Origin: Pseudanabaena yagii GIHE-NHR1 | Lineage (GTDB): Bacteria > Cyanobacteriota > Cyanobacteriia > Pseudanabaenales > Pseudanabaenaceae | Direction: 5' to 3' | NCBI RefSeq assembly: GCF_012863495.1 | Contig: NZ_JAAVJL010000007.1 | Location: 1 to 51,529 of the forward strand | DNA: 51,529 nucleotides | Part shown: in pieces, positions 1 to 51,529 of the stretch | Layout: every line of letters starts with the position of its first letter | How positions within the stretch are numbered: the first letter of the stretch is position 1 | The notes under the pieces: generated by a model | What the model saw: the letters and a program-made list of their open reading frames with translations, nothing else | Databases searched by the model: none | Told to the model about the DNA's origin: nothing | Position numbers and translations under genes: made by a program

Positions 1-1806
1 ATCGGAGTTGTGATAGTCACGATAACGAACCTGTAAATCTCTCAGGTCGATTTGCATTGAGGCTTGCATTTTTGGGTGGGGATCTCGATCAAAGTCGGGA
101 TAAAACAGATAGCTGATTTTGGGTTTGTGAAGATGAAATTTGATTAGTGTGGCTCCATCCATTCTGCCAATGGTGCGGCTGGCGCATCCTTCATAAAGTC
201 TGAGCATGGTATCAAGATGTTCTAGTGCTGAGATATGCACGTAGAGGGCTTGATGATCTAGTCGCCCAATTTTGCTGTTTCGACAACAGGTAGCGATGAA
301 TCCTTCCCTACCTAAATTAAATAACATCAGGTCAGCGGTGGTACTTGCTCCTTGGTAAGATCCGAACAGAGATTTGATATCGGTTTGATATTGTTTAGAA
401 AGCTGACTTGGTTTGAGCCGTTTGTAAGGGTTATCAAAGTTGCTGAGGGCTAAGAATACTAGAATATCTTGGCGGCGCTTATCGGCGATCTCATCCCACT
501 CATCTTGATTTGTGGCGCTGACGATCAAGTTAAAGGCGCGGCGTACTGTCCCAAATTCTGTTAGTAACGGCTCAAAGTTTGACAGTTCTTCACCGACGGG
601 TAATCTACCTCTCTCTGTGAAGAAATCCATGAGGGGAGTAAGTAATTCACGATAGTCTTCAAAGCGTTTGGAGACAAGGCGGATTCTGGGTGTGGTAGCT
701 CTTGAGCGAAAACGTGATGCTCTAAAGCTTTGCGCTTGCATTTCATCACGGAATACAAAATAAATGCCGAGGGCGACAGGAACTGAATCTACGCCTAATA
801 CTTGATCGATATAGAGTTTGAGTTCTTCTTGTTCGTAGTATTTCTGAAATGTGTTACGGCTACTCACCACGCCATCACTGTAGGCGATTTGTCCTTTGCC
901 GACATCACCGATTAAAACTTGTGCCGACACTATCAAAACTTTTTGCGTTAATTCCCATGCTTTGATTAGTGCTTCTCTTCTTTCGATCTGTGATTCGATG
1001 ACGTTGATGATATAGCCGAGATTGACGATTTCGGCATTGGTACGATCGCTTTGTGGTCGATAGTATGGATCCCAACCATTACTGGCGAAGCCGCGATCGC
1101 TAATTCTTTTAATATCTTCGCCATGACCACAACCATAGTCAAAGAAGGTTGTATTTTCTGTAAATAGCCCTGCTTCTAGGGCGAGGCGAACGGGTTTAGA
1201 TAGGTCAGGACGGTGAATTGCAGCTTTATGGCGATCAATTTTGAGGGTTCCCTCACCCCCAGCCCATTTCTCAGAAGGAGAGGGGAGCAAGATTAGTTGA
1301 TGATCTTTTAATTCAACTTGGTATTCCTGTAAACGTTCTTCCCATCCTTTAAGAGTGCCGATGGTACGGGTCTCATGAAATAAGCCGATCGCTTCTTCTT
1401 GTTTGGTTAGTTGAGCAAATATCTGATAAAGCGGATAGTCTTGATTTACGAAGGTTTCTTTGCGATGCAAGATTGGTGGATTGGGAGATTGGTAATAATC
1501 GCGCTGTTGAGTAGTTTGGGTTTGGAGGTCAACTTGAATGCTCTGATGCAATGCAGGATGTGGGTCAGTATCAAATTCTGGATAGAACAGGTAGGAGATT
1601 TTGGGTTGTTCGTAGTTGAATTTGATGATGGTGAATTTGCTTTCTTTAGGAAGTAGTGATCTGGCTTGGCGATCGCATTCTTGTAATTGTGGAGATAAAG
1701 AGGCGATCGCTGATATATGAACATAAAGCGCATTGGGCAACTTTTTGCCAATAGGACTCTGCTGGCATAATTTAATTATTTGAATGTGATTACATTTTAT
1801 AATCAT
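1..1806 (-). CDS. DNA phosphorothioation-associated putative methyltransferase (3' end outside window)
   Basis: I read 602 codons from ATG at 1806 down to base 1 with no stop, so the C-terminus is off the left edge. Residues about 223-231 read DYGCGHGED, a SAM-binding motif I, preceded by DRHKAAI at 191-197, which is the signature I know from the methyltransferase family annotated next to dnd genes (TIGR04096). The N-terminal ~110 residues and the last visible ~100 residues are copies of one module: both contain an ALYVHISA segment and a PKISYLFYP-x-FD-x-DPHP segment. The target base or role in phosphorothioation is unknown to me. It is divergent from the gene at 1950. A dispersed repeat appears inserted in frame at residues about 172-188. 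Family assignment is strong; function is only by association. Confidence 0.85.
   Translation of the reverse strand, partial: MIIKCNHIQIIKLCQQSPIGKKLPNALYVHISAIASLSPQLQECDRQARSLLPKESKFTIIKFNYEQPKISYLFYPEFDTDPHPALHQSIQVDLQTQTTQQRDYYQSPNPPILHRKETFVNQDYPLYQIFAQLTKQEEAIGLFHETRTIGTLKGWEERLQEYQVELKDHQLILLPSPSEKWAGGEGTLKIDRHKAAIHRPDLSKPVRLALEAGLFTENTTFFDYGCGHGEDIKRISDRGFASNGWDPYYRPQSDRTNAEIVNLGYIINVIESQIERREALIKAWELTQKVLIVSAQVLIGDVGKGQIAYSDGVVSSRNTFQKYYEQEELKLYIDQVLGVDSVPVALGIYFVFRDEMQAQSFRASRFRSRATTPRIRLVSKRFEDYRELLTPLMDFFTERGRLPVGEELSNFEPLLTEFGTVRRAFNLIVSATNQDEWDEIADKRRQDILVFLALSNFDNPYKRLKPSQLSKQYQTDIKSLFGSYQGASTTADLMLFNLGREGFIATCCRNSKIGRLDHQALYVHISALEHLDTMLRLYEGCASRTIGRMDGATLIKFHLHKPKISYLFYPDFDRDPHPKMQASMQIDLRDLQVRYRDYHNSD
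1245..1300. repeat. Dispersed cyanobacterial repeat inserted in frame in the methyltransferase gene
   Basis: The stretch contains CCCTCACCCCCAGCCC followed by GGAGAGGGGAGC, the arrangement of a short intergenic repeat that I know from many cyanobacterial genomes. Here it lies inside the coding frame and encodes a Pro/Ser/Gly-rich linker (LPSPSEKWAGGEG) just before the DRHK start of the methyltransferase domain. The frame is preserved on both sides. Exact ends are uncertain. Confidence 0.5.
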
Positions 1807-1949
1807 GTATAATACAGCTAGATGTAATTTATACTATGTTTTAGGGATTATATTACTTAAATCTTTGCAATAATGATTAAGTAGTAGCATTTTAACTCAT
1901 CTAAAATAATTAAAATACATTATCTTATGACTAACATTATTAAAGAATA

Positions 1950-2501
1950 ATGAACTTGCCAACTAACTTAGATAGCAACAATTCTTTTAAACCTATTCAA
2001 TATGTAGCGGTTGCTGAATCTTGTCACGAAAGAAATTTGGTGGATTCAATAGAGCAAGAATTTAATATTAAAATTGATTTAATAGTAGTCAAAGAACGTG
2101 CTATTCAAATAGTAAATTCTGCTATCAAATTATGGTGGGATGAATATCAATTAACAAGTATTCCAGATATTTCAGAAGAAAGCAATCTTGATTTAATAAC
2201 TAAATCAAAAAAAGGATTACATACTAATGAGGATATCTTCATAAATGAAGAAACTTCCAAAGCACAAGAATTTATAAAAACTTGGATATCTGACAATAAT
2301 ATATTATCTGACTCTGCAAGAGATATTAAAATTAAAAAGGAAGCAATTAGAAGATTTGCACAGGAGTCTCGAAAGCTAATTAAAAAACACGTTATGGATC
2401 AGAGATGTGAGATATTTATAAACAAATTGAATGAAGTTAGATCAACTATGTTAAAAAACATGAGTAAACAAGACAAGAATAAATGGGGAAAACACAAATA
2501 A
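1950..2501 (+). CDS. Hypothetical protein, 183 aa
   Basis: I do not recognise this protein. It is hydrophilic, lysine- and glutamate-rich, has no predicted membrane segment, and its C-terminal third (RRFAQESRKLIKKHVMDQR onward) looks like a helical, basic region. The ATG at 1950 is preceded by an A-rich stretch rather than a clear Shine-Dalgarno. The gene is strikingly AT-rich, lacks HIP1 sites and lies 37 bases before the next plus-strand gene, with which it probably forms a two-gene unit. Codon use (AAA, ATA, TTA heavy) differs from the GC-richer genes on either side, which suggests recent acquisition. No function can be assigned. Confidence 0.6.
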   Translation: MNLPTNLDSNNSFKPIQYVAVAESCHERNLVDSIEQEFNIKIDLIVVKERAIQIVNSAIKLWWDEYQLTSIPDISEESNLDLITKSKKGLHTNEDIFINEETSKAQEFIKTWISDNNILSDSARDIKIKKEAIRRFAQESRKLIKKHVMDQRCEIFINKLNEVRSTMLKNMSKQDKNKWGKHK

Positions 2502-2538
2502 TTAGATAAGTTATTACAAATTAGCAATTTAGACACTT

Positions 2539-3636
2539 ATGCAAAAAGCTTATTTGGTTGTTGGAAAGTTAGGACGACAGTTAATTGATGCAGAAGAAGT
2601 AAATCACTCTGATTTCAGTAAGATCTTTCAATGTCCTGAGTGTAATGCAACTCTCCACTGGCGTTCAAGTTTTATAAGAGATGGTCATTCTGTACGAGCA
2701 TCTTTTATTCATCCTAAAGGTAGTATAGATGATTGCTCATTAAGAGTCGATTTTGGAATCAATTCAGATAGTAATAATACAAGTTCTGAAATATATTCAA
2801 AAGGACAAAAAAGAGGAAAATTAGAAATATCTTTTCTGAATCTTTTACATTACTATCAGTCTAGAAATATACCTAGTTATGAAGTTGAAATAACCAAAAT
2901 AACCAGCATAGAAATTCAAGATAAGTTACCAGCAATTCAAATATTTCTTAAAGAAGAGTCATTGAGACGACAAATTAATATTAATTCAAAAATAAAAATG
3001 CTACATTCAGATCCTTTTTTATTGATTCAAGCTGCTGCAAAAGTTCTTGAATTGCAACAAGCCTGTATATATATCGAGAATAAAATTTTTGAGTTTGAAA
3101 AGTGGTTAAACAATCATCCTCAATCTATGAGCTATGTGGTACTGAAAGAGCAAGAAAACACTAAAAATATATCAATAAAAGAGCTTATTGAAAATTCATC
3201 AGTTGAAGATCTTATAAAATACCACTGTAGAAGACTTATCGGAATCATAAGATATATACAGACTAGCTCTGACGAAATGAGAAGGGATTTTCTAGCAGAA
3301 ATTATATGGGGTGATCCATTGCTTCCCATACCGATGAAAAATTTATGGGATAATATGGAAATAAAAATTCTAGAAAATTGGTTGGGAGTACAAATAAAAG
3401 ATAATAGTCAAGAAATTAAAGAGAAAAGATTACCTCACGCTGTAAAGATATCAAAATTTGATGCCAATATGCTCAAGCAATTATGTACGGATTTTGGTTT
3501 TATGTCTGACTCTTTTGCAGAAATCAATACAGATTCTAAATCACCTAACATTAGATTTATTAAATTTATACTATCAAAAACTTGGCAATCAATTAGATTT
3601 TGTGACTGGTCAACACTACCTGATTTTTATATTTAA
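2539..3636 (+). CDS. Hypothetical protein with CoiA-like cysteine-rich N-terminus, 365 aa
   Basis: Residues 32-35 are CPEC, followed by H58 and C66 in a segment (ASFIHPKGSIDDCSL) that resembles the CPxC...HFAH...C pattern at the N-terminus of CoiA-like competence-family proteins, where it is thought to bind metal. The remaining ~290 residues are helical and unrecognised; I do not see the PD-(D/E)XK nuclease motif of full CoiA proteins. It follows the 1950 gene by 37 bases in the same AT-rich, HIP1-free block and probably shares its transcript. The CoiA resemblance rests on a short motif and could be coincidental. Confidence 0.55.
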   Translation: MQKAYLVVGKLGRQLIDAEEVNHSDFSKIFQCPECNATLHWRSSFIRDGHSVRASFIHPKGSIDDCSLRVDFGINSDSNNTSSEIYSKGQKRGKLEISFLNLLHYYQSRNIPSYEVEITKITSIEIQDKLPAIQIFLKEESLRRQININSKIKMLHSDPFLLIQAAAKVLELQQACIYIENKIFEFEKWLNNHPQSMSYVVLKEQENTKNISIKELIENSSVEDLIKYHCRRLIGIIRYIQTSSDEMRRDFLAEIIWGDPLLPIPMKNLWDNMEIKILENWLGVQIKDNSQEIKEKRLPHAVKISKFDANMLKQLCTDFGFMSDSFAEINTDSKSPNIRFIKFILSKTWQSIRFCDWSTLPDFYI

Positions 3637-3694
3637 CTTACTAGTTAGTTGTTGTTTACTAAACTAATAAATAAAAGATTGTTCAGAACTAATT

Positions 3695-4027
3695 TCAATT
3701 TACAGCAAAGTCTGTATATTGTCGCAAATTAGGAGGATCAATCCCTAGTACGATATCTTGTTTGGGAACTCCCATTTCCACTAATTCATTTGCTGCACCA
3801 ATTTCAGTTCCATCTTGTTGAATCCAGACTTTGCCATCAATAATATCTATGTGGATAACTACGCCATAACAACGTTTAGAATCGCGCCAACCGACATAAA
3901 CAAGCTGGTAATGATCTCGTTCTGCGTCAATAATTATTTGAGCCTGAATGCGATCATCCCAAACATGGCTAGCGTGATTTTCTAAAACGTTTTTTATTTG
4001 CTGACGATATTGGGCAATGGTATCCAT
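3695..4027 (-). CDS. xisI: XisI family protein
   Basis: The 110-residue protein has the usual XisI length and hallmarks: YRQQIKNVLENHA near the N-terminus, the YQLVYVGW and VVIHIDIIDGKVWIQQDGTE strands in the middle, and a GVPKQDIVLGIDPPNLR C-terminus. XisI was named for controlling fdxN-element excision in heterocystous cyanobacteria; most copies, like this one, have no excision element nearby and their role is unsettled. The ATG at 4027 lies 34 bases inside the end of xisH, so the two are translated from one message. The short overlap and the pairing of a nuclease-fold protein with a small partner resemble a toxin-antitoxin layout, which is inference. Confidence 0.92.
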   Translation of the reverse strand: MDTIAQYRQQIKNVLENHASHVWDDRIQAQIIIDAERDHYQLVYVGWRDSKRCYGVVIHIDIIDGKVWIQQDGTEIGAANELVEMGVPKQDIVLGIDPPNLRQYTDFAVN

Positions 4028-4431
4028 TTTTCTAGACTCTCAGACGCAATTGAATAAGTAATTAGGTAAAGTTGGTTTTGGGTAACTAGTTCTTGGACAA
4101 AGGGCGTTAAGAAGAAGCGATCGTATATATCATTAGGGACTGCTAGATAAAGAATACGGTCTTGATCTTGGGTATGTAAAGCTGTGCGATAGGCGATAAA
4201 CTGCCCTAAAGCTGCATAAAACTGCGAAATTTTGGATGAACCCAAAAAGCTTTTGATTTCAATCGCAATTTTTTGTTCTCCTCGATAGGCAGCAATTACT
4301 TTCTCAGCTCCGAGATCAATCGCTAAGTCAAAACTGCCTGTTGGTAACGGATAGGGATCATGGGTGATTATCCAACCATCTTTCTGTAAAGCGTTTTTAA
4401 CGATGTCATGGAATAGATCGCGGGCTGACAT
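3994..4431 (-). CDS. xisH: XisH family protein (PD-(D/E)XK nuclease fold)
   Basis: The 145-residue length and sequence match XisH. It starts MSARDLFHDIVKNALQKDGW and carries a D39...E58-I-K60 arrangement (SFDLAIDLG then KIAIEIKSF) as expected for the restriction-endonuclease-like fold of this family, followed by the conserved QFYAALGQFIAYR helix. It overlaps xisI and is divergent from the defence operon starting at 4546, with 114 bases between. Biochemical activity of XisH is not established as far as I know; association with mobile DNA is by the original fdxN element work. Confidence 0.92.
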   Translation of the reverse strand: MSARDLFHDIVKNALQKDGWIITHDPYPLPTGSFDLAIDLGAEKVIAAYRGEQKIAIEIKSFLGSSKISQFYAALGQFIAYRTALHTQDQDRILYLAVPNDIYDRFFLTPFVQELVTQNQLYLITYSIASESLEKWIPLPNIVSK

Positions 4432-4545
4432 AGAAATTACTGTTAGAATCTCAGTCTATCCTATACTTTCAAGGTGTAGCAGATTTACTAACTTTTAGAA
4501 ACTATAAAGTTGGTTTAAGCTGGACAAGCAAATTCAAGAGTAAAT

Positions 4546-5469
4546 ATGGTTCAGACTATCAACAGCAATATTCCTACTGTCACGGAATTAATTTTTGCTC
4601 GGCATGAGACATTTTATCCTCGTTATGGCTGGCTAAAGAAAGGATTTGAGGCGGTTAACGCTAACTCCAACATTTTTTTAGAGGAAGATGCTCATATTCA
4701 GCTAGGGGTGGGGAAAAACATGGCGAAGGCAATTCGCTATTGGTGTGGGGCGTTTAAGCTTATTGAAGACGATCGCGCAGGACAGTCATCACCTCAAACA
4801 TCACAATTTGGGCGATTATTGCTAGGTGAAGATGGTTACGATCCCTTTTTAGAAGATCCTGCTTCCCTATGGTTATTGCATTGGCATCTATTGCAGCAAC
4901 CCTGTAGAGCCTCAGCGTGGCACGCAATTTTTAATAACTTACGTCAAACAGAATTTACTGTTGAGGATTTGCTGTTGATGCTCATTCAGTATCGTGATGC
5001 AGCAGGCAATCGCACTGTGGAGGCTTCATTAAAAAAAGATATCACTTGCCTTTTGCGAATGTATGTGAGACAAGGTGATGATCTGAGTTTGAATGAAGAT
5101 AACTTAGACTGTCCCTTTGCAGAGTTAGGATTGATTCAACGAGTAGGAGATGCTAAGCATTATTTGTTTCGCACAGGTGCTAAGACTAGTCTCCCTCATG
5201 AAATCTTAGTATCAGCTTGTCTAGATTTTGCGAAAACGGTTAGTACTACGCAGAGGACAATCTCTTTGACGAGTTTATTATTTGATGAAGGTAGCCCCGG
5301 AATGGTATTTAAGTTATCGGAGTCTGCTCTTTGTGATGCGATCGAGCAGGTAGCACGATGGTGTAATGAGATTACTTTTTCTGATAGTGCTGGCATCATT
5401 CAGATGTCCTTTACTCAAGATCCCGCAAAGCTCAGTCACACAGTTTTAAATAGATATTACAGACCTTAA
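4546..5469 (+). CDS. DUF4007 family protein 1 (SspB-like candidate)
   Basis: Residues 17-34 (FARHETFYPRYGWLKKGF) are the classic N-terminal signature of DUF4007. The family is, from memory, the one that includes SspB, the nickase partner of SspC and SspD in single-strand phosphorothioation; I cannot see a nuclease motif from sequence alone. Later segments include a Trp-rich LWLLHWHLLQQP motif (about residues 107-119) and a C-terminal DNA-binding-like helical region. The stop codon abuts the ATG of the ATPase gene at 5470, so the pair is certainly co-transcribed. This is the first gene of the long plus-strand operon. The order DUF4007, ATPase, PAPS reductase parallels sspB-sspC-sspD. Confidence 0.85.
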   Translation: MVQTINSNIPTVTELIFARHETFYPRYGWLKKGFEAVNANSNIFLEEDAHIQLGVGKNMAKAIRYWCGAFKLIEDDRAGQSSPQTSQFGRLLLGEDGYDPFLEDPASLWLLHWHLLQQPCRASAWHAIFNNLRQTEFTVEDLLLMLIQYRDAAGNRTVEASLKKDITCLLRMYVRQGDDLSLNEDNLDCPFAELGLIQRVGDAKHYLFRTGAKTSLPHEILVSACLDFAKTVSTTQRTISLTSLLFDEGSPGMVFKLSESALCDAIEQVARWCNEITFSDSAGIIQMSFTQDPAKLSHTVLNRYYRP

Positions 5470-8400
5470 ATGTTTAAATTGTCAGAATACTTTCAACTCG
5501 ATCGCCGTTATGCTAGATCGATTAATCTAGAGCGAGATCTGGATAACCCTAACTCGGTGGCTGGTTATGTGTTAACAGATCGATCGCTGTATGCGCTCAA
5601 ACAAATTTTGGTTAATAGTCCAGAATCTGGGCAGACACAGGCAGTGACGTTAACAGGGGTATATGGGACGGGGAAATCTGCCTTTGCTCATTTTTTAGCT
5701 TGCTTATGTGCAGGAGAAGAGTCAGTTAAGCAAAAGGCTTTAGCGATCGCCAAGACTACATTAACAGCCACAGATTTTCAAAAGTTGCATCAGAATCTAC
5801 CTGAAAAGGGTTGTTTTAGGGCGATCGCCACAGCCCAGAGAGAACCTCTAGCCCACACAATTATTCGAGCGTTGGACTATGGGGCAAGTCGTTTTTGGAA
5901 TAAGAGTAAGAGTAAACCGCCGATCGCTACTAAGCTTGTGGATTTAGCAGGCAACATTGCCTTTGGAGATAAAGTTGATAGTAAAGAAGCCTTACAAACC
6001 ATTCGAGAAGTTATTGCAGCAGTCAAAACTGATGTGATCTTGATAATTGATGAGTTAGGGAAAAACTTAGAATATGCGTCTTTGCATCCTAGTGAATCAG
6101 ACCTTTATTTATTACAGCAATTAGCAGAGTTAAAGCCAAATCAAGAGAACGCTTCGCGTTCTCTTGATTTAAAATTCTATTTAATTGGTCTATTACATCA
6201 GTCTTTTGCTGACTATGGCGAAAGATTAGCTTCTTTGCAGCGTAATGAATGGGCAAAGATTCAAGGGAGATTTCAAGATATTCCTTTTACGGAATCACCA
6301 CGACAGATGACTTGGTTAATTGGGAAGGCGATCGCCCACCCAAATCATAAATCTGCTGATGAATCTGCTGATAAATCTATTGTTACACAATCTAAAAAAT
6401 ATGATGCTCTGATCAAACATCAAGCCAAAGATTGGTGCGAAGTGCTGCGATCGCAGATTGAGGATATTTCACCCGAACTCTTAGCGGCAGCTTATCCTTT
6501 GCATCCGATCGCAGCTTTAGTCTTGCCGATTCTTTGTACTCGTTATGCTCAAAACGATCGCTCACTATTTACATTCTTAACTAGCTCTGAACCCTATGGC
6601 TTGCAGAGTTATCTAAAGGAATTTAACTTTGATAGCGATCGCATTCCTTTACTAAAACTGGATCGCGTTTATGACTACTTTATCGAATCCGCAGGGATGG
6701 GGCTAGCCAACCGTCCCCAACTCCAAAAGTGGGTAGAGATTCAGAATTTAGTTAGTGATGCGAGTAAGCTTGATGCGGAAAGAGTGAAGCTCCTTAAAAC
6801 TGTCGGTATTCTGAATTTGATCACTTCGACGGGTGGACTGAAGGCTTCGTGGGCGATGGTGAAGTGGGCGTTATGTGATGACATTAGCGATCAACCCGAT
6901 AATCAATCACAGCAAGCAGCGATCGATAATTTAATCGATGAGCTTCTCAATCAAAAGGGAATTCTCCATCATCGCAAACAAATTGATGAATTGAGAATCT
7001 GGGAAGGCTCAGATTTTGATGTGCAAGATGCGATCGATACGCATATCGAACAGGAGCGATCGCCTCTCGCCAAAATTTTAACTAGTATTTCTAAGTTAAA
7101 GCCTGTGGTGGCACAACGTCATAGCTACACCACTGGCACAACCCGTTATTTTGAGAGAGTCTATATTGATGCTGATGTAAATTGGTCGGAATTGCACTGC
7201 TCTCACTATAGTTTTGATGGCATGATTGGCTATTGGGTAAGTGCAGAGCCGCCGCAGTCGTTAACCAGCTTTACAAGTGACGGTAAGCCTCTAATTGTGG
7301 TCATGGCGGCTAATCTCAAGTTCTTACAAATGGCGGCGCTAGAATATACAGCGCTCCAGAAAATCCAAAGTCAGACAAAGGGGTTAGATCGAGTCGCAAC
7401 TCTAGAGGTGCGGCATCGGCTAATACAGGCAAAGCGGATTTTTGATGAAGATCTAGGAAAATCCTTTGAAATGAATCAACAGCAAAATGGATGGGGAAAT
7501 GTATGTTGGATCGAGGGAGAGAGGATTGAAATTAGTCGCGCCATTGATTTTAATTCCAAATTGTCGGCTGTTTGCGATCGCGTTTATGACAAGGGACTGA
7601 CGCTTTGGAATGAGTTGATTAATCGCCGCGAGTTAAGCTCACAGATGGTGAGAGCATTGCGGACACTGATTCAGGCGATGTTAGACCATAGCGATCGCCC
7701 TCAATTAGGTTTAACAGGTAATAGTCCAGAGGTGAGTATTTACACCTCTGTATTAAACGAAACAAAGATTCATCGTCAAGAGGATGAATCTTTGGGCTTC
7801 TATGCACCGACTTATCCACTGATACAACCAGTCTGGGAAGCCATTGAGAATTTCTGTTTGGAATCTTTAGAGAAACCCCGCACAATCGATCAACTCTATG
7901 CAATTCTTGATGCTCCCCCCTATGGCGTAAAGCGTGGCGTAATTCCCATTCTTTTAGCAGCAGTGTGGTTACATCATATGGATGATGTGAGTGTATATAA
8001 GGATGGAACCTTTATTCCTGTATTGGGAAGCGAACATTTTGAATTGTTAGTCAAGCATCCACAACGCTTTGCGGTCAAACATTTTGAGATTGTGGGCTTG
8101 CGATCGCAGGTCTTCCGTGAGTTAGAAAATGTATTGCGATCGCCAAATTCTAATCCTAAATCCAACTCTAAAAAGACTTCTGGAAATTTACGCAATACAA
8201 CCATGTTATCGGTGGTAAAGCCGTTATTTCAGTTTGTGAAAAAGTTGCCTGCATACACCACCAAAACTACGCGCATTAGTCCAGAGGCGCAAGCGGTGGT
8301 GCGAACATTGCAAACTGCTCAGGAGCCTGATGTCTTGCTATTTCAGACTTTACCTGTGGCTTGTGGATTAACGGCAATCGCCCCAAATCAAGAAGATGAT

Positions 8401-9033
8401 GGAACCACTGCCAAGAAGTTTAAAGGGAAGTTAGTCCAGATATTACAGGAAGTCCAAACTGCCTATGACAGGTTACTCACTGATTGTCAAAGCCTATTGC
8501 ATGACGCTTTTGCAGTGCGGCGTGATGAGGCGAAATTGCGCGAAGACTTGCGGATGAGAGCAAGTTATCTTACGGATAATTGTTCAGAACGTCTACTCAA
8601 GCGGTTTGTATTGGCGGCGGCTGATGAGACTGTGGACGATCGCCAATGGTTAGAGTCTTTGCTGATGATCATTGCGGATAAGCCTGCGGAGTCTTGGACT
8701 GATGCGGATGTGCGGAGCTTTGAGCCAAAGCTAACGGATTTGGCGCGTAGGTTTATGAATTTGGAATCTTTGCACAAGGAGATGGCGGCTTCATATAAGG
8801 CACATTCTGGTAAAGCACATGCTGGGGCGCAAAGTTTTGATGCGAGGCGGATTACGATCGCTCGTCCTGATGGTCAGGAAGTGCATCAGTTGATTTGGCT
8901 CGATCCCAAGGATAGTGATCGCCTTGAGGTATTGGTAGAAAAAATCTTGAGTGAAGAGAGCGTGCAAGGTAGCGATCGCCTCCAGCAAGCTTTAATTGCT
9001 AAGTTAGCAGAAAGGGTTTTGCGTCAGTCTTAA
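5470..9033 (+). CDS. Large P-loop ATPase (SspC-like / BREX-associated)
   Basis: Walker A is GVYGTGKS at residues 63-70 and Walker B is VILIIDELGKN around 189-199, an ORC/Cdc6-like AAA arrangement shared by SspC and the BREX ATPases. After it come a sensor-like strand (FYLIGLLHQSF) and a helical region with HPIAALVLPILCTRYAQNDRSLFTFL near residue 350-375, typical of these defence ATPases. The remaining ~800 residues are helical and unrecognised. It begins on the base after the DUF4007 stop, so translation is probably coupled. I infer that it is the motor partner of DUF4007 protein 1 in a sulfur-modification complex. A palindromic repeat is inserted in frame at 6138-6170, between Walker B and the sensor strand. 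Confidence 0.8.
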   Translation: MFKLSEYFQLDRRYARSINLERDLDNPNSVAGYVLTDRSLYALKQILVNSPESGQTQAVTLTGVYGTGKSAFAHFLACLCAGEESVKQKALAIAKTTLTATDFQKLHQNLPEKGCFRAIATAQREPLAHTIIRALDYGASRFWNKSKSKPPIATKLVDLAGNIAFGDKVDSKEALQTIREVIAAVKTDVILIIDELGKNLEYASLHPSESDLYLLQQLAELKPNQENASRSLDLKFYLIGLLHQSFADYGERLASLQRNEWAKIQGRFQDIPFTESPRQMTWLIGKAIAHPNHKSADESADKSIVTQSKKYDALIKHQAKDWCEVLRSQIEDISPELLAAAYPLHPIAALVLPILCTRYAQNDRSLFTFLTSSEPYGLQSYLKEFNFDSDRIPLLKLDRVYDYFIESAGMGLANRPQLQKWVEIQNLVSDASKLDAERVKLLKTVGILNLITSTGGLKASWAMVKWALCDDISDQPDNQSQQAAIDNLIDELLNQKGILHHRKQIDELRIWEGSDFDVQDAIDTHIEQERSPLAKILTSISKLKPVVAQRHSYTTGTTRYFERVYIDADVNWSELHCSHYSFDGMIGYWVSAEPPQSLTSFTSDGKPLIVVMAANLKFLQMAALEYTALQKIQSQTKGLDRVATLEVRHRLIQAKRIFDEDLGKSFEMNQQQNGWGNVCWIEGERIEISRAIDFNSKLSAVCDRVYDKGLTLWNELINRRELSSQMVRALRTLIQAMLDHSDRPQLGLTGNSPEVSIYTSVLNETKIHRQEDESLGFYAPTYPLIQPVWEAIENFCLESLEKPRTIDQLYAILDAPPYGVKRGVIPILLAAVWLHHMDDVSVYKDGTFIPVLGSEHFELLVKHPQRFAVKHFEIVGLRSQVFRELENVLRSPNSNPKSNSKKTSGNLRNTTMLSVVKPLFQFVKKLPAYTTKTTRISPEAQAVVRTLQTAQEPDVLLFQTLPVACGLTAIAPNQEDDGTTAKKFKGKLVQILQEVQTAYDRLLTDCQSLLHDAFAVRRDEAKLREDLRMRASYLTDNCSERLLKRFVLAAADETVDDRQWLESLLMIIADKPAESWTDADVRSFEPKLTDLARRFMNLESLHKEMAASYKAHSGKAHAGAQSFDARRITIARPDGQEVHQLIWLDPKDSDRLEVLVEKILSEESVQGSDRLQQALIAKLAERVLRQS
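6138..6170. repeat. Perfect 15-bp inverted repeat inserted in the ATPase gene
   Basis: Arms AAATCAAGAGAACGC (6138-6152) and its exact complement (6156-6170) flank the loop TTC. The core AACGCTTCGCGTT is a palindrome common as a mobile intergenic repeat in cyanobacteria. It lies within the ATPase coding frame and adds about ten polar residues (NQENASRSLD) without shifting the frame. Confidence 0.75.
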
Positions 9034-9077
9034 ATCAACAAGTTATACTAAGAACATTCAGCAGTAAAGGTAAAGCG

Positions 9078-9656
9078 ATGATCAACACTTTAGCTAAAGC
9101 CGAAAGTCAATATCTAGTTAAATGGGCTGTGACTTGGGAGCAGTTTAAAACCCTGCAATCCGCCTTTGATGAGATCGGTGGTGTGCGGCTTAGTTATTGT
9201 GAAGGAGAATTAGAAATTATGGGTATTGGTTTGCAGCATGAAATGATATCCAGTCTGCTTGGAATCTTATTAAGTTACTACTTCGTTACCAAACGTATCC
9301 GATTCACATCAACAGGTGCTTATACCCAGAAAATCGAACCAAATCTTGAGTTTCAAGCTGATTTATCCTTTGCTTTTGGTAATGATCCTGCAAAAACTGA
9401 CCTATGCATCGAAATTGTGGTTACTAGCGGTGGTGTTAAAAAGTTAAGAAAATATCAACTAAGAGGTATTCCAGAAGTTTGGTTTTGGGTGGAAGGCAAA
9501 ATTAGCATTTATCGCTTCGTTAATGGTGAATATATACAGAGCGATCGCAGTGAGTGGTTGCCTGAGTTGGATATTGAGCATTTAGAAGAATGTTTATTAA
9601 TCGAGTCGCAGCTAGATTCTATTTTGGCATTTCAGCAAAAGTATCAAGTCAATTAG
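9078..9656 (+). CDS. Uma2 family (DUF820) nuclease-fold protein A
   Basis: The protein has the Uma2 layout: a WEQFKTLQSAF N-terminal helix, a YCEGELEIM strand with the early acid, FQADLSFAF, then CIEIVVTSGGVKKLRKYQLRGIPEVWFW. The acid residues and the K-rich helix fit the predicted PD-(D/E)XK restriction-endonuclease fold of this family, whose real substrate is unknown. It is close to the Uma2 protein at 10374, so the two are paralogues. It begins 44 bases after the ATPase gene and precedes a more distant Uma2 gene. Uma2 genes are abundant in cyanobacteria, so their presence in the operon may be insertion rather than function. Confidence 0.9.
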   Translation: MINTLAKAESQYLVKWAVTWEQFKTLQSAFDEIGGVRLSYCEGELEIMGIGLQHEMISSLLGILLSYYFVTKRIRFTSTGAYTQKIEPNLEFQADLSFAFGNDPAKTDLCIEIVVTSGGVKKLRKYQLRGIPEVWFWVEGKISIYRFVNGEYIQSDRSEWLPELDIEHLEECLLIESQLDSILAFQQKYQVN

Positions 9657-9678
9657 GCGGAAAAAGCAGGAATCTCTT

Positions 9679-10332
9679 ATGACTGTAAAGATAGCGATCG
9701 CCCAAATCCAATTACAAGCAGGTCAGCGAGTTGTCCTTGATAGAATTGGCTGGCAAGAGTTTGAAGATATTTTGGAGGATCTCGGTGAGCATCGTCATTC
9801 TCATGTTGCCTATTACAAAGGAGTTTTAGAGTTTAGGATGCCATTACCAGAACATGAACGCTATAAAATGTTAGTCTCACATTTGTTAGTGGTTTTGCTA
9901 AATGAACTCGGCTTAGAGTGGGAATCTTTGGGTTCGACAACTTTTAAAAATCGCAGGATGCAAGCAGGTATCGAACCTGATGATTGTTTTTATATCCAGA
10001 ACTATCAAGCGGTGACTGGAATAAAGCGCATCAATCTTGATGTTGATCCTGTGCCTGATTTGGCGATCGAGGTGGATCTAACTTCTCAGACTCAGGTAAG
10101 TGCTTATGAAGCTTTGGGAGTTGCGGAAATTTGGCGTATTCGCAATGACAGATTAGAAATTAATTTGTTGCAGGACGGGAAGTATGTGAGTTCGACAAGT
10201 AGCAAAGTTTTCCCATTACTTCCAATTATTGAGGGGATTTCGCTATTTTTAGGACGCAGTGGCGAATTGCCGATGAGTGCTTTATGTCGAGAGTTTCGGG
10301 CTTGGTGCTGTGAAAAAGGTATTAAACAGTAA
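9679..10332 (+). CDS. Uma2 family (DUF820) nuclease-fold protein B
   Basis: A 217-residue Uma2 protein of a different subgroup from its neighbours. It has the RIGWQEFEDILEDLGEHR start, VAYYKGVLEFRMPLPEHE, an EPDDCFYIQN acid segment and PDLAIEVDLTSQTQ, followed by YEALGVAEIWRI. These are the conserved strands of the predicted PD-(D/E)XK fold; the catalytic lysine position is less clear than in the other copies. It starts 22 bases after the stop of Uma2 A and ends 41 bases before Uma2 C. It is cytoplasmic, with no signal peptide or membrane segment. Confidence 0.9.
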   Translation: MTVKIAIAQIQLQAGQRVVLDRIGWQEFEDILEDLGEHRHSHVAYYKGVLEFRMPLPEHERYKMLVSHLLVVLLNELGLEWESLGSTTFKNRRMQAGIEPDDCFYIQNYQAVTGIKRINLDVDPVPDLAIEVDLTSQTQVSAYEALGVAEIWRIRNDRLEINLLQDGKYVSSTSSKVFPLLPIIEGISLFLGRSGELPMSALCREFRAWCCEKGIKQ

Positions 10333-10373
10333 GAGTGTATGATATTACATAAGCGCATAAGGAGTAAGCTGTC

Positions 10374-10949
10374 ATGGTTCAAGCCTTAGAGAGAAATCGC
10401 GATCGCCATTTTGCCCATGAGGCTATATCTTGGGAACAGTTTAAGGTGATTCAGTCTGGATTTGAGAATGTCCCAAATCTACGGTTAACTTATTGTGAAG
10501 GAATTTTAGAGATTATGGGGATTGGGAAAGCTCATGAAATGTATACCAGTCTATTAAGCAGCTTACTAAGTGCTTATTTTGAAATTCATGGTATTGAGTT
10601 TTTCCCTAGCGGTGCTTATAGTCAAATTATTCCGAATGTTACAGAATTTCAAGCCGATCTTTCCTATTGCTTCGGTCAAGATAAGGATATTCCTGATCTA
10701 TGTATTGAAGTCGTAATTACTAGTGGCAGTCCTAGTAAGTTACGCAAATATCAATTGCGTGGTGTTCCTGAAGTTTGGTTTTGGGAGGATGGAGCGATCG
10801 CCATATATTGTCTAGAAAATCATCAATATGTAAAAGTGAGTCAAAGTCAAGTTTTACCGAATTTGGATTTAACTTTACTGTGCCGTTGTTTATTACTGAG
10901 TTCACCTTTAGCGGCTCTACGTGAGTTTCGTAAAGGAATTAGTCTATAA
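10374..10949 (+). CDS. Uma2 family (DUF820) nuclease-fold protein C
   Basis: This 191-residue protein is a clear paralogue of the Uma2 protein at 9078: both share WEQFK near the start, YCEG-x-LEIMGIG, FQADLS, DLCIEVV(I/V)TSG and KLRKYQLRG(V/I)PEVWFW. The GTTCAAGCC region after ATG is preceded by AAGGAGTAAGCTGTC, giving a good ribosome binding site (AAGGAG). It is the last of three Uma2 genes in a row; a 104-base gap with a promoter-like element separates it from the HARE-HTH gene. Confidence 0.9.
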   Translation: MVQALERNRDRHFAHEAISWEQFKVIQSGFENVPNLRLTYCEGILEIMGIGKAHEMYTSLLSSLLSAYFEIHGIEFFPSGAYSQIIPNVTEFQADLSYCFGQDKDIPDLCIEVVITSGSPSKLRKYQLRGVPEVWFWEDGAIAIYCLENHQYVKVSQSQVLPNLDLTLLCRCLLLSSPLAALREFRKGISL

Positions 10950-11026
10950 TCTGGCAGTTTATGCTTAATATTAGTTCAATTTGCTGATTTTTGATTGCGA
11001 ATATGCACTGGTTGTGTATATTATGT

Positions 11027-11035
11027 TGATATAAT
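11027..11035 (+). promoter_or_regulatory. Candidate extended -10 promoter element
   Basis: TGATATAAT is a perfect TGnTATAAT extended -10 box, ending 18 bases before the ATG of the HARE-HTH gene in the only sizeable gap of the first half of the operon. No strong -35 box is visible at 17 bases. It could let the modification half (from 11054) be transcribed independently of the DUF4007-ATPase half. The leader would be very short, about 10-12 bases. Confidence 0.4.
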
Positions 11036-11053
11036 ATAAAAGATTTATGGTTT

Positions 11054-11425
11054 ATGGATGATATATCTGGGGGTAACAGTCAGAAAATAAAGAAAAAAAC
11101 TATCGCTCAGGCTATTTTAGAAGTGATGGGTGAAACTAATCGCCCGATGACTTCCCAAGAGATTTGTCAATTGATTCTAGATAGAAATCTCTATCAATTT
11201 AAGACAGACGATACTCAAGGCATGGTTTACAACGCTCTTTGGAGACATAGCAGCAAAACCAAAGAGCATTCATCTCCTAACAAATATTTTTATAAAGATG
11301 GAAATCAATGGACTCTAATAGAAAAATCTAGTTCAAGTAGTAACGAAACTGAACTACAAATAATTGATTTTGAAGCATCTTTATATGATTACCTATTTGA
11401 TTTGGAAGATTTAGAGAACAACTAA
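11054..11425 (+). CDS. HARE-HTH winged-helix protein
   Basis: Residues about 16-90 fit the HARE-HTH (HB1/ASXL/restriction endonuclease) winged helix: TIAQAILEVMGETNRPMTSQ, then ICQLILDRNLY, a helix with VYNALWRHS, and a wing ending KYFYKDGNQWTL. This domain is predicted in the literature (Aravind and Iyer) to bind DNA and possibly sense modified DNA; it is found fused to restriction enzymes and chromatin factors. The C-terminal tail is acidic (DFEASLYDYLFDLEDLENN). It ends two bases before the PAPS-reductase gene, so the two are translationally linked. I infer a specificity or modification-reading subunit or operon regulator. Confidence 0.75.
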   Translation: MDDISGGNSQKIKKKTIAQAILEVMGETNRPMTSQEICQLILDRNLYQFKTDDTQGMVYNALWRHSSKTKEHSSPNKYFYKDGNQWTLIEKSSSSSNETELQIIDFEASLYDYLFDLEDLENN

Positions 11426-11427
11426 TT

Positions 11428-12216
11428 ATGACTAGACATATTTTAGGCTTGTCAGGAGGGAAAGACAGTACAGCATTAGCAATTTTGATGCACAAAGAAG
11501 TCCCACAAATGGAATATTTCTTTTGCGATACAGGTAAAGAACTTCCTGAAACATACGAATATTTGGAAAGAATTAAGGCGCGTTTGGGAATCAAAATCGA
11601 GTATCTGAATGCCGAAAGAGATTTCGATCATTGGTTAGAAGTGTTCAACGGTGTTCTTCCTTCACCAAGAGTTAGATGGTGTACCCGAAAGCTTAAAATA
11701 GAGCCTCTTGAAAAATTTGTAGGAGACGACAAAGCTGTTAGTTACATTGGTATAAGAGCAGACGAAAATCGAGAAGGTTATGTATCGGCACAACCAAATA
11801 TTTATCCAGTTTATCCATTTAAAGAAAGAGGTTTAGTCAAGTCTGATATTCTTAATATTCTTGATGATAGCGGAATTGGCTTACCTAGTTATTATGAATG
11901 GCGAAGTCGATCAGGATGTTCTTTTTGTTTTTTTCAGCGCAAATATGAATGGGTAAAGCTTGCTGAAAAACATCCAGAAGAATTCGCTCAAGCGGTTGCC
12001 TATGAAAGAGATCATAAGGATGGGAGAACATATACTTGGACTCAAGGAGAAACACTCTTAGAACTGATTGCCCGTAAAGACCAAGTTATTGCTGACCATG
12101 AAAAGGCGATCGCTAAAGAGAAGAAAACATCTCCCAAGCTTAGCCTTGCCGAAGTATTAGAATCAGTACTAGACGATGAAGATGACGAAATGCCTTGTTT
12201 AGCTTGCCATTTGTAA
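11428..12216 (+). CDS. PAPS reductase / ATP pyrophosphatase family protein (SspD/DndC/BrxP-like)
   Basis: SGGKDS at residues 9-14 is the PP-loop that adenylates or binds ATP in this family. FFCDTG (31-36), RWCTRKLKIEP (83-93), GIRADENR (108-115) and RSGCSFCFF (161-169) are the other conserved blocks of phosphoadenosine-phosphosulfate-reductase-like proteins. Cysteines C33, C85, C164 and C167, plus a terminal CLAC, could hold an iron-sulfur cluster as in DndC. In Dnd and Ssp systems this protein activates the DNA backbone for sulfur insertion; in type 4 BREX the same family replaces the methyltransferase. With the desulfurase at the end of the operon it supplies the two core enzymes of a sulfur modification. 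The exact subfamily (SspD, DndC or BrxP) needs a tree. Confidence 0.9.
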   Translation: MTRHILGLSGGKDSTALAILMHKEVPQMEYFFCDTGKELPETYEYLERIKARLGIKIEYLNAERDFDHWLEVFNGVLPSPRVRWCTRKLKIEPLEKFVGDDKAVSYIGIRADENREGYVSAQPNIYPVYPFKERGLVKSDILNILDDSGIGLPSYYEWRSRSGCSFCFFQRKYEWVKLAEKHPEEFAQAVAYERDHKDGRTYTWTQGETLLELIARKDQVIADHEKAIAKEKKTSPKLSLAEVLESVLDDEDDEMPCLACHL

Positions 12217-12241
12217 CTAAATCTCTTGAGAGGACAGTTGT

Positions 12242-12847
12242 ATGACCATCGCGATCGCCAAAACCACCAAAAATGCTAAGCCCAGAGTCACCTTTGCTGA
12301 CTACCTGACTTACTCTGACGGGTCTGATACGAAATATGAATTAGTTGACGGGGAGCTTATAGCAATGTCGTTAGGAACTGGCTTACACGGTGAAACAATT
12401 GATCGTGTTTATAAGGAAATTAACGTTGAGATAAGTCGCACTGCTCAACCTTGGATTGTTCGGCAAGGACAAATAGGTGTGCGATGTCCGCGTGGCATTG
12501 GACTAGATACAGTCAGAATTCCTGATGTAGTGGTGATGGAGGGAAATGATTGGCAAGCTTTGCAAGAGCGTGAGGCTGTGATTGATTTTGATCTATCTGC
12601 ACCATTGCTTGTCATCGAAGTAATCAGCCCTTCCATCAAAAACATTGACTACCGAGCCAAACGCACTGAATACGCCGCCCGTGATATCCCTGAATATTGG
12701 ATCGTCGATCCGCTAGAGGCAAAAGTCTCAGTCTTAATTAATTCCGATGGCTGGTATGACGTAACAGAATTTTATGGTGATGAACTAATTATTTCACCTA
12801 CGTTTCCAGAACTTAAGCTAACCCCACGAACAATTTTTTCTATCTAA
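12242..12847 (+). CDS. Uma2 family (DUF820) nuclease-fold protein D
   Basis: A canonical 201-residue Uma2 protein: TFADYLTYSD, YELVDGELIAMS, a VRIPDVVVME acid strand, and LLVIEVISPSIKNIDYRAKRTEYAARDIPEYWIVDP with the conserved lysine helix. It belongs to a different subgroup from the three Uma2 copies upstream. The leader has GAGAGGA eight to fourteen bases before the ATG, a good ribosome binding site. It sits between the PAPS reductase and the second DUF4007 gene, six bases from the latter. It may be a passenger or a nuclease component of the defence operon; the sequence does not decide. Confidence 0.92.
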   Translation: MTIAIAKTTKNAKPRVTFADYLTYSDGSDTKYELVDGELIAMSLGTGLHGETIDRVYKEINVEISRTAQPWIVRQGQIGVRCPRGIGLDTVRIPDVVVMEGNDWQALQEREAVIDFDLSAPLLVIEVISPSIKNIDYRAKRTEYAARDIPEYWIVDPLEAKVSVLINSDGWYDVTEFYGDELIISPTFPELKLTPRTIFSI

Positions 12848-12852
12848 AAACC

Positions 12853-13704
12853 ATGTCAGAACTAAATCTCAGCTTTCATACAACTTTTTCACTCAAAAAA
12901 GAAGATATTTTGAGAATGATCAAAGTTGCCGAAGAAGAAGAAAAAGGAGTTAAGGATTCTCAAGAGAATCTCATGGCTAAAACTGGCTTAGGCAATAAAA
13001 AAGTTAGTCCGATTAAATCTTGGTCTATTCGTTCAGGATTAGTTGATAGAGAGACAGGCAAACTCACCCCACAAGGCGCGATCGCCCGCAAACATGATCC
13101 TTATCTCCAATCACCCATCACCGATTGGCTGATGCACTTCTATCTCAGCTTCAGCGACAAAGGACTAGCTACACCACCACCAGATCCCGCCGAGTGGGGC
13201 GGCTGGACATGGTTTGTTTATAGCTTCTTGCCAACTCATCCTAGTTTTAGCCGTAGCACCCTCGACAATGCCGCAAACCAGATCTATGAAACTGACAAGA
13301 AAAAAGCTAAATCTATTAGTGACGACCTATTGAAAGTTCTCAAAGCCTACACCGACAAAAAAGATGCACTAGCCCAAATTAACTTTTTAAAATCCCTCAC
13401 TAAAGATCAATACATCGCAGGAGAAGCAACACTTCCACCCGATGAGTTAATTGCCTATTTTTTAGCAAAGCTCTGTGAAAGAGATTTTCAAGGTTTGTCT
13501 CAGATCAATAGCGATCGCCTTCTACAACATCCCTACGGACTATCCCCCATCCTCGGCATCAGCACCGACAAAGTGCAAGACCTCCTTGATCGCCTCTCAG
13601 GTAAAGGCATCATCGAGCAGTACAAAACTGTTCCTCCTTTCCAAATCATCCCCCGATGGAATGAATCTTTAGACTTATTAGAGAAAGCATATGTTAACCA
13701 ATGA
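12853..13704 (+). CDS. DUF4007-like protein 2
   Basis: The 283-residue protein shows a DUF4007-like layout distinct from the protein at 4546: FHTTFSLKKEDILRMIKVA at the start, a helix-turn-helix-like SPIKSWSIRSGLVDRETGKLTPQG segment, DPYLQSPITDWLMHFYLS with the conserved Trp-Leu pair, and WTWFVYSFLPTHPSFSRSTL. The C-terminal third contains a winged-helix-like VQDLLDRLSGKGIIEQY. It overlaps the next gene by 14 bases. In context it probably pairs with the BrxC-like ATPase downstream as DUF4007 protein 1 pairs with its ATPase. The family call is weaker than for protein 1. Confidence 0.7.
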   Translation: MSELNLSFHTTFSLKKEDILRMIKVAEEEEKGVKDSQENLMAKTGLGNKKVSPIKSWSIRSGLVDRETGKLTPQGAIARKHDPYLQSPITDWLMHFYLSFSDKGLATPPPDPAEWGGWTWFVYSFLPTHPSFSRSTLDNAANQIYETDKKKAKSISDDLLKVLKAYTDKKDALAQINFLKSLTKDQYIAGEATLPPDELIAYFLAKLCERDFQGLSQINSDRLLQHPYGLSPILGISTDKVQDLLDRLSGKGIIEQYKTVPPFQIIPRWNESLDLLEKAYVNQ

Positions 13705-14152
13705 TGCAATCAATCAACTAGCACTAGATAAAGTCGAACTGCGCGATCGCCCCTATCTGCTCTATACCGACAAACTTAGCAAAACTGCTCTTCATCACCT
13801 AGCCTTTCGCTATACTGCAGATCGCCTTAGCTATCGTGATGATCTAATTAAACGCCATACCAGCACCAGCAAGAGCAGCTACTTAAATTTGCAACTACAT
13901 AGCAGTCGAGAAGTTGAAGCCATCAAACAAATTTGTCAAAACGCAAGCAAGCCAATCGTCCTGTTAGAGGACTTAGATATTTTGCTCACCTATCTTTCCA
14001 TCCGTGCAAATAATCAGCTAAATCTATTTTGGCGAAATCTAGCCACCACCCGTCAACTAGCTTGTCCATTATGGATCTTACTTCCTAAGACTTGGGCAAC
14101 AGAAATGTCAGGTAAAGAAAGTTTATGGGATATTCGCGTTAAATTCTTGTAA
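13691..14152 (+). CDS. Small uncharacterised defence-operon protein, 153 aa
   Basis: I do not recognise a family. The start at 13691 lies 14 bases inside the preceding gene, which indicates translational coupling. A hydrophobic strand followed by acids (KPIVLLEDLDILLTYL, around residues 88-103) and the later strand CPLWILLPKTW look like the Walker B and sensor strands of a P-loop NTPase, but no Walker A is present. It may be an inactive NTPase-like adaptor filling the slot of the small BrxA/BrxB proteins of other BREX systems; that is positional inference only. It ends 29 bases before the giant ATPase gene. Confidence 0.6.
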   Translation: MLTNDAINQLALDKVELRDRPYLLYTDKLSKTALHHLAFRYTADRLSYRDDLIKRHTSTSKSSYLNLQLHSSREVEAIKQICQNASKPIVLLEDLDILLTYLSIRANNQLNLFWRNLATTRQLACPLWILLPKTWATEMSGKESLWDIRVKFL

Positions 14153-14181
14153 GATTATAGTTAATAAATAGGGGCTGGGTT

Positions 14182-17100
14182 ATGTTTTTAAGAGATTTTA
14201 TCAGTATCAACGAGGAAGGTTCAATTGAGCCTGTCGTCAATTTAGACATGATGGATGACTCTGATAAAAATCGGAAGCTATGTAAAAGTTTTGTCTTTAA
14301 CTACAACAGCGATCGCCCGAAAGAATCGACAGTTGGCTTACTCGACATATTACGCCGTAGTTATCACAGCCCAAACTCTCCCAATATCCATTGTGTAGTT
14401 CAAGATTATGGCAAGGGTAAAACTCACTTCGCTTTAGCGATCGCCAATTTCTTCAGCAAACCCCACGATAGCGAAGAAGTTAAAGGAATCTTCAACAGCA
14501 TCAAAATTGCGACAGGGGAAAAGAATAAAGCGGTTTGCGACACCTTAGAATCCTTCAAATCTAGAAGCAATCATCTTGTGCTTTGTCTACGAGGAGATAA
14601 ATGTGATGATCTGCGTAAACATTTTTTATCTGTAGTCTTAAAAGCTTTAAACAATGCAGGAGTCACAAGCTCTATTGCCCATCACCTATGCTTAAGACCG
14701 TTGCAATATCTTGAGCAGCTTAATGATGGCGATCGAGTAAAAGGCGATCGCTATCTCCGCCAGATCAATGCCCAAGAAGGCGATATCGCTGCCATTTGTG
14801 AATTGTTACGAGGTAATAATCATGAAGTGATTCCTCTTGTGATTCAAGTTGCTGATGCAATCACAAATGGCTTTGCGCCAAACTTCATTAAAAATATTGA
14901 AATAGAAGAAATTCTTGATGATTTAGTTAAAAATCTTTGCACAGGAAGTAATGCAAGATTTCAAGGTATTCTCATTCTCTTTGATGAACTTAACAACTAT
15001 CTCGATAGCTGGCTAACTGACAAATATGCTGCAGGTAATACCGCCCCCCAAAACCTGACTAATGCTTGTGCAAATCATAAGGCTAAAATCGCATTAATGA
15101 GCTTCACACAAGTTAACCCTAATTCCAAAAGCTCGCTTGGCGGTTATCAAATTGTTTCAACTCGCCTAGCGCCTGCGGATGCGACCTATAGTCCTGTATC
15201 TAGCCTAGAACGAGTCATTGACGAAGTAATCATCCAACATGATAACCCTGCTTGGAAAAGTTTTAGAAACAAATGGGATAACGTCTTATCAAGAGATAGC
15301 GAAAGAATATATAAACGCGCTCGTAAATATCAGGATGGCAATAACTTAACTGCTAAGGAGTTTCATGATCATTTAGGTTTAGGATGTTTCCCATTACATC
15401 CCTTTGCTAGCTACTTATTATGCAATCTTGAATTTACTCAAGGTAGAACTGCAATTGAATTTGTCAGAAACGAGATTGGCGAGTTTCTCAGTAATCCTAC
15501 TGAAATTGATCACCCAAATCGACCTAATCAACTTTACGCCACATCCTTAGTCGATGCCTTTGCGCCTAACTTTAGAGTCTCTGCTAGTAAGGCTATCCTT
15601 TATGAAACCTACACTCAAACTCTAGATGGTGTAGTTGCCGAAGCTAATGAGAATGAAATCAATGTAATTAAAGCTATTTTCTTATATAACGCTAGTGGTG
15701 ATTTGATTTTCAAACAAGCAAATGAGAATCATGAGAAAATTTTGTGTGATCTAACAGGTCTATCAGAACTACAACTAAGAGAAGCGCTAGAAAAACTCAT
15801 CAATGAACGTCAGGCAGTCTATCGCCGTAATGATGGTATCTATCAATTCTTTACAGGTACTAATCCTCGTGAACTTGAACAAAGAGTTATAGCTGAATTA
15901 GAAGAGAAAGGGAATCGACAATCCCCAGAAGTTACCTTCATCGAATATTGTCGTGAAAACATTACTAGAGTATTTAGCGAGGAATCGACAAAAGCAAATC
16001 AATTTGCTACTGAAAATGGCTTGTTGGCATCTGATTGGTGTTTTGAAAATCAAATATTCACGCTTACAGAATTAGAAAAACTGCTTAATTCTGAACCAGA
16101 AATTGCAAAATCAAGAATTAAGAAAGTTAGAGATGTTGGCTACCATGGCATCGTTGCTCATGTGATTGATAATAACGCTCAAGACCTTGATGCATTATGG
16201 GATGAAATTGATAATAAACTGCAAAAGTCACCAATTCATCAGCGTCTAGTAGTAGCGATCTCAAAACAAAGCATTGGCGAAGGAGAGCAAAATCTTGGAC
16301 GGATTCTCCAGAAAATTGATATTCTCAAGACTAAATTCAAATCAGAACAAGGAACGGCTTCTTATACTAAGCTCTTAGCTGACTGGGACAAGTATTTGCG
16401 AGATCGCATCCATGAAATTCTTAATCGTCCTGATAATTTAAGACATCACTCTACTAGCAGCCATAAACTTACCCTACAACTACGCAAATATGCCACCTAC
16501 CATGTCAGCACTCTATTAAGCGAAATATACCCATTTGTACCCAATATTGGTGGTGTTGACAAACTCTCAATATTTCCAAGAATTCATCCTACGGGTAACA
16601 AAATAGCAGCTACAGTTGCTAGTCAGGTGTTAGTGGGTAAAGGCAAGATTGCATCTGCTAGTCTGCCCAAAGAAGCTAGCTATATGACTGCAATTGATAG
16701 CGCCTTTGTTAAAAATTGGAAGATTTTAAAAAAGACCTCCAGTAGCTATATCTTGCAAGAACCTACTGATCAAAAAGTAAGAGATGCTTGGGACAAAATT
16801 TCTCAGATCTGCAACCTGAATGGAGAGAAATTTAAAGAAGTTTCTCTGTCAGATATTTGGCAAACTCTCAGTGATGCTCCCTATGGATACAATCACCTCA
16901 CTTTTACAGTATTACTTGCTAGTTGGCTCAGTTTTCATCGTGATGAGGTTGTACTAAGAGGTATCACTGATCTCAAGGCTAAAACTGCTCAACCTATGCA
17001 GACTAGAAGCTTAGAGGAATGGGCAGCAGCAAATATTTTAGAAAAAGCTGATGTTTTCGTTGATAAGTGGATTGTCAAATTTAGTGCCAAGCTGATTCGC

Positions 17101-19599
17101 CGAGAAAAAATTGCTGCGCCCAAAGTACCTGATTTACCAACTACATATGATCAAATAATTACCTATCTAAACCAAGCAAAAGACTTTTTAGAAACAAATA
17201 GCAACACCCCAGAAGCAAATGATGTCAAAGAATGGCAACCGAAATTTAACAAGATTATCAAAGATTTTGATAATTGGTATAGACCAATTCAAGAAGCCGC
17301 AGGACTTAGTTTAGAGACCCCTCTCGAACAAGTAGTACATCTATACCCCCAATCTCTTAGAGAATGTCCGGTTGTTGATATCAATAGAACCTCTAGCCAA
17401 AATGAACTGCAACACCAAGCCTTACAGCGCTTACAACAAATCCTTGAAGAGAGGGTAAGATGTCTACAAGTAGAACCCGAAAGCTTAACTACAGTTCAAA
17501 ACTGCGTCTCTAGTATTAGTAATATTGAGTCAGCGATTAGATCTTTAGGTTCCGTCGCTGCTTTACCCGATCATTATGCTAAAAGCCTAGAACAATCTAA
17601 AGCAGATATAACTCGTCGTCAAAATGAAATCGCAATTAGGGAGCAGATCTCCCAAAAATTACGTGAAGTACAAAACCGTTATGAAGGTTTGAGTCAAAAT
17701 GCTACTCAGCAAGAGTTAATTGAGGCTCAAGAAGCGATCGCTCAATTTGCAGAAACATTACCTGACCTCAAAAACGAGGCTAAGTATGAAAAGACAGTAC
17801 AACAAATTAGCGATCGGCAAGAAGAACTAAAACAACAATTGCAAAACTGGGGTAGTCGTTATTTAAGTTCAGAAATAACCAAGTTAGAAGCTACTGAATT
17901 GCTTATTAACATTTCCAAACAAGAGAATCGGTACACAGACTCTCATGACAAACAACGCCTACAAGATATATTTAGTAGCCTCAATCAATTCATTCAAGGT
18001 ATTGAAGGAATTGAGAATATTCAACAAGCGAACACAGAAGTTATTCAACAAGCAGCGCAGTCAGTAAGGCTAATCAATGATTCTAAAACAATTAGCTTGA
18101 TGATTGAGAACTATAAACAACTTCAGGCACTCCAAATCTTGACTAGTCCAGATCTAAATGTTGAAGACGTACAAACTCAACTCACAAACCTCAAGGCTAG
18201 CGGATATGAAGCACTTATCAACAAGCTTACACAGTCAATAAATCGCTGTGACAATCAAATTAACAAACGTGATGAATATACACAACGCAGTGGTTTAATT
18301 CAGCAGATTCAGGCTCTATTACCTAATAGTAATGAGTTTGATAATATCCGCACTCAGATAGAATCAGCATCTGTTACCTTAGAGAAAAGGTTACAGGAAT
18401 TTGAAGTGCGTGTCATAGACCGTAGCATCATTGACGAAATTAAGAAGCTATCCTTAAGTAGTTCCAATACAATTAGACAATGCGAAGAAAGCTTAACTCG
18501 AATTCAGTCTTTGTCACAAAAACTCAATGATCAAGAAACTTATCAAGCAGATATTAGAAAACGTGTAAATGATTTTAATGCTCAGATTACTAGACAAAGT
18601 GAAGAGCTATCACGGTTACAGGATCGGATTGAGGGAATCAGAGATCCCAACGAATTAGACAAATTCAAAATTGACTATGCCAAGATAGAGTATATTTTCA
18701 AAGACTCATCACACTATGGCAACTATCAACAATTACAAATCAAAATTGATGAACTGGATGAAGCACTTGATGTAGTTCGGGACTTAGATAAACTTAAGCA
18801 AAAATCTAATTCCATTATTGAATGTCGAAATTCACAGCAAAAGTTAGCTGAGGAAAGCCAAAATATTAGCGATCACTTTCAGCCACAAATTCAAGCAATT
18901 GCTGAATACCTAAGCGATCGCCTTGATCAATATCGGCATGAACTAGGAGATCTAGAGCAGCGCCTAACCACCATTACAGGCTTAAAGCCATGTCAAAGTA
19001 TAGAAATAGAACTATCACGCAAATCTAGTCACTACCTCGGCTCAGAAATTGATGAGGAGCGTTATCGCCTCATTCAAAGCCAACTCAGTCGCTTGCAAGA
19101 GCTATATAAACTTGCCGACGCTGCCAAGCGTCAAACTCTAGAGGATTATGATCGGCACTTGCAAGCATTGCAGCAATGGCTTGATGAGGATAGTCAAATT
19201 CCTGAATGGATGGGCGATCGCTATCAAACTATCCGACGCGATGCCGAAAAGAATCGTCAAGCTTTGCTAGATAAAATCCGCAAAGATGCTCGTGACTGGG
19301 TAAATCAAGTTGATCGCGATTGGCTTGCTATTGATACAGATAGTAATACTGAAAGACAGGCAGAAAAAGCCCATAGACTAATTCAATGTATCAAGAAAGA
19401 GAAATCTGATTACATTTCAGGAATCACTGAAGATCTTGACAATACAATTAAAGAGATAGAACAAAAATGTAATAGCATCATCGAATCAAATCTTGAGATT
19501 CAGATTATCTCACGCTTCCGTCAGCTACCCCAAAGCCGCCGTAATAGCCTTTATACGAAGCTGCAAGATTACTTAACAGACAAGACGGAGGTAAATTAA
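14182..19599 (+). CDS. brxC: Giant BrxC/PglY-like ATPase with long coiled-coil tail, 1805 aa
   Basis: The N-terminal ~700 residues form a BrxC/PglY-like NTPase: a Walker-A-like DYGKGKTH at 75-82 (lacking the first glycine of the strict consensus, as is common in this group), LILFDELNNYLDSW with D269-E270 as Walker B, and HPFASYLLCNLEF further on. From about residue 1080 to 1780 the sequence is a long, charged, Gln/Glu/Leu-rich coiled coil with repeated LQ and QEEL patterns, giving a length well above the ~1200 residues usual for BrxC. BrxC is an essential ATPase of BREX complexes. It ends two bases before the PglZ fusion gene. The coiled coil may scaffold the complex or span DNA, which is inference. 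Confidence 0.75.
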   Translation: MFLRDFISINEEGSIEPVVNLDMMDDSDKNRKLCKSFVFNYNSDRPKESTVGLLDILRRSYHSPNSPNIHCVVQDYGKGKTHFALAIANFFSKPHDSEEVKGIFNSIKIATGEKNKAVCDTLESFKSRSNHLVLCLRGDKCDDLRKHFLSVVLKALNNAGVTSSIAHHLCLRPLQYLEQLNDGDRVKGDRYLRQINAQEGDIAAICELLRGNNHEVIPLVIQVADAITNGFAPNFIKNIEIEEILDDLVKNLCTGSNARFQGILILFDELNNYLDSWLTDKYAAGNTAPQNLTNACANHKAKIALMSFTQVNPNSKSSLGGYQIVSTRLAPADATYSPVSSLERVIDEVIIQHDNPAWKSFRNKWDNVLSRDSERIYKRARKYQDGNNLTAKEFHDHLGLGCFPLHPFASYLLCNLEFTQGRTAIEFVRNEIGEFLSNPTEIDHPNRPNQLYATSLVDAFAPNFRVSASKAILYETYTQTLDGVVAEANENEINVIKAIFLYNASGDLIFKQANENHEKILCDLTGLSELQLREALEKLINERQAVYRRNDGIYQFFTGTNPRELEQRVIAELEEKGNRQSPEVTFIEYCRENITRVFSEESTKANQFATENGLLASDWCFENQIFTLTELEKLLNSEPEIAKSRIKKVRDVGYHGIVAHVIDNNAQDLDALWDEIDNKLQKSPIHQRLVVAISKQSIGEGEQNLGRILQKIDILKTKFKSEQGTASYTKLLADWDKYLRDRIHEILNRPDNLRHHSTSSHKLTLQLRKYATYHVSTLLSEIYPFVPNIGGVDKLSIFPRIHPTGNKIAATVASQVLVGKGKIASASLPKEASYMTAIDSAFVKNWKILKKTSSSYILQEPTDQKVRDAWDKISQICNLNGEKFKEVSLSDIWQTLSDAPYGYNHLTFTVLLASWLSFHRDEVVLRGITDLKAKTAQPMQTRSLEEWAAANILEKADVFVDKWIVKFSAKLIRREKIAAPKVPDLPTTYDQIITYLNQAKDFLETNSNTPEANDVKEWQPKFNKIIKDFDNWYRPIQEAAGLSLETPLEQVVHLYPQSLRECPVVDINRTSSQNELQHQALQRLQQILEERVRCLQVEPESLTTVQNCVSSISNIESAIRSLGSVAALPDHYAKSLEQSKADITRRQNEIAIREQISQKLREVQNRYEGLSQNATQQELIEAQEAIAQFAETLPDLKNEAKYEKTVQQISDRQEELKQQLQNWGSRYLSSEITKLEATELLINISKQENRYTDSHDKQRLQDIFSSLNQFIQGIEGIENIQQANTEVIQQAAQSVRLINDSKTISLMIENYKQLQALQILTSPDLNVEDVQTQLTNLKASGYEALINKLTQSINRCDNQINKRDEYTQRSGLIQQIQALLPNSNEFDNIRTQIESASVTLEKRLQEFEVRVIDRSIIDEIKKLSLSSSNTIRQCEESLTRIQSLSQKLNDQETYQADIRKRVNDFNAQITRQSEELSRLQDRIEGIRDPNELDKFKIDYAKIEYIFKDSSHYGNYQQLQIKIDELDEALDVVRDLDKLKQKSNSIIECRNSQQKLAEESQNISDHFQPQIQAIAEYLSDRLDQYRHELGDLEQRLTTITGLKPCQSIEIELSRKSSHYLGSEIDEERYRLIQSQLSRLQELYKLADAAKRQTLEDYDRHLQALQQWLDEDSQIPEWMGDRYQTIRRDAEKNRQALLDKIRKDARDWVNQVDRDWLAIDTDSNTERQAEKAHRLIQCIKKEKSDYISGITEDLDNTIKEIEQKCNSIIESNLEIQIISRFRQLPQSRRNSLYTKLQDYLTDKTEVN

Positions 19600-19601
19600 A
19601 T

Positions 19602-22600
19602 ATGGCTAGACATATCGCCATTGGTCAGGTAGCCAATGAATTTGAGGATAATGCAATCAAATTTCTTAAAAGTAAGCTGCCTGAAACATTTACTATTTTT
19701 AGCAATTTTGAAATCAAACAAGGTAAAGAAATCTATGAGATTGACCTAGCAATTATTGCGCCGCAATGCGTCTTTGTGGTGGACATCAAAAATATTGTTG
19801 GGCATATTGATATTTATGATAAATGGTATCCAGAGAATAGAGAACCCTTTACATCTCCTCTGGCTAAATTACGTCAACATGCTAAAGTTGTCTCGTCTTT
19901 AATTAGCGACTCTAACAAAGCTCAAAGCCATACACTTAAAAAAATCCATGTTCAAGCTGTCGTTTTAATTACGTCACTAGAAACAACAATTACTGACCAT
20001 AACGGTAAGGATGAAGATAGCATCACTTACTTAAGAGAAAGTGTAGAATTCTTCAAAAGTTCTCATCTAATTCCTGACCATCGCCTCCAAGATATTCACA
20101 CCTATTCTAGTGCTATTGAGAAAGCTATTAGAGGGAAAACACAACCTAAATCTGCGCCAACATTCTATCGTGATTGGCAGTTAGAGCAGAAGTTGAGTAG
20201 TAGCGATCGCCTCGAAGAATACCATGCTAGACATAGTTTAATATCCACTCGAACTGCAAGATTAAAAATATATTTAGCGGAGCCATATCCCGATCCAGAA
20301 AATCCAGACCCAGATAAAAAGAGAATTCTCACAACATTTGCGGCACTGAGTCAAATTGACCATCCCAATATTCAAAAAATCAGGGATTTTTTTGAGACAG
20401 AAGATAAAGATCGCTTTATTCTTGTGCTTGACGAGATTAAAGGTCGCCCATTAAGCCAAGCTATACCCTTACTATCCACTGCACAAAAATTTGATCTTCT
20501 TAATCAAATATTAGGTGCAATAGAATATGTCCATGAACATGAAATTATTCATCGCAATCTATCACCAGACTGTATTCTCATTACCCATAATAAAGGGCAA
20601 GCAATCATCACAGGCTTTGAGTATGCCCGCAATCGCGATCGCACTCACACGATTGCCGATGAAATCATTGACAGCATTGACTACAAATATCAACCCCCTG
20701 AATGTCAGCAAGATCCAGCAAAGGCAAGCATTGCGTCTGATTTATTTTCCATCGGTGCAATCTTCTATTATGTCTTTACAGGGAAGAAACTATTCGAGAA
20801 TGTCCAAGAATTACAATCACGTTCTCTTTGTTATCTAGAAGCACCTTCGCAACTTAATCCAGAACTTCCGATTAGCTTTGATAAATGGCTACAAAAAATT
20901 TGTGCTAAAAATCCTCAAGAACGATTTGCTAGTGCTGATGCAGCTAGACAAGCCCTAACACCAATAGCAACTAGCGAAGCCATCGATCTTGCTAATTTAC
21001 CTCAAGATTATTTAATCAATAATCAATATTTAGTCAAAGAAAAGTTGGGAAAGGTCGGCAGCTTTTGCGTTACCTACAAAGTATGGGAAACTACGGCTGA
21101 AGTTTACGAAGTGCTTAAACTTGTCCTGCGAGATCGCTATTCTCTGTATGACCGTGCTAAGCAGGAATATAAAATCCTGCGAAACTTGCCTGAGTATCCT
21201 CATATCGTTAAGGTTCGTAATGCAGGACAACTAGCTGATGAAACACCTTTTATTGTCTTTGACTATGTAGAAGGGAAAGATTTAACTAGTTTTATGTCAG
21301 AGATAGATATCAGTCAAGAGCAAGCAATTGCGATCGCTAAGCAAACCGCCATAGGGCTTAAACACCTGCATAGCAATGGTATCTATCACCAAGATATTAA
21401 GCCTTCTAATCTCTTGATTACTAACATTGATAATATTAAGAATCAAGAGATCTGCGTTAAGATTATTGATTTTAATATTGCCGCATCAGAACAGAATGAA
21501 TCTCCCACTAGTGCAGGGACTCAGCGCTATTTGCCTCCTGACTTTAACTTTCAGGACTCAGCATCACTAGAAGCAAAAATTGATCGAGATCTCTACGCTC
21601 TTGGTATTACCTTTTACGAATGTTTAACAGGGCATTATCCTTTTGATGGAGGATTTCCTGCACACAACCATTTGCCTATCCATCCTGACACTCTAGGTTT
21701 AGCTGTAAATATTCCTGAGAGATTGACCATCTTACTTAACAAGGCAATTGCTCCCAAAAGAGGCGATCGCTTTAAATCTAGCAATGAATTTCTAGAAGCT
21801 TTAGAGCAATGTTTTGAACAATTACCAACTAGTATTCTCTCCCCAGAAAAGATTGAAATTAGAGCAGAAACTCCCAAAACTCAACTAATATCACACACAA
21901 GTCCCATCATCGATGCCAAAAACTTTTTTTCGAGCCGTCAAAACCCAATTACTTTACCCCATCAAACACCAGACAAATTCACCGTTACCCTCGATCCGAC
22001 CGATAGCTATCAAGTTCCTAACGGCTATCGAATCATCTCTACAGAATTAGAATGGTTGCAGTACTTTCACATTAAAGAACTAGAAGACCCTCAGCATTAT
22101 TGGATTTCTGGTCATTATCTCTGTAATCTCACGCGCAAATGGTTAGAGTTGCACGAGTTATCTCACACCATCGCCGACGAAAAGCAAGAGCCAATCATTT
22201 ATTTACAAGCACTCCTTGGTGATTCCATTGACTTAACTCAATGGCAATCGCCATCTCTAGAAAACTATCTATATTCCTTATGCGATCGCCTTAGACATTA
22301 CCAAGTAACTAAACCCAAAGCCGATCCAATTATCGAACTTCTAGCCGATATTACAGAAAATCATCAAATTTGGACTGATGCACCAAGCATCAATCACCTT
22401 GCTCAATGGCTATTAATCGATATACATGATAATTTTCAGCCCTTTGAACAATACTGGCAGCAGGTTATTACTCAAACAATTCACGATTCTCAACTAGCTG
22501 CTGCCTATGCAATAGATGATAAACAAGAACTATTGCGTAAGTGGATTGGTCTAGATTCTTCCAGCAACTTAGCAAAAGACTTAGGGGAGTTTCCTTTCAG

Positions 22601-24236
22601 TATTCCTGATTCATTAGCCAAAGAATTAAATAATCATTGGCAGCAAAAAATTCTTGAATCTGAAGGCAAGATTTTAGATACAATTTCTCCCGATTTACCA
22701 AATATTCAACAGATTATCAACTTAGCCTATGATTTATCTATTAAACATCCTGAACTAATTGTAAGCGATCGTATTCATCGTTTACCCTATTCAGTTTCAC
22801 AGCGTCATAAGCTCTTAAATCTATTACCTCCAGATTTACCACAAGCACTTGATCTGAATGTATCTGTCAATGAGGCAATTAATTGGGTAACAGAGAAGTA
22901 TCTACCATTCAGACAGTGGGAGCTAACAGTTGCTAAGAAATCTATCAATGAAAGGGAAAGCGATCGCCTCGGCGAAAGTTTTGCCCATTGGCTATATCAG
23001 CAATATCCCAATCTCAAGACTCAATCTGTTGCCGAATCACCTCTCAACTACAGTACAGCCCATCTAGTAACTCAACTAGCCAAACATAACCCTGTGTTAT
23101 GGGTAGTCATTGATGGTTTAGGATGGCTAGATCATCAGGAATTACTACAATATTTAACTGAAAGTAACTCATCACAAAACAAATTAAAACTAGAGACAGA
23201 GTTATCACCACGCATTAGTATCTTGCCAACAAAAACAGAATATGCAAAATGGAGTCTTTACACACAATTACCCTGCGATCGCTCCGATTGGTCGCCAGAA
23301 ATGGCACAAGCTTTTCCGCAAATGGGCATAGGCGATCGCTATACTGATGGTCGCACGAGTGTACTTTATGATGATTTACGCAAAGCGAAACATTCGCTTT
23401 TTTGTTGGGATACTGAGCAACTCGATCATCTCTACCATGAATCTAGAGATTGGGATAGTCTTTACCAAAGCGATCGCCCTGCTACATTACGCAAACTGGC
23501 TGATCAAATACATTACTGCATTCAACAACATCCACAACCAGAGAGCTTAAAAGTCGTGATAGCCAGCGACCACGGACAACTAATGGGGGAAGTACCTCTA
23601 CTACCAAACCCACCGCTTGATGTTAATGGCTCAGGTAGAATCGCGATCGGGCGTACAGAAGATCTACGCTGCTTTGTCTTAAGTGCTAAAGCTTTCGGAC
23701 TTCCCGAAGATATTAGTGTTCCTAAAAATGGGTCTTGCTTCAGCACTTTTCAAAAAACATCTCGGGGCATGGGCATTGGTTTACATGGTGGACTTTTCCC
23801 CGAAGAAGCTATTGTTGGTGTTTCCGTTCTATCCCAATCTATAGAAAGAAAACCGATAGTAATTAATCTATCTGGTAAAGGTAAAGCAAAACAAACCAGC
23901 AAACTATCGATTACCGTTGATAACCGACTCAATTCTATTGCTATTTGCAATCTGGTTTTATATATTCATGAATTGCCCACATTGCTTTATGGCAAAACTA
24001 TTGCGCGTAAATTAGGCGGCGGACGCAAGGATACTTATCATATCGAAATTACTTTTCCCGAATTACCTCTTAACACTCAAAATGGAAGTAACTGTAAATA
24101 TCAATTAACAGGAGAATTGCGCTATAACTTTACAGATACTGAGTCAGAAAGAATAGCTTTACCCAAAGATACATTTATTGAGATCGAACAGATGTTTAAT
24201 AGTGGTTTCGCTGGAGGTCTAGATGAGTTCCTATAA
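19602..24236 (+). CDS. pglZ: NERD - pseudokinase - Ser/Thr kinase - PglZ fusion (PglW-PglZ type), 1544 aa
   Basis: Four domains are visible. Residues 6-105 form a NERD nuclease-related domain with D48...D61-I-K63. Residues about 195-455 are kinase-like but have HRN (H317, N319) for the catalytic HRD and GFE for DFG, so this copy looks inactive. Residues about 465-735 form a second kinase with a Gly loop (LGKVGSFC), a lysine in EVLKLV, HQD at 596-598 with IKPSN, and DFN at 623-625, so it could be active. Residues about 1160-1540 form a PglZ domain of the alkaline-phosphatase fold, with VVIDGLG (D1171) and ASDHGQLMG (D1323-H1324). In type 2 BREX, NERD-kinase (PglW) and PglZ are separate proteins; here they are one chain. 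The gene overlaps brxL by 14 bases. Confidence 0.88.
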   Translation: MARHIAIGQVANEFEDNAIKFLKSKLPETFTIFSNFEIKQGKEIYEIDLAIIAPQCVFVVDIKNIVGHIDIYDKWYPENREPFTSPLAKLRQHAKVVSSLISDSNKAQSHTLKKIHVQAVVLITSLETTITDHNGKDEDSITYLRESVEFFKSSHLIPDHRLQDIHTYSSAIEKAIRGKTQPKSAPTFYRDWQLEQKLSSSDRLEEYHARHSLISTRTARLKIYLAEPYPDPENPDPDKKRILTTFAALSQIDHPNIQKIRDFFETEDKDRFILVLDEIKGRPLSQAIPLLSTAQKFDLLNQILGAIEYVHEHEIIHRNLSPDCILITHNKGQAIITGFEYARNRDRTHTIADEIIDSIDYKYQPPECQQDPAKASIASDLFSIGAIFYYVFTGKKLFENVQELQSRSLCYLEAPSQLNPELPISFDKWLQKICAKNPQERFASADAARQALTPIATSEAIDLANLPQDYLINNQYLVKEKLGKVGSFCVTYKVWETTAEVYEVLKLVLRDRYSLYDRAKQEYKILRNLPEYPHIVKVRNAGQLADETPFIVFDYVEGKDLTSFMSEIDISQEQAIAIAKQTAIGLKHLHSNGIYHQDIKPSNLLITNIDNIKNQEICVKIIDFNIAASEQNESPTSAGTQRYLPPDFNFQDSASLEAKIDRDLYALGITFYECLTGHYPFDGGFPAHNHLPIHPDTLGLAVNIPERLTILLNKAIAPKRGDRFKSSNEFLEALEQCFEQLPTSILSPEKIEIRAETPKTQLISHTSPIIDAKNFFSSRQNPITLPHQTPDKFTVTLDPTDSYQVPNGYRIISTELEWLQYFHIKELEDPQHYWISGHYLCNLTRKWLELHELSHTIADEKQEPIIYLQALLGDSIDLTQWQSPSLENYLYSLCDRLRHYQVTKPKADPIIELLADITENHQIWTDAPSINHLAQWLLIDIHDNFQPFEQYWQQVITQTIHDSQLAAAYAIDDKQELLRKWIGLDSSSNLAKDLGEFPFSIPDSLAKELNNHWQQKILESEGKILDTISPDLPNIQQIINLAYDLSIKHPELIVSDRIHRLPYSVSQRHKLLNLLPPDLPQALDLNVSVNEAINWVTEKYLPFRQWELTVAKKSINERESDRLGESFAHWLYQQYPNLKTQSVAESPLNYSTAHLVTQLAKHNPVLWVVIDGLGWLDHQELLQYLTESNSSQNKLKLETELSPRISILPTKTEYAKWSLYTQLPCDRSDWSPEMAQAFPQMGIGDRYTDGRTSVLYDDLRKAKHSLFCWDTEQLDHLYHESRDWDSLYQSDRPATLRKLADQIHYCIQQHPQPESLKVVIASDHGQLMGEVPLLPNPPLDVNGSGRIAIGRTEDLRCFVLSAKAFGLPEDISVPKNGSCFSTFQKTSRGMGIGLHGGLFPEEAIVGVSVLSQSIERKPIVINLSGKGKAKQTSKLSITVDNRLNSIAICNLVLYIHELPTLLYGKTIARKLGGGRKDTYHIEITFPELPLNTQNGSNCKYQLTGELRYNFTDTESERIALPKDTFIEIEQMFNSGFAGGLDEFL

Positions 24237-25677
24237 TGTCTCTAACTCTAGTTATCCGAATGAGCTTGTCCGCAACGTATTTGGAGATCTCTGTATTGAC
24301 AAGCGGCGCTTTAATTCTAGTGGACTTAAAAATGCTGGAGTACCTAGCTTTGTAGCAGAATGGCTCATTGATAAAATTATTCAAGGTAATGCCGAGTTAG
24401 GCATAGCCGATATTGAAAAAATTAATAACTTCGTTCGCAAAGCTTTCCCGCGTAAAGATGATCGCCATGTCCTCAATTTCAAGCTTACTCAAGGTGAAGT
24501 CTTAAAGATCATTGCCCTCATGCAAGTACGAGTCCGACTAGAAAATAAAGGAGATCGCATCCCTGAACCCTTTGCTACAATTCCTTCACTAAATATTGAA
24601 GAATGTCGCATCGGCGTTGACTTAGTAGAACGTTATGAAAACCTGTTGAGACAAGGACTATGGGGGAAAATATCTCTATCCATGCAATCGGATGGCATTG
24701 TCGAAGTGATTGACTTTGACCCTTTCCAGTGTTCTGAAATTAACTTAACCGAATATGCCAAAGCGCGATCGCAGTTCACAACCGAGCAATGGCAAGATCT
24801 AATATTCTGCTCCATGGGATTTAATCCCGAATTAGCTGCCTATAGTACTACTGCCAAAAGTTGGGTACTAGCTAGATTGTTACCTCTAGTTGAATCCAAT
24901 TATCACATCATGGAATTAGCGCCCAAAGGGACTGGGAAAAGCTTTATTTTTGAGAATATTAGTAATAAAGTAGCGCTAATTAGTGGTGGAAAAGTTACGC
25001 CTGCGCGTTTATTTATCAATGGCAAAAATAGAGAGATTGGACTGCTTGGTCGCCATGATGTAGTTGTGCTAGATGAGGTTCAAAGCCTCACGTTTGAGAA
25101 TCCCGATGAAATTATTGGTCCTTTAAAAAACTACCTCGCAAGTGGGCGTTACAATCGTTCAGGGTTTGCGGATATTTCTAGTGACTGCTCACTAGTGATG
25201 CTTGCTAACATTGAACTTGATGAGCAATTACGACCTCGCAATGAGTTTAACTTATTGCAAGATCTACCGAAATTCTTCTCAGAAACGGCGCTACTTGATC
25301 GCTTCGCAGGTATTCTGCCTGGTTGGGAAATTCCCAAATTCAAAACTGAGGCGATCGCCACTCAAGTTGGTTTAAAAACAGACTTTTTTGGCGAAGCGCT
25401 TCTTGCCCTACGTCGTGATAATCGTTTTGCTTCTTACGTCAGTCAACATACTAGTTTTGACAAAAATACAACTATTCGAGATCAACAAGCCATTCAGCGA
25501 TCGGCTTCAGGCTTCTTAAAAATTCTCTATCCCCATCTCGAATTAACCCTAATCGATTACCAAAGAGATTGTCTAGAGCCTGCGATTCGTTTACGGCAAA
25601 TTGTGCGCGATCAGCTATATCACCTTGACGATGAGTTCAAGCAAAATGGCAAAACTATTTATGCTGAAGTGCAATGA
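24223..25677 (+). CDS. brxL: BrxL-like AAA+ protein lacking the Lon protease domain
   Basis: The sequence follows BrxL from the start: LVRNVFGDLCIDKRRFNSSGL, VPSFVAEWLIDKII, then the AAA+ core with Walker A PKGTGKS (234-240), Walker B VVVLDEVQ (D284-E285), a GRYNRSG segment, and a sensor with LLDRFAGILPGWEIPK. BrxL forms DNA-binding rings in BREX systems. Usual BrxL proteins are near 680 residues with a C-terminal Lon-like protease domain; this one stops at 484 with no serine-lysine protease region. The stop overlaps the desulfurase start (ATGA at 25674), so this is a genuine end and not a frameshift into the next frame as far as I can see. Confidence 0.88.
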   Translation: MSSYNVSNSSYPNELVRNVFGDLCIDKRRFNSSGLKNAGVPSFVAEWLIDKIIQGNAELGIADIEKINNFVRKAFPRKDDRHVLNFKLTQGEVLKIIALMQVRVRLENKGDRIPEPFATIPSLNIEECRIGVDLVERYENLLRQGLWGKISLSMQSDGIVEVIDFDPFQCSEINLTEYAKARSQFTTEQWQDLIFCSMGFNPELAAYSTTAKSWVLARLLPLVESNYHIMELAPKGTGKSFIFENISNKVALISGGKVTPARLFINGKNREIGLLGRHDVVVLDEVQSLTFENPDEIIGPLKNYLASGRYNRSGFADISSDCSLVMLANIELDEQLRPRNEFNLLQDLPKFFSETALLDRFAGILPGWEIPKFKTEAIATQVGLKTDFFGEALLALRRDNRFASYVSQHTSFDKNTTIRDQQAIQRSASGFLKILYPHLELTLIDYQRDCLEPAIRLRQIVRDQLYHLDDEFKQNGKTIYAEVQ

Positions 25678-26858
25678 ATTCATCTAAATGTGTTAACAGC
25701 GATCGCCCCATTTATCTTGATTACCACGCCACCACACCCGTTGATCCGCGTGTCGCTTCCGTAGTCATGGAATATATACTGACAGAATTTGGCAATGCCA
25801 GCAGTATTGACCATACCTATGGAGACAAAGCCGATCTCGCTGTCAAACAATCCGCCAAACAAGTCGCTGATTTAGTCGGAGCCTTACCTAGAGAAGTAAT
25901 TTTTACATCGGGTGCGACTGAAAGCATTAATCTCGTGCTGCAAGGATTAACCCAAAAATCACCTAGCCCCCATAAGCTAAAAATTGCAGTATTACCCATA
26001 GAACACAAAGCTGTTCTTGATACTTGTGATGCCCTAGTCAAGAAGGGAATTGCAGAGATGATCCTTTTAAAAGTCGATCGCCAAGGCAGACTAGACCTCG
26101 AACATTTAGAAACAAATTGCTCTCAAGGCATAGATTTAATTTGTGTGATGGCAGCCAATAATGAGATCGGCACTATTTACCCAATGCCAGAAATTGGCGC
26201 GATCGCCCAACGTTATAACCTGCCCTTTCTTTGTGATGCTACCCAAGCCGTTGGCAAAATCCCTATTAACTTTCGCGATTGGGGCATTACCTACTTGGCA
26301 CTATCAGGACATAAAATGTATGCCCCTAAAGGTATTGGCGCATTAATTTTGCGTAAAGGCTATCATCTTCAACCATTAATTTATGGTGGTGGACAGCAAA
26401 AAGGTATCAGAGCAGGGACGCTCAACGTCTCAGGTATTGCTGGTCTGGGTGAAGCTTGCCGCTTGCGTCAGCAAGAAATGTTAGCCGACGAACTAGTAAT
26501 TGCGGCTAAACGTGATCGCCTCCAATCTTTATTACTAGAAAGTATTCCCGATCTAACAATCAATGGTGATCTCCTTAACCGACTGGCGGGAAACCTACAT
26601 ATTTCCGTCCCAAATATTCTCAATAAAGCGATCATTTCCAGAATTCGCGATCAACTGGCGATCGCTACAGGCTCAGCCTGTTCATCAGGTATTGAAGCTG
26701 CTTCTCATGTTTTACAAGCCATTAACCTACCCACACATCTTATTGAAGGAGCCTTACGAATTAGCATCGGCAAATTCACAACCGATGCAGAAATTGATCG
26801 CGCAGCAAACATCTTGATTACAGCAGTGCATAGTACCCAACAAATTATTCGGAGTTAA
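25674..26858 (+). CDS. Cysteine desulfurase (SspA/DndA/IscS-like)
   Basis: A class V PLP-dependent aminotransferase fold with YLDYHATTPVDPRV at the start, TSGATESIN, the PLP lysine K214 in LSGHKMYAPKG, and the catalytic cysteine C336 in TGSACSSG. It takes sulfur from L-cysteine as a persulfide and passes it to an acceptor. It overlaps brxL by four bases and is the last gene of the operon. Its partner is therefore most likely the PAPS-reductase-like protein encoded at 11428, as for DndA with DndC or SspA with SspD. The length of 394 matches IscS/DndA proteins. A housekeeping IscS role is possible but the overlap argues for the operon. Confidence 0.95.
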   Translation: MNSSKCVNSDRPIYLDYHATTPVDPRVASVVMEYILTEFGNASSIDHTYGDKADLAVKQSAKQVADLVGALPREVIFTSGATESINLVLQGLTQKSPSPHKLKIAVLPIEHKAVLDTCDALVKKGIAEMILLKVDRQGRLDLEHLETNCSQGIDLICVMAANNEIGTIYPMPEIGAIAQRYNLPFLCDATQAVGKIPINFRDWGITYLALSGHKMYAPKGIGALILRKGYHLQPLIYGGGQQKGIRAGTLNVSGIAGLGEACRLRQQEMLADELVIAAKRDRLQSLLLESIPDLTINGDLLNRLAGNLHISVPNILNKAIISRIRDQLAIATGSACSSGIEAASHVLQAINLPTHLIEGALRISIGKFTTDAEIDRAANILITAVHSTQQIIRS

Positions 26859-26875
26859 GTTACTCACAGACAGAA

Positions 26876-26944
26876 AAAGAGTCAAGATTCTTGAAAAGAG
26901 CAATCAATAATCTTGATTACTCTTTTCAAGAATCTTGACTCTTT
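26876..26944. repeat. 25-bp perfect inverted repeat between desulfurase and parA
   Basis: The arm AAAGAGTCAAGATTCTTGAA... (26876-26900) is exactly complementary to 26920-26944, with a 19-base spacer that itself contains AATCAATAATCTTGATT. Each arm carries the smaller palindrome TCAAGATTCTTGA. It lies 18 bases after the desulfurase stop and 18 before parA. It could act as a bidirectional terminator for the defence operon, as the parA operator, or both. The same TCAAGAAT-TTGA core recurs through the next 2 kb. Confidence 0.85.
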
Positions 26945-26961
26945 ATTAAAGATTCTATATT

Positions 26962-27753
26962 ATGACTTCTGAACTTTCACCAAGATCAATAATGGCTATC
27001 AAGCTATCTGTCTTCAACATGAAAGGTGGAGTAGGCAAGTCAACAACTGCCTATAACCTAGCCGTAGGGTTAGTTAAGTTTCACCAAAAACGAGTTTTGA
27101 TTATAGACATTGACTCGCAAGGAAATGCTGGGGCAGCATTAGGTATTGAAATATGGCAACTGCAAAAACAGTTAAAGGATGTTCTTCAGCGTCATGCTAA
27201 GTTATCTGAAATTATTGTTAAGACTAATTCAGGTGTCGATGTAGCGCCTTCCAACATCCTCCTTGCCGAAGAAGAAATTCCTATTTCAGGACTCCCAGGC
27301 AGAGAGTTGTTGCTGAGGAAAGCGATCGCCTCGGTCGAAGCGCAATATGACTTTATCCTGATTGACTGTCCGCCAAACATTGGCGTATTTACAATCAATG
27401 CACTCATGGCTGCGGAAGGTGTAATTATTCCCGTAGACATGAGCTACCTCGGCTTACTGGGCATCAAAGGAATCGAACGCGCTCTTTCATTAATACGAGA
27501 CTCTCTAGAACATCCAATTCAGATCGCTGGCGCTCTAGCAACTCGGTTTGATGGACGCAACAACTTGAGCAAAGAAGTGCAGCAATCCTTACATAACCAC
27601 TTTGGCGATCGCATGTTTAAAGCTGTGATTCCTGAAACGGTTAAATTGCGAGAGGCTCCTAGTCATGGGCTATCTATTTTTGAATACGATGCCAGTGGGA
27701 CAGGAGCAAAAGCGTATCGAGAATTAGTTGATGAGGTAATAAAATGGCAGTAA
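26962..27753 (+). CDS. parA: ParA family partition ATPase
   Basis: KGGVGKST (21-28) is the deviant Walker A of ParA/Soj proteins; VLIIDIDSQGNAGAALG and FILIDCPPNIG are the A' and Walker B motifs. The protein binds DNA non-specifically as an ATP dimer and moves plasmid copies through its partner bound to a centromere. An internal ATG at 26992 (MAIKLSVFNMKGG) is the start most ParA proteins of this type use and may be correct; neither start has a strong Shine-Dalgarno. The gene overlaps the ribbon-helix-helix gene by 10 bases. Palindromes on both sides suggest autoregulation. Confidence 0.95.
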   Translation: MTSELSPRSIMAIKLSVFNMKGGVGKSTTAYNLAVGLVKFHQKRVLIIDIDSQGNAGAALGIEIWQLQKQLKDVLQRHAKLSEIIVKTNSGVDVAPSNILLAEEEIPISGLPGRELLLRKAIASVEAQYDFILIDCPPNIGVFTINALMAAEGVIIPVDMSYLGLLGIKGIERALSLIRDSLEHPIQIAGALATRFDGRNNLSKEVQQSLHNHFGDRMFKAVIPETVKLREAPSHGLSIFEYDASGTGAKAYRELVDEVIKWQ

Positions 27754-28118
27754 AGCGATCGGCATTAGGTAATAATCCACTAGCTCAAGGGATCTTTAGT
27801 AAGACCGAACCTGAAGAAGAATCTTTAATCAAGAATCAAGAATCAATAACTATCAATCAAGAATCATCATTCTTGATTGATGGTGAAAAAGAAAAGATTA
27901 ATCTCAGGCTATCACTCGAATTAAATGACTGGCTTGATAATTTGCTAAAACAAGGTAAACGCAAGCATGGGCAGAAGATTGCTAAGGAAGTATGGGTTCA
28001 AGCTGCTCTAGAATTATTTCGAGCAATGCCGATCAACTGGGAGGACATCCAGACTGAAGAAGAACTACGTTCAACTCTTTTGAAACTTGAATCAAGAATC
28101 AAGTTTCAAGATAATTAA
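27744..28118 (+). CDS. Small ribbon-helix-helix partition partner (ParB-like)
   Basis: The 124-residue protein overlaps parA by 10 bases, the position of a centromere-binding partner. Residues about 48-85 (KINLRLSLELNDWLDNLL...KIAKEVWVQAALELF) fit a strand plus two helices of a ribbon-helix-helix DNA-binding fold. The N-terminal MAVKRSALGNNPLAQGIF resembles the start of other short cyanobacterial plasmid ParB-like proteins, a likely ParA-contact segment. The linker at residues 27-45 is encoded by copies of the AATCAAGAAT repeat, so the gene contains candidate binding sites of its own product. It is not a canonical ParB with a CTPase domain. Confidence 0.75.
   Translation: MAVKRSALGNNPLAQGIFSKTEPEEESLIKNQESITINQESSFLIDGEKEKINLRLSLELNDWLDNLLKQGKRKHGQKIAKEVWVQAALELFRAMPINWEDIQTEEELRSTLLKLESRIKFQDN
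27852..27881. repeat. 13-bp inverted repeat inside the partition partner gene
   Basis: ATCAATCAAGAAT (27852-27864) and its complement (27869-27881) flank CATC. It is preceded at 27826-27845 by direct copies of AATCAAG. The sequence matches the core of the intergenic palindromes and lies in the region coding for the linker of the ribbon-helix-helix protein. Confidence 0.8.
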
Positions 28119-28267
28119 TAGATTCTTGGAGAATAGTGTTGCAGTTAGTTTGCGCTCGCAACTTCATTCAATGGCTTTGATCGCTTGCAACAACTAGCTA
28201 GCAAATCTTACTTTTTTGACAAGCAGAAGATAATTTGCTTCAGCAAATAGCAATTGCTAGATTTGTA

Positions 28268-28330
28268 CAAGAAAAGAATCTTGTTTCAAGAATCTTGATT
28301 AATGACTCTTGAAACAAGATTCTTTTCTTG
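28268..28330. repeat. 24-bp perfect inverted repeat in the palindrome field
   Basis: Arms 28268-28291 (beginning CAAGAAAAGAATCTTGTTTC) and 28307-28330 are exact complements with a 15-base spacer containing ATCTTGATT. It is the longest hairpin in the intergenic field. It lies 150 bases after the partition partner stop and could also end that transcript. Confidence 0.8.
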
Positions 28331-28474
28331 ATTAGTAATTTGCTCAAGGAATAAACACTTAAAGATTGAAAATAATTCATGCATTAAGCGCGGACTCAAT
28401 TCACAATAAACAAACCCATTTTGAGTAATTGATGATCATGGGTTAAAAGCTCTAACCTGAGAAATCCCTAGAAT

Positions 28475-28520
28475 CAAGAATATTGAAACTTGATTCTAGA
28501 TTACAGTTTCAATATTCTTG
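28475..28520. repeat. 16-bp inverted repeat overlapping a second one
   Basis: CAAGAATATTGAAACT (28475-28490) and its complement (28505-28520) flank a 14-base spacer. An overlapping shorter pair, TAGAATCAAG and CTTGATTCTA, shares the left half, so two alternative hairpins can form. Confidence 0.75.
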
Positions 28521-28664
28521 ACAAGTTCAATGCCATACTCAGGCAGTGAAGCAAAAAATAGAGCCTGTAAAAAATTCTGTGTAAATAGCCTTGAAAGCTG
28601 CCAATTAGATACTAAAAAATTGATAGCCTCAAATCTGATCAAGGTTTTAATTCAAGTTTAAATA

Positions 28665-28700
28665 ATCAAGAATATTGAGTCTTTAATCAATATTCTTGAT
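28665..28700. repeat. 14-bp inverted repeat with TCAAGAATATTGA core
   Basis: ATCAAGAATATTGA (28665-28678) and its complement (28687-28700) flank GTCTTTAA. Each arm holds the near-palindromic core seen around parA. Confidence 0.75.
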
Positions 28701-28839
28701 AAGTAGGATAAACGACTAGCCTATGGCATGTCATCAATTAAACTAGGGGATAAGGCTAATCAGTCGTTGCAGAATAGAAAAAAGTAGGCGAAAAAAAGAC
28801 TACGAGTTTTTCGGTCAAACTACTCAACCGTTTTAAGTC

Positions 28840-28892
28840 TGTCTTCCTAATTGATGACGCATCACTATGTCGTGTCATCAATTAAGAAGACA
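28840..28892. repeat. 21-bp imperfect inverted repeat of the TCATCAATTAA class
   Basis: TGTCTTCCTAATTGATGACG... (28840-28860) pairs with 28872-28892 with two mismatches and an 11-base spacer. The motif TGTCATCAATTAA also occurs as a single copy at about 28729-28741. It differs from the TCAAGAAT class and may bind a different protein, for example the replication protein. Confidence 0.7.
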
Positions 28893-28997
28893 CGAAAATA
28901 AAGAGAGAAATTACAAAGAGCCAAATAATTCAAGGAATAGTCAAATCTTTGATTTCTTTAGGCTCCCACTGGAAGATATTGAGGCAAAAGCAGAACA

Positions 28998-29041
28998 ATT
29001 TATCTTGATTATTGAAACTTGATTATTGATTCAAGATAAAT
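28998..29041. repeat. 11-bp inverted repeat near the replication gene end
   Basis: ATTTATCTTGA (28998-29008) and TCAAGATAAAT (29031-29041) are exact complements; the spacer repeats TTGATTATTGA units. It lies 85 bases from the stop of the minus-strand replication gene. Confidence 0.65.
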
Positions 29042-29126
29042 AGAAGACAAAGACAATGATTAGACAGGCAGTATTTCTCTACTATCAAGAGAAAATTTGT
29101 ATTAATGATATATTTCCTGACAAATA

Positions 29127-32100
29127 CTAAGGAATAAACGTAGCTAGTGTTGAAAACAATCGATTATGCGCTATGAGCGAGAGCTTAGCAACGACAAAAT
29201 GATGTAAATATTGCGGAATATAAGAATTAAAGAACTCGATAATTCCCGCCAGAGTTGATTGAATCGATGCATTATCAGCTAGGAGTTTTTCTGTAGCCCC
29301 AGACCAAAACTCAACTAGGTCTTGATCATTTGAATCAAGCGATCGCGTATTCACTAGATCAATATTTTCAGTTAAATTTTGGATCGTATTGCTATAAAGG
29401 AAATTTAATAGCGGATCGATCCACTCAAAATTGCGCCTGAACTGACCCCACTTAATCCCCAGCCAATCAGCTTTTTGTCTTTGGGACATAGACAGTAAAT
29501 CAATACCCTTAGCCAAGGCATCTTGGACAAGTTGTGTAATCTGAGACTTGAGAATTTCTAATTTACTCATCGCCTCAGGTGTAATGTCACTGGCGACAAT
29601 TTTGGTATGGGGAATCTGCCCCAAATCAAAATCAGCCAAGAAATAAATCTGGTCGCCATCCTGAAAGCGATGTCCCGACTTGCGCCCAAAACATTGCTGG
29701 ACATTAGCCAAGATACGGCGATCGACAAACTCAGCAAAAGCAGGGTCATCCTCATCAGGATGTAAACCCGTTAACACTGCATACTCAGATTTAAGAGCCG
29801 CAATATTCGGACAAGGCGTACCCGTCACCACAAAAGTTTTCGCTGTCGCAAAATCATTAGAGCCGCGAGAATCACGGAACCAAATCCCATCGGCATTGTC
29901 CGCAAACTTCTTAAAGTCAATCACCATTGTCGAAGGATCAATAGTTTTAAGATGAGTAGCGATCGCCTCCGCCTTTCTTTGTTGTTCAGCACCACGCTGC
30001 ATGGTCATGCGTCCGATATCTGTCACTTGAAAAATCGTAGGCATCGGTAAAATCCCTGATTGCTTAACCAGATGGACATCGGCAGCCAACCGCATCTTTA
30101 AGTCAGCAACATTAATCGTGGCATCCAGATAAAGATTCGCCGCCGATCGCTGGGCAATGTCCCGCAGACGAGCATCAAGGAGAGAGACAGTCAGCTTGCC
30201 GCGATGAATATGTAGAGCGCCATGTTGAATCTTGCCAACCAGAATATCTAGAAATTCAGGGAGCCATTGCTTCAAAACATCACGGTTAACCATCTGCTCA
30301 ATTTCCGTAAAACCAAGAGTAGTCTCTTGCTTGAGCAAAGCATTTAGCCGTGACAGTTCCCGTTTGTCTTTGCCCTTAACCTGCTCAAACTCAGAATCAG
30401 CAATGCCATTAACCGTATCTAGAATTGATAAATCAGGTTGAAGTACATCAGCGAGCAAAGTAAGATCGCCAACTTCAGAAATAAGCTCAAGAAGCTCTGT
30501 CTTAATTTTTTGAAAATTCAAACCATACTTAGACTTGTCGGCTAATAAATCATGCAGCTTATTGAGTAGATCAATAATTTGATGTTTATTTTCTAAATTA
30601 GTGCGGGAGATTTTAGCGATCACCTTGTCAACATCATCCGCATCAACCGAAATTTGGCGCATCATGGATAAACTTTCCGATACTTCCTCCCATATCAGCA
30701 AAGTTTTCGAGTAATCATACTGGTCGGGATTTGGCAAACTCATGGGATGGGAGCGCAAAATCTTGGAGTTAAAAGCGATCGCCCGTTCATGTCGAAATCC
30801 AAACCCATCACCCGAACTACCACGACAAGCCTTGAGTAAAGGGCAAGTCTCACAAATAATCTGAGTATCAGAGATCCCTTTTTTCTTTAGAGCAGCGATC
30901 GCCCCTGTACGAGAGCAATTAGCTCTGGTGGTAAGAGCTTCTCCCTGTTGGGCAAGGCGGAGTTTACCTTTCTTGTTCGTCAAGCCATTGTGACGCGCAG
31001 GCAATAATTGCCAATCTTGCAAAGTTGTCGTGGAGACATTACGAGAGTCACCATATATATAGATAATTTTCTCGATGCCATCACCAAACATCTCAGGACG
31101 TAGCGAACCAGCATCATGACTTTTGCCAGTACCAGTTGCCGAAGCATCGAGGACGTGTTTGTGAGATCGCAGAGAATTTTGCCAAGATGTTAATCTTTCC
31201 CCTGATGCATATTCATAGTCAGGTGCAGTATCAGGCGATCGCTTAACATCACTTTTCGACTTAGATTTAGGGAAAAGCTTATCTGATAACCATTGAAGAG
31301 GAGACAGTTTCGTTTTGGGTTGATAATTAGCAATTTGAAAAAACTGTTCAACCGTCAAAAGCTGAATCCCTTCCCTACTAGATAACTCATCAATGTCATC
31401 ATCAGTTTTGGCAAACTGACCCCACCAAAGAATATCCACCGCAAAATCTAGCTCAGCCAGAAAATCGAGATTTTTCTCATGGCGGCGCATTACTGATGAG
31501 TTAGCAATATCCCCTGCATCGATCGCATATTCCAAACGAGTCAACTCAGGTTTAGCCCCAATCGCATCAAAGTAACTTTGTAAAGTTTCTTTACTAGCCA
31601 CAAACTGACCACCCGAAGCCCCGATCGCCACACAACCACGCAGTTTAGAAGCAAGATAAGGCTTAACACCAGTACCCTCAACCAAAACCACACGCTGATG
31701 ATCGTCCTGAATATCACCTTGAAAAGCAAGGGGTAACTCTCCATTTTGTTGTTGAGCCGAGATGCCAAAAGGCTTATGCCAACGATAGCGCCCAGAATCG
31801 GCATCGCGCAAACGGATTTGAAAACCGAGAATCTGACCCAATGGATTCTTAATTGGCAGAATATAGCCAGAATTAGTTGATTTAGCACCTAAATACTTAA
31901 TCTCGAACTCAGACAAGCCACGGCTAACTAAATCGGCTCTATCTAAACTATCTAAATCGAGTTTCTGTAAATAATTTTGATAAAGGCGATCGCGTTGAGT
32001 CGTATCAGGCAACTTCGCCAAACCATCCCGCTTCGCTTTTTGTTGAGCCAGCCGCAGCCTTAAATTTTTAGTGCGACGCTCTTGGCGGTCTAATTCAGAC

Positions 32101-32330
32101 TCAAGACGCTTGCGGACATACTTACCCGCAAAGTAACCGCCATTAGTTTCACCCAGATATTTCCAATCAGGCAGATCGGCATCACTGGGATGGGTCATAC
32201 ACAGAACAAAATCTTGATTGTCCGAAGCAGTTCGACATTTACCTGTGATGTCATCGCAGATCGGACAAGGATTATTTGATTTAGTTGGTGAAAACTTTCG
32301 GGAAGAATACTGGTTATTTAGGGAGATCAT
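29127..32330 (-). CDS. Plasmid replication protein, CyRepA1-like primase-helicase, 1067 aa
   Basis: Residues 22-47 hold CPIC, C32, C44 and H47, a zinc-ribbon-like primase start. A TOPRIM-like segment follows: VVLVEGTG at 214-221, then LEYAIDAGD at 266-274. A helicase core begins with ATGTGKS (398-404) and a Walker B variant LLIWEEV (544-550). Between these lie C472, C493, C496 and C502, the spacing region where XPD/DinG helicases bind an iron-sulfur cluster. The combination fits the CyRepA1 family of cyanobacterial plasmid replication proteins (identified by memory of its layout). It would prime and unwind DNA at the plasmid origin, probably the palindrome field just beyond its stop codon. 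The ATG at 32330 is preceded by the AGGTC of GATCGGAGGTC, a good ribosome binding site. Confidence 0.8.
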   Translation of the reverse strand: MISLNNQYSSRKFSPTKSNNPCPICDDITGKCRTASDNQDFVLCMTHPSDADLPDWKYLGETNGGYFAGKYVRKRLESELDRQERRTKNLRLRLAQQKAKRDGLAKLPDTTQRDRLYQNYLQKLDLDSLDRADLVSRGLSEFEIKYLGAKSTNSGYILPIKNPLGQILGFQIRLRDADSGRYRWHKPFGISAQQQNGELPLAFQGDIQDDHQRVVLVEGTGVKPYLASKLRGCVAIGASGGQFVASKETLQSYFDAIGAKPELTRLEYAIDAGDIANSSVMRRHEKNLDFLAELDFAVDILWWGQFAKTDDDIDELSSREGIQLLTVEQFFQIANYQPKTKLSPLQWLSDKLFPKSKSKSDVKRSPDTAPDYEYASGERLTSWQNSLRSHKHVLDASATGTGKSHDAGSLRPEMFGDGIEKIIYIYGDSRNVSTTTLQDWQLLPARHNGLTNKKGKLRLAQQGEALTTRANCSRTGAIAALKKKGISDTQIICETCPLLKACRGSSGDGFGFRHERAIAFNSKILRSHPMSLPNPDQYDYSKTLLIWEEVSESLSMMRQISVDADDVDKVIAKISRTNLENKHQIIDLLNKLHDLLADKSKYGLNFQKIKTELLELISEVGDLTLLADVLQPDLSILDTVNGIADSEFEQVKGKDKRELSRLNALLKQETTLGFTEIEQMVNRDVLKQWLPEFLDILVGKIQHGALHIHRGKLTVSLLDARLRDIAQRSAANLYLDATINVADLKMRLAADVHLVKQSGILPMPTIFQVTDIGRMTMQRGAEQQRKAEAIATHLKTIDPSTMVIDFKKFADNADGIWFRDSRGSNDFATAKTFVVTGTPCPNIAALKSEYAVLTGLHPDEDDPAFAEFVDRRILANVQQCFGRKSGHRFQDGDQIYFLADFDLGQIPHTKIVASDITPEAMSKLEILKSQITQLVQDALAKGIDLLSMSQRQKADWLGIKWGQFRRNFEWIDPLLNFLYSNTIQNLTENIDLVNTRSLDSNDQDLVEFWSGATEKLLADNASIQSTLAGIIEFFNSYIPQYLHHFVVAKLSLIAHNRLFSTLATFIP

Positions 32331-32542
32331 TATTTTTGACCTCCGATAAGCTTGTTAAGGACGATCTTTAGATAGATCTCCTCCAACAAGTCTTGTGACT
32401 TTAAAAACATCTAAATTGTCCTGATTGTAAGGTTTGTAGCGATTTCAATCAGGAAATAAACAGACTTTTTGAATTCAGTTCGATAATCAATAATTGCTTT
32501 TTGCAAAATTTTTAAAAATTCGCAGCAAAAACTGTTGCTAAA

Positions 32543-32567
32543 CTTATATCTTGCGTTAAGATATAAG
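32543..32567. repeat. 10-bp hairpin in the replication gene leader region
   Basis: CTTATATCTT and AAGATATAAG are exact complements around GCGTT. As it lies upstream of the replication gene it could be an operator or a leader hairpin affecting copy number; no T-run follows on either strand close enough for a standard terminator. Confidence 0.5.
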
Positions 32568-32764
32568 AAAGCGCTGAACAAAATTGCCGTCGTAAGCAAC
32601 ATCTGTCCATTCCTGGATATTAAATTTAAAAGCCTTCGGGTTTACAAGAAAGCTGGTGAGGTGGAAGTCACTGGCTTTTTTGTGTTTGAAGGGGAAAACG
32701 GGTTAAGTAATCTCCTGTAGATAAAAAACTGCAATCTAAGCATACAGCGATCGCTCTAGATCTG

Positions 32765-32803
32765 ATCTATAAAAGATCAAAAAAAGATCAAAATTTTATA
32801 GAT
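32765..32803 (-). terminator. Possible terminator after the HAD gene
   Basis: ATCTATAAAA (32765-32774) and its complement (32794-32803) form a weak AT-rich stem 26 bases beyond the stop of the minus-strand HAD gene. The spacer contains two AAAGATCAAA repeats. Low stability makes it doubtful. Confidence 0.3.
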
Positions 32804-32828
32804 ATCAGTCTGAATAGGTTTGTCTCGC

Positions 32829-33608
32829 TTACATACTGTCATCTATGACACTATTTTTGAGCAATAGCTGGGCTAACTCTTGGAAGCCAACAAACTCAGA
32901 AGCCTGAGTAACGTACTTGGGTAAATGCAGCATTTTGTCTTGATAATGGCGAACATTTGCCACACCGACCGAGATGGGAAATAAAGCAGGATCAAACATC
33001 GCTTCATCATTGGGACTATCGCCAACGGTTAGCACTTGCTGAGAATTGAGTTCAGGAAAATGGTTGCTTAACACCGAAGATAAACCAGTAGCTTTATCTT
33101 GATGGATTGGTTTGATATGACATTGAACATTGCTGTACGTGAAACTCCAACCCATTTGTTGACATTGGGAAGAGATAGATTGAATATCATCGGTTGATAA
33201 ATCATTGACATCAAAAGTCCAATCAGTGATACGGAACTGATTATCAGCAGAAGGATGAAGATTCGGAAATAGCTGCTTAACGTGATGGAAAGTATTTTCT
33301 AGAAGAATACGATGTCTAGATAAATTGGGAACCGAAGAAAGCAAATCTTGGGTTCCATTTGGCTGTAAAAATATCCCTCCATTTTCCGCGATCGCCCCTT
33401 CGACAGGTAAATAATTCACCAAAGCACTGACCCAACCCGCCGAGCGACCAGTCACCAATAGGACTTTAATTCCTGCTGATTGTAAATTCAGAAGAGTCGA
33501 GATGAAATCAGAAGAGAATTTTCCATTTTGGGTAAGAGTGCCATCAACATCGGAAGCAATCAAGCGAATGTCGGACAAATCAGAAGAATTTATAGGCGAT
33601 AGAGGCAT
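32829..33608 (-). CDS. HAD-superfamily phosphatase, Cof-like (subfamily IIB)
   Basis: DVDGTL with nucleophile D20 and acid D22 is HAD motif I; VLLVTGR is motif II; a lysine near HIKPIHQDKATGL serves as motif III; GDSPNDEAMF near residues 195-205 is motif IV. The cap and GYxP-like spacing match Cof/sucrose-phosphatase-type enzymes of about 260 residues, which dephosphorylate sugar or nucleotide phosphates. The substrate cannot be predicted. It stands alone on the minus strand, divergent from the polymerase operon starting at 33819 and upstream of the replication gene. Its relation to the plasmid functions is unclear. Confidence 0.9.
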   Translation of the reverse strand: MPLSPINSSDLSDIRLIASDVDGTLTQNGKFSSDFISTLLNLQSAGIKVLLVTGRSAGWVSALVNYLPVEGAIAENGGIFLQPNGTQDLLSSVPNLSRHRILLENTFHHVKQLFPNLHPSADNQFRITDWTFDVNDLSTDDIQSISSQCQQMGWSFTYSNVQCHIKPIHQDKATGLSSVLSNHFPELNSQQVLTVGDSPNDEAMFDPALFPISVGVANVRHYQDKMLHLPKYVTQASEFVGFQELAQLLLKNSVIDDSM

Positions 33609-33721
33609 AGAAGATGAAATTAAATCCAGAAAAAATCCAAAGCCGATCTAATATATCGTAAAGAATCTGACAAAAAATCTAGCGATTGTTCGCGAGTAAA
33701 GAAATTCCTATTTCCAGTCAC

Positions 33722-33727
33722 TATAAT
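33722..33727 (+). promoter_or_regulatory. Candidate -10 box before the first polymerase operon
   Basis: TATAAT stands 92 bases before the ATG of the small gene at 33819, in the divergent gap. The -35 position (33699-33704, AAGAAA) is poor. A TTGACA at 33729-33734 follows directly but has no good -10 at 17 bases (GATATT at 20). Confidence 0.3.
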
Positions 33728-33818
33728 ATTGACAAGAGAGAAATCTCTGAAACCGATATTTTAGAGCCGTTTGACTAAAGAACTGTAATTCCGTACAAAT
33801 AAATTTGGAGAGACATCA

Positions 33819-34040
33819 ATGAGAACAAATATTAGCGCAATGATTAATTCAGGCTATACCTACGAAGAACTACTGAGCGAAGGACTAGCCAGTTTTGACG
33901 ACATCGGACGCTATGAATCAAGATATTCCCTGTATGACGAAAACGCTGTACCAAAACCGACGAAGGAAAAAGTAGCAGAGCCTAAATTACCCGAAACTAC
34001 ACCAAATCCACAAGAATCAGAAATCGACTTTGACTTTTAG
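33819..34040 (+). CDS. Small acidic protein upstream of the polymerase-like gene, 73 aa
   Basis: The first half (MRTNISAMINSGYTYEELLS...FDDIGRYESRYSLYD) looks like a small helical domain; the second half is a Pro/Glu-rich tail ending DFDF. The ATG is preceded by GGAGAG (33810-33815), a good ribosome binding site. It ends 29 bases before the polymerase-like gene and is surely co-transcribed with it. No family is recognised; a chaperone, anchor or subunit of the polymerase-like protein is an inference from position. Confidence 0.6.
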   Translation: MRTNISAMINSGYTYEELLSEGLASFDDIGRYESRYSLYDENAVPKPTKEKVAEPKLPETTPNPQESEIDFDF

Positions 34041-34069
34041 AGAGAGCAGATTAACTATGAACCGATGCT

Positions 34070-37000
34070 ATGAAATTTAGACAAATTGACCTGAAAACAG
34101 GGCAAGAGCTACCAATACCACCAAAAACAGTCGAGCATACTTACCTCGAACTGAAGATTGGTAGCACCGTAGAACCCAGCAAACTTGCTGTCGGTAAAAT
34201 GTACGATGGCATCACTGACCGAGACATAGAACGACTGCAAGAGCAGGGATTGCACATGATCCTTGCCAATGGTCGAAGCGCCTACTTTGGCGATCGCGCC
34301 ATTGCCGAAAAAGTCAGCCAAGAAATCTTCACCAATCATAGTGATGCTGTCGCATATGGAAGTATCCCCGTATCCGAAGCCAAAACATCAATCTACAAAG
34401 AAAGCGCCAGAATCCTGATTATTGATGATGAAACCCTAAGCCAAGACCCAGCCACAGGAACATATACTGCTGATTGGGGACAGCAGCCCATCATTCTCAG
34501 TAATGGAATCACCCTAAGTGATAAAGCAATGGGAGCGATCGCCAGCAAACTTGGTGATTGCTATAGTCTGATCTCCCCAGATCTCGCTAACCAACTGCAA
34601 GCCGAGCCAGACCGTCCATTCCAATTTCGGGCGGGAGTACCCGAATGGCAAGGTGTTTTCAAAGGTACATGTCGGTCTAGCCTGCTATGTCAAGCTTTAG
34701 AAGTCGATGGAATAATTGCCAAATCAAGCATCAAAGGCGACAACAAAACCACGACTACAGGTATTCACGAAGTCAGCCTATTCTGGGCAAGAAAAGAAGA
34801 TGCTAAATTCACTGAACAAAAACTGGGAACCCAGGCTCTAGTCTTCTTCCCCGAAGGAGTCCAAACGGATGTATTGCCCAAGCTCAAAATTAAAGCCGAA
34901 CTCCTAGCCGAAGCCCAATCCGACCCACGCAAGGTAGCGCAACTATATATAGAGCGCCATGAAAAGCGCCAACAGCAAAGGCAAGAAGAAACCGTAGAGC
35001 GCGATAACATTTATCAAATCATTGAGCCAGAACTAGCTTTAGAACTAGGTTTGAGCATTCAAGAAAACACGAAAGCTAATAACTTTGAACAGCCAGACAA
35101 CCCATCAGTAAATGAACAATATCAAGATTGGCTGTATGACATCCTCAAAGCCGACCTAGTTGATGGTGGTCATTGCCAAGTATTAGAAATGGAAGATATC
35201 GCTAAACGCTTGCGAGAATTTCTCCAAAGCGAATGGCAGGAAGTCGCCACAGGAGGGTTGTATGTTCCTAGCGCGATCGCCCAACCACACAACCAACTGC
35301 AAGAAGGCGAAGTCAGTTTCACTGGATTACCCGATGGATCTGAAGTTGCCATCTATCGCAGTCCTGTCGCCAATGCTGCCAACTTTGACGTATTTACGAA
35401 TAACCTTACAGTTTTGCGTGAATTAGATCCTGAAGCCTATATGCAGAGAGGAGTCTGCTACCTCAATCCCAACGATGCGAAACGGTTAGTAATCGACTTT
35501 GACGGCGATCGCGTGGGCATAATTCCTAGTCAACTAACCCCTATACAGGAAGCCAGTTCCCAGAAAATCATTGAGCAGTATCCAACCCTAATCCAAGAAA
35601 TCATCGATAAAAATCTGCCAGAGAACAAACCTATTCAAGTCGAAAAAGAAAAGAAGATTCCCCGCGATCTAGAACATGGATTTGTCAATCTTGCCAGCGC
35701 CGCCGTCAATGCTGCTGACAATCCCACAGGTCGAGTTGCCAATTTAGGAATGCGGCTAGAAGCTTTACGGTGGGAAACCCAGTATCTTCCTGATGTTGAA
35801 AAATCGGCATATTTGCAGAACATTGGTACACATTTCAAAAAATTACTTGCTGAAGATAATGACATCAAGAAACCCTTTCGCATTCTCAATGAAGAATGGA
35901 GAGACAAGATAGTAGAAATCAGCGAGACTTCTACTGCCATATCAAAACTACCTGAGCCTGAAAGAGAAAAAACTGTAGCAACAGGTTTAACGCAGACAGA
36001 GAGACTGATTTGGCATCTAGAAAGTCTGGCGGCGGTGAACTTGCAACGCGCTGTTGACACACCCAAAAGTGCCAGAAAAGTCAATGAAGATGAATATCAA
36101 TTCTGTCAGAAAGTAGCCAAATACAAAGAAGTAGAATGGATTAAAGGCAAAGACAATACCTATGCCTACATTGGTGCTGAGGGCATCAAGACCAATACTC
36201 AAGATCCTGTCGGATGGATGGTAGAGCAAGCCAACCAGATTTATCAAGAATATAGTCTGATAGGCGATCGCAACTACAACCGCTTTGACCATATTTTTCC
36301 TAAAGACAGCCATACACCTGCTCAGACTGAATGGGCTAAGAGCATATCAACCCAATACAACGCCCTTATCTCGGATGCAGTCTCCAGTCGCAGTAGATTA
36401 GAACATGAAGAAGGCATTGCCCTAACCGCCACATCTGCTAAAGGCAACAAAATTGAAATTGTCAGCCTGATTAGCACTAATCCCGATGGTGACTCACCAA
36501 TATGGGAAATGGCAAGGATAGGAGCTAGTGTCGATATTCAGGTTGCCAAAAACAAAGATTGGAAAACCGAAAAGCTATATCCATACAAAGCTGTCGCGAT
36601 TATCGATCGAGAAAATAAGGTGGACATTGGACTGATCTCGCCAGCATCCATTGAAGCCTATGGCAAAACCCTAGAAACGGGCAAAATGTTCGCGAATCTA
36701 AAACTTGAGTTCAAATTAGGAATATCCAGAAATGATATAGATGACAAGTTTGCTGATGCAGAAAAGTATTTAGAAGTGCAGCGTGATGAGATTCCAGAAC
36801 CAGAGAGAGAAACTAGAGCCTCGGCGCTGTGGCACAACAATAACCGAGCGATCGCGGGCAAAATGTTTACTGAGGTGGTGACCACGCGACTGCAAGAACT
36901 ACGGGTTGATAAAATCAAAATCATTGGCTTGCAGTATGAAACCAATGAACTGAAAGATAAACAATGGCAGCAAGATGAAGGTACAGTATGCAGACTGGGC

Positions 37001-38524
37001 ATAGAATCTAACTCCGACAGTCCCATTTATGATAAGCGGGTGCTACAGGTACAAGAAGGCGATCGCTGGAAAAATATGGGTGTACTGCACAGCGACGCAG
37101 CCTATATGCCAATCGGTACGCAGTTTATAGCAAATATTAACTTTTCGGCGACTAAGAAAGATGCTGACATCGTACTCGATCCAAATTCCCTGAAGCTGCC
37201 TGAAATATGGCATGGACTGTCACCAGAGCGAGTAAAGCAAGCGGTCAATCTTGATGCAATTATTCCTGCACTGAAACAAGCGATCGCTCAAGCATCTGAG
37301 AACCAACCGACCATGACCGAATTTGTGGAAAGGCTAGCCGCCGAACAGGTTGGTATTAAAGCTCAAGTGCAATCTGGTGGGAGGATTAATGGAATTACCT
37401 ATCTTTATGAAGGGCAAGCAGTCAAGGCTAGTTTAGTAGAATTAACTTGGAAAAATCTCGCCGCGATGGGAGTGCGATACGATCCAGTTAGAGATCGTGA
37501 AGCAATTACATCAACTCCGATTCCAGCTATACCTCAGACCAGCGATCGCCTAGAAATCCAATCTGAGAATCAAGACAAAGCAATTCCTGAAGTTAGTATT
37601 GTCACTTCTATCCAAAGCGAAAAGCCAGAAAAACCAGTAGAAATAATCGGTAAACCGATCCAGATGGTTTATCCCCTGAAGATGCATGGAGAAGTGAATC
37701 GATTGCCCGTGGATACTTGTATTGAAGCAATGCGCGGACATGGGAGATCTCACACTACACGGCGATTTGAACCCTATGCTGCCTATAACTTTAAGGAAGG
37801 AGATATCGCGATCGCCTATGCAGGAGAGCAGAAAGTTGCCTTTCAAGTGGGAAAGCAGTACAAAATCTCACAGGAAATGTTGACTGATGGGGAATATCAA
37901 AAACAATGGGTGGGTATGGAAAAGCATGGAGCTAAGGAATTACTGACATTTCAAGGACATAGCAATACATGGGGAATGCACTTTCAGCCATTGGGAGATT
38001 TTGTCGATGGTAAGATAGTGCCGTTTCCGATCGTAGAGAGAGCCACAAATTCCATTGTTGCTGATATTCAGAAACTAGAAGCATGGAGAGAAACTGCTCA
38101 ATATCTGGGTAAGAGCGAGAAATATGTAGATCGTATCCAAGAAATCATTGCAGGTGAGAGCATATCCGAAAAATCACAGCAAGCGATGTCTAAAGATGGT
38201 CAGTTACTGAGTCAGCACATTGCATCGCAGTGGCGAGAAGTATTGGCTACTCCGAGCGAATATGTGGGATCTCAAAATGGGAATCTTGTATTTGAGCGCA
38301 AAGGGAATGATGGTAAATATAGGGCAACGTGGGAGCAGTCTACAGATACGTTGACCTTAGATACAAAAGCCTTGAAGCAAGGAAATATCGAATATGTACC
38401 ATTGCTGGTGCAAAAAGGTTTAGAAATTGCTCAGAGTCAGGTGACGGTGAAAGATGCTCAGAATGTTGATCGCGCTCTTAAAGTTATTGCTGAAAATCAA
38501 ATGAGGAGACAGGAGCAAAGGTAG
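34070..38524 (+). CDS. Putative single-chain two-barrel RNA polymerase 1, 1484 aa
   Basis: DFDGD at 476-480 matches the metal-binding DbDGD motif of all two-barrel RNA polymerases. About 280 residues earlier comes GDCYSLISPDLANQL (162-176) followed by PFQFRAG (183-189) and K198 in VFKGT, the order DG-G-IS...FQ-R-GG..KG seen in the first barrel of QDE-1 and eukaryotic RdRPs. Upstream of DFDGD, YRSPVANAANFDVF matches the R-P...HPGD element. After it, NPTGRVANLGMR resembles the LG-I-N-H element. The C-terminal ~1000 residues are mostly unrecognised. They contain a region around 980-1010 resembling the C-terminus of the second copy (LRVDKIKIIGLQYETNEL) and a PUA/ASCH-like beta region near 1200-1330. 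Function is inferred; no cellular rpoC signature is present. Confidence 0.65.
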   Translation: MKFRQIDLKTGQELPIPPKTVEHTYLELKIGSTVEPSKLAVGKMYDGITDRDIERLQEQGLHMILANGRSAYFGDRAIAEKVSQEIFTNHSDAVAYGSIPVSEAKTSIYKESARILIIDDETLSQDPATGTYTADWGQQPIILSNGITLSDKAMGAIASKLGDCYSLISPDLANQLQAEPDRPFQFRAGVPEWQGVFKGTCRSSLLCQALEVDGIIAKSSIKGDNKTTTTGIHEVSLFWARKEDAKFTEQKLGTQALVFFPEGVQTDVLPKLKIKAELLAEAQSDPRKVAQLYIERHEKRQQQRQEETVERDNIYQIIEPELALELGLSIQENTKANNFEQPDNPSVNEQYQDWLYDILKADLVDGGHCQVLEMEDIAKRLREFLQSEWQEVATGGLYVPSAIAQPHNQLQEGEVSFTGLPDGSEVAIYRSPVANAANFDVFTNNLTVLRELDPEAYMQRGVCYLNPNDAKRLVIDFDGDRVGIIPSQLTPIQEASSQKIIEQYPTLIQEIIDKNLPENKPIQVEKEKKIPRDLEHGFVNLASAAVNAADNPTGRVANLGMRLEALRWETQYLPDVEKSAYLQNIGTHFKKLLAEDNDIKKPFRILNEEWRDKIVEISETSTAISKLPEPEREKTVATGLTQTERLIWHLESLAAVNLQRAVDTPKSARKVNEDEYQFCQKVAKYKEVEWIKGKDNTYAYIGAEGIKTNTQDPVGWMVEQANQIYQEYSLIGDRNYNRFDHIFPKDSHTPAQTEWAKSISTQYNALISDAVSSRSRLEHEEGIALTATSAKGNKIEIVSLISTNPDGDSPIWEMARIGASVDIQVAKNKDWKTEKLYPYKAVAIIDRENKVDIGLISPASIEAYGKTLETGKMFANLKLEFKLGISRNDIDDKFADAEKYLEVQRDEIPEPERETRASALWHNNNRAIAGKMFTEVVTTRLQELRVDKIKIIGLQYETNELKDKQWQQDEGTVCRLGIESNSDSPIYDKRVLQVQEGDRWKNMGVLHSDAAYMPIGTQFIANINFSATKKDADIVLDPNSLKLPEIWHGLSPERVKQAVNLDAIIPALKQAIAQASENQPTMTEFVERLAAEQVGIKAQVQSGGRINGITYLYEGQAVKASLVELTWKNLAAMGVRYDPVRDREAITSTPIPAIPQTSDRLEIQSENQDKAIPEVSIVTSIQSEKPEKPVEIIGKPIQMVYPLKMHGEVNRLPVDTCIEAMRGHGRSHTTRRFEPYAAYNFKEGDIAIAYAGEQKVAFQVGKQYKISQEMLTDGEYQKQWVGMEKHGAKELLTFQGHSNTWGMHFQPLGDFVDGKIVPFPIVERATNSIVADIQKLEAWRETAQYLGKSEKYVDRIQEIIAGESISEKSQQAMSKDGQLLSQHIASQWREVLATPSEYVGSQNGNLVFERKGNDGKYRATWEQSTDTLTLDTKALKQGNIEYVPLLVQKGLEIAQSQVTVKDAQNVDRALKVIAENQMRRQEQR

Positions 38525-38567
38525 TGAGGGGTCTAACTAACCTTTAATGTAGATCAATTGGAGGCTT

Positions 38568-38595
38568 TAAAATTTACGCACATCCGTAAATTTTA
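38568..38595. terminator. 11-bp hairpin between convergent genes
   Basis: TAAAATTTACG and its exact complement flank CACATC, 44 bases after the polymerase-like gene and 43 bases beyond the stop of the converging STAND gene. No T-run follows on the plus strand, so any termination may rely on the T-rich arm itself. Confidence 0.4.
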
Positions 38596-38637
38596 CTGTG
38601 CTGAGGATTCTGTGACGAAGCGATCACCTAATAATCC

Positions 38638-41331
38638 TCACCACAATTTCTGGTTTGAGAAATCGAGGTTGCTGTTAAGTGCTGCCCGAATCGGCGGTAG
38701 CCAACTCATGGCATCTTTGGTATGTGAATGCTCGATACCGAGAGTTTGCTCGTAAATATGAATGGCACTCTGGATCGAAGTCATTGCTTCGGAATATCTT
38801 TGCATCTTGTGATAAAGCACCGCTAGATTAAACAAACTTTGAGCGACATTAGGATGGTTTTCCCCTAAAAGTTCTTGCCTCATGGATAGGGCTTGTTTCA
38901 ACAGTGGGTTTGCTTCCTCATATCTTCCTTGCGAAGAGTACAACAATGCAAGATTGTTCATACTGTTCGCAACATTAGGATGGCGCTCTCCTAAAAGTTC
39001 TTGCCTCATGGATAGGGCTTGTTTCAACAGTGGTTCTGCTTCCTCATATCTTCCTTGCGAACGATACAATTCTGCAAGGTTGTTGATACTGGTCGCGACA
39101 TTAGGATGGCGTTCTCCTAAAAGTTCTTGCCTCATGGATAGGGCTTGTTTCAACAGTGGTTCTGCTTCCTCATATCTTCTTTGCGAAGAGTACAGCATTG
39201 CGAGGTTGTTCATACTGGTCGCGACAGAGGGATGGTACTCTCCTAAAAGTTCTTGCATCAATGATAGGGCTTGTTTCAATAGTGGTTCTGCTTCCTCATA
39301 TCTTCCTTGAGAAGAATACAGCATTGCGAGGTTGTTGATATTAGTCGCGACATCGGGATGGCGCTCTCCTAATAGTTCTTGCATCAATGATAGAGCTTGT
39401 TTATATAGTGGTTCCGCTTCTGCATATCTTCCTTGCCAATCGTACAGCATTGCAAGGTTATTCATACCGTTCGCGACATCGGGATGGCGTTCTCCTAATA
39501 GGTCTTGCATCAGTGATAGGGCTTGTTTATACAGTAGTTCTGCTTCCTCATATCTTCCTTGCGAAGAATACAGCAATGCAAGGTTGTTCATACTATTCGC
39601 GACATCGGGATGGCGCTTTCCTAATAGCTCTTGCATCAGTGATAGAGCTTGTTTCAACAGTGGTTCTGCTTCCTCATATCTTCCTTGTGAAGAGTACAGC
39701 AATGCGAGGTTGTTAATGCTTCCAGCGATATCAGAATGGTTCTCTCCTAAAAGTTCTTGCGTAGCTTTCAAACACCTTTGATAGGGATCTTCCGCCAGTA
39801 CGTAGAATCCTTGCCCTGCATAAAACCTTGCAGTTCCTGTAAATGCCCAATACAAGTCTTCTTCAAGACTTGGAATATCGCCTAGCATTTCACGACTCAG
39901 TATATCTAAATGGGGAATAGCAGGAGATACTCTTGCTATCAGATCTCGCGTTGGTGATTGGGGTATCTCTTTAGCTATAGTAAGCAAACTGGTTACAAAT
40001 GCTTGCCGAAACTGATGATTTTCTTCAGCATTTAATAACTTGGCACGAAAGAACTCGCGGACTAACGTATGAATTTTATAAAATTCGCATTCTTCATCAA
40101 TTGGCTGAATTAAATGCAAACTATCTAACTGCCCTCTCGCCTCATTGAGTTCTACTTCCGTAATTTTGGCACTTGCTCCAATCTCAGCTACCAACTCCCA
40201 CAAAATCTCAACAGGAGCAAACAGTCCTAACAACATCGCCACTCTCTGAGAGCCAGCACTGATATCATCCCAACTCAGTTGAATTGCTGCTTCCACACCA
40301 CGATGAGCATAAAACCTATACTTGCGTTCCCGTGCAATTGATTCATCGGCAAGATTTAACCTTTCCTGTAACTTGGCAAAAGTCAGAAAGCGATTTTTAC
40401 TCAGATATTCACCGATTAACTCTAGACCCAAGGGCAAATAACCCAGAGTATTGCAAATCTCCTTGACGGTGACAAGTTCTTTATCTACCTTTGCCGCGCC
40501 AACTATTTTTCTTAACAGTTCCAGCGCTTTCTCCTCTGACAGCACATCCAGAGGCACAGACTCAAAACCCACATTCAATTCCCGTTCTCTTGTCGTTACC
40601 AATACCCGCACACGCGGATCGATCGGCATCGCCAGATCAGGAATGCTCTCCGCCTTCGGTACATCATCAAGAATTACCAATAACTTGCCAGTCTCAGGCA
40701 ACCAGTTTTGCCAATACCATGCTGCTTGTTCATCTAGGCTAGCCGACTTCATCGATTCGGGTAAGTCAAGATAAGGACTAGCCATCGTCACCACTGCCAT
40801 AGCCAATCCTATCTCACGCAATGACAACCAATACCGCGCCACATATTCCTGTTGATAGCGAGTCGCATATTGCAGCGCAAGTTCCGTCTTACCGACACCG
40901 CCCATCCCCTCCACCGCACAGACGATGACACCCTGTCCCGCTTGCAACTTTGAATGAATCTCTGCAAGTTCTTCCTCTCGCCCCACAAAGTTTTTGGAAC
41001 CCTGCCTCACGTTGCTAGGAATCTGCTTTTGCAGTGACTTTAGTAAGGCTCCTAAAGCCTCCTGTAAAACCTCTTGTAACGTTTCCCGATTCACATCATT
41101 TAGGTGAATGCCAATATTGGCAATACCACCCGTAACCAAGGTTTGAAATCCTTTAGCATTGCCTTCATTGATTTGAATCAATTGGCGATCGCCTTGAATT
41201 GCCTCACCCAAATGTGAATTAGCATCAATGCCCTGCTTCACCAGTCCCACTAACCGTGCCACATCCGCATGAGGATTATCTTGCAGGATTTCCGCCGTTA
41301 GCTGACATAGTTGCGTAATTAAATCTGACAT
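38638..41331 (-). CDS. STAND (NB-ARC-like) NTPase with kinesin-light-chain-type TPR repeats, 897 aa
   Basis: An N-terminal ~115-residue module (MSDLITQLCQLTAEIL...) contains the GFQTLVTGGIANIGIHL motif shared with both neighbours. Then come NFVGREEEL and Walker A GMGGVGKT (142-149), Walker B LLVILDDV (217-224), LVTTRER and LPLGLEL, the NB-ARC order, and a winged-helix region. From about 525 to 865 are eight 42-residue TPR units of the NNLA-LY-SQGRYEEAEPLLKQAL type, seven nearly identical. STAND proteins of this kind use the repeats to sense a ligand and oligomerise through the NTPase; several are anti-phage. The N-terminal module would be an adaptor or effector-associated domain. Role here is unproven. 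Confidence 0.88.
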   Translation of the reverse strand: MSDLITQLCQLTAEILQDNPHADVARLVGLVKQGIDANSHLGEAIQGDRQLIQINEGNAKGFQTLVTGGIANIGIHLNDVNRETLQEVLQEALGALLKSLQKQIPSNVRQGSKNFVGREEELAEIHSKLQAGQGVIVCAVEGMGGVGKTELALQYATRYQQEYVARYWLSLREIGLAMAVVTMASPYLDLPESMKSASLDEQAAWYWQNWLPETGKLLVILDDVPKAESIPDLAMPIDPRVRVLVTTRERELNVGFESVPLDVLSEEKALELLRKIVGAAKVDKELVTVKEICNTLGYLPLGLELIGEYLSKNRFLTFAKLQERLNLADESIARERKYRFYAHRGVEAAIQLSWDDISAGSQRVAMLLGLFAPVEILWELVAEIGASAKITEVELNEARGQLDSLHLIQPIDEECEFYKIHTLVREFFRAKLLNAEENHQFRQAFVTSLLTIAKEIPQSPTRDLIARVSPAIPHLDILSREMLGDIPSLEEDLYWAFTGTARFYAGQGFYVLAEDPYQRCLKATQELLGENHSDIAGSINNLALLYSSQGRYEEAEPLLKQALSLMQELLGKRHPDVANSMNNLALLYSSQGRYEEAELLYKQALSLMQDLLGERHPDVANGMNNLAMLYDWQGRYAEAEPLYKQALSLMQELLGERHPDVATNINNLAMLYSSQGRYEEAEPLLKQALSLMQELLGEYHPSVATSMNNLAMLYSSQRRYEEAEPLLKQALSMRQELLGERHPNVATSINNLAELYRSQGRYEEAEPLLKQALSMRQELLGERHPNVANSMNNLALLYSSQGRYEEANPLLKQALSMRQELLGENHPNVAQSLFNLAVLYHKMQRYSEAMTSIQSAIHIYEQTLGIEHSHTKDAMSWLPPIRAALNSNLDFSNQKLW
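38824..39760 (-). repeat. Tandem 126-bp DNA repeats coding for TPR units
   Basis: Copies of a 126-base unit recur with phrases such as CCTAAAAGTTCTTGC and CTTCCTCATATCTTCCTTGCG at regular spacing. Bases are conserved at silent positions, so the copies are recent or homogenised by gene conversion. The regularity also produces long open frames on the opposite strand, which are artefacts. Boundaries are approximate. Confidence 0.8.
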
Positions 41332-41386
41332 GAGCGATCGCCGTTAACTGTATTTCACAACTAAAATCTTTCTCAAGGATAAGCGA

Positions 41387-43879
41387 TTACTCGTTTCTAC
41401 GGATTAATCTTAATAAAAAGCGAGAGATGCGATCGCGATATTGGGAGAGCGTTTTCCTATAGTTGCTGTTGTTAAGTGCTACCCAAATCGATGGTAGCCA
41501 ACTCATGGCGGCTTTGGTATGTGGATGCTCGATACCGAGGGTTTGCTCGTAAATCTGAATGGCACTCTGGATCTCAGTCATCGCTTCGGAATGTCTTTGC
41601 ATCTTGTGATGAAGTATCGCTAGATTAAACAAACTTCCAGCGACAGAGGGATGGCGATCGCCTAACAGTTCTTGCTTCAGTGATAGGGCTTGTTTATACA
41701 GTGGTTCTGCTTCCTCATATCTTCCTTGCGAATCGTACAGCCCTGCGAGGTTGTTGAGACTGGTCGCGACATCGGGATGGCGATCGCCTAACAGTTCTTT
41801 AATCATTGTAAGGGCTAGTTTATACAGTGGTTCTGCTTCTTTATATCTCCTTTGCAAAGAGTACAGCATTGCGAGGTTGTTGATACCGGCGGCGACATCG
41901 GGATGGCGCTTTCCTAACAGTTCATGCTTCAGTACAATGGCTTGTTTATACAGTGGTTCTGCTTCTTTATATCTCCCTTGCGAACGATACAGCATTGCGA
42001 GGTTGTGGATACCGGTGGCGACATCGGGATGGCGCTCTCCTAACAGTTCTTGGCTCAGTGCAAGGGCTTGTTTAAACAGTGGTTCTGCTTCTTTATATCT
42101 CCCTTGCGAACGATACAGCATTGCGAGGTTGCCGAGACTGGCGGCGACAGAGGGATGGCGCTCTCCTAACAGTTCTTGGCTTAGTGCAATGGCTTGTTTA
42201 AACAGTGGTTCTGCTTCTTTATATCTCCCTTGCATACGATACAGAACTGCGAGGTTGTGGATACTGGTGGCGACATAGGGATGGCGCTCCCCTAAAAGTT
42301 CTTGCGTAACTTTCAAACATCTTTGACTGGGATCTTCGGCAAGTGCGTAGAATCCTTGTCCTTCATAAAACCTCGCAATTCCTACAAATGGCAAATACAA
42401 ATCTTCTTCAAGATTGGGAATATCACCCAGCATTTCGCGACTCAGCATATCCAAATGGAGAATAGCTGGAGCTACCCTTGCAATCAGATCTCGCGTTGGC
42501 GATGAGGGTATCTGTTTAGCTAGGGCAAGCAAACTATTTACAAATGCTTCACGAAACAACCGATTTGTTTCGGGTTCTTGAGCGAGTTTCCATTGCAAGA
42601 ACTGTCTTGTCAGAGAATGTATTGCAAACCGAGTGCGTTCATCATCGATCGCCTTGATTAAGTAGAAATTATTGAGTTGTTTTCTCCCTTCTTGCAGATC
42701 CTTTGCGTCAAAATTCAGTTGCGGCGCAACCTCTTCCACCAAACTCCATGCAATATCCGCAGGTGCAAACAGTCCTAACATCATCGCAACTTTACTAGCA
42801 TTGCTACTTAGCTCTTTCCAACTCAGTTCAAATGCTGCAATAACACCTCGCGGTGCATTGATTCCAGTATCTTCTTGTATATCCATTGATTCATCAGCAA
42901 TGGTCAATTGTTGTCGATAGTCGCTCAGCCGCAAATCTTCGTCTAGCTGTAAATATCTACCTGTCAACTCTACGCCCAAAGGCAAATAGCCTAAATATTC
43001 GCAAATTTCTTTTGCCGCAGTAAGTTCCTTCTCAACCCGTGGCTTACCCAACATTTTTCCTAGCAATTCCAAAGCCTCTGACTCGGAAATTACACCCAGC
43101 GTTATTTCGGAAAATTGCGGACTGAGCTTACGCTTGCGCGTCGTCACCAATATCTGAAACCGCTCCGATAATGGTCTTGCTTGCTTGGGAATACTTTTTA
43201 GATCGGTGACATCATCGAGAATGACTAGTACTTTTCCCTCTTGCGGTAGCCAATTTTGCCAATACCATGCCGCTTGTTCATCTAGGCTAGCCGCCTGCAT
43301 TGATTCGGGTAAGGCAAGATATGGACTAGCCATAGTCAACACTGCCTGAGCCAATCCCATCTCTCGCAAGGACAACCAATACCGCGCCACATATTCCTGT
43401 TGATAGCGAGTCGCATATTGCAGAGCAAGTTCGCTCTTACCGACACCGCCCATCCCCTCCACCGCACAGACGATTACACCCTGACCCGCTTGCAGTTTTG
43501 TATGAATTTCTGCAAGTTCTTCCTCTCGCCCGACAAAGTTGGGCGAACCATTTCGCACGTTAATAGGAATCTGCTTTTGCAGTGACTTTAGTAAGTCCCC
43601 TAATGCCTCCTGCAAAACCTCTTGTAACGTTTCTTGATTCACATCATTTAGGTGAATGCCAATATTGGCAATACCACCCGTAACCAAGGTTTGAAATCCT
43701 TTAGCATTGCCTTCATTGATTTGAATCAATTGGCGATCGCCTTGAATTGCCTCACCTAACCGTGAATTAGCATCAATACCCTGCTTTACAAGTACCACCA
43801 ACCGAGCCACATCCGCATGAGGATTATCTTGCAGGATTTCCGCCGTTAGCTGACATAGTTGCATAATTAAATCTGACAT
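41387..43879 (-). CDS. Second STAND-TPR protein, 830 aa
   Basis: A paralogue of the protein encoded at 38638: the first ~115 residues are nearly identical and the NTPase start (GMGGVGKS, LVILDDV) is conserved, but the sequence diverges from about residue 220 through the winged-helix region. It has six TPR units from about 526 to 786, with YKEAEPL(F/Y)KQA rather than YEEAEPLLKQA, and a basic C-terminal tail (RISRFLLRLIRR). The genes lie head to tail, 56 bases apart, each preceded by GGCGATCGCTC. Divergence in the middle and repeats with a constant N-terminus fits two sensors feeding one downstream partner, an inference. Confidence 0.88.
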   Translation of the reverse strand: MSDLIMQLCQLTAEILQDNPHADVARLVVLVKQGIDANSRLGEAIQGDRQLIQINEGNAKGFQTLVTGGIANIGIHLNDVNQETLQEVLQEALGDLLKSLQKQIPINVRNGSPNFVGREEELAEIHTKLQAGQGVIVCAVEGMGGVGKSELALQYATRYQQEYVARYWLSLREMGLAQAVLTMASPYLALPESMQAASLDEQAAWYWQNWLPQEGKVLVILDDVTDLKSIPKQARPLSERFQILVTTRKRKLSPQFSEITLGVISESEALELLGKMLGKPRVEKELTAAKEICEYLGYLPLGVELTGRYLQLDEDLRLSDYRQQLTIADESMDIQEDTGINAPRGVIAAFELSWKELSSNASKVAMMLGLFAPADIAWSLVEEVAPQLNFDAKDLQEGRKQLNNFYLIKAIDDERTRFAIHSLTRQFLQWKLAQEPETNRLFREAFVNSLLALAKQIPSSPTRDLIARVAPAILHLDMLSREMLGDIPNLEEDLYLPFVGIARFYEGQGFYALAEDPSQRCLKVTQELLGERHPYVATSIHNLAVLYRMQGRYKEAEPLFKQAIALSQELLGERHPSVAASLGNLAMLYRSQGRYKEAEPLFKQALALSQELLGERHPDVATGIHNLAMLYRSQGRYKEAEPLYKQAIVLKHELLGKRHPDVAAGINNLAMLYSLQRRYKEAEPLYKLALTMIKELLGDRHPDVATSLNNLAGLYDSQGRYEEAEPLYKQALSLKQELLGDRHPSVAGSLFNLAILHHKMQRHSEAMTEIQSAIQIYEQTLGIEHPHTKAAMSWLPSIWVALNNSNYRKTLSQYRDRISRFLLRLIRRNE

Positions 43880-43908
43880 GAGCGATCGCCCTTAACTAAG
43901 CTTTTTTA

Positions 43909-44346
43909 CTAGGAATTTGGAGTTTGACTATGCTGAATATGAATCTCGCCAATGTAAGCCGTACCACCCTCAACCTTAGTTTGCCAACCTCTAGCATTAT
44001 CAGAATTATTCTGAGTCATCGTACTGTTATCTTGAATCTTGCCAGCTTGAATCGTCTGCGCTAAAAGTTTGAGTTCGTTTGCAAACTCTGGCTCATCATC
44101 CAACACCACATCTAAATTTTTAGTCACGGTATCAATAGCAGAGCGATCGCCCGATTCCAACTTCACCAAAGCCTCATCGACCTTTGCCGATCTTCCCTGC
44201 AACTTGTTCTTAATTTGCTGCCACAGTTCGGGGATTTTAGCGATCGCCTCAGTTGTAAATTTCTTAGCTAGCTCACCAGCACCAGACTCAACAAACTTTT
44301 GAACTGCCAAACCTACCAATACACTAGCCGTTAGAGGATCTGCCAT
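43909..44346 (-). CDS. Small protein sharing the N-terminal motif of the STAND pair, 145 aa
   Basis: Residues about 116-137 (DNARGWQTKVEGGTAYIGEI) match the GNAKGFQTLVTGGIANIGIHL motif of the two STAND proteins downstream. The first ~60 residues form a helix-rich, partly hydrophobic segment (ADPLTASVLVGLAVQKFVESGAGELAKKF) and could insert in membranes or be an effector domain; no NTPase is present. It is the promoter-proximal gene of the minus-strand array, 29 bases before the 830-residue gene. I infer that it is the partner recognised through the shared motif. Family unknown to me. Confidence 0.7.
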   Translation of the reverse strand: MADPLTASVLVGLAVQKFVESGAGELAKKFTTEAIAKIPELWQQIKNKLQGRSAKVDEALVKLESGDRSAIDTVTKNLDVVLDDEPEFANELKLLAQTIQAGKIQDNSTMTQNNSDNARGWQTKVEGGTAYIGEIHIQHSQTPNS

Positions 44347-44464
44347 AGCATTCTATTTATTTAACTAGATTGCAACTCATAATAACATTGCCAAAAGCAA
44401 TATAGATAAAGAGCGCTTACGCTGGAAGTCAGTGACCGATTGACAAACTAGGAAAAGCAACCCT

Positions 44465-44917
44465 ATGCAAGTAGCCATAAATCCACTGACAGGCAAGACA
44501 AAAGCACAAATATTCGGATCGAAAGCACGATGCTTGAAGACCACAAAACAGTTGATTGCCCTAGCTAAATCGATGAATGCAACCATATCCGATTTAATTG
44601 ATGGCACAAAAATCTTGACATTCTCCGATGGCACAAAGCGAACGATCCAATGTCAAAATTTGTTGTTGGAATCCGTAAGAGAAAGCGTCCAAGAACTAGG
44701 GGAATATCTCACCAAATATCCAGACCAACTCTCTCAGATTGGATCGGGAGTAATGGAATTGTTGACCAGCGCCGAATACTTTGCCAAAGCCGCGACGAAT
44801 TCGTACACCACAGATCAAGGACATTGCCGCCGTGTAGTAGAGAACCATCTGGAAAGTCTGAATGACAGCTTTCCCCAAATCTTTTCTAAAAAAAACGCAG
44901 TAAGAGCATTGAACTAA
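44465..44917 (+). CDS. Hypothetical protein, 150 aa
   Basis: I recognise no family. The protein starts MQVAINPLTGKTKAQIFGSKARCLKTT and has a helix-rich body; DGTKILTFSDGTKRTIQ looks like a beta hairpin. The start is preceded by AGGAAAAG, a plausible ribosome binding site. It begins a plus-strand series of small genes leading to the second polymerase-like gene and is divergent from the STAND array. Confidence 0.6.
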   Translation: MQVAINPLTGKTKAQIFGSKARCLKTTKQLIALAKSMNATISDLIDGTKILTFSDGTKRTIQCQNLLLESVRESVQELGEYLTKYPDQLSQIGSGVMELLTSAEYFAKAATNSYTTDQGHCRRVVENHLESLNDSFPQIFSKKNAVRALN

Positions 44918-45019
44918 AAATCAGTCTAGCGATCGCCTTTCAATTCGATTGGATGAGCAAAGATTGCTAGACCAGTTCTACAGAAGTATTGAAAAAAATA
45001 ATAACTATTAGGAAACCTC

Positions 45020-45433
45020 ATGAAGACACCATCAATTTTCGCGATCGCCATCGAGGCTCTAGTGACAGTGAGCCTGATCGCATTACTGGGATTATTGACC
45101 GCACTAATCTATGCCCTACTATCATTTCTAAGTGCTGAACCCACCACTCAGTCCCTTCTTTCTCAGACTCCAACCGATGTAACCACAGCAAAGACTTTTA
45201 CGGTTACAGTAACATTGCTACCAGCTACAACATTAGCTCTATCCTCAGCCAAATCCGCACCAAAACTAGAAGTATGGGAACAGGATCAAAAGCCTGAAAT
45301 CATTGCAGAAACAGCTACTAAGCCAATCTCGAAAATGACTGTTCAAGAACTAAGACCTTTAGCAAGAGAACGCAAAATTCCCAATTGGCGAACATTGAAA
45401 AAGAAGGAGTTGATATATCACTTGAATGTATAG
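45020..45433 (+). CDS. Membrane-anchored protein with SAP/Rho-N-like C-terminus, 137 aa
   Basis: Residues about 8-38 form one long hydrophobic segment (IAIEALVTVSLIALLGLLTA...), a likely membrane anchor or signal. A Thr/Ser-rich linker follows. The last 32 residues (MTVQELRPLARERKIPNW, then KKKELIYHL) fit the helix-extension-helix of SAP or Rho-N domains, which bind nucleic acid. A membrane-tethered nucleic-acid-binding protein next to a polymerase-like gene is unusual. The ATG at 45020 is preceded by AGGAAACCTC, a fair ribosome binding site. Confidence 0.65.
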   Translation: MKTPSIFAIAIEALVTVSLIALLGLLTALIYALLSFLSAEPTTQSLLSQTPTDVTTAKTFTVTVTLLPATTLALSSAKSAPKLEVWEQDQKPEIIAETATKPISKMTVQELRPLARERKIPNWRTLKKKELIYHLNV

Positions 45434-45445
45434 GTCGAAAGTGAG

Positions 45446-45492
45446 CTTGTCAATGTGGATGTTCGTCAAAGAATGACATCTGTATTGACAAG
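45446..45492. repeat. Imperfect hairpin between small genes
   Basis: CTTGTCAAT (45446-45454) and its complement (45484-45492) enclose a second pairing (GATGT with ACATC). It lies 13 bases after the SAP-like gene; it may terminate or stabilise that transcript. No T-run follows. Confidence 0.45.
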
Positions 45493-45572
45493 TTTGAGAA
45501 GCAAGAAGAACGCTAGCGCGTAAAGTCCGTGAGCAATTGTCAACAACAACTTAAAGTCAGGAACCTAAAATC

Positions 45573-46064
45573 ATGTCACGTCAACTAAGATTCGATACCC
45601 CCGCAGAATTGGCAACTAAAATGATTGCCAAATTGAGCCAAGACGAACTAAACGTAACCACCAGAGCCTTGATTGTTCACATCAATTCCAAAATCCCAGT
45701 CAAACAGATCGCACAAGCAGTAGCAGCCAGCAATACCAAGGCTGAATCAACTGGCCGTAAACCACAAACTCGTAAACCAGAAGTCATTGCATCACCAGCC
45801 CGCAAACCAGAAATCAGTAAACCACCAGCCAGTACAGACAAGATGTGGCTGTATCAAGCGAAGAATGGCTGGACGTTGACAAACATCGGCACGATGCAGA
45901 TTAGCAAGGTCACAGAGCGTTTGGAAGAGTATTACGGCTGCAAGATTTTGGCAACCAAAGACGACAAGATCAACTTTCTGCCAACCAGACCAACCACGAT
46001 CGATGCTCTGTTGGCAAAGGGATTGGTGATCTATCGTCCAGAAATGAATAAAATCGCTGCCTAA
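45573..46064 (+). CDS. Hypothetical protein with basic linker, 163 aa
   Basis: No family is recognised. An N-terminal helical part (FDTPAELATKMIAKLSQDELNVTTRALIVHIN) is joined by a Lys/Pro-rich linker with repeated RKPE units to a small C-terminal domain with WLYQAKNGWTLTNIGTMQ and LEEYYGCKILATKDDKI. It ends 80 bases before the second polymerase-like gene, with a strong hairpin between. Confidence 0.6.
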   Translation: MSRQLRFDTPAELATKMIAKLSQDELNVTTRALIVHINSKIPVKQIAQAVAASNTKAESTGRKPQTRKPEVIASPARKPEISKPPASTDKMWLYQAKNGWTLTNIGTMQISKVTERLEEYYGCKILATKDDKINFLPTRPTTIDALLAKGLVIYRPEMNKIAA

Positions 46065-46088
46065 ACTACCCCACTAACCCCATCACCA

Positions 46089-46122
46089 TGAAGCGCCTAG
46101 ATCCCACGATCTAGGCGCTTCA
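46089..46122. terminator. Strong 15-bp GC-rich hairpin before polymerase-like gene 2
   Basis: TGAAGCGCCTAGATC (46089-46103) pairs perfectly with 46108-46122 around the tetraloop CCAC. No run of T follows, so it may not be a classical terminator; it ends 21 bases before the ATG at 46144 and could instead attenuate or protect that gene's message. Confidence 0.6.
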
Positions 46123-46143
46123 CTACTTTGAGAGTACAAACAG

Positions 46144-48507
46144 ATGCTAACGATCGCCAAGACCAACCTTGCCACAGGTGAAATTGTGGACAAAGATATC
46201 CAATTCCGTAACACTCTATTAGAAGCACTGCATCCCGACATCAAACTCAGTATCGGCAACATTTCCCCATTTTTGAACAAGATTGCCAAAGCCGAAAGCA
46301 CCGCCAAAACTAGTAAATCCGCAAGCCAACGCAGCACCGCCGCCAAAAGCATTGTTCCACTAAAGAAACAGGCGATCGCCGCCCTCAACAAAGGACTGGG
46401 CAAATACCAACTATCAGGAGCATCAGGAGCGAGAAAACATGGAGACTTCTTCTTCAGCCACGAATTAAATCCCTTTGCCACCTATTTCCCTAGCGCGATG
46501 GGACAAATCAACTACGGCTCAATCCTGATGACCGAATGCCTCAAAATCTATGCAATCCCACAACTAACGATCCTGATTGTCCAAGACAAAGAACTTCGCA
46601 CTGATGACTGTCATGGCAAAATCAGCCATGAATTGTTAAATCAACTCCGTCAAAGCGAAGATTTTGCAATCCCAGCAAATACACCATTCCAATTTCGGGC
46701 AGGAATAACCAACGCATGGGTAGCCAAAGGGACATTGCAAGTAGAACTAAACCTACCCCAAGGAGTGGACTTAGTAATGCCCCTATCATGTTTTAAAGGA
46801 CATAAACTGACATTAGGAATCCAACAAGTAGCCAGCCTGAAATTAGGAATCGTCAACTTCGCCCAAAAGCGCAGCGTCAAGACCTCCTATACCGTCTGGC
46901 AATGGTTCAGCCAACATGCGATCGCCCATGATGTCTTACCGATTACCCAACTCAAAGCCGAAACATTAGTCTCAGCCCAATCTGATGTCAAACAACTCTG
47001 CCAACTAGTGCAAACCGAACAATGGGTGAAAGTAGATGAACCTGAAGAAGAACGCGAAGAAGAAGCCGATGGTAAAATCCTATCGGAAATCCTCAAACAT
47101 GACATCTACGGACAACTGCTAGAACATCCCTATGTGGTGAGAAAGATTGAAGACCTAGTAAGAAGACGGTGGTTAACCCTCGCCACCAGTGGCGGCATCA
47201 ACTTTTCTAGCTTCATGGCACAGCCCTGTCCCGAACTAGGAAAACTGGAAATGTGCATCCCTGAATTGCCAAAAGGCGAATATGTCGGATTTCGCTATCC
47301 CATCCGCGATCGCAACGACTTGCAAATCTGGACAAACAAGCACATCAAAGGACTAAACCAACAGGGAACGATGTATGTCAACCCAGACGAAGCGCGTGAC
47401 TACTGTGGCATGGACTTTGATGGTGATACCTTCTGCGTCAAATCAATCAAGAAACTACCTGAAATCGCCAAAGAAATCCGTCAACACCACATCAAGCCCA
47501 CCACCTATAAACCCGACAAAGTAGCAGTGCAAGGCACATTAGCCGAAGTTGCCCTGAGATCCACCGAAAACCAAATTGGACTGATCACCTATTACCTAGC
47601 TACCGCATGGGCGACAGGGCATCATCAGTACATTGCAGGCTTAGCCCAAGAAGTCCAAGTCGCCGTAGATCGGCTCAAATCCGACCTCAGCCATGACCAA
47701 GCCTTCCTTGATGAAGTCGGCAAAAGCTTACCGAAACTGGATTGGCTGATCGATCGCAAGAAGCAAGGCGTATATGGCAGCTACTACGATTCCAAACAGA
47801 GATGCAAAATGTCCGCACGAACCTTGGTAGCCAATGGAGAATACAACGATCCGATATCATTCCTGATTCAATCCGTGAATGCAATCTGGCAACCCGTAGA
47901 TTTGCACGAACGTACCCTGCTCGAATTCCGCGAACTATTTGTCAAACCAAGTGAGATTCTCTACAAAAGAGCGATCGCCCGCCGCGATGAATATACCAGC
48001 AAGATTAGGGAAGCGATGAAACTATCAAGCGATCGGGAATCACGCAAGAAAATCCTCCGCGCCGCCGTGGAATGGGCAAAAGGCTTAGGTGAGAAACTAC
48101 GGGAGAAAAGCGAGAAAACTGCCCAAACCTGTAGTGCCGCCATGTGGCAAGCCAGTCATAACGGCGATCATGGCACTGCGAGTGTTGTCTTCAATATGTT
48201 TTTACCCGAAGTATGCGATCGCCTCCATGAAAACCAACTGATGCGACTGCAAGTAGTCGGAGCGCAGTATGGAGAACTCGCATCAACCAACTGGACAGGT
48301 AATGGAGAACACGCATGTATTTCCATTGTTGTATCTCAACGTGAGCAGGATGGTAGATATCAAATTGAAGTCGTGAGAAATAGCAGGAAAAAGCCATACC
48401 TGTTAGGACTAGTCGCCAAGGACTCTGCCAAGGTCATCGTTGGGGAATATGTTGCATCCCTGACTACTCAACAAAAGACCATAGTTTGCGAACTAGTCAC
48501 AGCCTAG
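46144..48507 (+). CDS. Putative single-chain two-barrel RNA polymerase 2, 787 aa
   Basis: DFDGD at 424-428 follows YRPI-like FRYPIRDRNDLQIW and GTMYVNPDEARDYCGM, as the second barrel of QDE-1/RdRP enzymes. The first barrel shows DDCHGKIS (154-161) and PFQFRAG (181-187) with K195 in AKGT. After DFDGD, ENQIGLITYYLATAW and LAQEVQVAVDRLKSD parallel the LG-I-N...LA...AVD-K element of RdRPs. At 787 residues it is a compact version of the 1484-residue paralogue at 34070, sharing barrels and a C-terminal LMRLQVVGAQYGELAS region. It would be expected to make RNA from DNA or RNA templates; activity and template are unknown. An early stretch (residues 54-76) is Ala/Ser/Lys-rich and low complexity. Confidence 0.7.
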   Translation: MLTIAKTNLATGEIVDKDIQFRNTLLEALHPDIKLSIGNISPFLNKIAKAESTAKTSKSASQRSTAAKSIVPLKKQAIAALNKGLGKYQLSGASGARKHGDFFFSHELNPFATYFPSAMGQINYGSILMTECLKIYAIPQLTILIVQDKELRTDDCHGKISHELLNQLRQSEDFAIPANTPFQFRAGITNAWVAKGTLQVELNLPQGVDLVMPLSCFKGHKLTLGIQQVASLKLGIVNFAQKRSVKTSYTVWQWFSQHAIAHDVLPITQLKAETLVSAQSDVKQLCQLVQTEQWVKVDEPEEEREEEADGKILSEILKHDIYGQLLEHPYVVRKIEDLVRRRWLTLATSGGINFSSFMAQPCPELGKLEMCIPELPKGEYVGFRYPIRDRNDLQIWTNKHIKGLNQQGTMYVNPDEARDYCGMDFDGDTFCVKSIKKLPEIAKEIRQHHIKPTTYKPDKVAVQGTLAEVALRSTENQIGLITYYLATAWATGHHQYIAGLAQEVQVAVDRLKSDLSHDQAFLDEVGKSLPKLDWLIDRKKQGVYGSYYDSKQRCKMSARTLVANGEYNDPISFLIQSVNAIWQPVDLHERTLLEFRELFVKPSEILYKRAIARRDEYTSKIREAMKLSSDRESRKKILRAAVEWAKGLGEKLREKSEKTAQTCSAAMWQASHNGDHGTASVVFNMFLPEVCDRLHENQLMRLQVVGAQYGELASTNWTGNGEHACISIVVSQREQDGRYQIEVVRNSRKKPYLLGLVAKDSAKVIVGEYVASLTTQQKTIVCELVTA

Positions 48508-48524
48508 AAACTAGGGAGGCTAGA

Positions 48525-48548
48525 GAGGATAGAGCCATATCTATCCTC
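48525..48548. terminator. Hairpin after polymerase-like gene 2
   Basis: GAGGATAG and CTATCCTC are exact complements around AGCCATAT, 18 bases after the stop. It is followed by CTAAAAAAAG, so a T-run exists only on the minus strand; termination on the plus strand is uncertain. Confidence 0.4.
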
Positions 48549-48603
48549 CTAAAAAAAGTAACCGTAAAAAAGTTGCCATAAGTTACATATTTTGATAGGG
48601 TAA

Positions 48604-49488
48604 ATGCCAATGAAAACCGACACTTTATTCTACCAACTCTTCCAATCTTTCCATTCGCTACTCTTTGAGCTAATCGAACGCCCGATCTCGGAAGCAGAGG
48701 GCTATGAATTTAGCTCAGTGGAAGTGAAAGAGAAAGCCTTTCGCTTTGATGGGATATTTATCCCAAAAGCGAAAGACAAACCGATATATCTGATCGAAGT
48801 GCAATTTCAGCAAAAGGAAGACTTTTACTGGGAGTACTTATCTGAGATATATCTATACCTGAATCAATACCGTCCTGAGCAAGATTGGAAAGCGATCGCC
48901 ATCTTTGCAAGGCGTAGCTATGAGCCAGAGCCAAGAAGCCATGTGCAGGAGATGCTCAACTGCCAGAGGTTACAAAGAGTGTACTTGGAAGACTTGGTAG
49001 ATCGGGAGACGGACTCCTTTGCGATCAATATTATTCAGCTAATCTTGTCTACTGAAAGTCAAGCCGTAACTATGGCTAGACGATTGGGCGATAAAATTGA
49101 GCAGGAAAACGATCCCGAAATCCAAGAGCAGGTATTAGAATTAATAGAGACAGTATTGGTGTATAAATTCCCGAAACTAAGTCGGCAGGAGATTGAGGCA
49201 ATGTTTACATACAGCGATTTAAAGCAGACTCGTGTATATCAAGATGCAAAAGAAGAAGGCGAGCAACGTGGTTTAAAGCTAGGCGAGCAGCGCGGACTGG
49301 TCAAAGGACAAGCTACGATGCTGCTGCGACTGTTCAATCGCAAGTTTGGACAGATTAGCCCAAGTTTGCGGGGCAAGGTAAATAAACTATCGACAAAACA
49401 GCTAGAAAATTTAGCCGAAGCATTATTTGACTTAGAGACGATCTCCGACCTAAGTGATTGGCTAAAAACTCAAGGCAAAGGTAAATAG
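48604..49488 (+). CDS. Rpn/DUF2887 family putative nuclease
   Basis: The start MKTDTLFYQLFQSFHSLLFELI and the FRFDGIFIP...YLIEVQFQ segment (D49, E65, Q67) are typical of the DUF2887 branch of Rpn recombination-promoting nucleases, with a PD-(D/E)XK core in which Q replaces lysine. FYWEYLSEIYLYLNQY follows as usual. The C-terminus carries EEGEQRGLKLGEQRGLVKGQ, the repeat tail found in these proteins. The first ATG (48604) is used in the coordinates; the ATG six bases later is equally possible. These genes are very common and often mobile in cyanobacteria. A clear terminator follows. Confidence 0.9.
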   Translation: MPMKTDTLFYQLFQSFHSLLFELIERPISEAEGYEFSSVEVKEKAFRFDGIFIPKAKDKPIYLIEVQFQQKEDFYWEYLSEIYLYLNQYRPEQDWKAIAIFARRSYEPEPRSHVQEMLNCQRLQRVYLEDLVDRETDSFAINIIQLILSTESQAVTMARRLGDKIEQENDPEIQEQVLELIETVLVYKFPKLSRQEIEAMFTYSDLKQTRVYQDAKEEGEQRGLKLGEQRGLVKGQATMLLRLFNRKFGQISPSLRGKVNKLSTKQLENLAEALFDLETISDLSDWLKTQGKGK

Positions 49489-49508
49489 AGGATTTTTGAA
49501 CCAATACT

Positions 49509-49545
49509 AAAAAAAGGCAAGGCAGCTAAAGTCTTGCCTTTTTTT
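49509..49545 (+). terminator. Rho-independent terminator of the Rpn-like gene
   Basis: AAAAAAAGGCAAG pairs with CTTGCCTTTTTTT around GCAGCTAAAGT, giving a stem with GGCAAG core followed by a T-run, 20 bases after the stop. The A-rich left arm makes it possibly bidirectional. Confidence 0.85.
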
Positions 49546-49617
49546 TGCCTATGGCTAGCGCCAGTTCTCAAGAACAAACGCATAACAACTGAAAGTTTGC
49601 CAAAAGCACAAAATCCT

Positions 49618-50046
49618 ATGTTTGAAATTACCCCAGAAATTGAAGAGCATTTTGATTGTTCTTTACGGATAAAAGCCGAAGCAACAGTAGAGGCGATCGC
49701 CCTATCGAAATCCATCCAAATTGGTGAACCAACCCAGCAACTAGAACTAGCCAAAGCATCGGGATGGGGAACCCTCACCGATATCTGGGTGGGAGCGAAC
49801 CATCAGGGAAACACATGGCAGTACCGATGCTATGAAAGACTTTGCCAACTGCTCACTACCGCCGAAATCCAAGCCGCCAAATCAGCCACTGCCACTGCCT
49901 ATCAAACGAGTTTTGAAGTCATCCGTGCTATGTGGGACTTACTCACCGCGATCGGATTTACAGGTAGATCGATCCTTGAACCTGCTTGCAATACGCTATC
50001 CTTTATGGGTTGCCAGCCTCAGAATATGAGAATTAGATCGCAATAG
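49618..50046 (+). pseudogene. Truncated N6-adenine methylase/helicase remnant
   Basis: From the ATG at 49618 (MFEITPEIEEHFDC) the frame reads about 143 residues, including FEVIRAMWDLLTAIGFTGRSILEPAC. This matches the approach to SAM motif I (ILEPACGTGNF-GCQP) of very large plasmid- and phage-borne methylase-helicases. Here the motif reads NTLSFMGCQP and the frame stops within a dozen residues, where the family continues for well over a thousand. A longer frame could start at 49534 but overlaps the terminator. The remnant shows that a methylase-helicase gene once ran through this junction and was cut by rearrangement. Confidence 0.65.
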
Positions 50047-50076
50047 GTTCTATATTATTTTGTTGGCAAAAGCTAA

Positions 50077-51529
50077 TCAAAGCACTTTTAACTGACTAGC
50101 ATCATTTATGACTATCTCCAAAATATTGCCCTCAATCTGCTGAGGAATTACATTGTTTAGCTCAATTTTTTTGTTCTTAATGTTTAAGGGACTTCCAGCA
50201 TTAGGAATTTGGTTTAGTAATGTTGGAGTTATTACAACCCTATAAATTTTTCCCTCTGGAGTTTCCACATTAAGCCAGATAAAATCCCTAGACGAATTTT
50301 GGTATCCATTTACTTTGCCAGTAAACGTGATTTTAGATAAGACTGTTTTTGTGCTTGTATTGGAGATACTGGGTTCAGGACAGAAAAAATTAACGGGATT
50401 TTTGTCAAAATCAGAGCATTGCAAAATTTCTTCTACCCTTCTTGCTATTCCTAAAAAAGAAGAGTAGTCTGGTTCTTCTTCAATTACATAGTTAGCTTTT
50501 TTCTGTATATCTTGAGGCGCTTCAGTTAATGCCTTAGATATTGAGTTTCGATCTTGTTCCAAAAGACGAGGCGATAAATATACTGATGCACCTGGAATAT
50601 TACGACTAATTGAGATTATACGAATCTCGGCGGTATCATTTTTTATTGTGTCTCCAAAAGCACCAGCACCAATTTCCGCGTCTCCGTTCTTAACCATTTT
50701 GATGATATCTGAACCACGATTACCTTTTTTAATAGTTAATGTCTTTCCATAAAGATCATAGGCTGGCATAAAGAAGCTAGAAGCTGAAGTGATTTCACCT
50801 AATGCTATTGTAGTTGTAGGTTTTATATCTTTTAATGATTTAATGTTACTGTTTTTATTGCTAACAAATAAAGCGGACTGGTAAAATGAGGGTTGACTAG
50901 GAAACATCCTAGCTATGTATAAATAGCCATTATCTTTCGCTGCCACTGAGTTCATTGGAGACAGTGTAAATGCAATATCCCATTCTTTATTGACTATTCT
51001 CGATCTTGCTTCTTGATACTTAATCTTACGATCACCATCAATGATAACTTTGATTTTGTCGCCTTTTAGGAATTTAGAAAAATCTTCAGGTATTAGTATA
51101 CTCTCTAAATATTCTTCCAAAGGTTTATAGTCTTTAGTATCAGTAAGGATACCAATGGTTAGATGCGTTGTTTTTACACGCAGTCCCGAAGAAAACTGAA
51201 AGTACTTCCAACCTAGCCAACCGAAACTTAGAATAGCAAAAGCAGAGAAGAATCCAATGCCAACTATCAAAGGGAATTTAGAGTTTTTTTTCTGCTGTTG
51301 ATTATCTGCCAGAGATAACAGATAGTTGCTAATCTGTTCAAGGAGATTATCACTAGCGGAAGAGATTTTAAAAAATTGTGATACATCACTACTATATTTC
51401 AAATTCTTGATTGGAGATAGCAAAATCTTGATTTGCATATCACTTAATTCATCAACATTACTACAATCAATTTTAGTCCCACCCTTATTTAATCTCTTTC
51501 CAGCTTCCTTTAGCCCCTTATTACCTCTT
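50077..51529 (-). CDS. PhnD-like substrate-binding protein with cytoplasmic N-terminal extension (5' end outside window)
   Basis: One membrane segment (IVGIGFFSAFAILSFGWLGW) separates an N-terminal cytoplasmic part from a periplasmic type 2 binding fold: LTIGILTDTKDYKPLEEYL, WDIAFTLSPMNSVAAKDNG, a SLKDIKPTTTIALGEITSASSF loop and GAGAFGDTI, as in phosphate/phosphonate-binding PhnD-like proteins. After it a small beta domain ends the protein. An ATG at 51438 could start it, but the frame is open to the window edge (RGNKGLKEAGKRLN...), and the extra part looks genuine, so I annotate it as partial. A tethered binding domain with a cytoplasmic domain suggests sensing rather than transport. Confidence 0.75.
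   Translation of the reverse strand, partial: RGNKGLKEAGKRLNKGGTKIDCSNVDELSDMQIKILLSPIKNLKYSSDVSQFFKISSASDNLLEQISNYLLSLADNQQQKKNSKFPLIVGIGFFSAFAILSFGWLGWKYFQFSSGLRVKTTHLTIGILTDTKDYKPLEEYLESILIPEDFSKFLKGDKIKVIIDGDRKIKYQEARSRIVNKEWDIAFTLSPMNSVAAKDNGYLYIARMFPSQPSFYQSALFVSNKNSNIKSLKDIKPTTTIALGEITSASSFFMPAYDLYGKTLTIKKGNRGSDIIKMVKNGDAEIGAGAFGDTIKNDTAEIRIISISRNIPGASVYLSPRLLEQDRNSISKALTEAPQDIQKKANYVIEEEPDYSSFLGIARRVEEILQCSDFDKNPVNFFCPEPSISNTSTKTVLSKITFTGKVNGYQNSSRDFIWLNVETPEGKIYRVVITPTLLNQIPNAGSPLNIKNKKIELNNVIPQQIEGNILEIVINDASQLKVL

Follow-up and report, generated by a model that had tools for sequence, protein, structure and literature searches.

Our analysis of the window, a stretch of 51,529 nucleotides from Pseudanabaena yagii GIHE-NHR1, revealed a gene encoding a single chain in which a NERD domain, a pseudokinase and a kinase, together a head of the MAD6 type as judged by profiles and phylogeny, are joined to a C-terminal half identified as PglZ by its modelled fold. 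The gene is located in an island whose predicted gene content is that of a type 4 (Ssp-linked) BREX system. The best explanation, to which we would give slightly less than an even chance, is that the fusion serves as the effector in a restriction island based on phosphorothioate and that its head is an accessory MAD6-type module regulating restriction. The gene and its parts are as follows:

19602-24236, plus strand: NERD-pseudokinase-kinase-PglZ fusion, 1544 aa (Pfam, NCBIfam and fold matches)
19602-20147, plus strand: NERD domain (Pfam and residues E15, D48, D61 and K63)
20157-20972, plus strand: pseudokinase, residues 186-457, with N319 in place of the catalytic Asp and G338 in place of the DFG Asp
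20982-21824, plus strand: kinase, residues 461-741 (K506, E522, D598, K600, N603 and D623)
21954-23840, plus strand: PglZ, residues about 785-1413 (AlphaFold2 model of the PglZ half, fold matches and residues)
23844-24233, plus strand: C-terminal strand-rich part of the fusion, fast-evolving (56% identity, omega 0.356)

The open reading frame begins with ATG, has a GGAGG a short way upstream, contains no internal stop, and ends with a stop codon that overlaps the start of the BrxL gene. A linker, variable and about 45 residues long, is all that lies between the kinase and PglZ. With this, and with 34 of 49 PglZ loci called unfused, the internal sensor and the allosteric control of PglZ suggested in the sequence-only reading are hypothetical. 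A four-domain chain in one reading frame had been proposed in the sequence-only reading and was borne out by Pfam, NCBIfam, structure matches and conserved residues; the residues named there (D48, D61-I-K63, HRN, GFE, HQD with D598, DFN, VVIDGLG and SDHG) were correct. The same fusion is present in Pseudanabaena cinerea FACHB-1277 and is therefore no assembly accident. Comparison of this single pair of sequences gave omega values of 0.054 for NERD, 0.090 for the pseudokinase, 0.091 for the kinase, 0.188 for the N-terminal part of PglZ and 0.082 for its catalytic part, as well as 0.456 for the linker and 0.356 for the C-terminus; in this one pair, purifying selection acts on all four domains.

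NERD was recognized at residues 13-123 (Pfam, E 1.9e-14), with E15, D48, D61 and K63 kept in 11 of 11 rows; this call is based on Pfam and residues, the structural comparison being that of the kinases. Pfam Pkinase matched two stretches (E 4.7e-59). Residues 1-759 were modelled with AlphaFold2 (mean pLDDT 80.4); in this model, residues 186-457 matched PknB 5u94 (Z 28.7, 249 aligned, 2.6 A) and residues 461-741 matched PknB 1mru (Z 28.5, 252 aligned, 2.3 A), so that residues 195-455 and 465-735, whose placement outside the kinase fold was to count against the earlier proposal, lie inside it. As the pTM of this model is 0.44, the placement of the domains relative to one another is not trusted. 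The best Foldseek match of the N-terminal half was a JAK, with an rmsd of 31; at the level of the model, this match means two tandem kinase folds only, and not a shared arrangement.

The catalytic Asp of the first kinase is replaced by Asn in 15 of the 16 fused rows and by His in the other one. The HxDxKxxN motif and the DFN Asp of the second kinase are intact in all 14 fused rows with sequence at that place, and all 15 such rows retain the beta-3 Lys and the alpha-C Glu; DFN is common to all five MAD6/SspF-type rows and hence is no oddity of the fusion. This alignment upholds the dead-live pair suggested earlier: the first kinase is dead and the second probably live. The pseudokinase has a function, since selection on it is as strict as on the kinase (omega 0.090 vs. 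0.091). Alternatively, the pair could be mainly a scaffold or an ATP sensor positioning PglZ in the complex, with phosphotransfer unimportant. The unusual form of the glycine-rich loop of the second kinase and the co-occurrence of a long BrxC with the fusion would fit this, but the catalytic residues, needless for a scaffold, are conserved without exception in the 14 or 15 fused rows that extend over them, which makes a mere scaffold improbable.

The C-terminal half is PglZ by its modelled fold and metal-site residues, and weakly so by sequence. Modelled separately, residues 757-1544 (mean pLDDT 83.0) matched PorX over 322 aligned residues at 3.5 A (Z 25.8); a looser match was that to the Acinetobacter BREX PglZ (Z 21.7, 438 aligned, rmsd 8.7). 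In Foldseek, NPP-type phosphodiesterases ranked first (E about 2e-6). Pfam PglZ had no match in the fusion, and NCBIfam PglZ models stayed under their cutoffs (22.8 of 200 bits and 19 of 250 bits). The PglZ metal-site residues D1171, T1212, D1270, D1323, H1324 and H1395 are kept in the metallophosphatase part (about residues 1068-1413), the position of T1212 being taken from the PorX alignment.

The protein had been called a PglW-PglZ fusion, and this name does not hold for the head. The N-terminal half scored 603.2 bits against MAD6 (NF047741, cutoff 460), a value that the tandem kinase can inflate; the match covering positions 1-612 reached 548 bits. The score against PglW (NF033442) was 225.5 bits at a cutoff of 990, which rules out PglW membership, and, as the match goes no further than profile position 782 of 1391, the C-terminal half of PglW is absent from the fusion. 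In the tree, the fused heads group with two MAD6-type heads (L103 and L092) at 100/100, apart from PglW, whose sole row is a separate long branch; the MAD6/SspF-type heads L093, L094 and L104 fall outside this group. On scores and tree together, the head is of the MAD6 type and not PglW. Among the 17 window proteins besides the fusion that were scanned against PADLOC, none matched MAD7 or MAD8, so in this respect the neighbourhood is not that of a MADS system.

MAD6 of MADS systems has the same order as the fusion, NERD followed by a dead kinase and then a live one, and L103 and L092 have the HRN and DFN motifs in common with the fused heads. L103, from a Piscinibacter plasmid, comes after an N-6 DNA methylase, and its MAD6 label derives from similarity and gene order. 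The L092 head runs into an SspF-like part (91 bits) and adjoins MAD7 (471 bits) as well as a protein weakly resembling DndH, whereas the head of the fusion leads into PglZ. PglW of type 2 BREX likewise has tandem NERD, pseudokinase and kinase. A similar head precedes the DndF/SspF restriction protein of phosphorothioate systems (PMC10853773), as in L094 (SspF 698 bits, head of similar kind); there the core after the head is a P-loop kinase (PMC10853773), in contrast to PglZ in the fusion.

The following genes of the island surround the fusion:

4546-5469, plus strand: SspB-like DUF4007 protein of the modification module (Pfam DUF4007 336.5 bits; PADLOC SspB 396.5 bits)
5470-9033, plus strand: SspC-like P-loop ATPase of the modification module (PADLOC SspC 1417 bits, BrxC-PglY 392 bits; Walker A GVYGTGKS)
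11428-12216, plus strand: SspD-like sulfur transferase of the PAPS-reductase family (Pfam PAPS_reduct 59.7 bits; PADLOC SspD 380 bits, BrxP 46 bits)
12853-13704, plus strand: second DUF4007 protein, first gene of the restriction module (Pfam DUF4007 59.8 bits)
13691-14152, plus strand: conserved 153-residue protein; 29 of 43 loci have a relative, and many of the others are ended by a contig edge
14182-19599, plus strand: BrxC-like protein, long form, 1805 aa, conserved at that place
24223-25677, plus strand: BrxL (TIGR02688 452.7 bits, cutoff 329.3)
25674-26858, plus strand: SspA/DndA-like cysteine desulfurase (PADLOC SspA 439 bits, DndA 438 bits)

Homologs of SspA, SspB, SspC and SspD are all present (439, 396, 1417 and 380 bits in PADLOC, which gives no cutoffs), the cysteine desulfurase scoring 336 bits against NCBIfam DndA, under the cutoff of 480; sulphur marking of its own DNA is thus a probable function of the island. 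PglZ (by fold), BrxL and a BrxC/SspC ATPase (the gene at 5470) occur together, and in the part of the window ORFs scanned a PAPS reductase and DUF4007 replace the methyltransferase, a 13.5-bit MTase_II match of the SspD-like protein being taken as chance. Together with the SspABCD-like genes, the DUF4007/BrxC-like/PglZ/BrxL set assigns the island to type 4 BREX. The type 2 frame of the sequence-only reading is ruled out by this gene content. PglZ of type 4 BREX is likewise described with PAPS reductase, DUF4007, BrxC/SspC, BrxL and cysteine desulfurase, and often carries a STAND domain at its N-terminus (inactive, in 292 of 457 taxa; Rakesh and Krishnan, 2026, PMC12839542); the head of the fusion is NERD-kinase-kinase, followed by the linker of some 45 residues before PglZ. 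The island differs from that description also in having two proteins with DUF4007 and two large ones of the BrxC/SspC type. The long BrxC-like protein is weak by profile (Pfam BREX_BrxC_wHTH 21.9 bits, cutoff 27; PADLOC BrxC E 1.9e-4), and a pattern search found no canonical Walker A, YGKGKT near residue 77 being noted visually. Searches gave no family for the 153-residue protein; a small inactive STAND like BrxB/BrxF was considered from its size and a Walker-B-like stretch and rejected, as the searches were unconvincing.

The architecture recurs in cyanobacteria. Among 49 other PglZ loci, 11 carry the fusion in one frame, four carry a broken fusion, and 34 were called unfused, at least seven of the latter being fragmentary or broken; the PglZ tree requires at least four gains or losses of the head. 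Many described loci with this exact fusion would have spoken against the earlier proposal: 15 other loci do carry it, and none was found described in the passages searched, among them text of PMC12839542, PMC10853773, PMC6459918, PMC4365076, PMC12205998 and PMC8092258. That the fusion arose recently by accident or that the gene is decaying, as the four broken loci of 15 might suggest, is very improbable given the purifying selection on all four domains and the 11 other one-frame loci, the PglZ halves of fused loci being down to about 37% identical. A contig scan with two peptide patterns, specific to this PglZ branch, yielded 43 loci, all cyanobacterial; in viral contigs, one stretch fitted a pattern and no relative was found. 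MAD6-family heads were found in 15 of 386 genomes of the phylum (E 1e-50 or better; five above the curated cutoff) and in none of 14 control genomes. Four plasmid records contain the PglZ half; in two of them the match spans 80% or more of the query, and these two come from cyanobacteria and are unfused as judged by gene length. Four plasmid records contain the head (E 1e-30 or better), none cyanobacterial. All 14 fused rows have the long BrxC, as do 6 of the 24 unfused rows, an association of three independent pairs for which significance is out of reach; the end of brxC directly adjoins the head, and therefore linkage could explain it.

A P. galeata plasmid has similar modification genes and an unfused PglZ, the DNA similarity ending at 13233, inside the second DUF4007 gene. 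No separate NERD-kinase gene was found elsewhere in P. galeata (31 matches, the best of 62.9 bits, never reaching the NERD part). The two Pseudanabaena strains thus represent a natural control, their modification genes being similar and the head occurring in one of them, and such presence or absence in related strains makes the role of the kinase part testable.

We know of no established targets of the PglW, MAD6 and DndF kinases; that a head of this kind is fused to PglZ and kept under selection suggests that it works at the PglZ/BrxC complex. The favoured reading starts from direct observations, namely the domains, the active sites retained or lost in them, the purifying selection, the recurrence, and the fact that similar modification genes occur with the head in one case and without it in another. 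The SspABCD-like enzymes would mark host DNA with sulphur, and DUF4007, the BrxC-like protein, PglZ and BrxL would attack or stall unmarked phage DNA. The head, held to PglZ by a loose linker, would be a tethered accessory module for phospho-regulation and a second nuclease, with kinase control of PglZ. Most likely, the remaining complex would sense infection or DNA without the mark, and the live kinase would then be switched on, its dead partner exerting control; it would phosphorylate its own chain or the PglZ/BrxC neighbours, thereby licensing restriction, and NERD could contribute a second nuclease, with cleavage by both NERD and PglZ. In the Pgl system, PglW autophosphorylates and its Lys677 is required for resistance; the authors, who saw PglZ as two isoforms, proposed that it is under phospho-control (PMC4365076).

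The stricter form of this reading, in which restriction by PglZ is gated by phosphorylation through the built-in dead-live pair in a JAK-like manner, and PglZ or BrxC is the target of PglW-/MAD6-type kinases, is rather unlikely. The favoured reading itself is supported by the folds, active sites, selection on the pseudokinase, island content, head tree, Pgl precedent and long-BrxC association; against it count the absence of the head from the 34 PglZ loci called unfused (of 49, with seven or more of the 34 fragmentary or broken), the low pTM of the N-terminal half and the lack of a predicted kinase-PglZ contact with the halves modelled apart, as well as the three pairs behind the BrxC link, the weak BrxC profile and the unusual glycine-rich loop. 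A backup suicide effector is possible, if doubtful: after failure of the main restriction the head would hit host DNA (NERD) or host proteins (kinase) and would not regulate PglZ. This has been proposed in print for the NERD-kinase heads of PglW and DndF (Rakesh and Krishnan, PMC12839542; PMC10853773), and it agrees with the occurrence of such heads on varied scaffolds (MAD6/SspF-like, PglW, PglZ) and with the retention of the remaining genes in loci without the head; however, the PglW kinase is required for resistance itself (PMC4365076), and no computed result here points to toxicity. The island also bears on a published puzzle, namely that 2,211 of 2,678 sspBCD loci had no adjoining sspFGH or sspE (PMC8092258): the apparent partner here is the BREX module.

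The gene at 19602-24236 (plus strand) is one uninterrupted frame of 1544 residues, in which Pfam places a NERD domain and two kinase stretches (together referred to here as the head). The product scored 603 bits against the NCBIfam model of MAD6, above the cutoff of 460, and 225 bits against that of PglW, the cutoff of which is 990; residues 1097-1224 gave weak NCBIfam matches to PglZ and PorX. The protein was modelled as two separate halves, residues 1-759 and 757-1544. The model of the N-terminal half (11 sequences, mean pLDDT 80.4, pTM 0.44) contains two kinase folds, at 186-457 and 461-741, both matching PknB (Z 28.7 and 28.5, respectively); its top Foldseek match, a JAK with an rmsd of 31, shows tandem kinase folds and nothing more. 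Judging by its model (32 sequences, mean pLDDT 83.0), the C-terminal half is PglZ: it aligns with PorX (Z 25.8, 322 residues) and, through model residues 29-659, with Acinetobacter PglZ (Z 21.7, rmsd 8.7), the leading Foldseek rows being NPP-type phosphodiesterases.

The fusion gene is surrounded by Ssp-like genes:

4546, upstream of the fusion: SspB-like gene
5470, upstream of the fusion: SspC-like gene
11428, upstream of the fusion: SspD-like gene
25674, downstream of the fusion: SspA/DndA-like desulfurase

Inside them lies a restriction module that encodes a second DUF4007 protein, a protein of 153 residues, a long protein with weak similarity to BrxC, the fusion and BrxL. We read this gene order as a BREX restriction module set next to a module for Ssp modification. 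Type 4 BREX has been described as comprising PglZ, BrxC (SspC), BrxL, PAPS reductase and DUF4007, with a cysteine desulfurase in 255 of 457 taxa (PMC12839542). All of these components, desulfurase included, are present in the window, whose additions are a further DUF4007, another large BrxC/SspC-type protein and, on PglZ, the head. The 153-residue protein (13691-14152, between the second DUF4007 and brxC) has relatives in 29 of 43 loci and matched no family convincingly in Pfam, PADLOC or PDB sequences. Four putative nucleases of the Uma2 family are encoded among the modification genes (9078-9656, 9679-10332, 10374-10949 and 12242-12847). The minus strand encodes two adjoining proteins with both NB-ARC and TPR (38638-41331 and 41387-43879), which are possibly another defence or signalling pair.

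The window is an entire contig of a nine-contig genome belonging to the same genus as P. cinerea and P. galeata. It may be a plasmid, since positions 32884-38355 share 94% identity with plasmid pPg_05 of Pseudanabaena galeata CCNP1313 and the island is followed by a ParA gene; no overlap was found between the contig ends. Corresponding genes occur in pPg_05 in the same order, except at the equivalent of 9.0-11.0 kb, where a PemK-type toxin gene and its neighbour replace Uma2 genes. DNA identity is 87% at 4508-8785, 80% at 8830-9014, 89% at 11051-13233, 90% at 25710-28186 and 71% in part of BrxL, and window positions 13234-24700 have no DNA match to pPg_05. At the protein level, SspB, SspC, SspD and SspA are 94, 87, 98 and 88% identical, respectively, and BrxC is 30% identical. 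In pPg_05, PglZ has an open frame of its own (743 residues) and shares 43% identity with that of the window; a search of the P. galeata CCNP1313 genome revealed no NERD-kinase head encoded separately. Beside similar modification genes, the restriction modules of the two strains thus differ, the head being present in one and absent from the other.

The PglZ half had matches in 8 of 386 genomes of the phylum and in 4 of 38 genomes of a nearer-relative set, the window's own genome included in both. A scan of 84,980 species yielded 43 loci, every one cyanobacterial. Together with six loci from genome searches, and leaving out duplicates (L021, L026) and fragments (L029, L030), 49 loci were classified: 11 have the fusion in one frame, 4 have it in broken form, and 34 are unfused, the unfused state being less sure for at least seven that are short or broken (L028, L048, L054, L060, L068, L070, L071). 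In a further genome (G150), one contig ends with the head, and another begins with the end of the kinase and a truncated PglZ. Contig017 of Nostoc sp. CMAA1605 carries two copies of the fused module, both counted among the 49 (L043 and L066), with one fusion open and the other in pieces; beside the open fusion, in which H1324 is replaced by Arg, the desulfurase is broken. Three fused Calothrix loci (L047, L059, L064), unlike the other 12 of 15, have no SspA-like desulfurase in the fetched stretch.

Fused and unfused rows are interleaved in the PglZ tree (45 rows), with six changes of state as labelled, four of them forced by well-supported branches; four changes also result without three doubtful rows. 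In the head tree (25 rows), a branch (support 63/94, present in 60% of bootstrap trees) separates the fused heads from the rest, and together with two MAD6-type heads (L092, L103) they form a set at 100/100, outside which are three other MAD6/SspF-type heads and a single long-branched PglW row. Other such heads in the phylum are borne by MAD6/SspF-like proteins and PglW. The simplest reading, though not proved, is a single fusion event with several later losses or exchanges.

The C-terminal stretch of the long BrxC was found in all 14 fused rows and in 6 of the 24 unfused ones (Fisher p 4e-6), but relatedness leaves three independent pairs, so that the association cannot reach significance. 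Of the 45 rows in the PglZ tree, these 38 exclude seven uncodable or doubtful ones (L027, L042, L046, L048, L054, L055, L060); L037, L045, L049 and L066 were coded long on partial pieces, and L041, in which the last 100 residues are matched separately, was coded short. The C-terminal stretch and the head adjoin on DNA, and the head may work with BrxC, which is a lead rather than proof.

In the first kinase, the catalytic Asp is replaced by Asn in 15 and by His in one of 16 fused rows, and the DFG Asp is gone in 15 of them. In the second kinase, HQDIKPxN and DFN are conserved in all 14 fused rows that cover these motifs, and all 15 rows that cover the beta-3 Lys and alpha-C Glu retain both residues. 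NERD residues E15, D48, D61 and K63 are present throughout an 11-row alignment. In PglZ (32 rows), D1171, D1270 and H1395 are invariant, and T1212, D1323 and H1324 each occur in 31 rows (exceptions L046, L067, L043); T1212 aligns with the Thr of PorX, the T271V mutant of which is titled phosphatase-null. Comparison of the window with P. cinerea gave omega values of 0.05-0.09 for NERD, both kinases and the catalytic part of PglZ, 0.188 for the PglZ N-part, 0.456 for the linker and 0.356 for the C-terminus. Positions 15577-18582 (middle of BrxC) and 23854-24201 (C-terminal part of PglZ) have diverged from P. cinerea beyond their surroundings, the pattern expected of target- or phage-facing parts.

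The sections of PMC12839542 that were covered contain no description of a NERD-kinase-PglZ fusion; they give type 4 PglZ an inactive STAND domain as its head and refer to NERD-kinase heads only in connection with PglW and DndF. Nor is the fusion described in the titles or abstract openings of the papers retrieved on PglZ with NERD and kinase, or on PglZ with cyanobacteria and kinase. According to the published view (PMC12839542), the head would be a backup effector, which we consider possible, if somewhat improbable. PglW autophosphorylates, its Lys677 is required for resistance, and the observation of two PglZ isoforms led to a proposal of phospho-control (PMC4365076); type I PglZ shows metal-dependent DNA nicking, which is lost without the Thr and inhibited by ATP (PMC12205998). 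The fusion puts a kinase of this sort onto a nuclease of this sort, and we therefore favour, with confidence close to evenly balanced, a role in which the kinase would license the PglZ/BrxC complex and NERD would act as a second nuclease.
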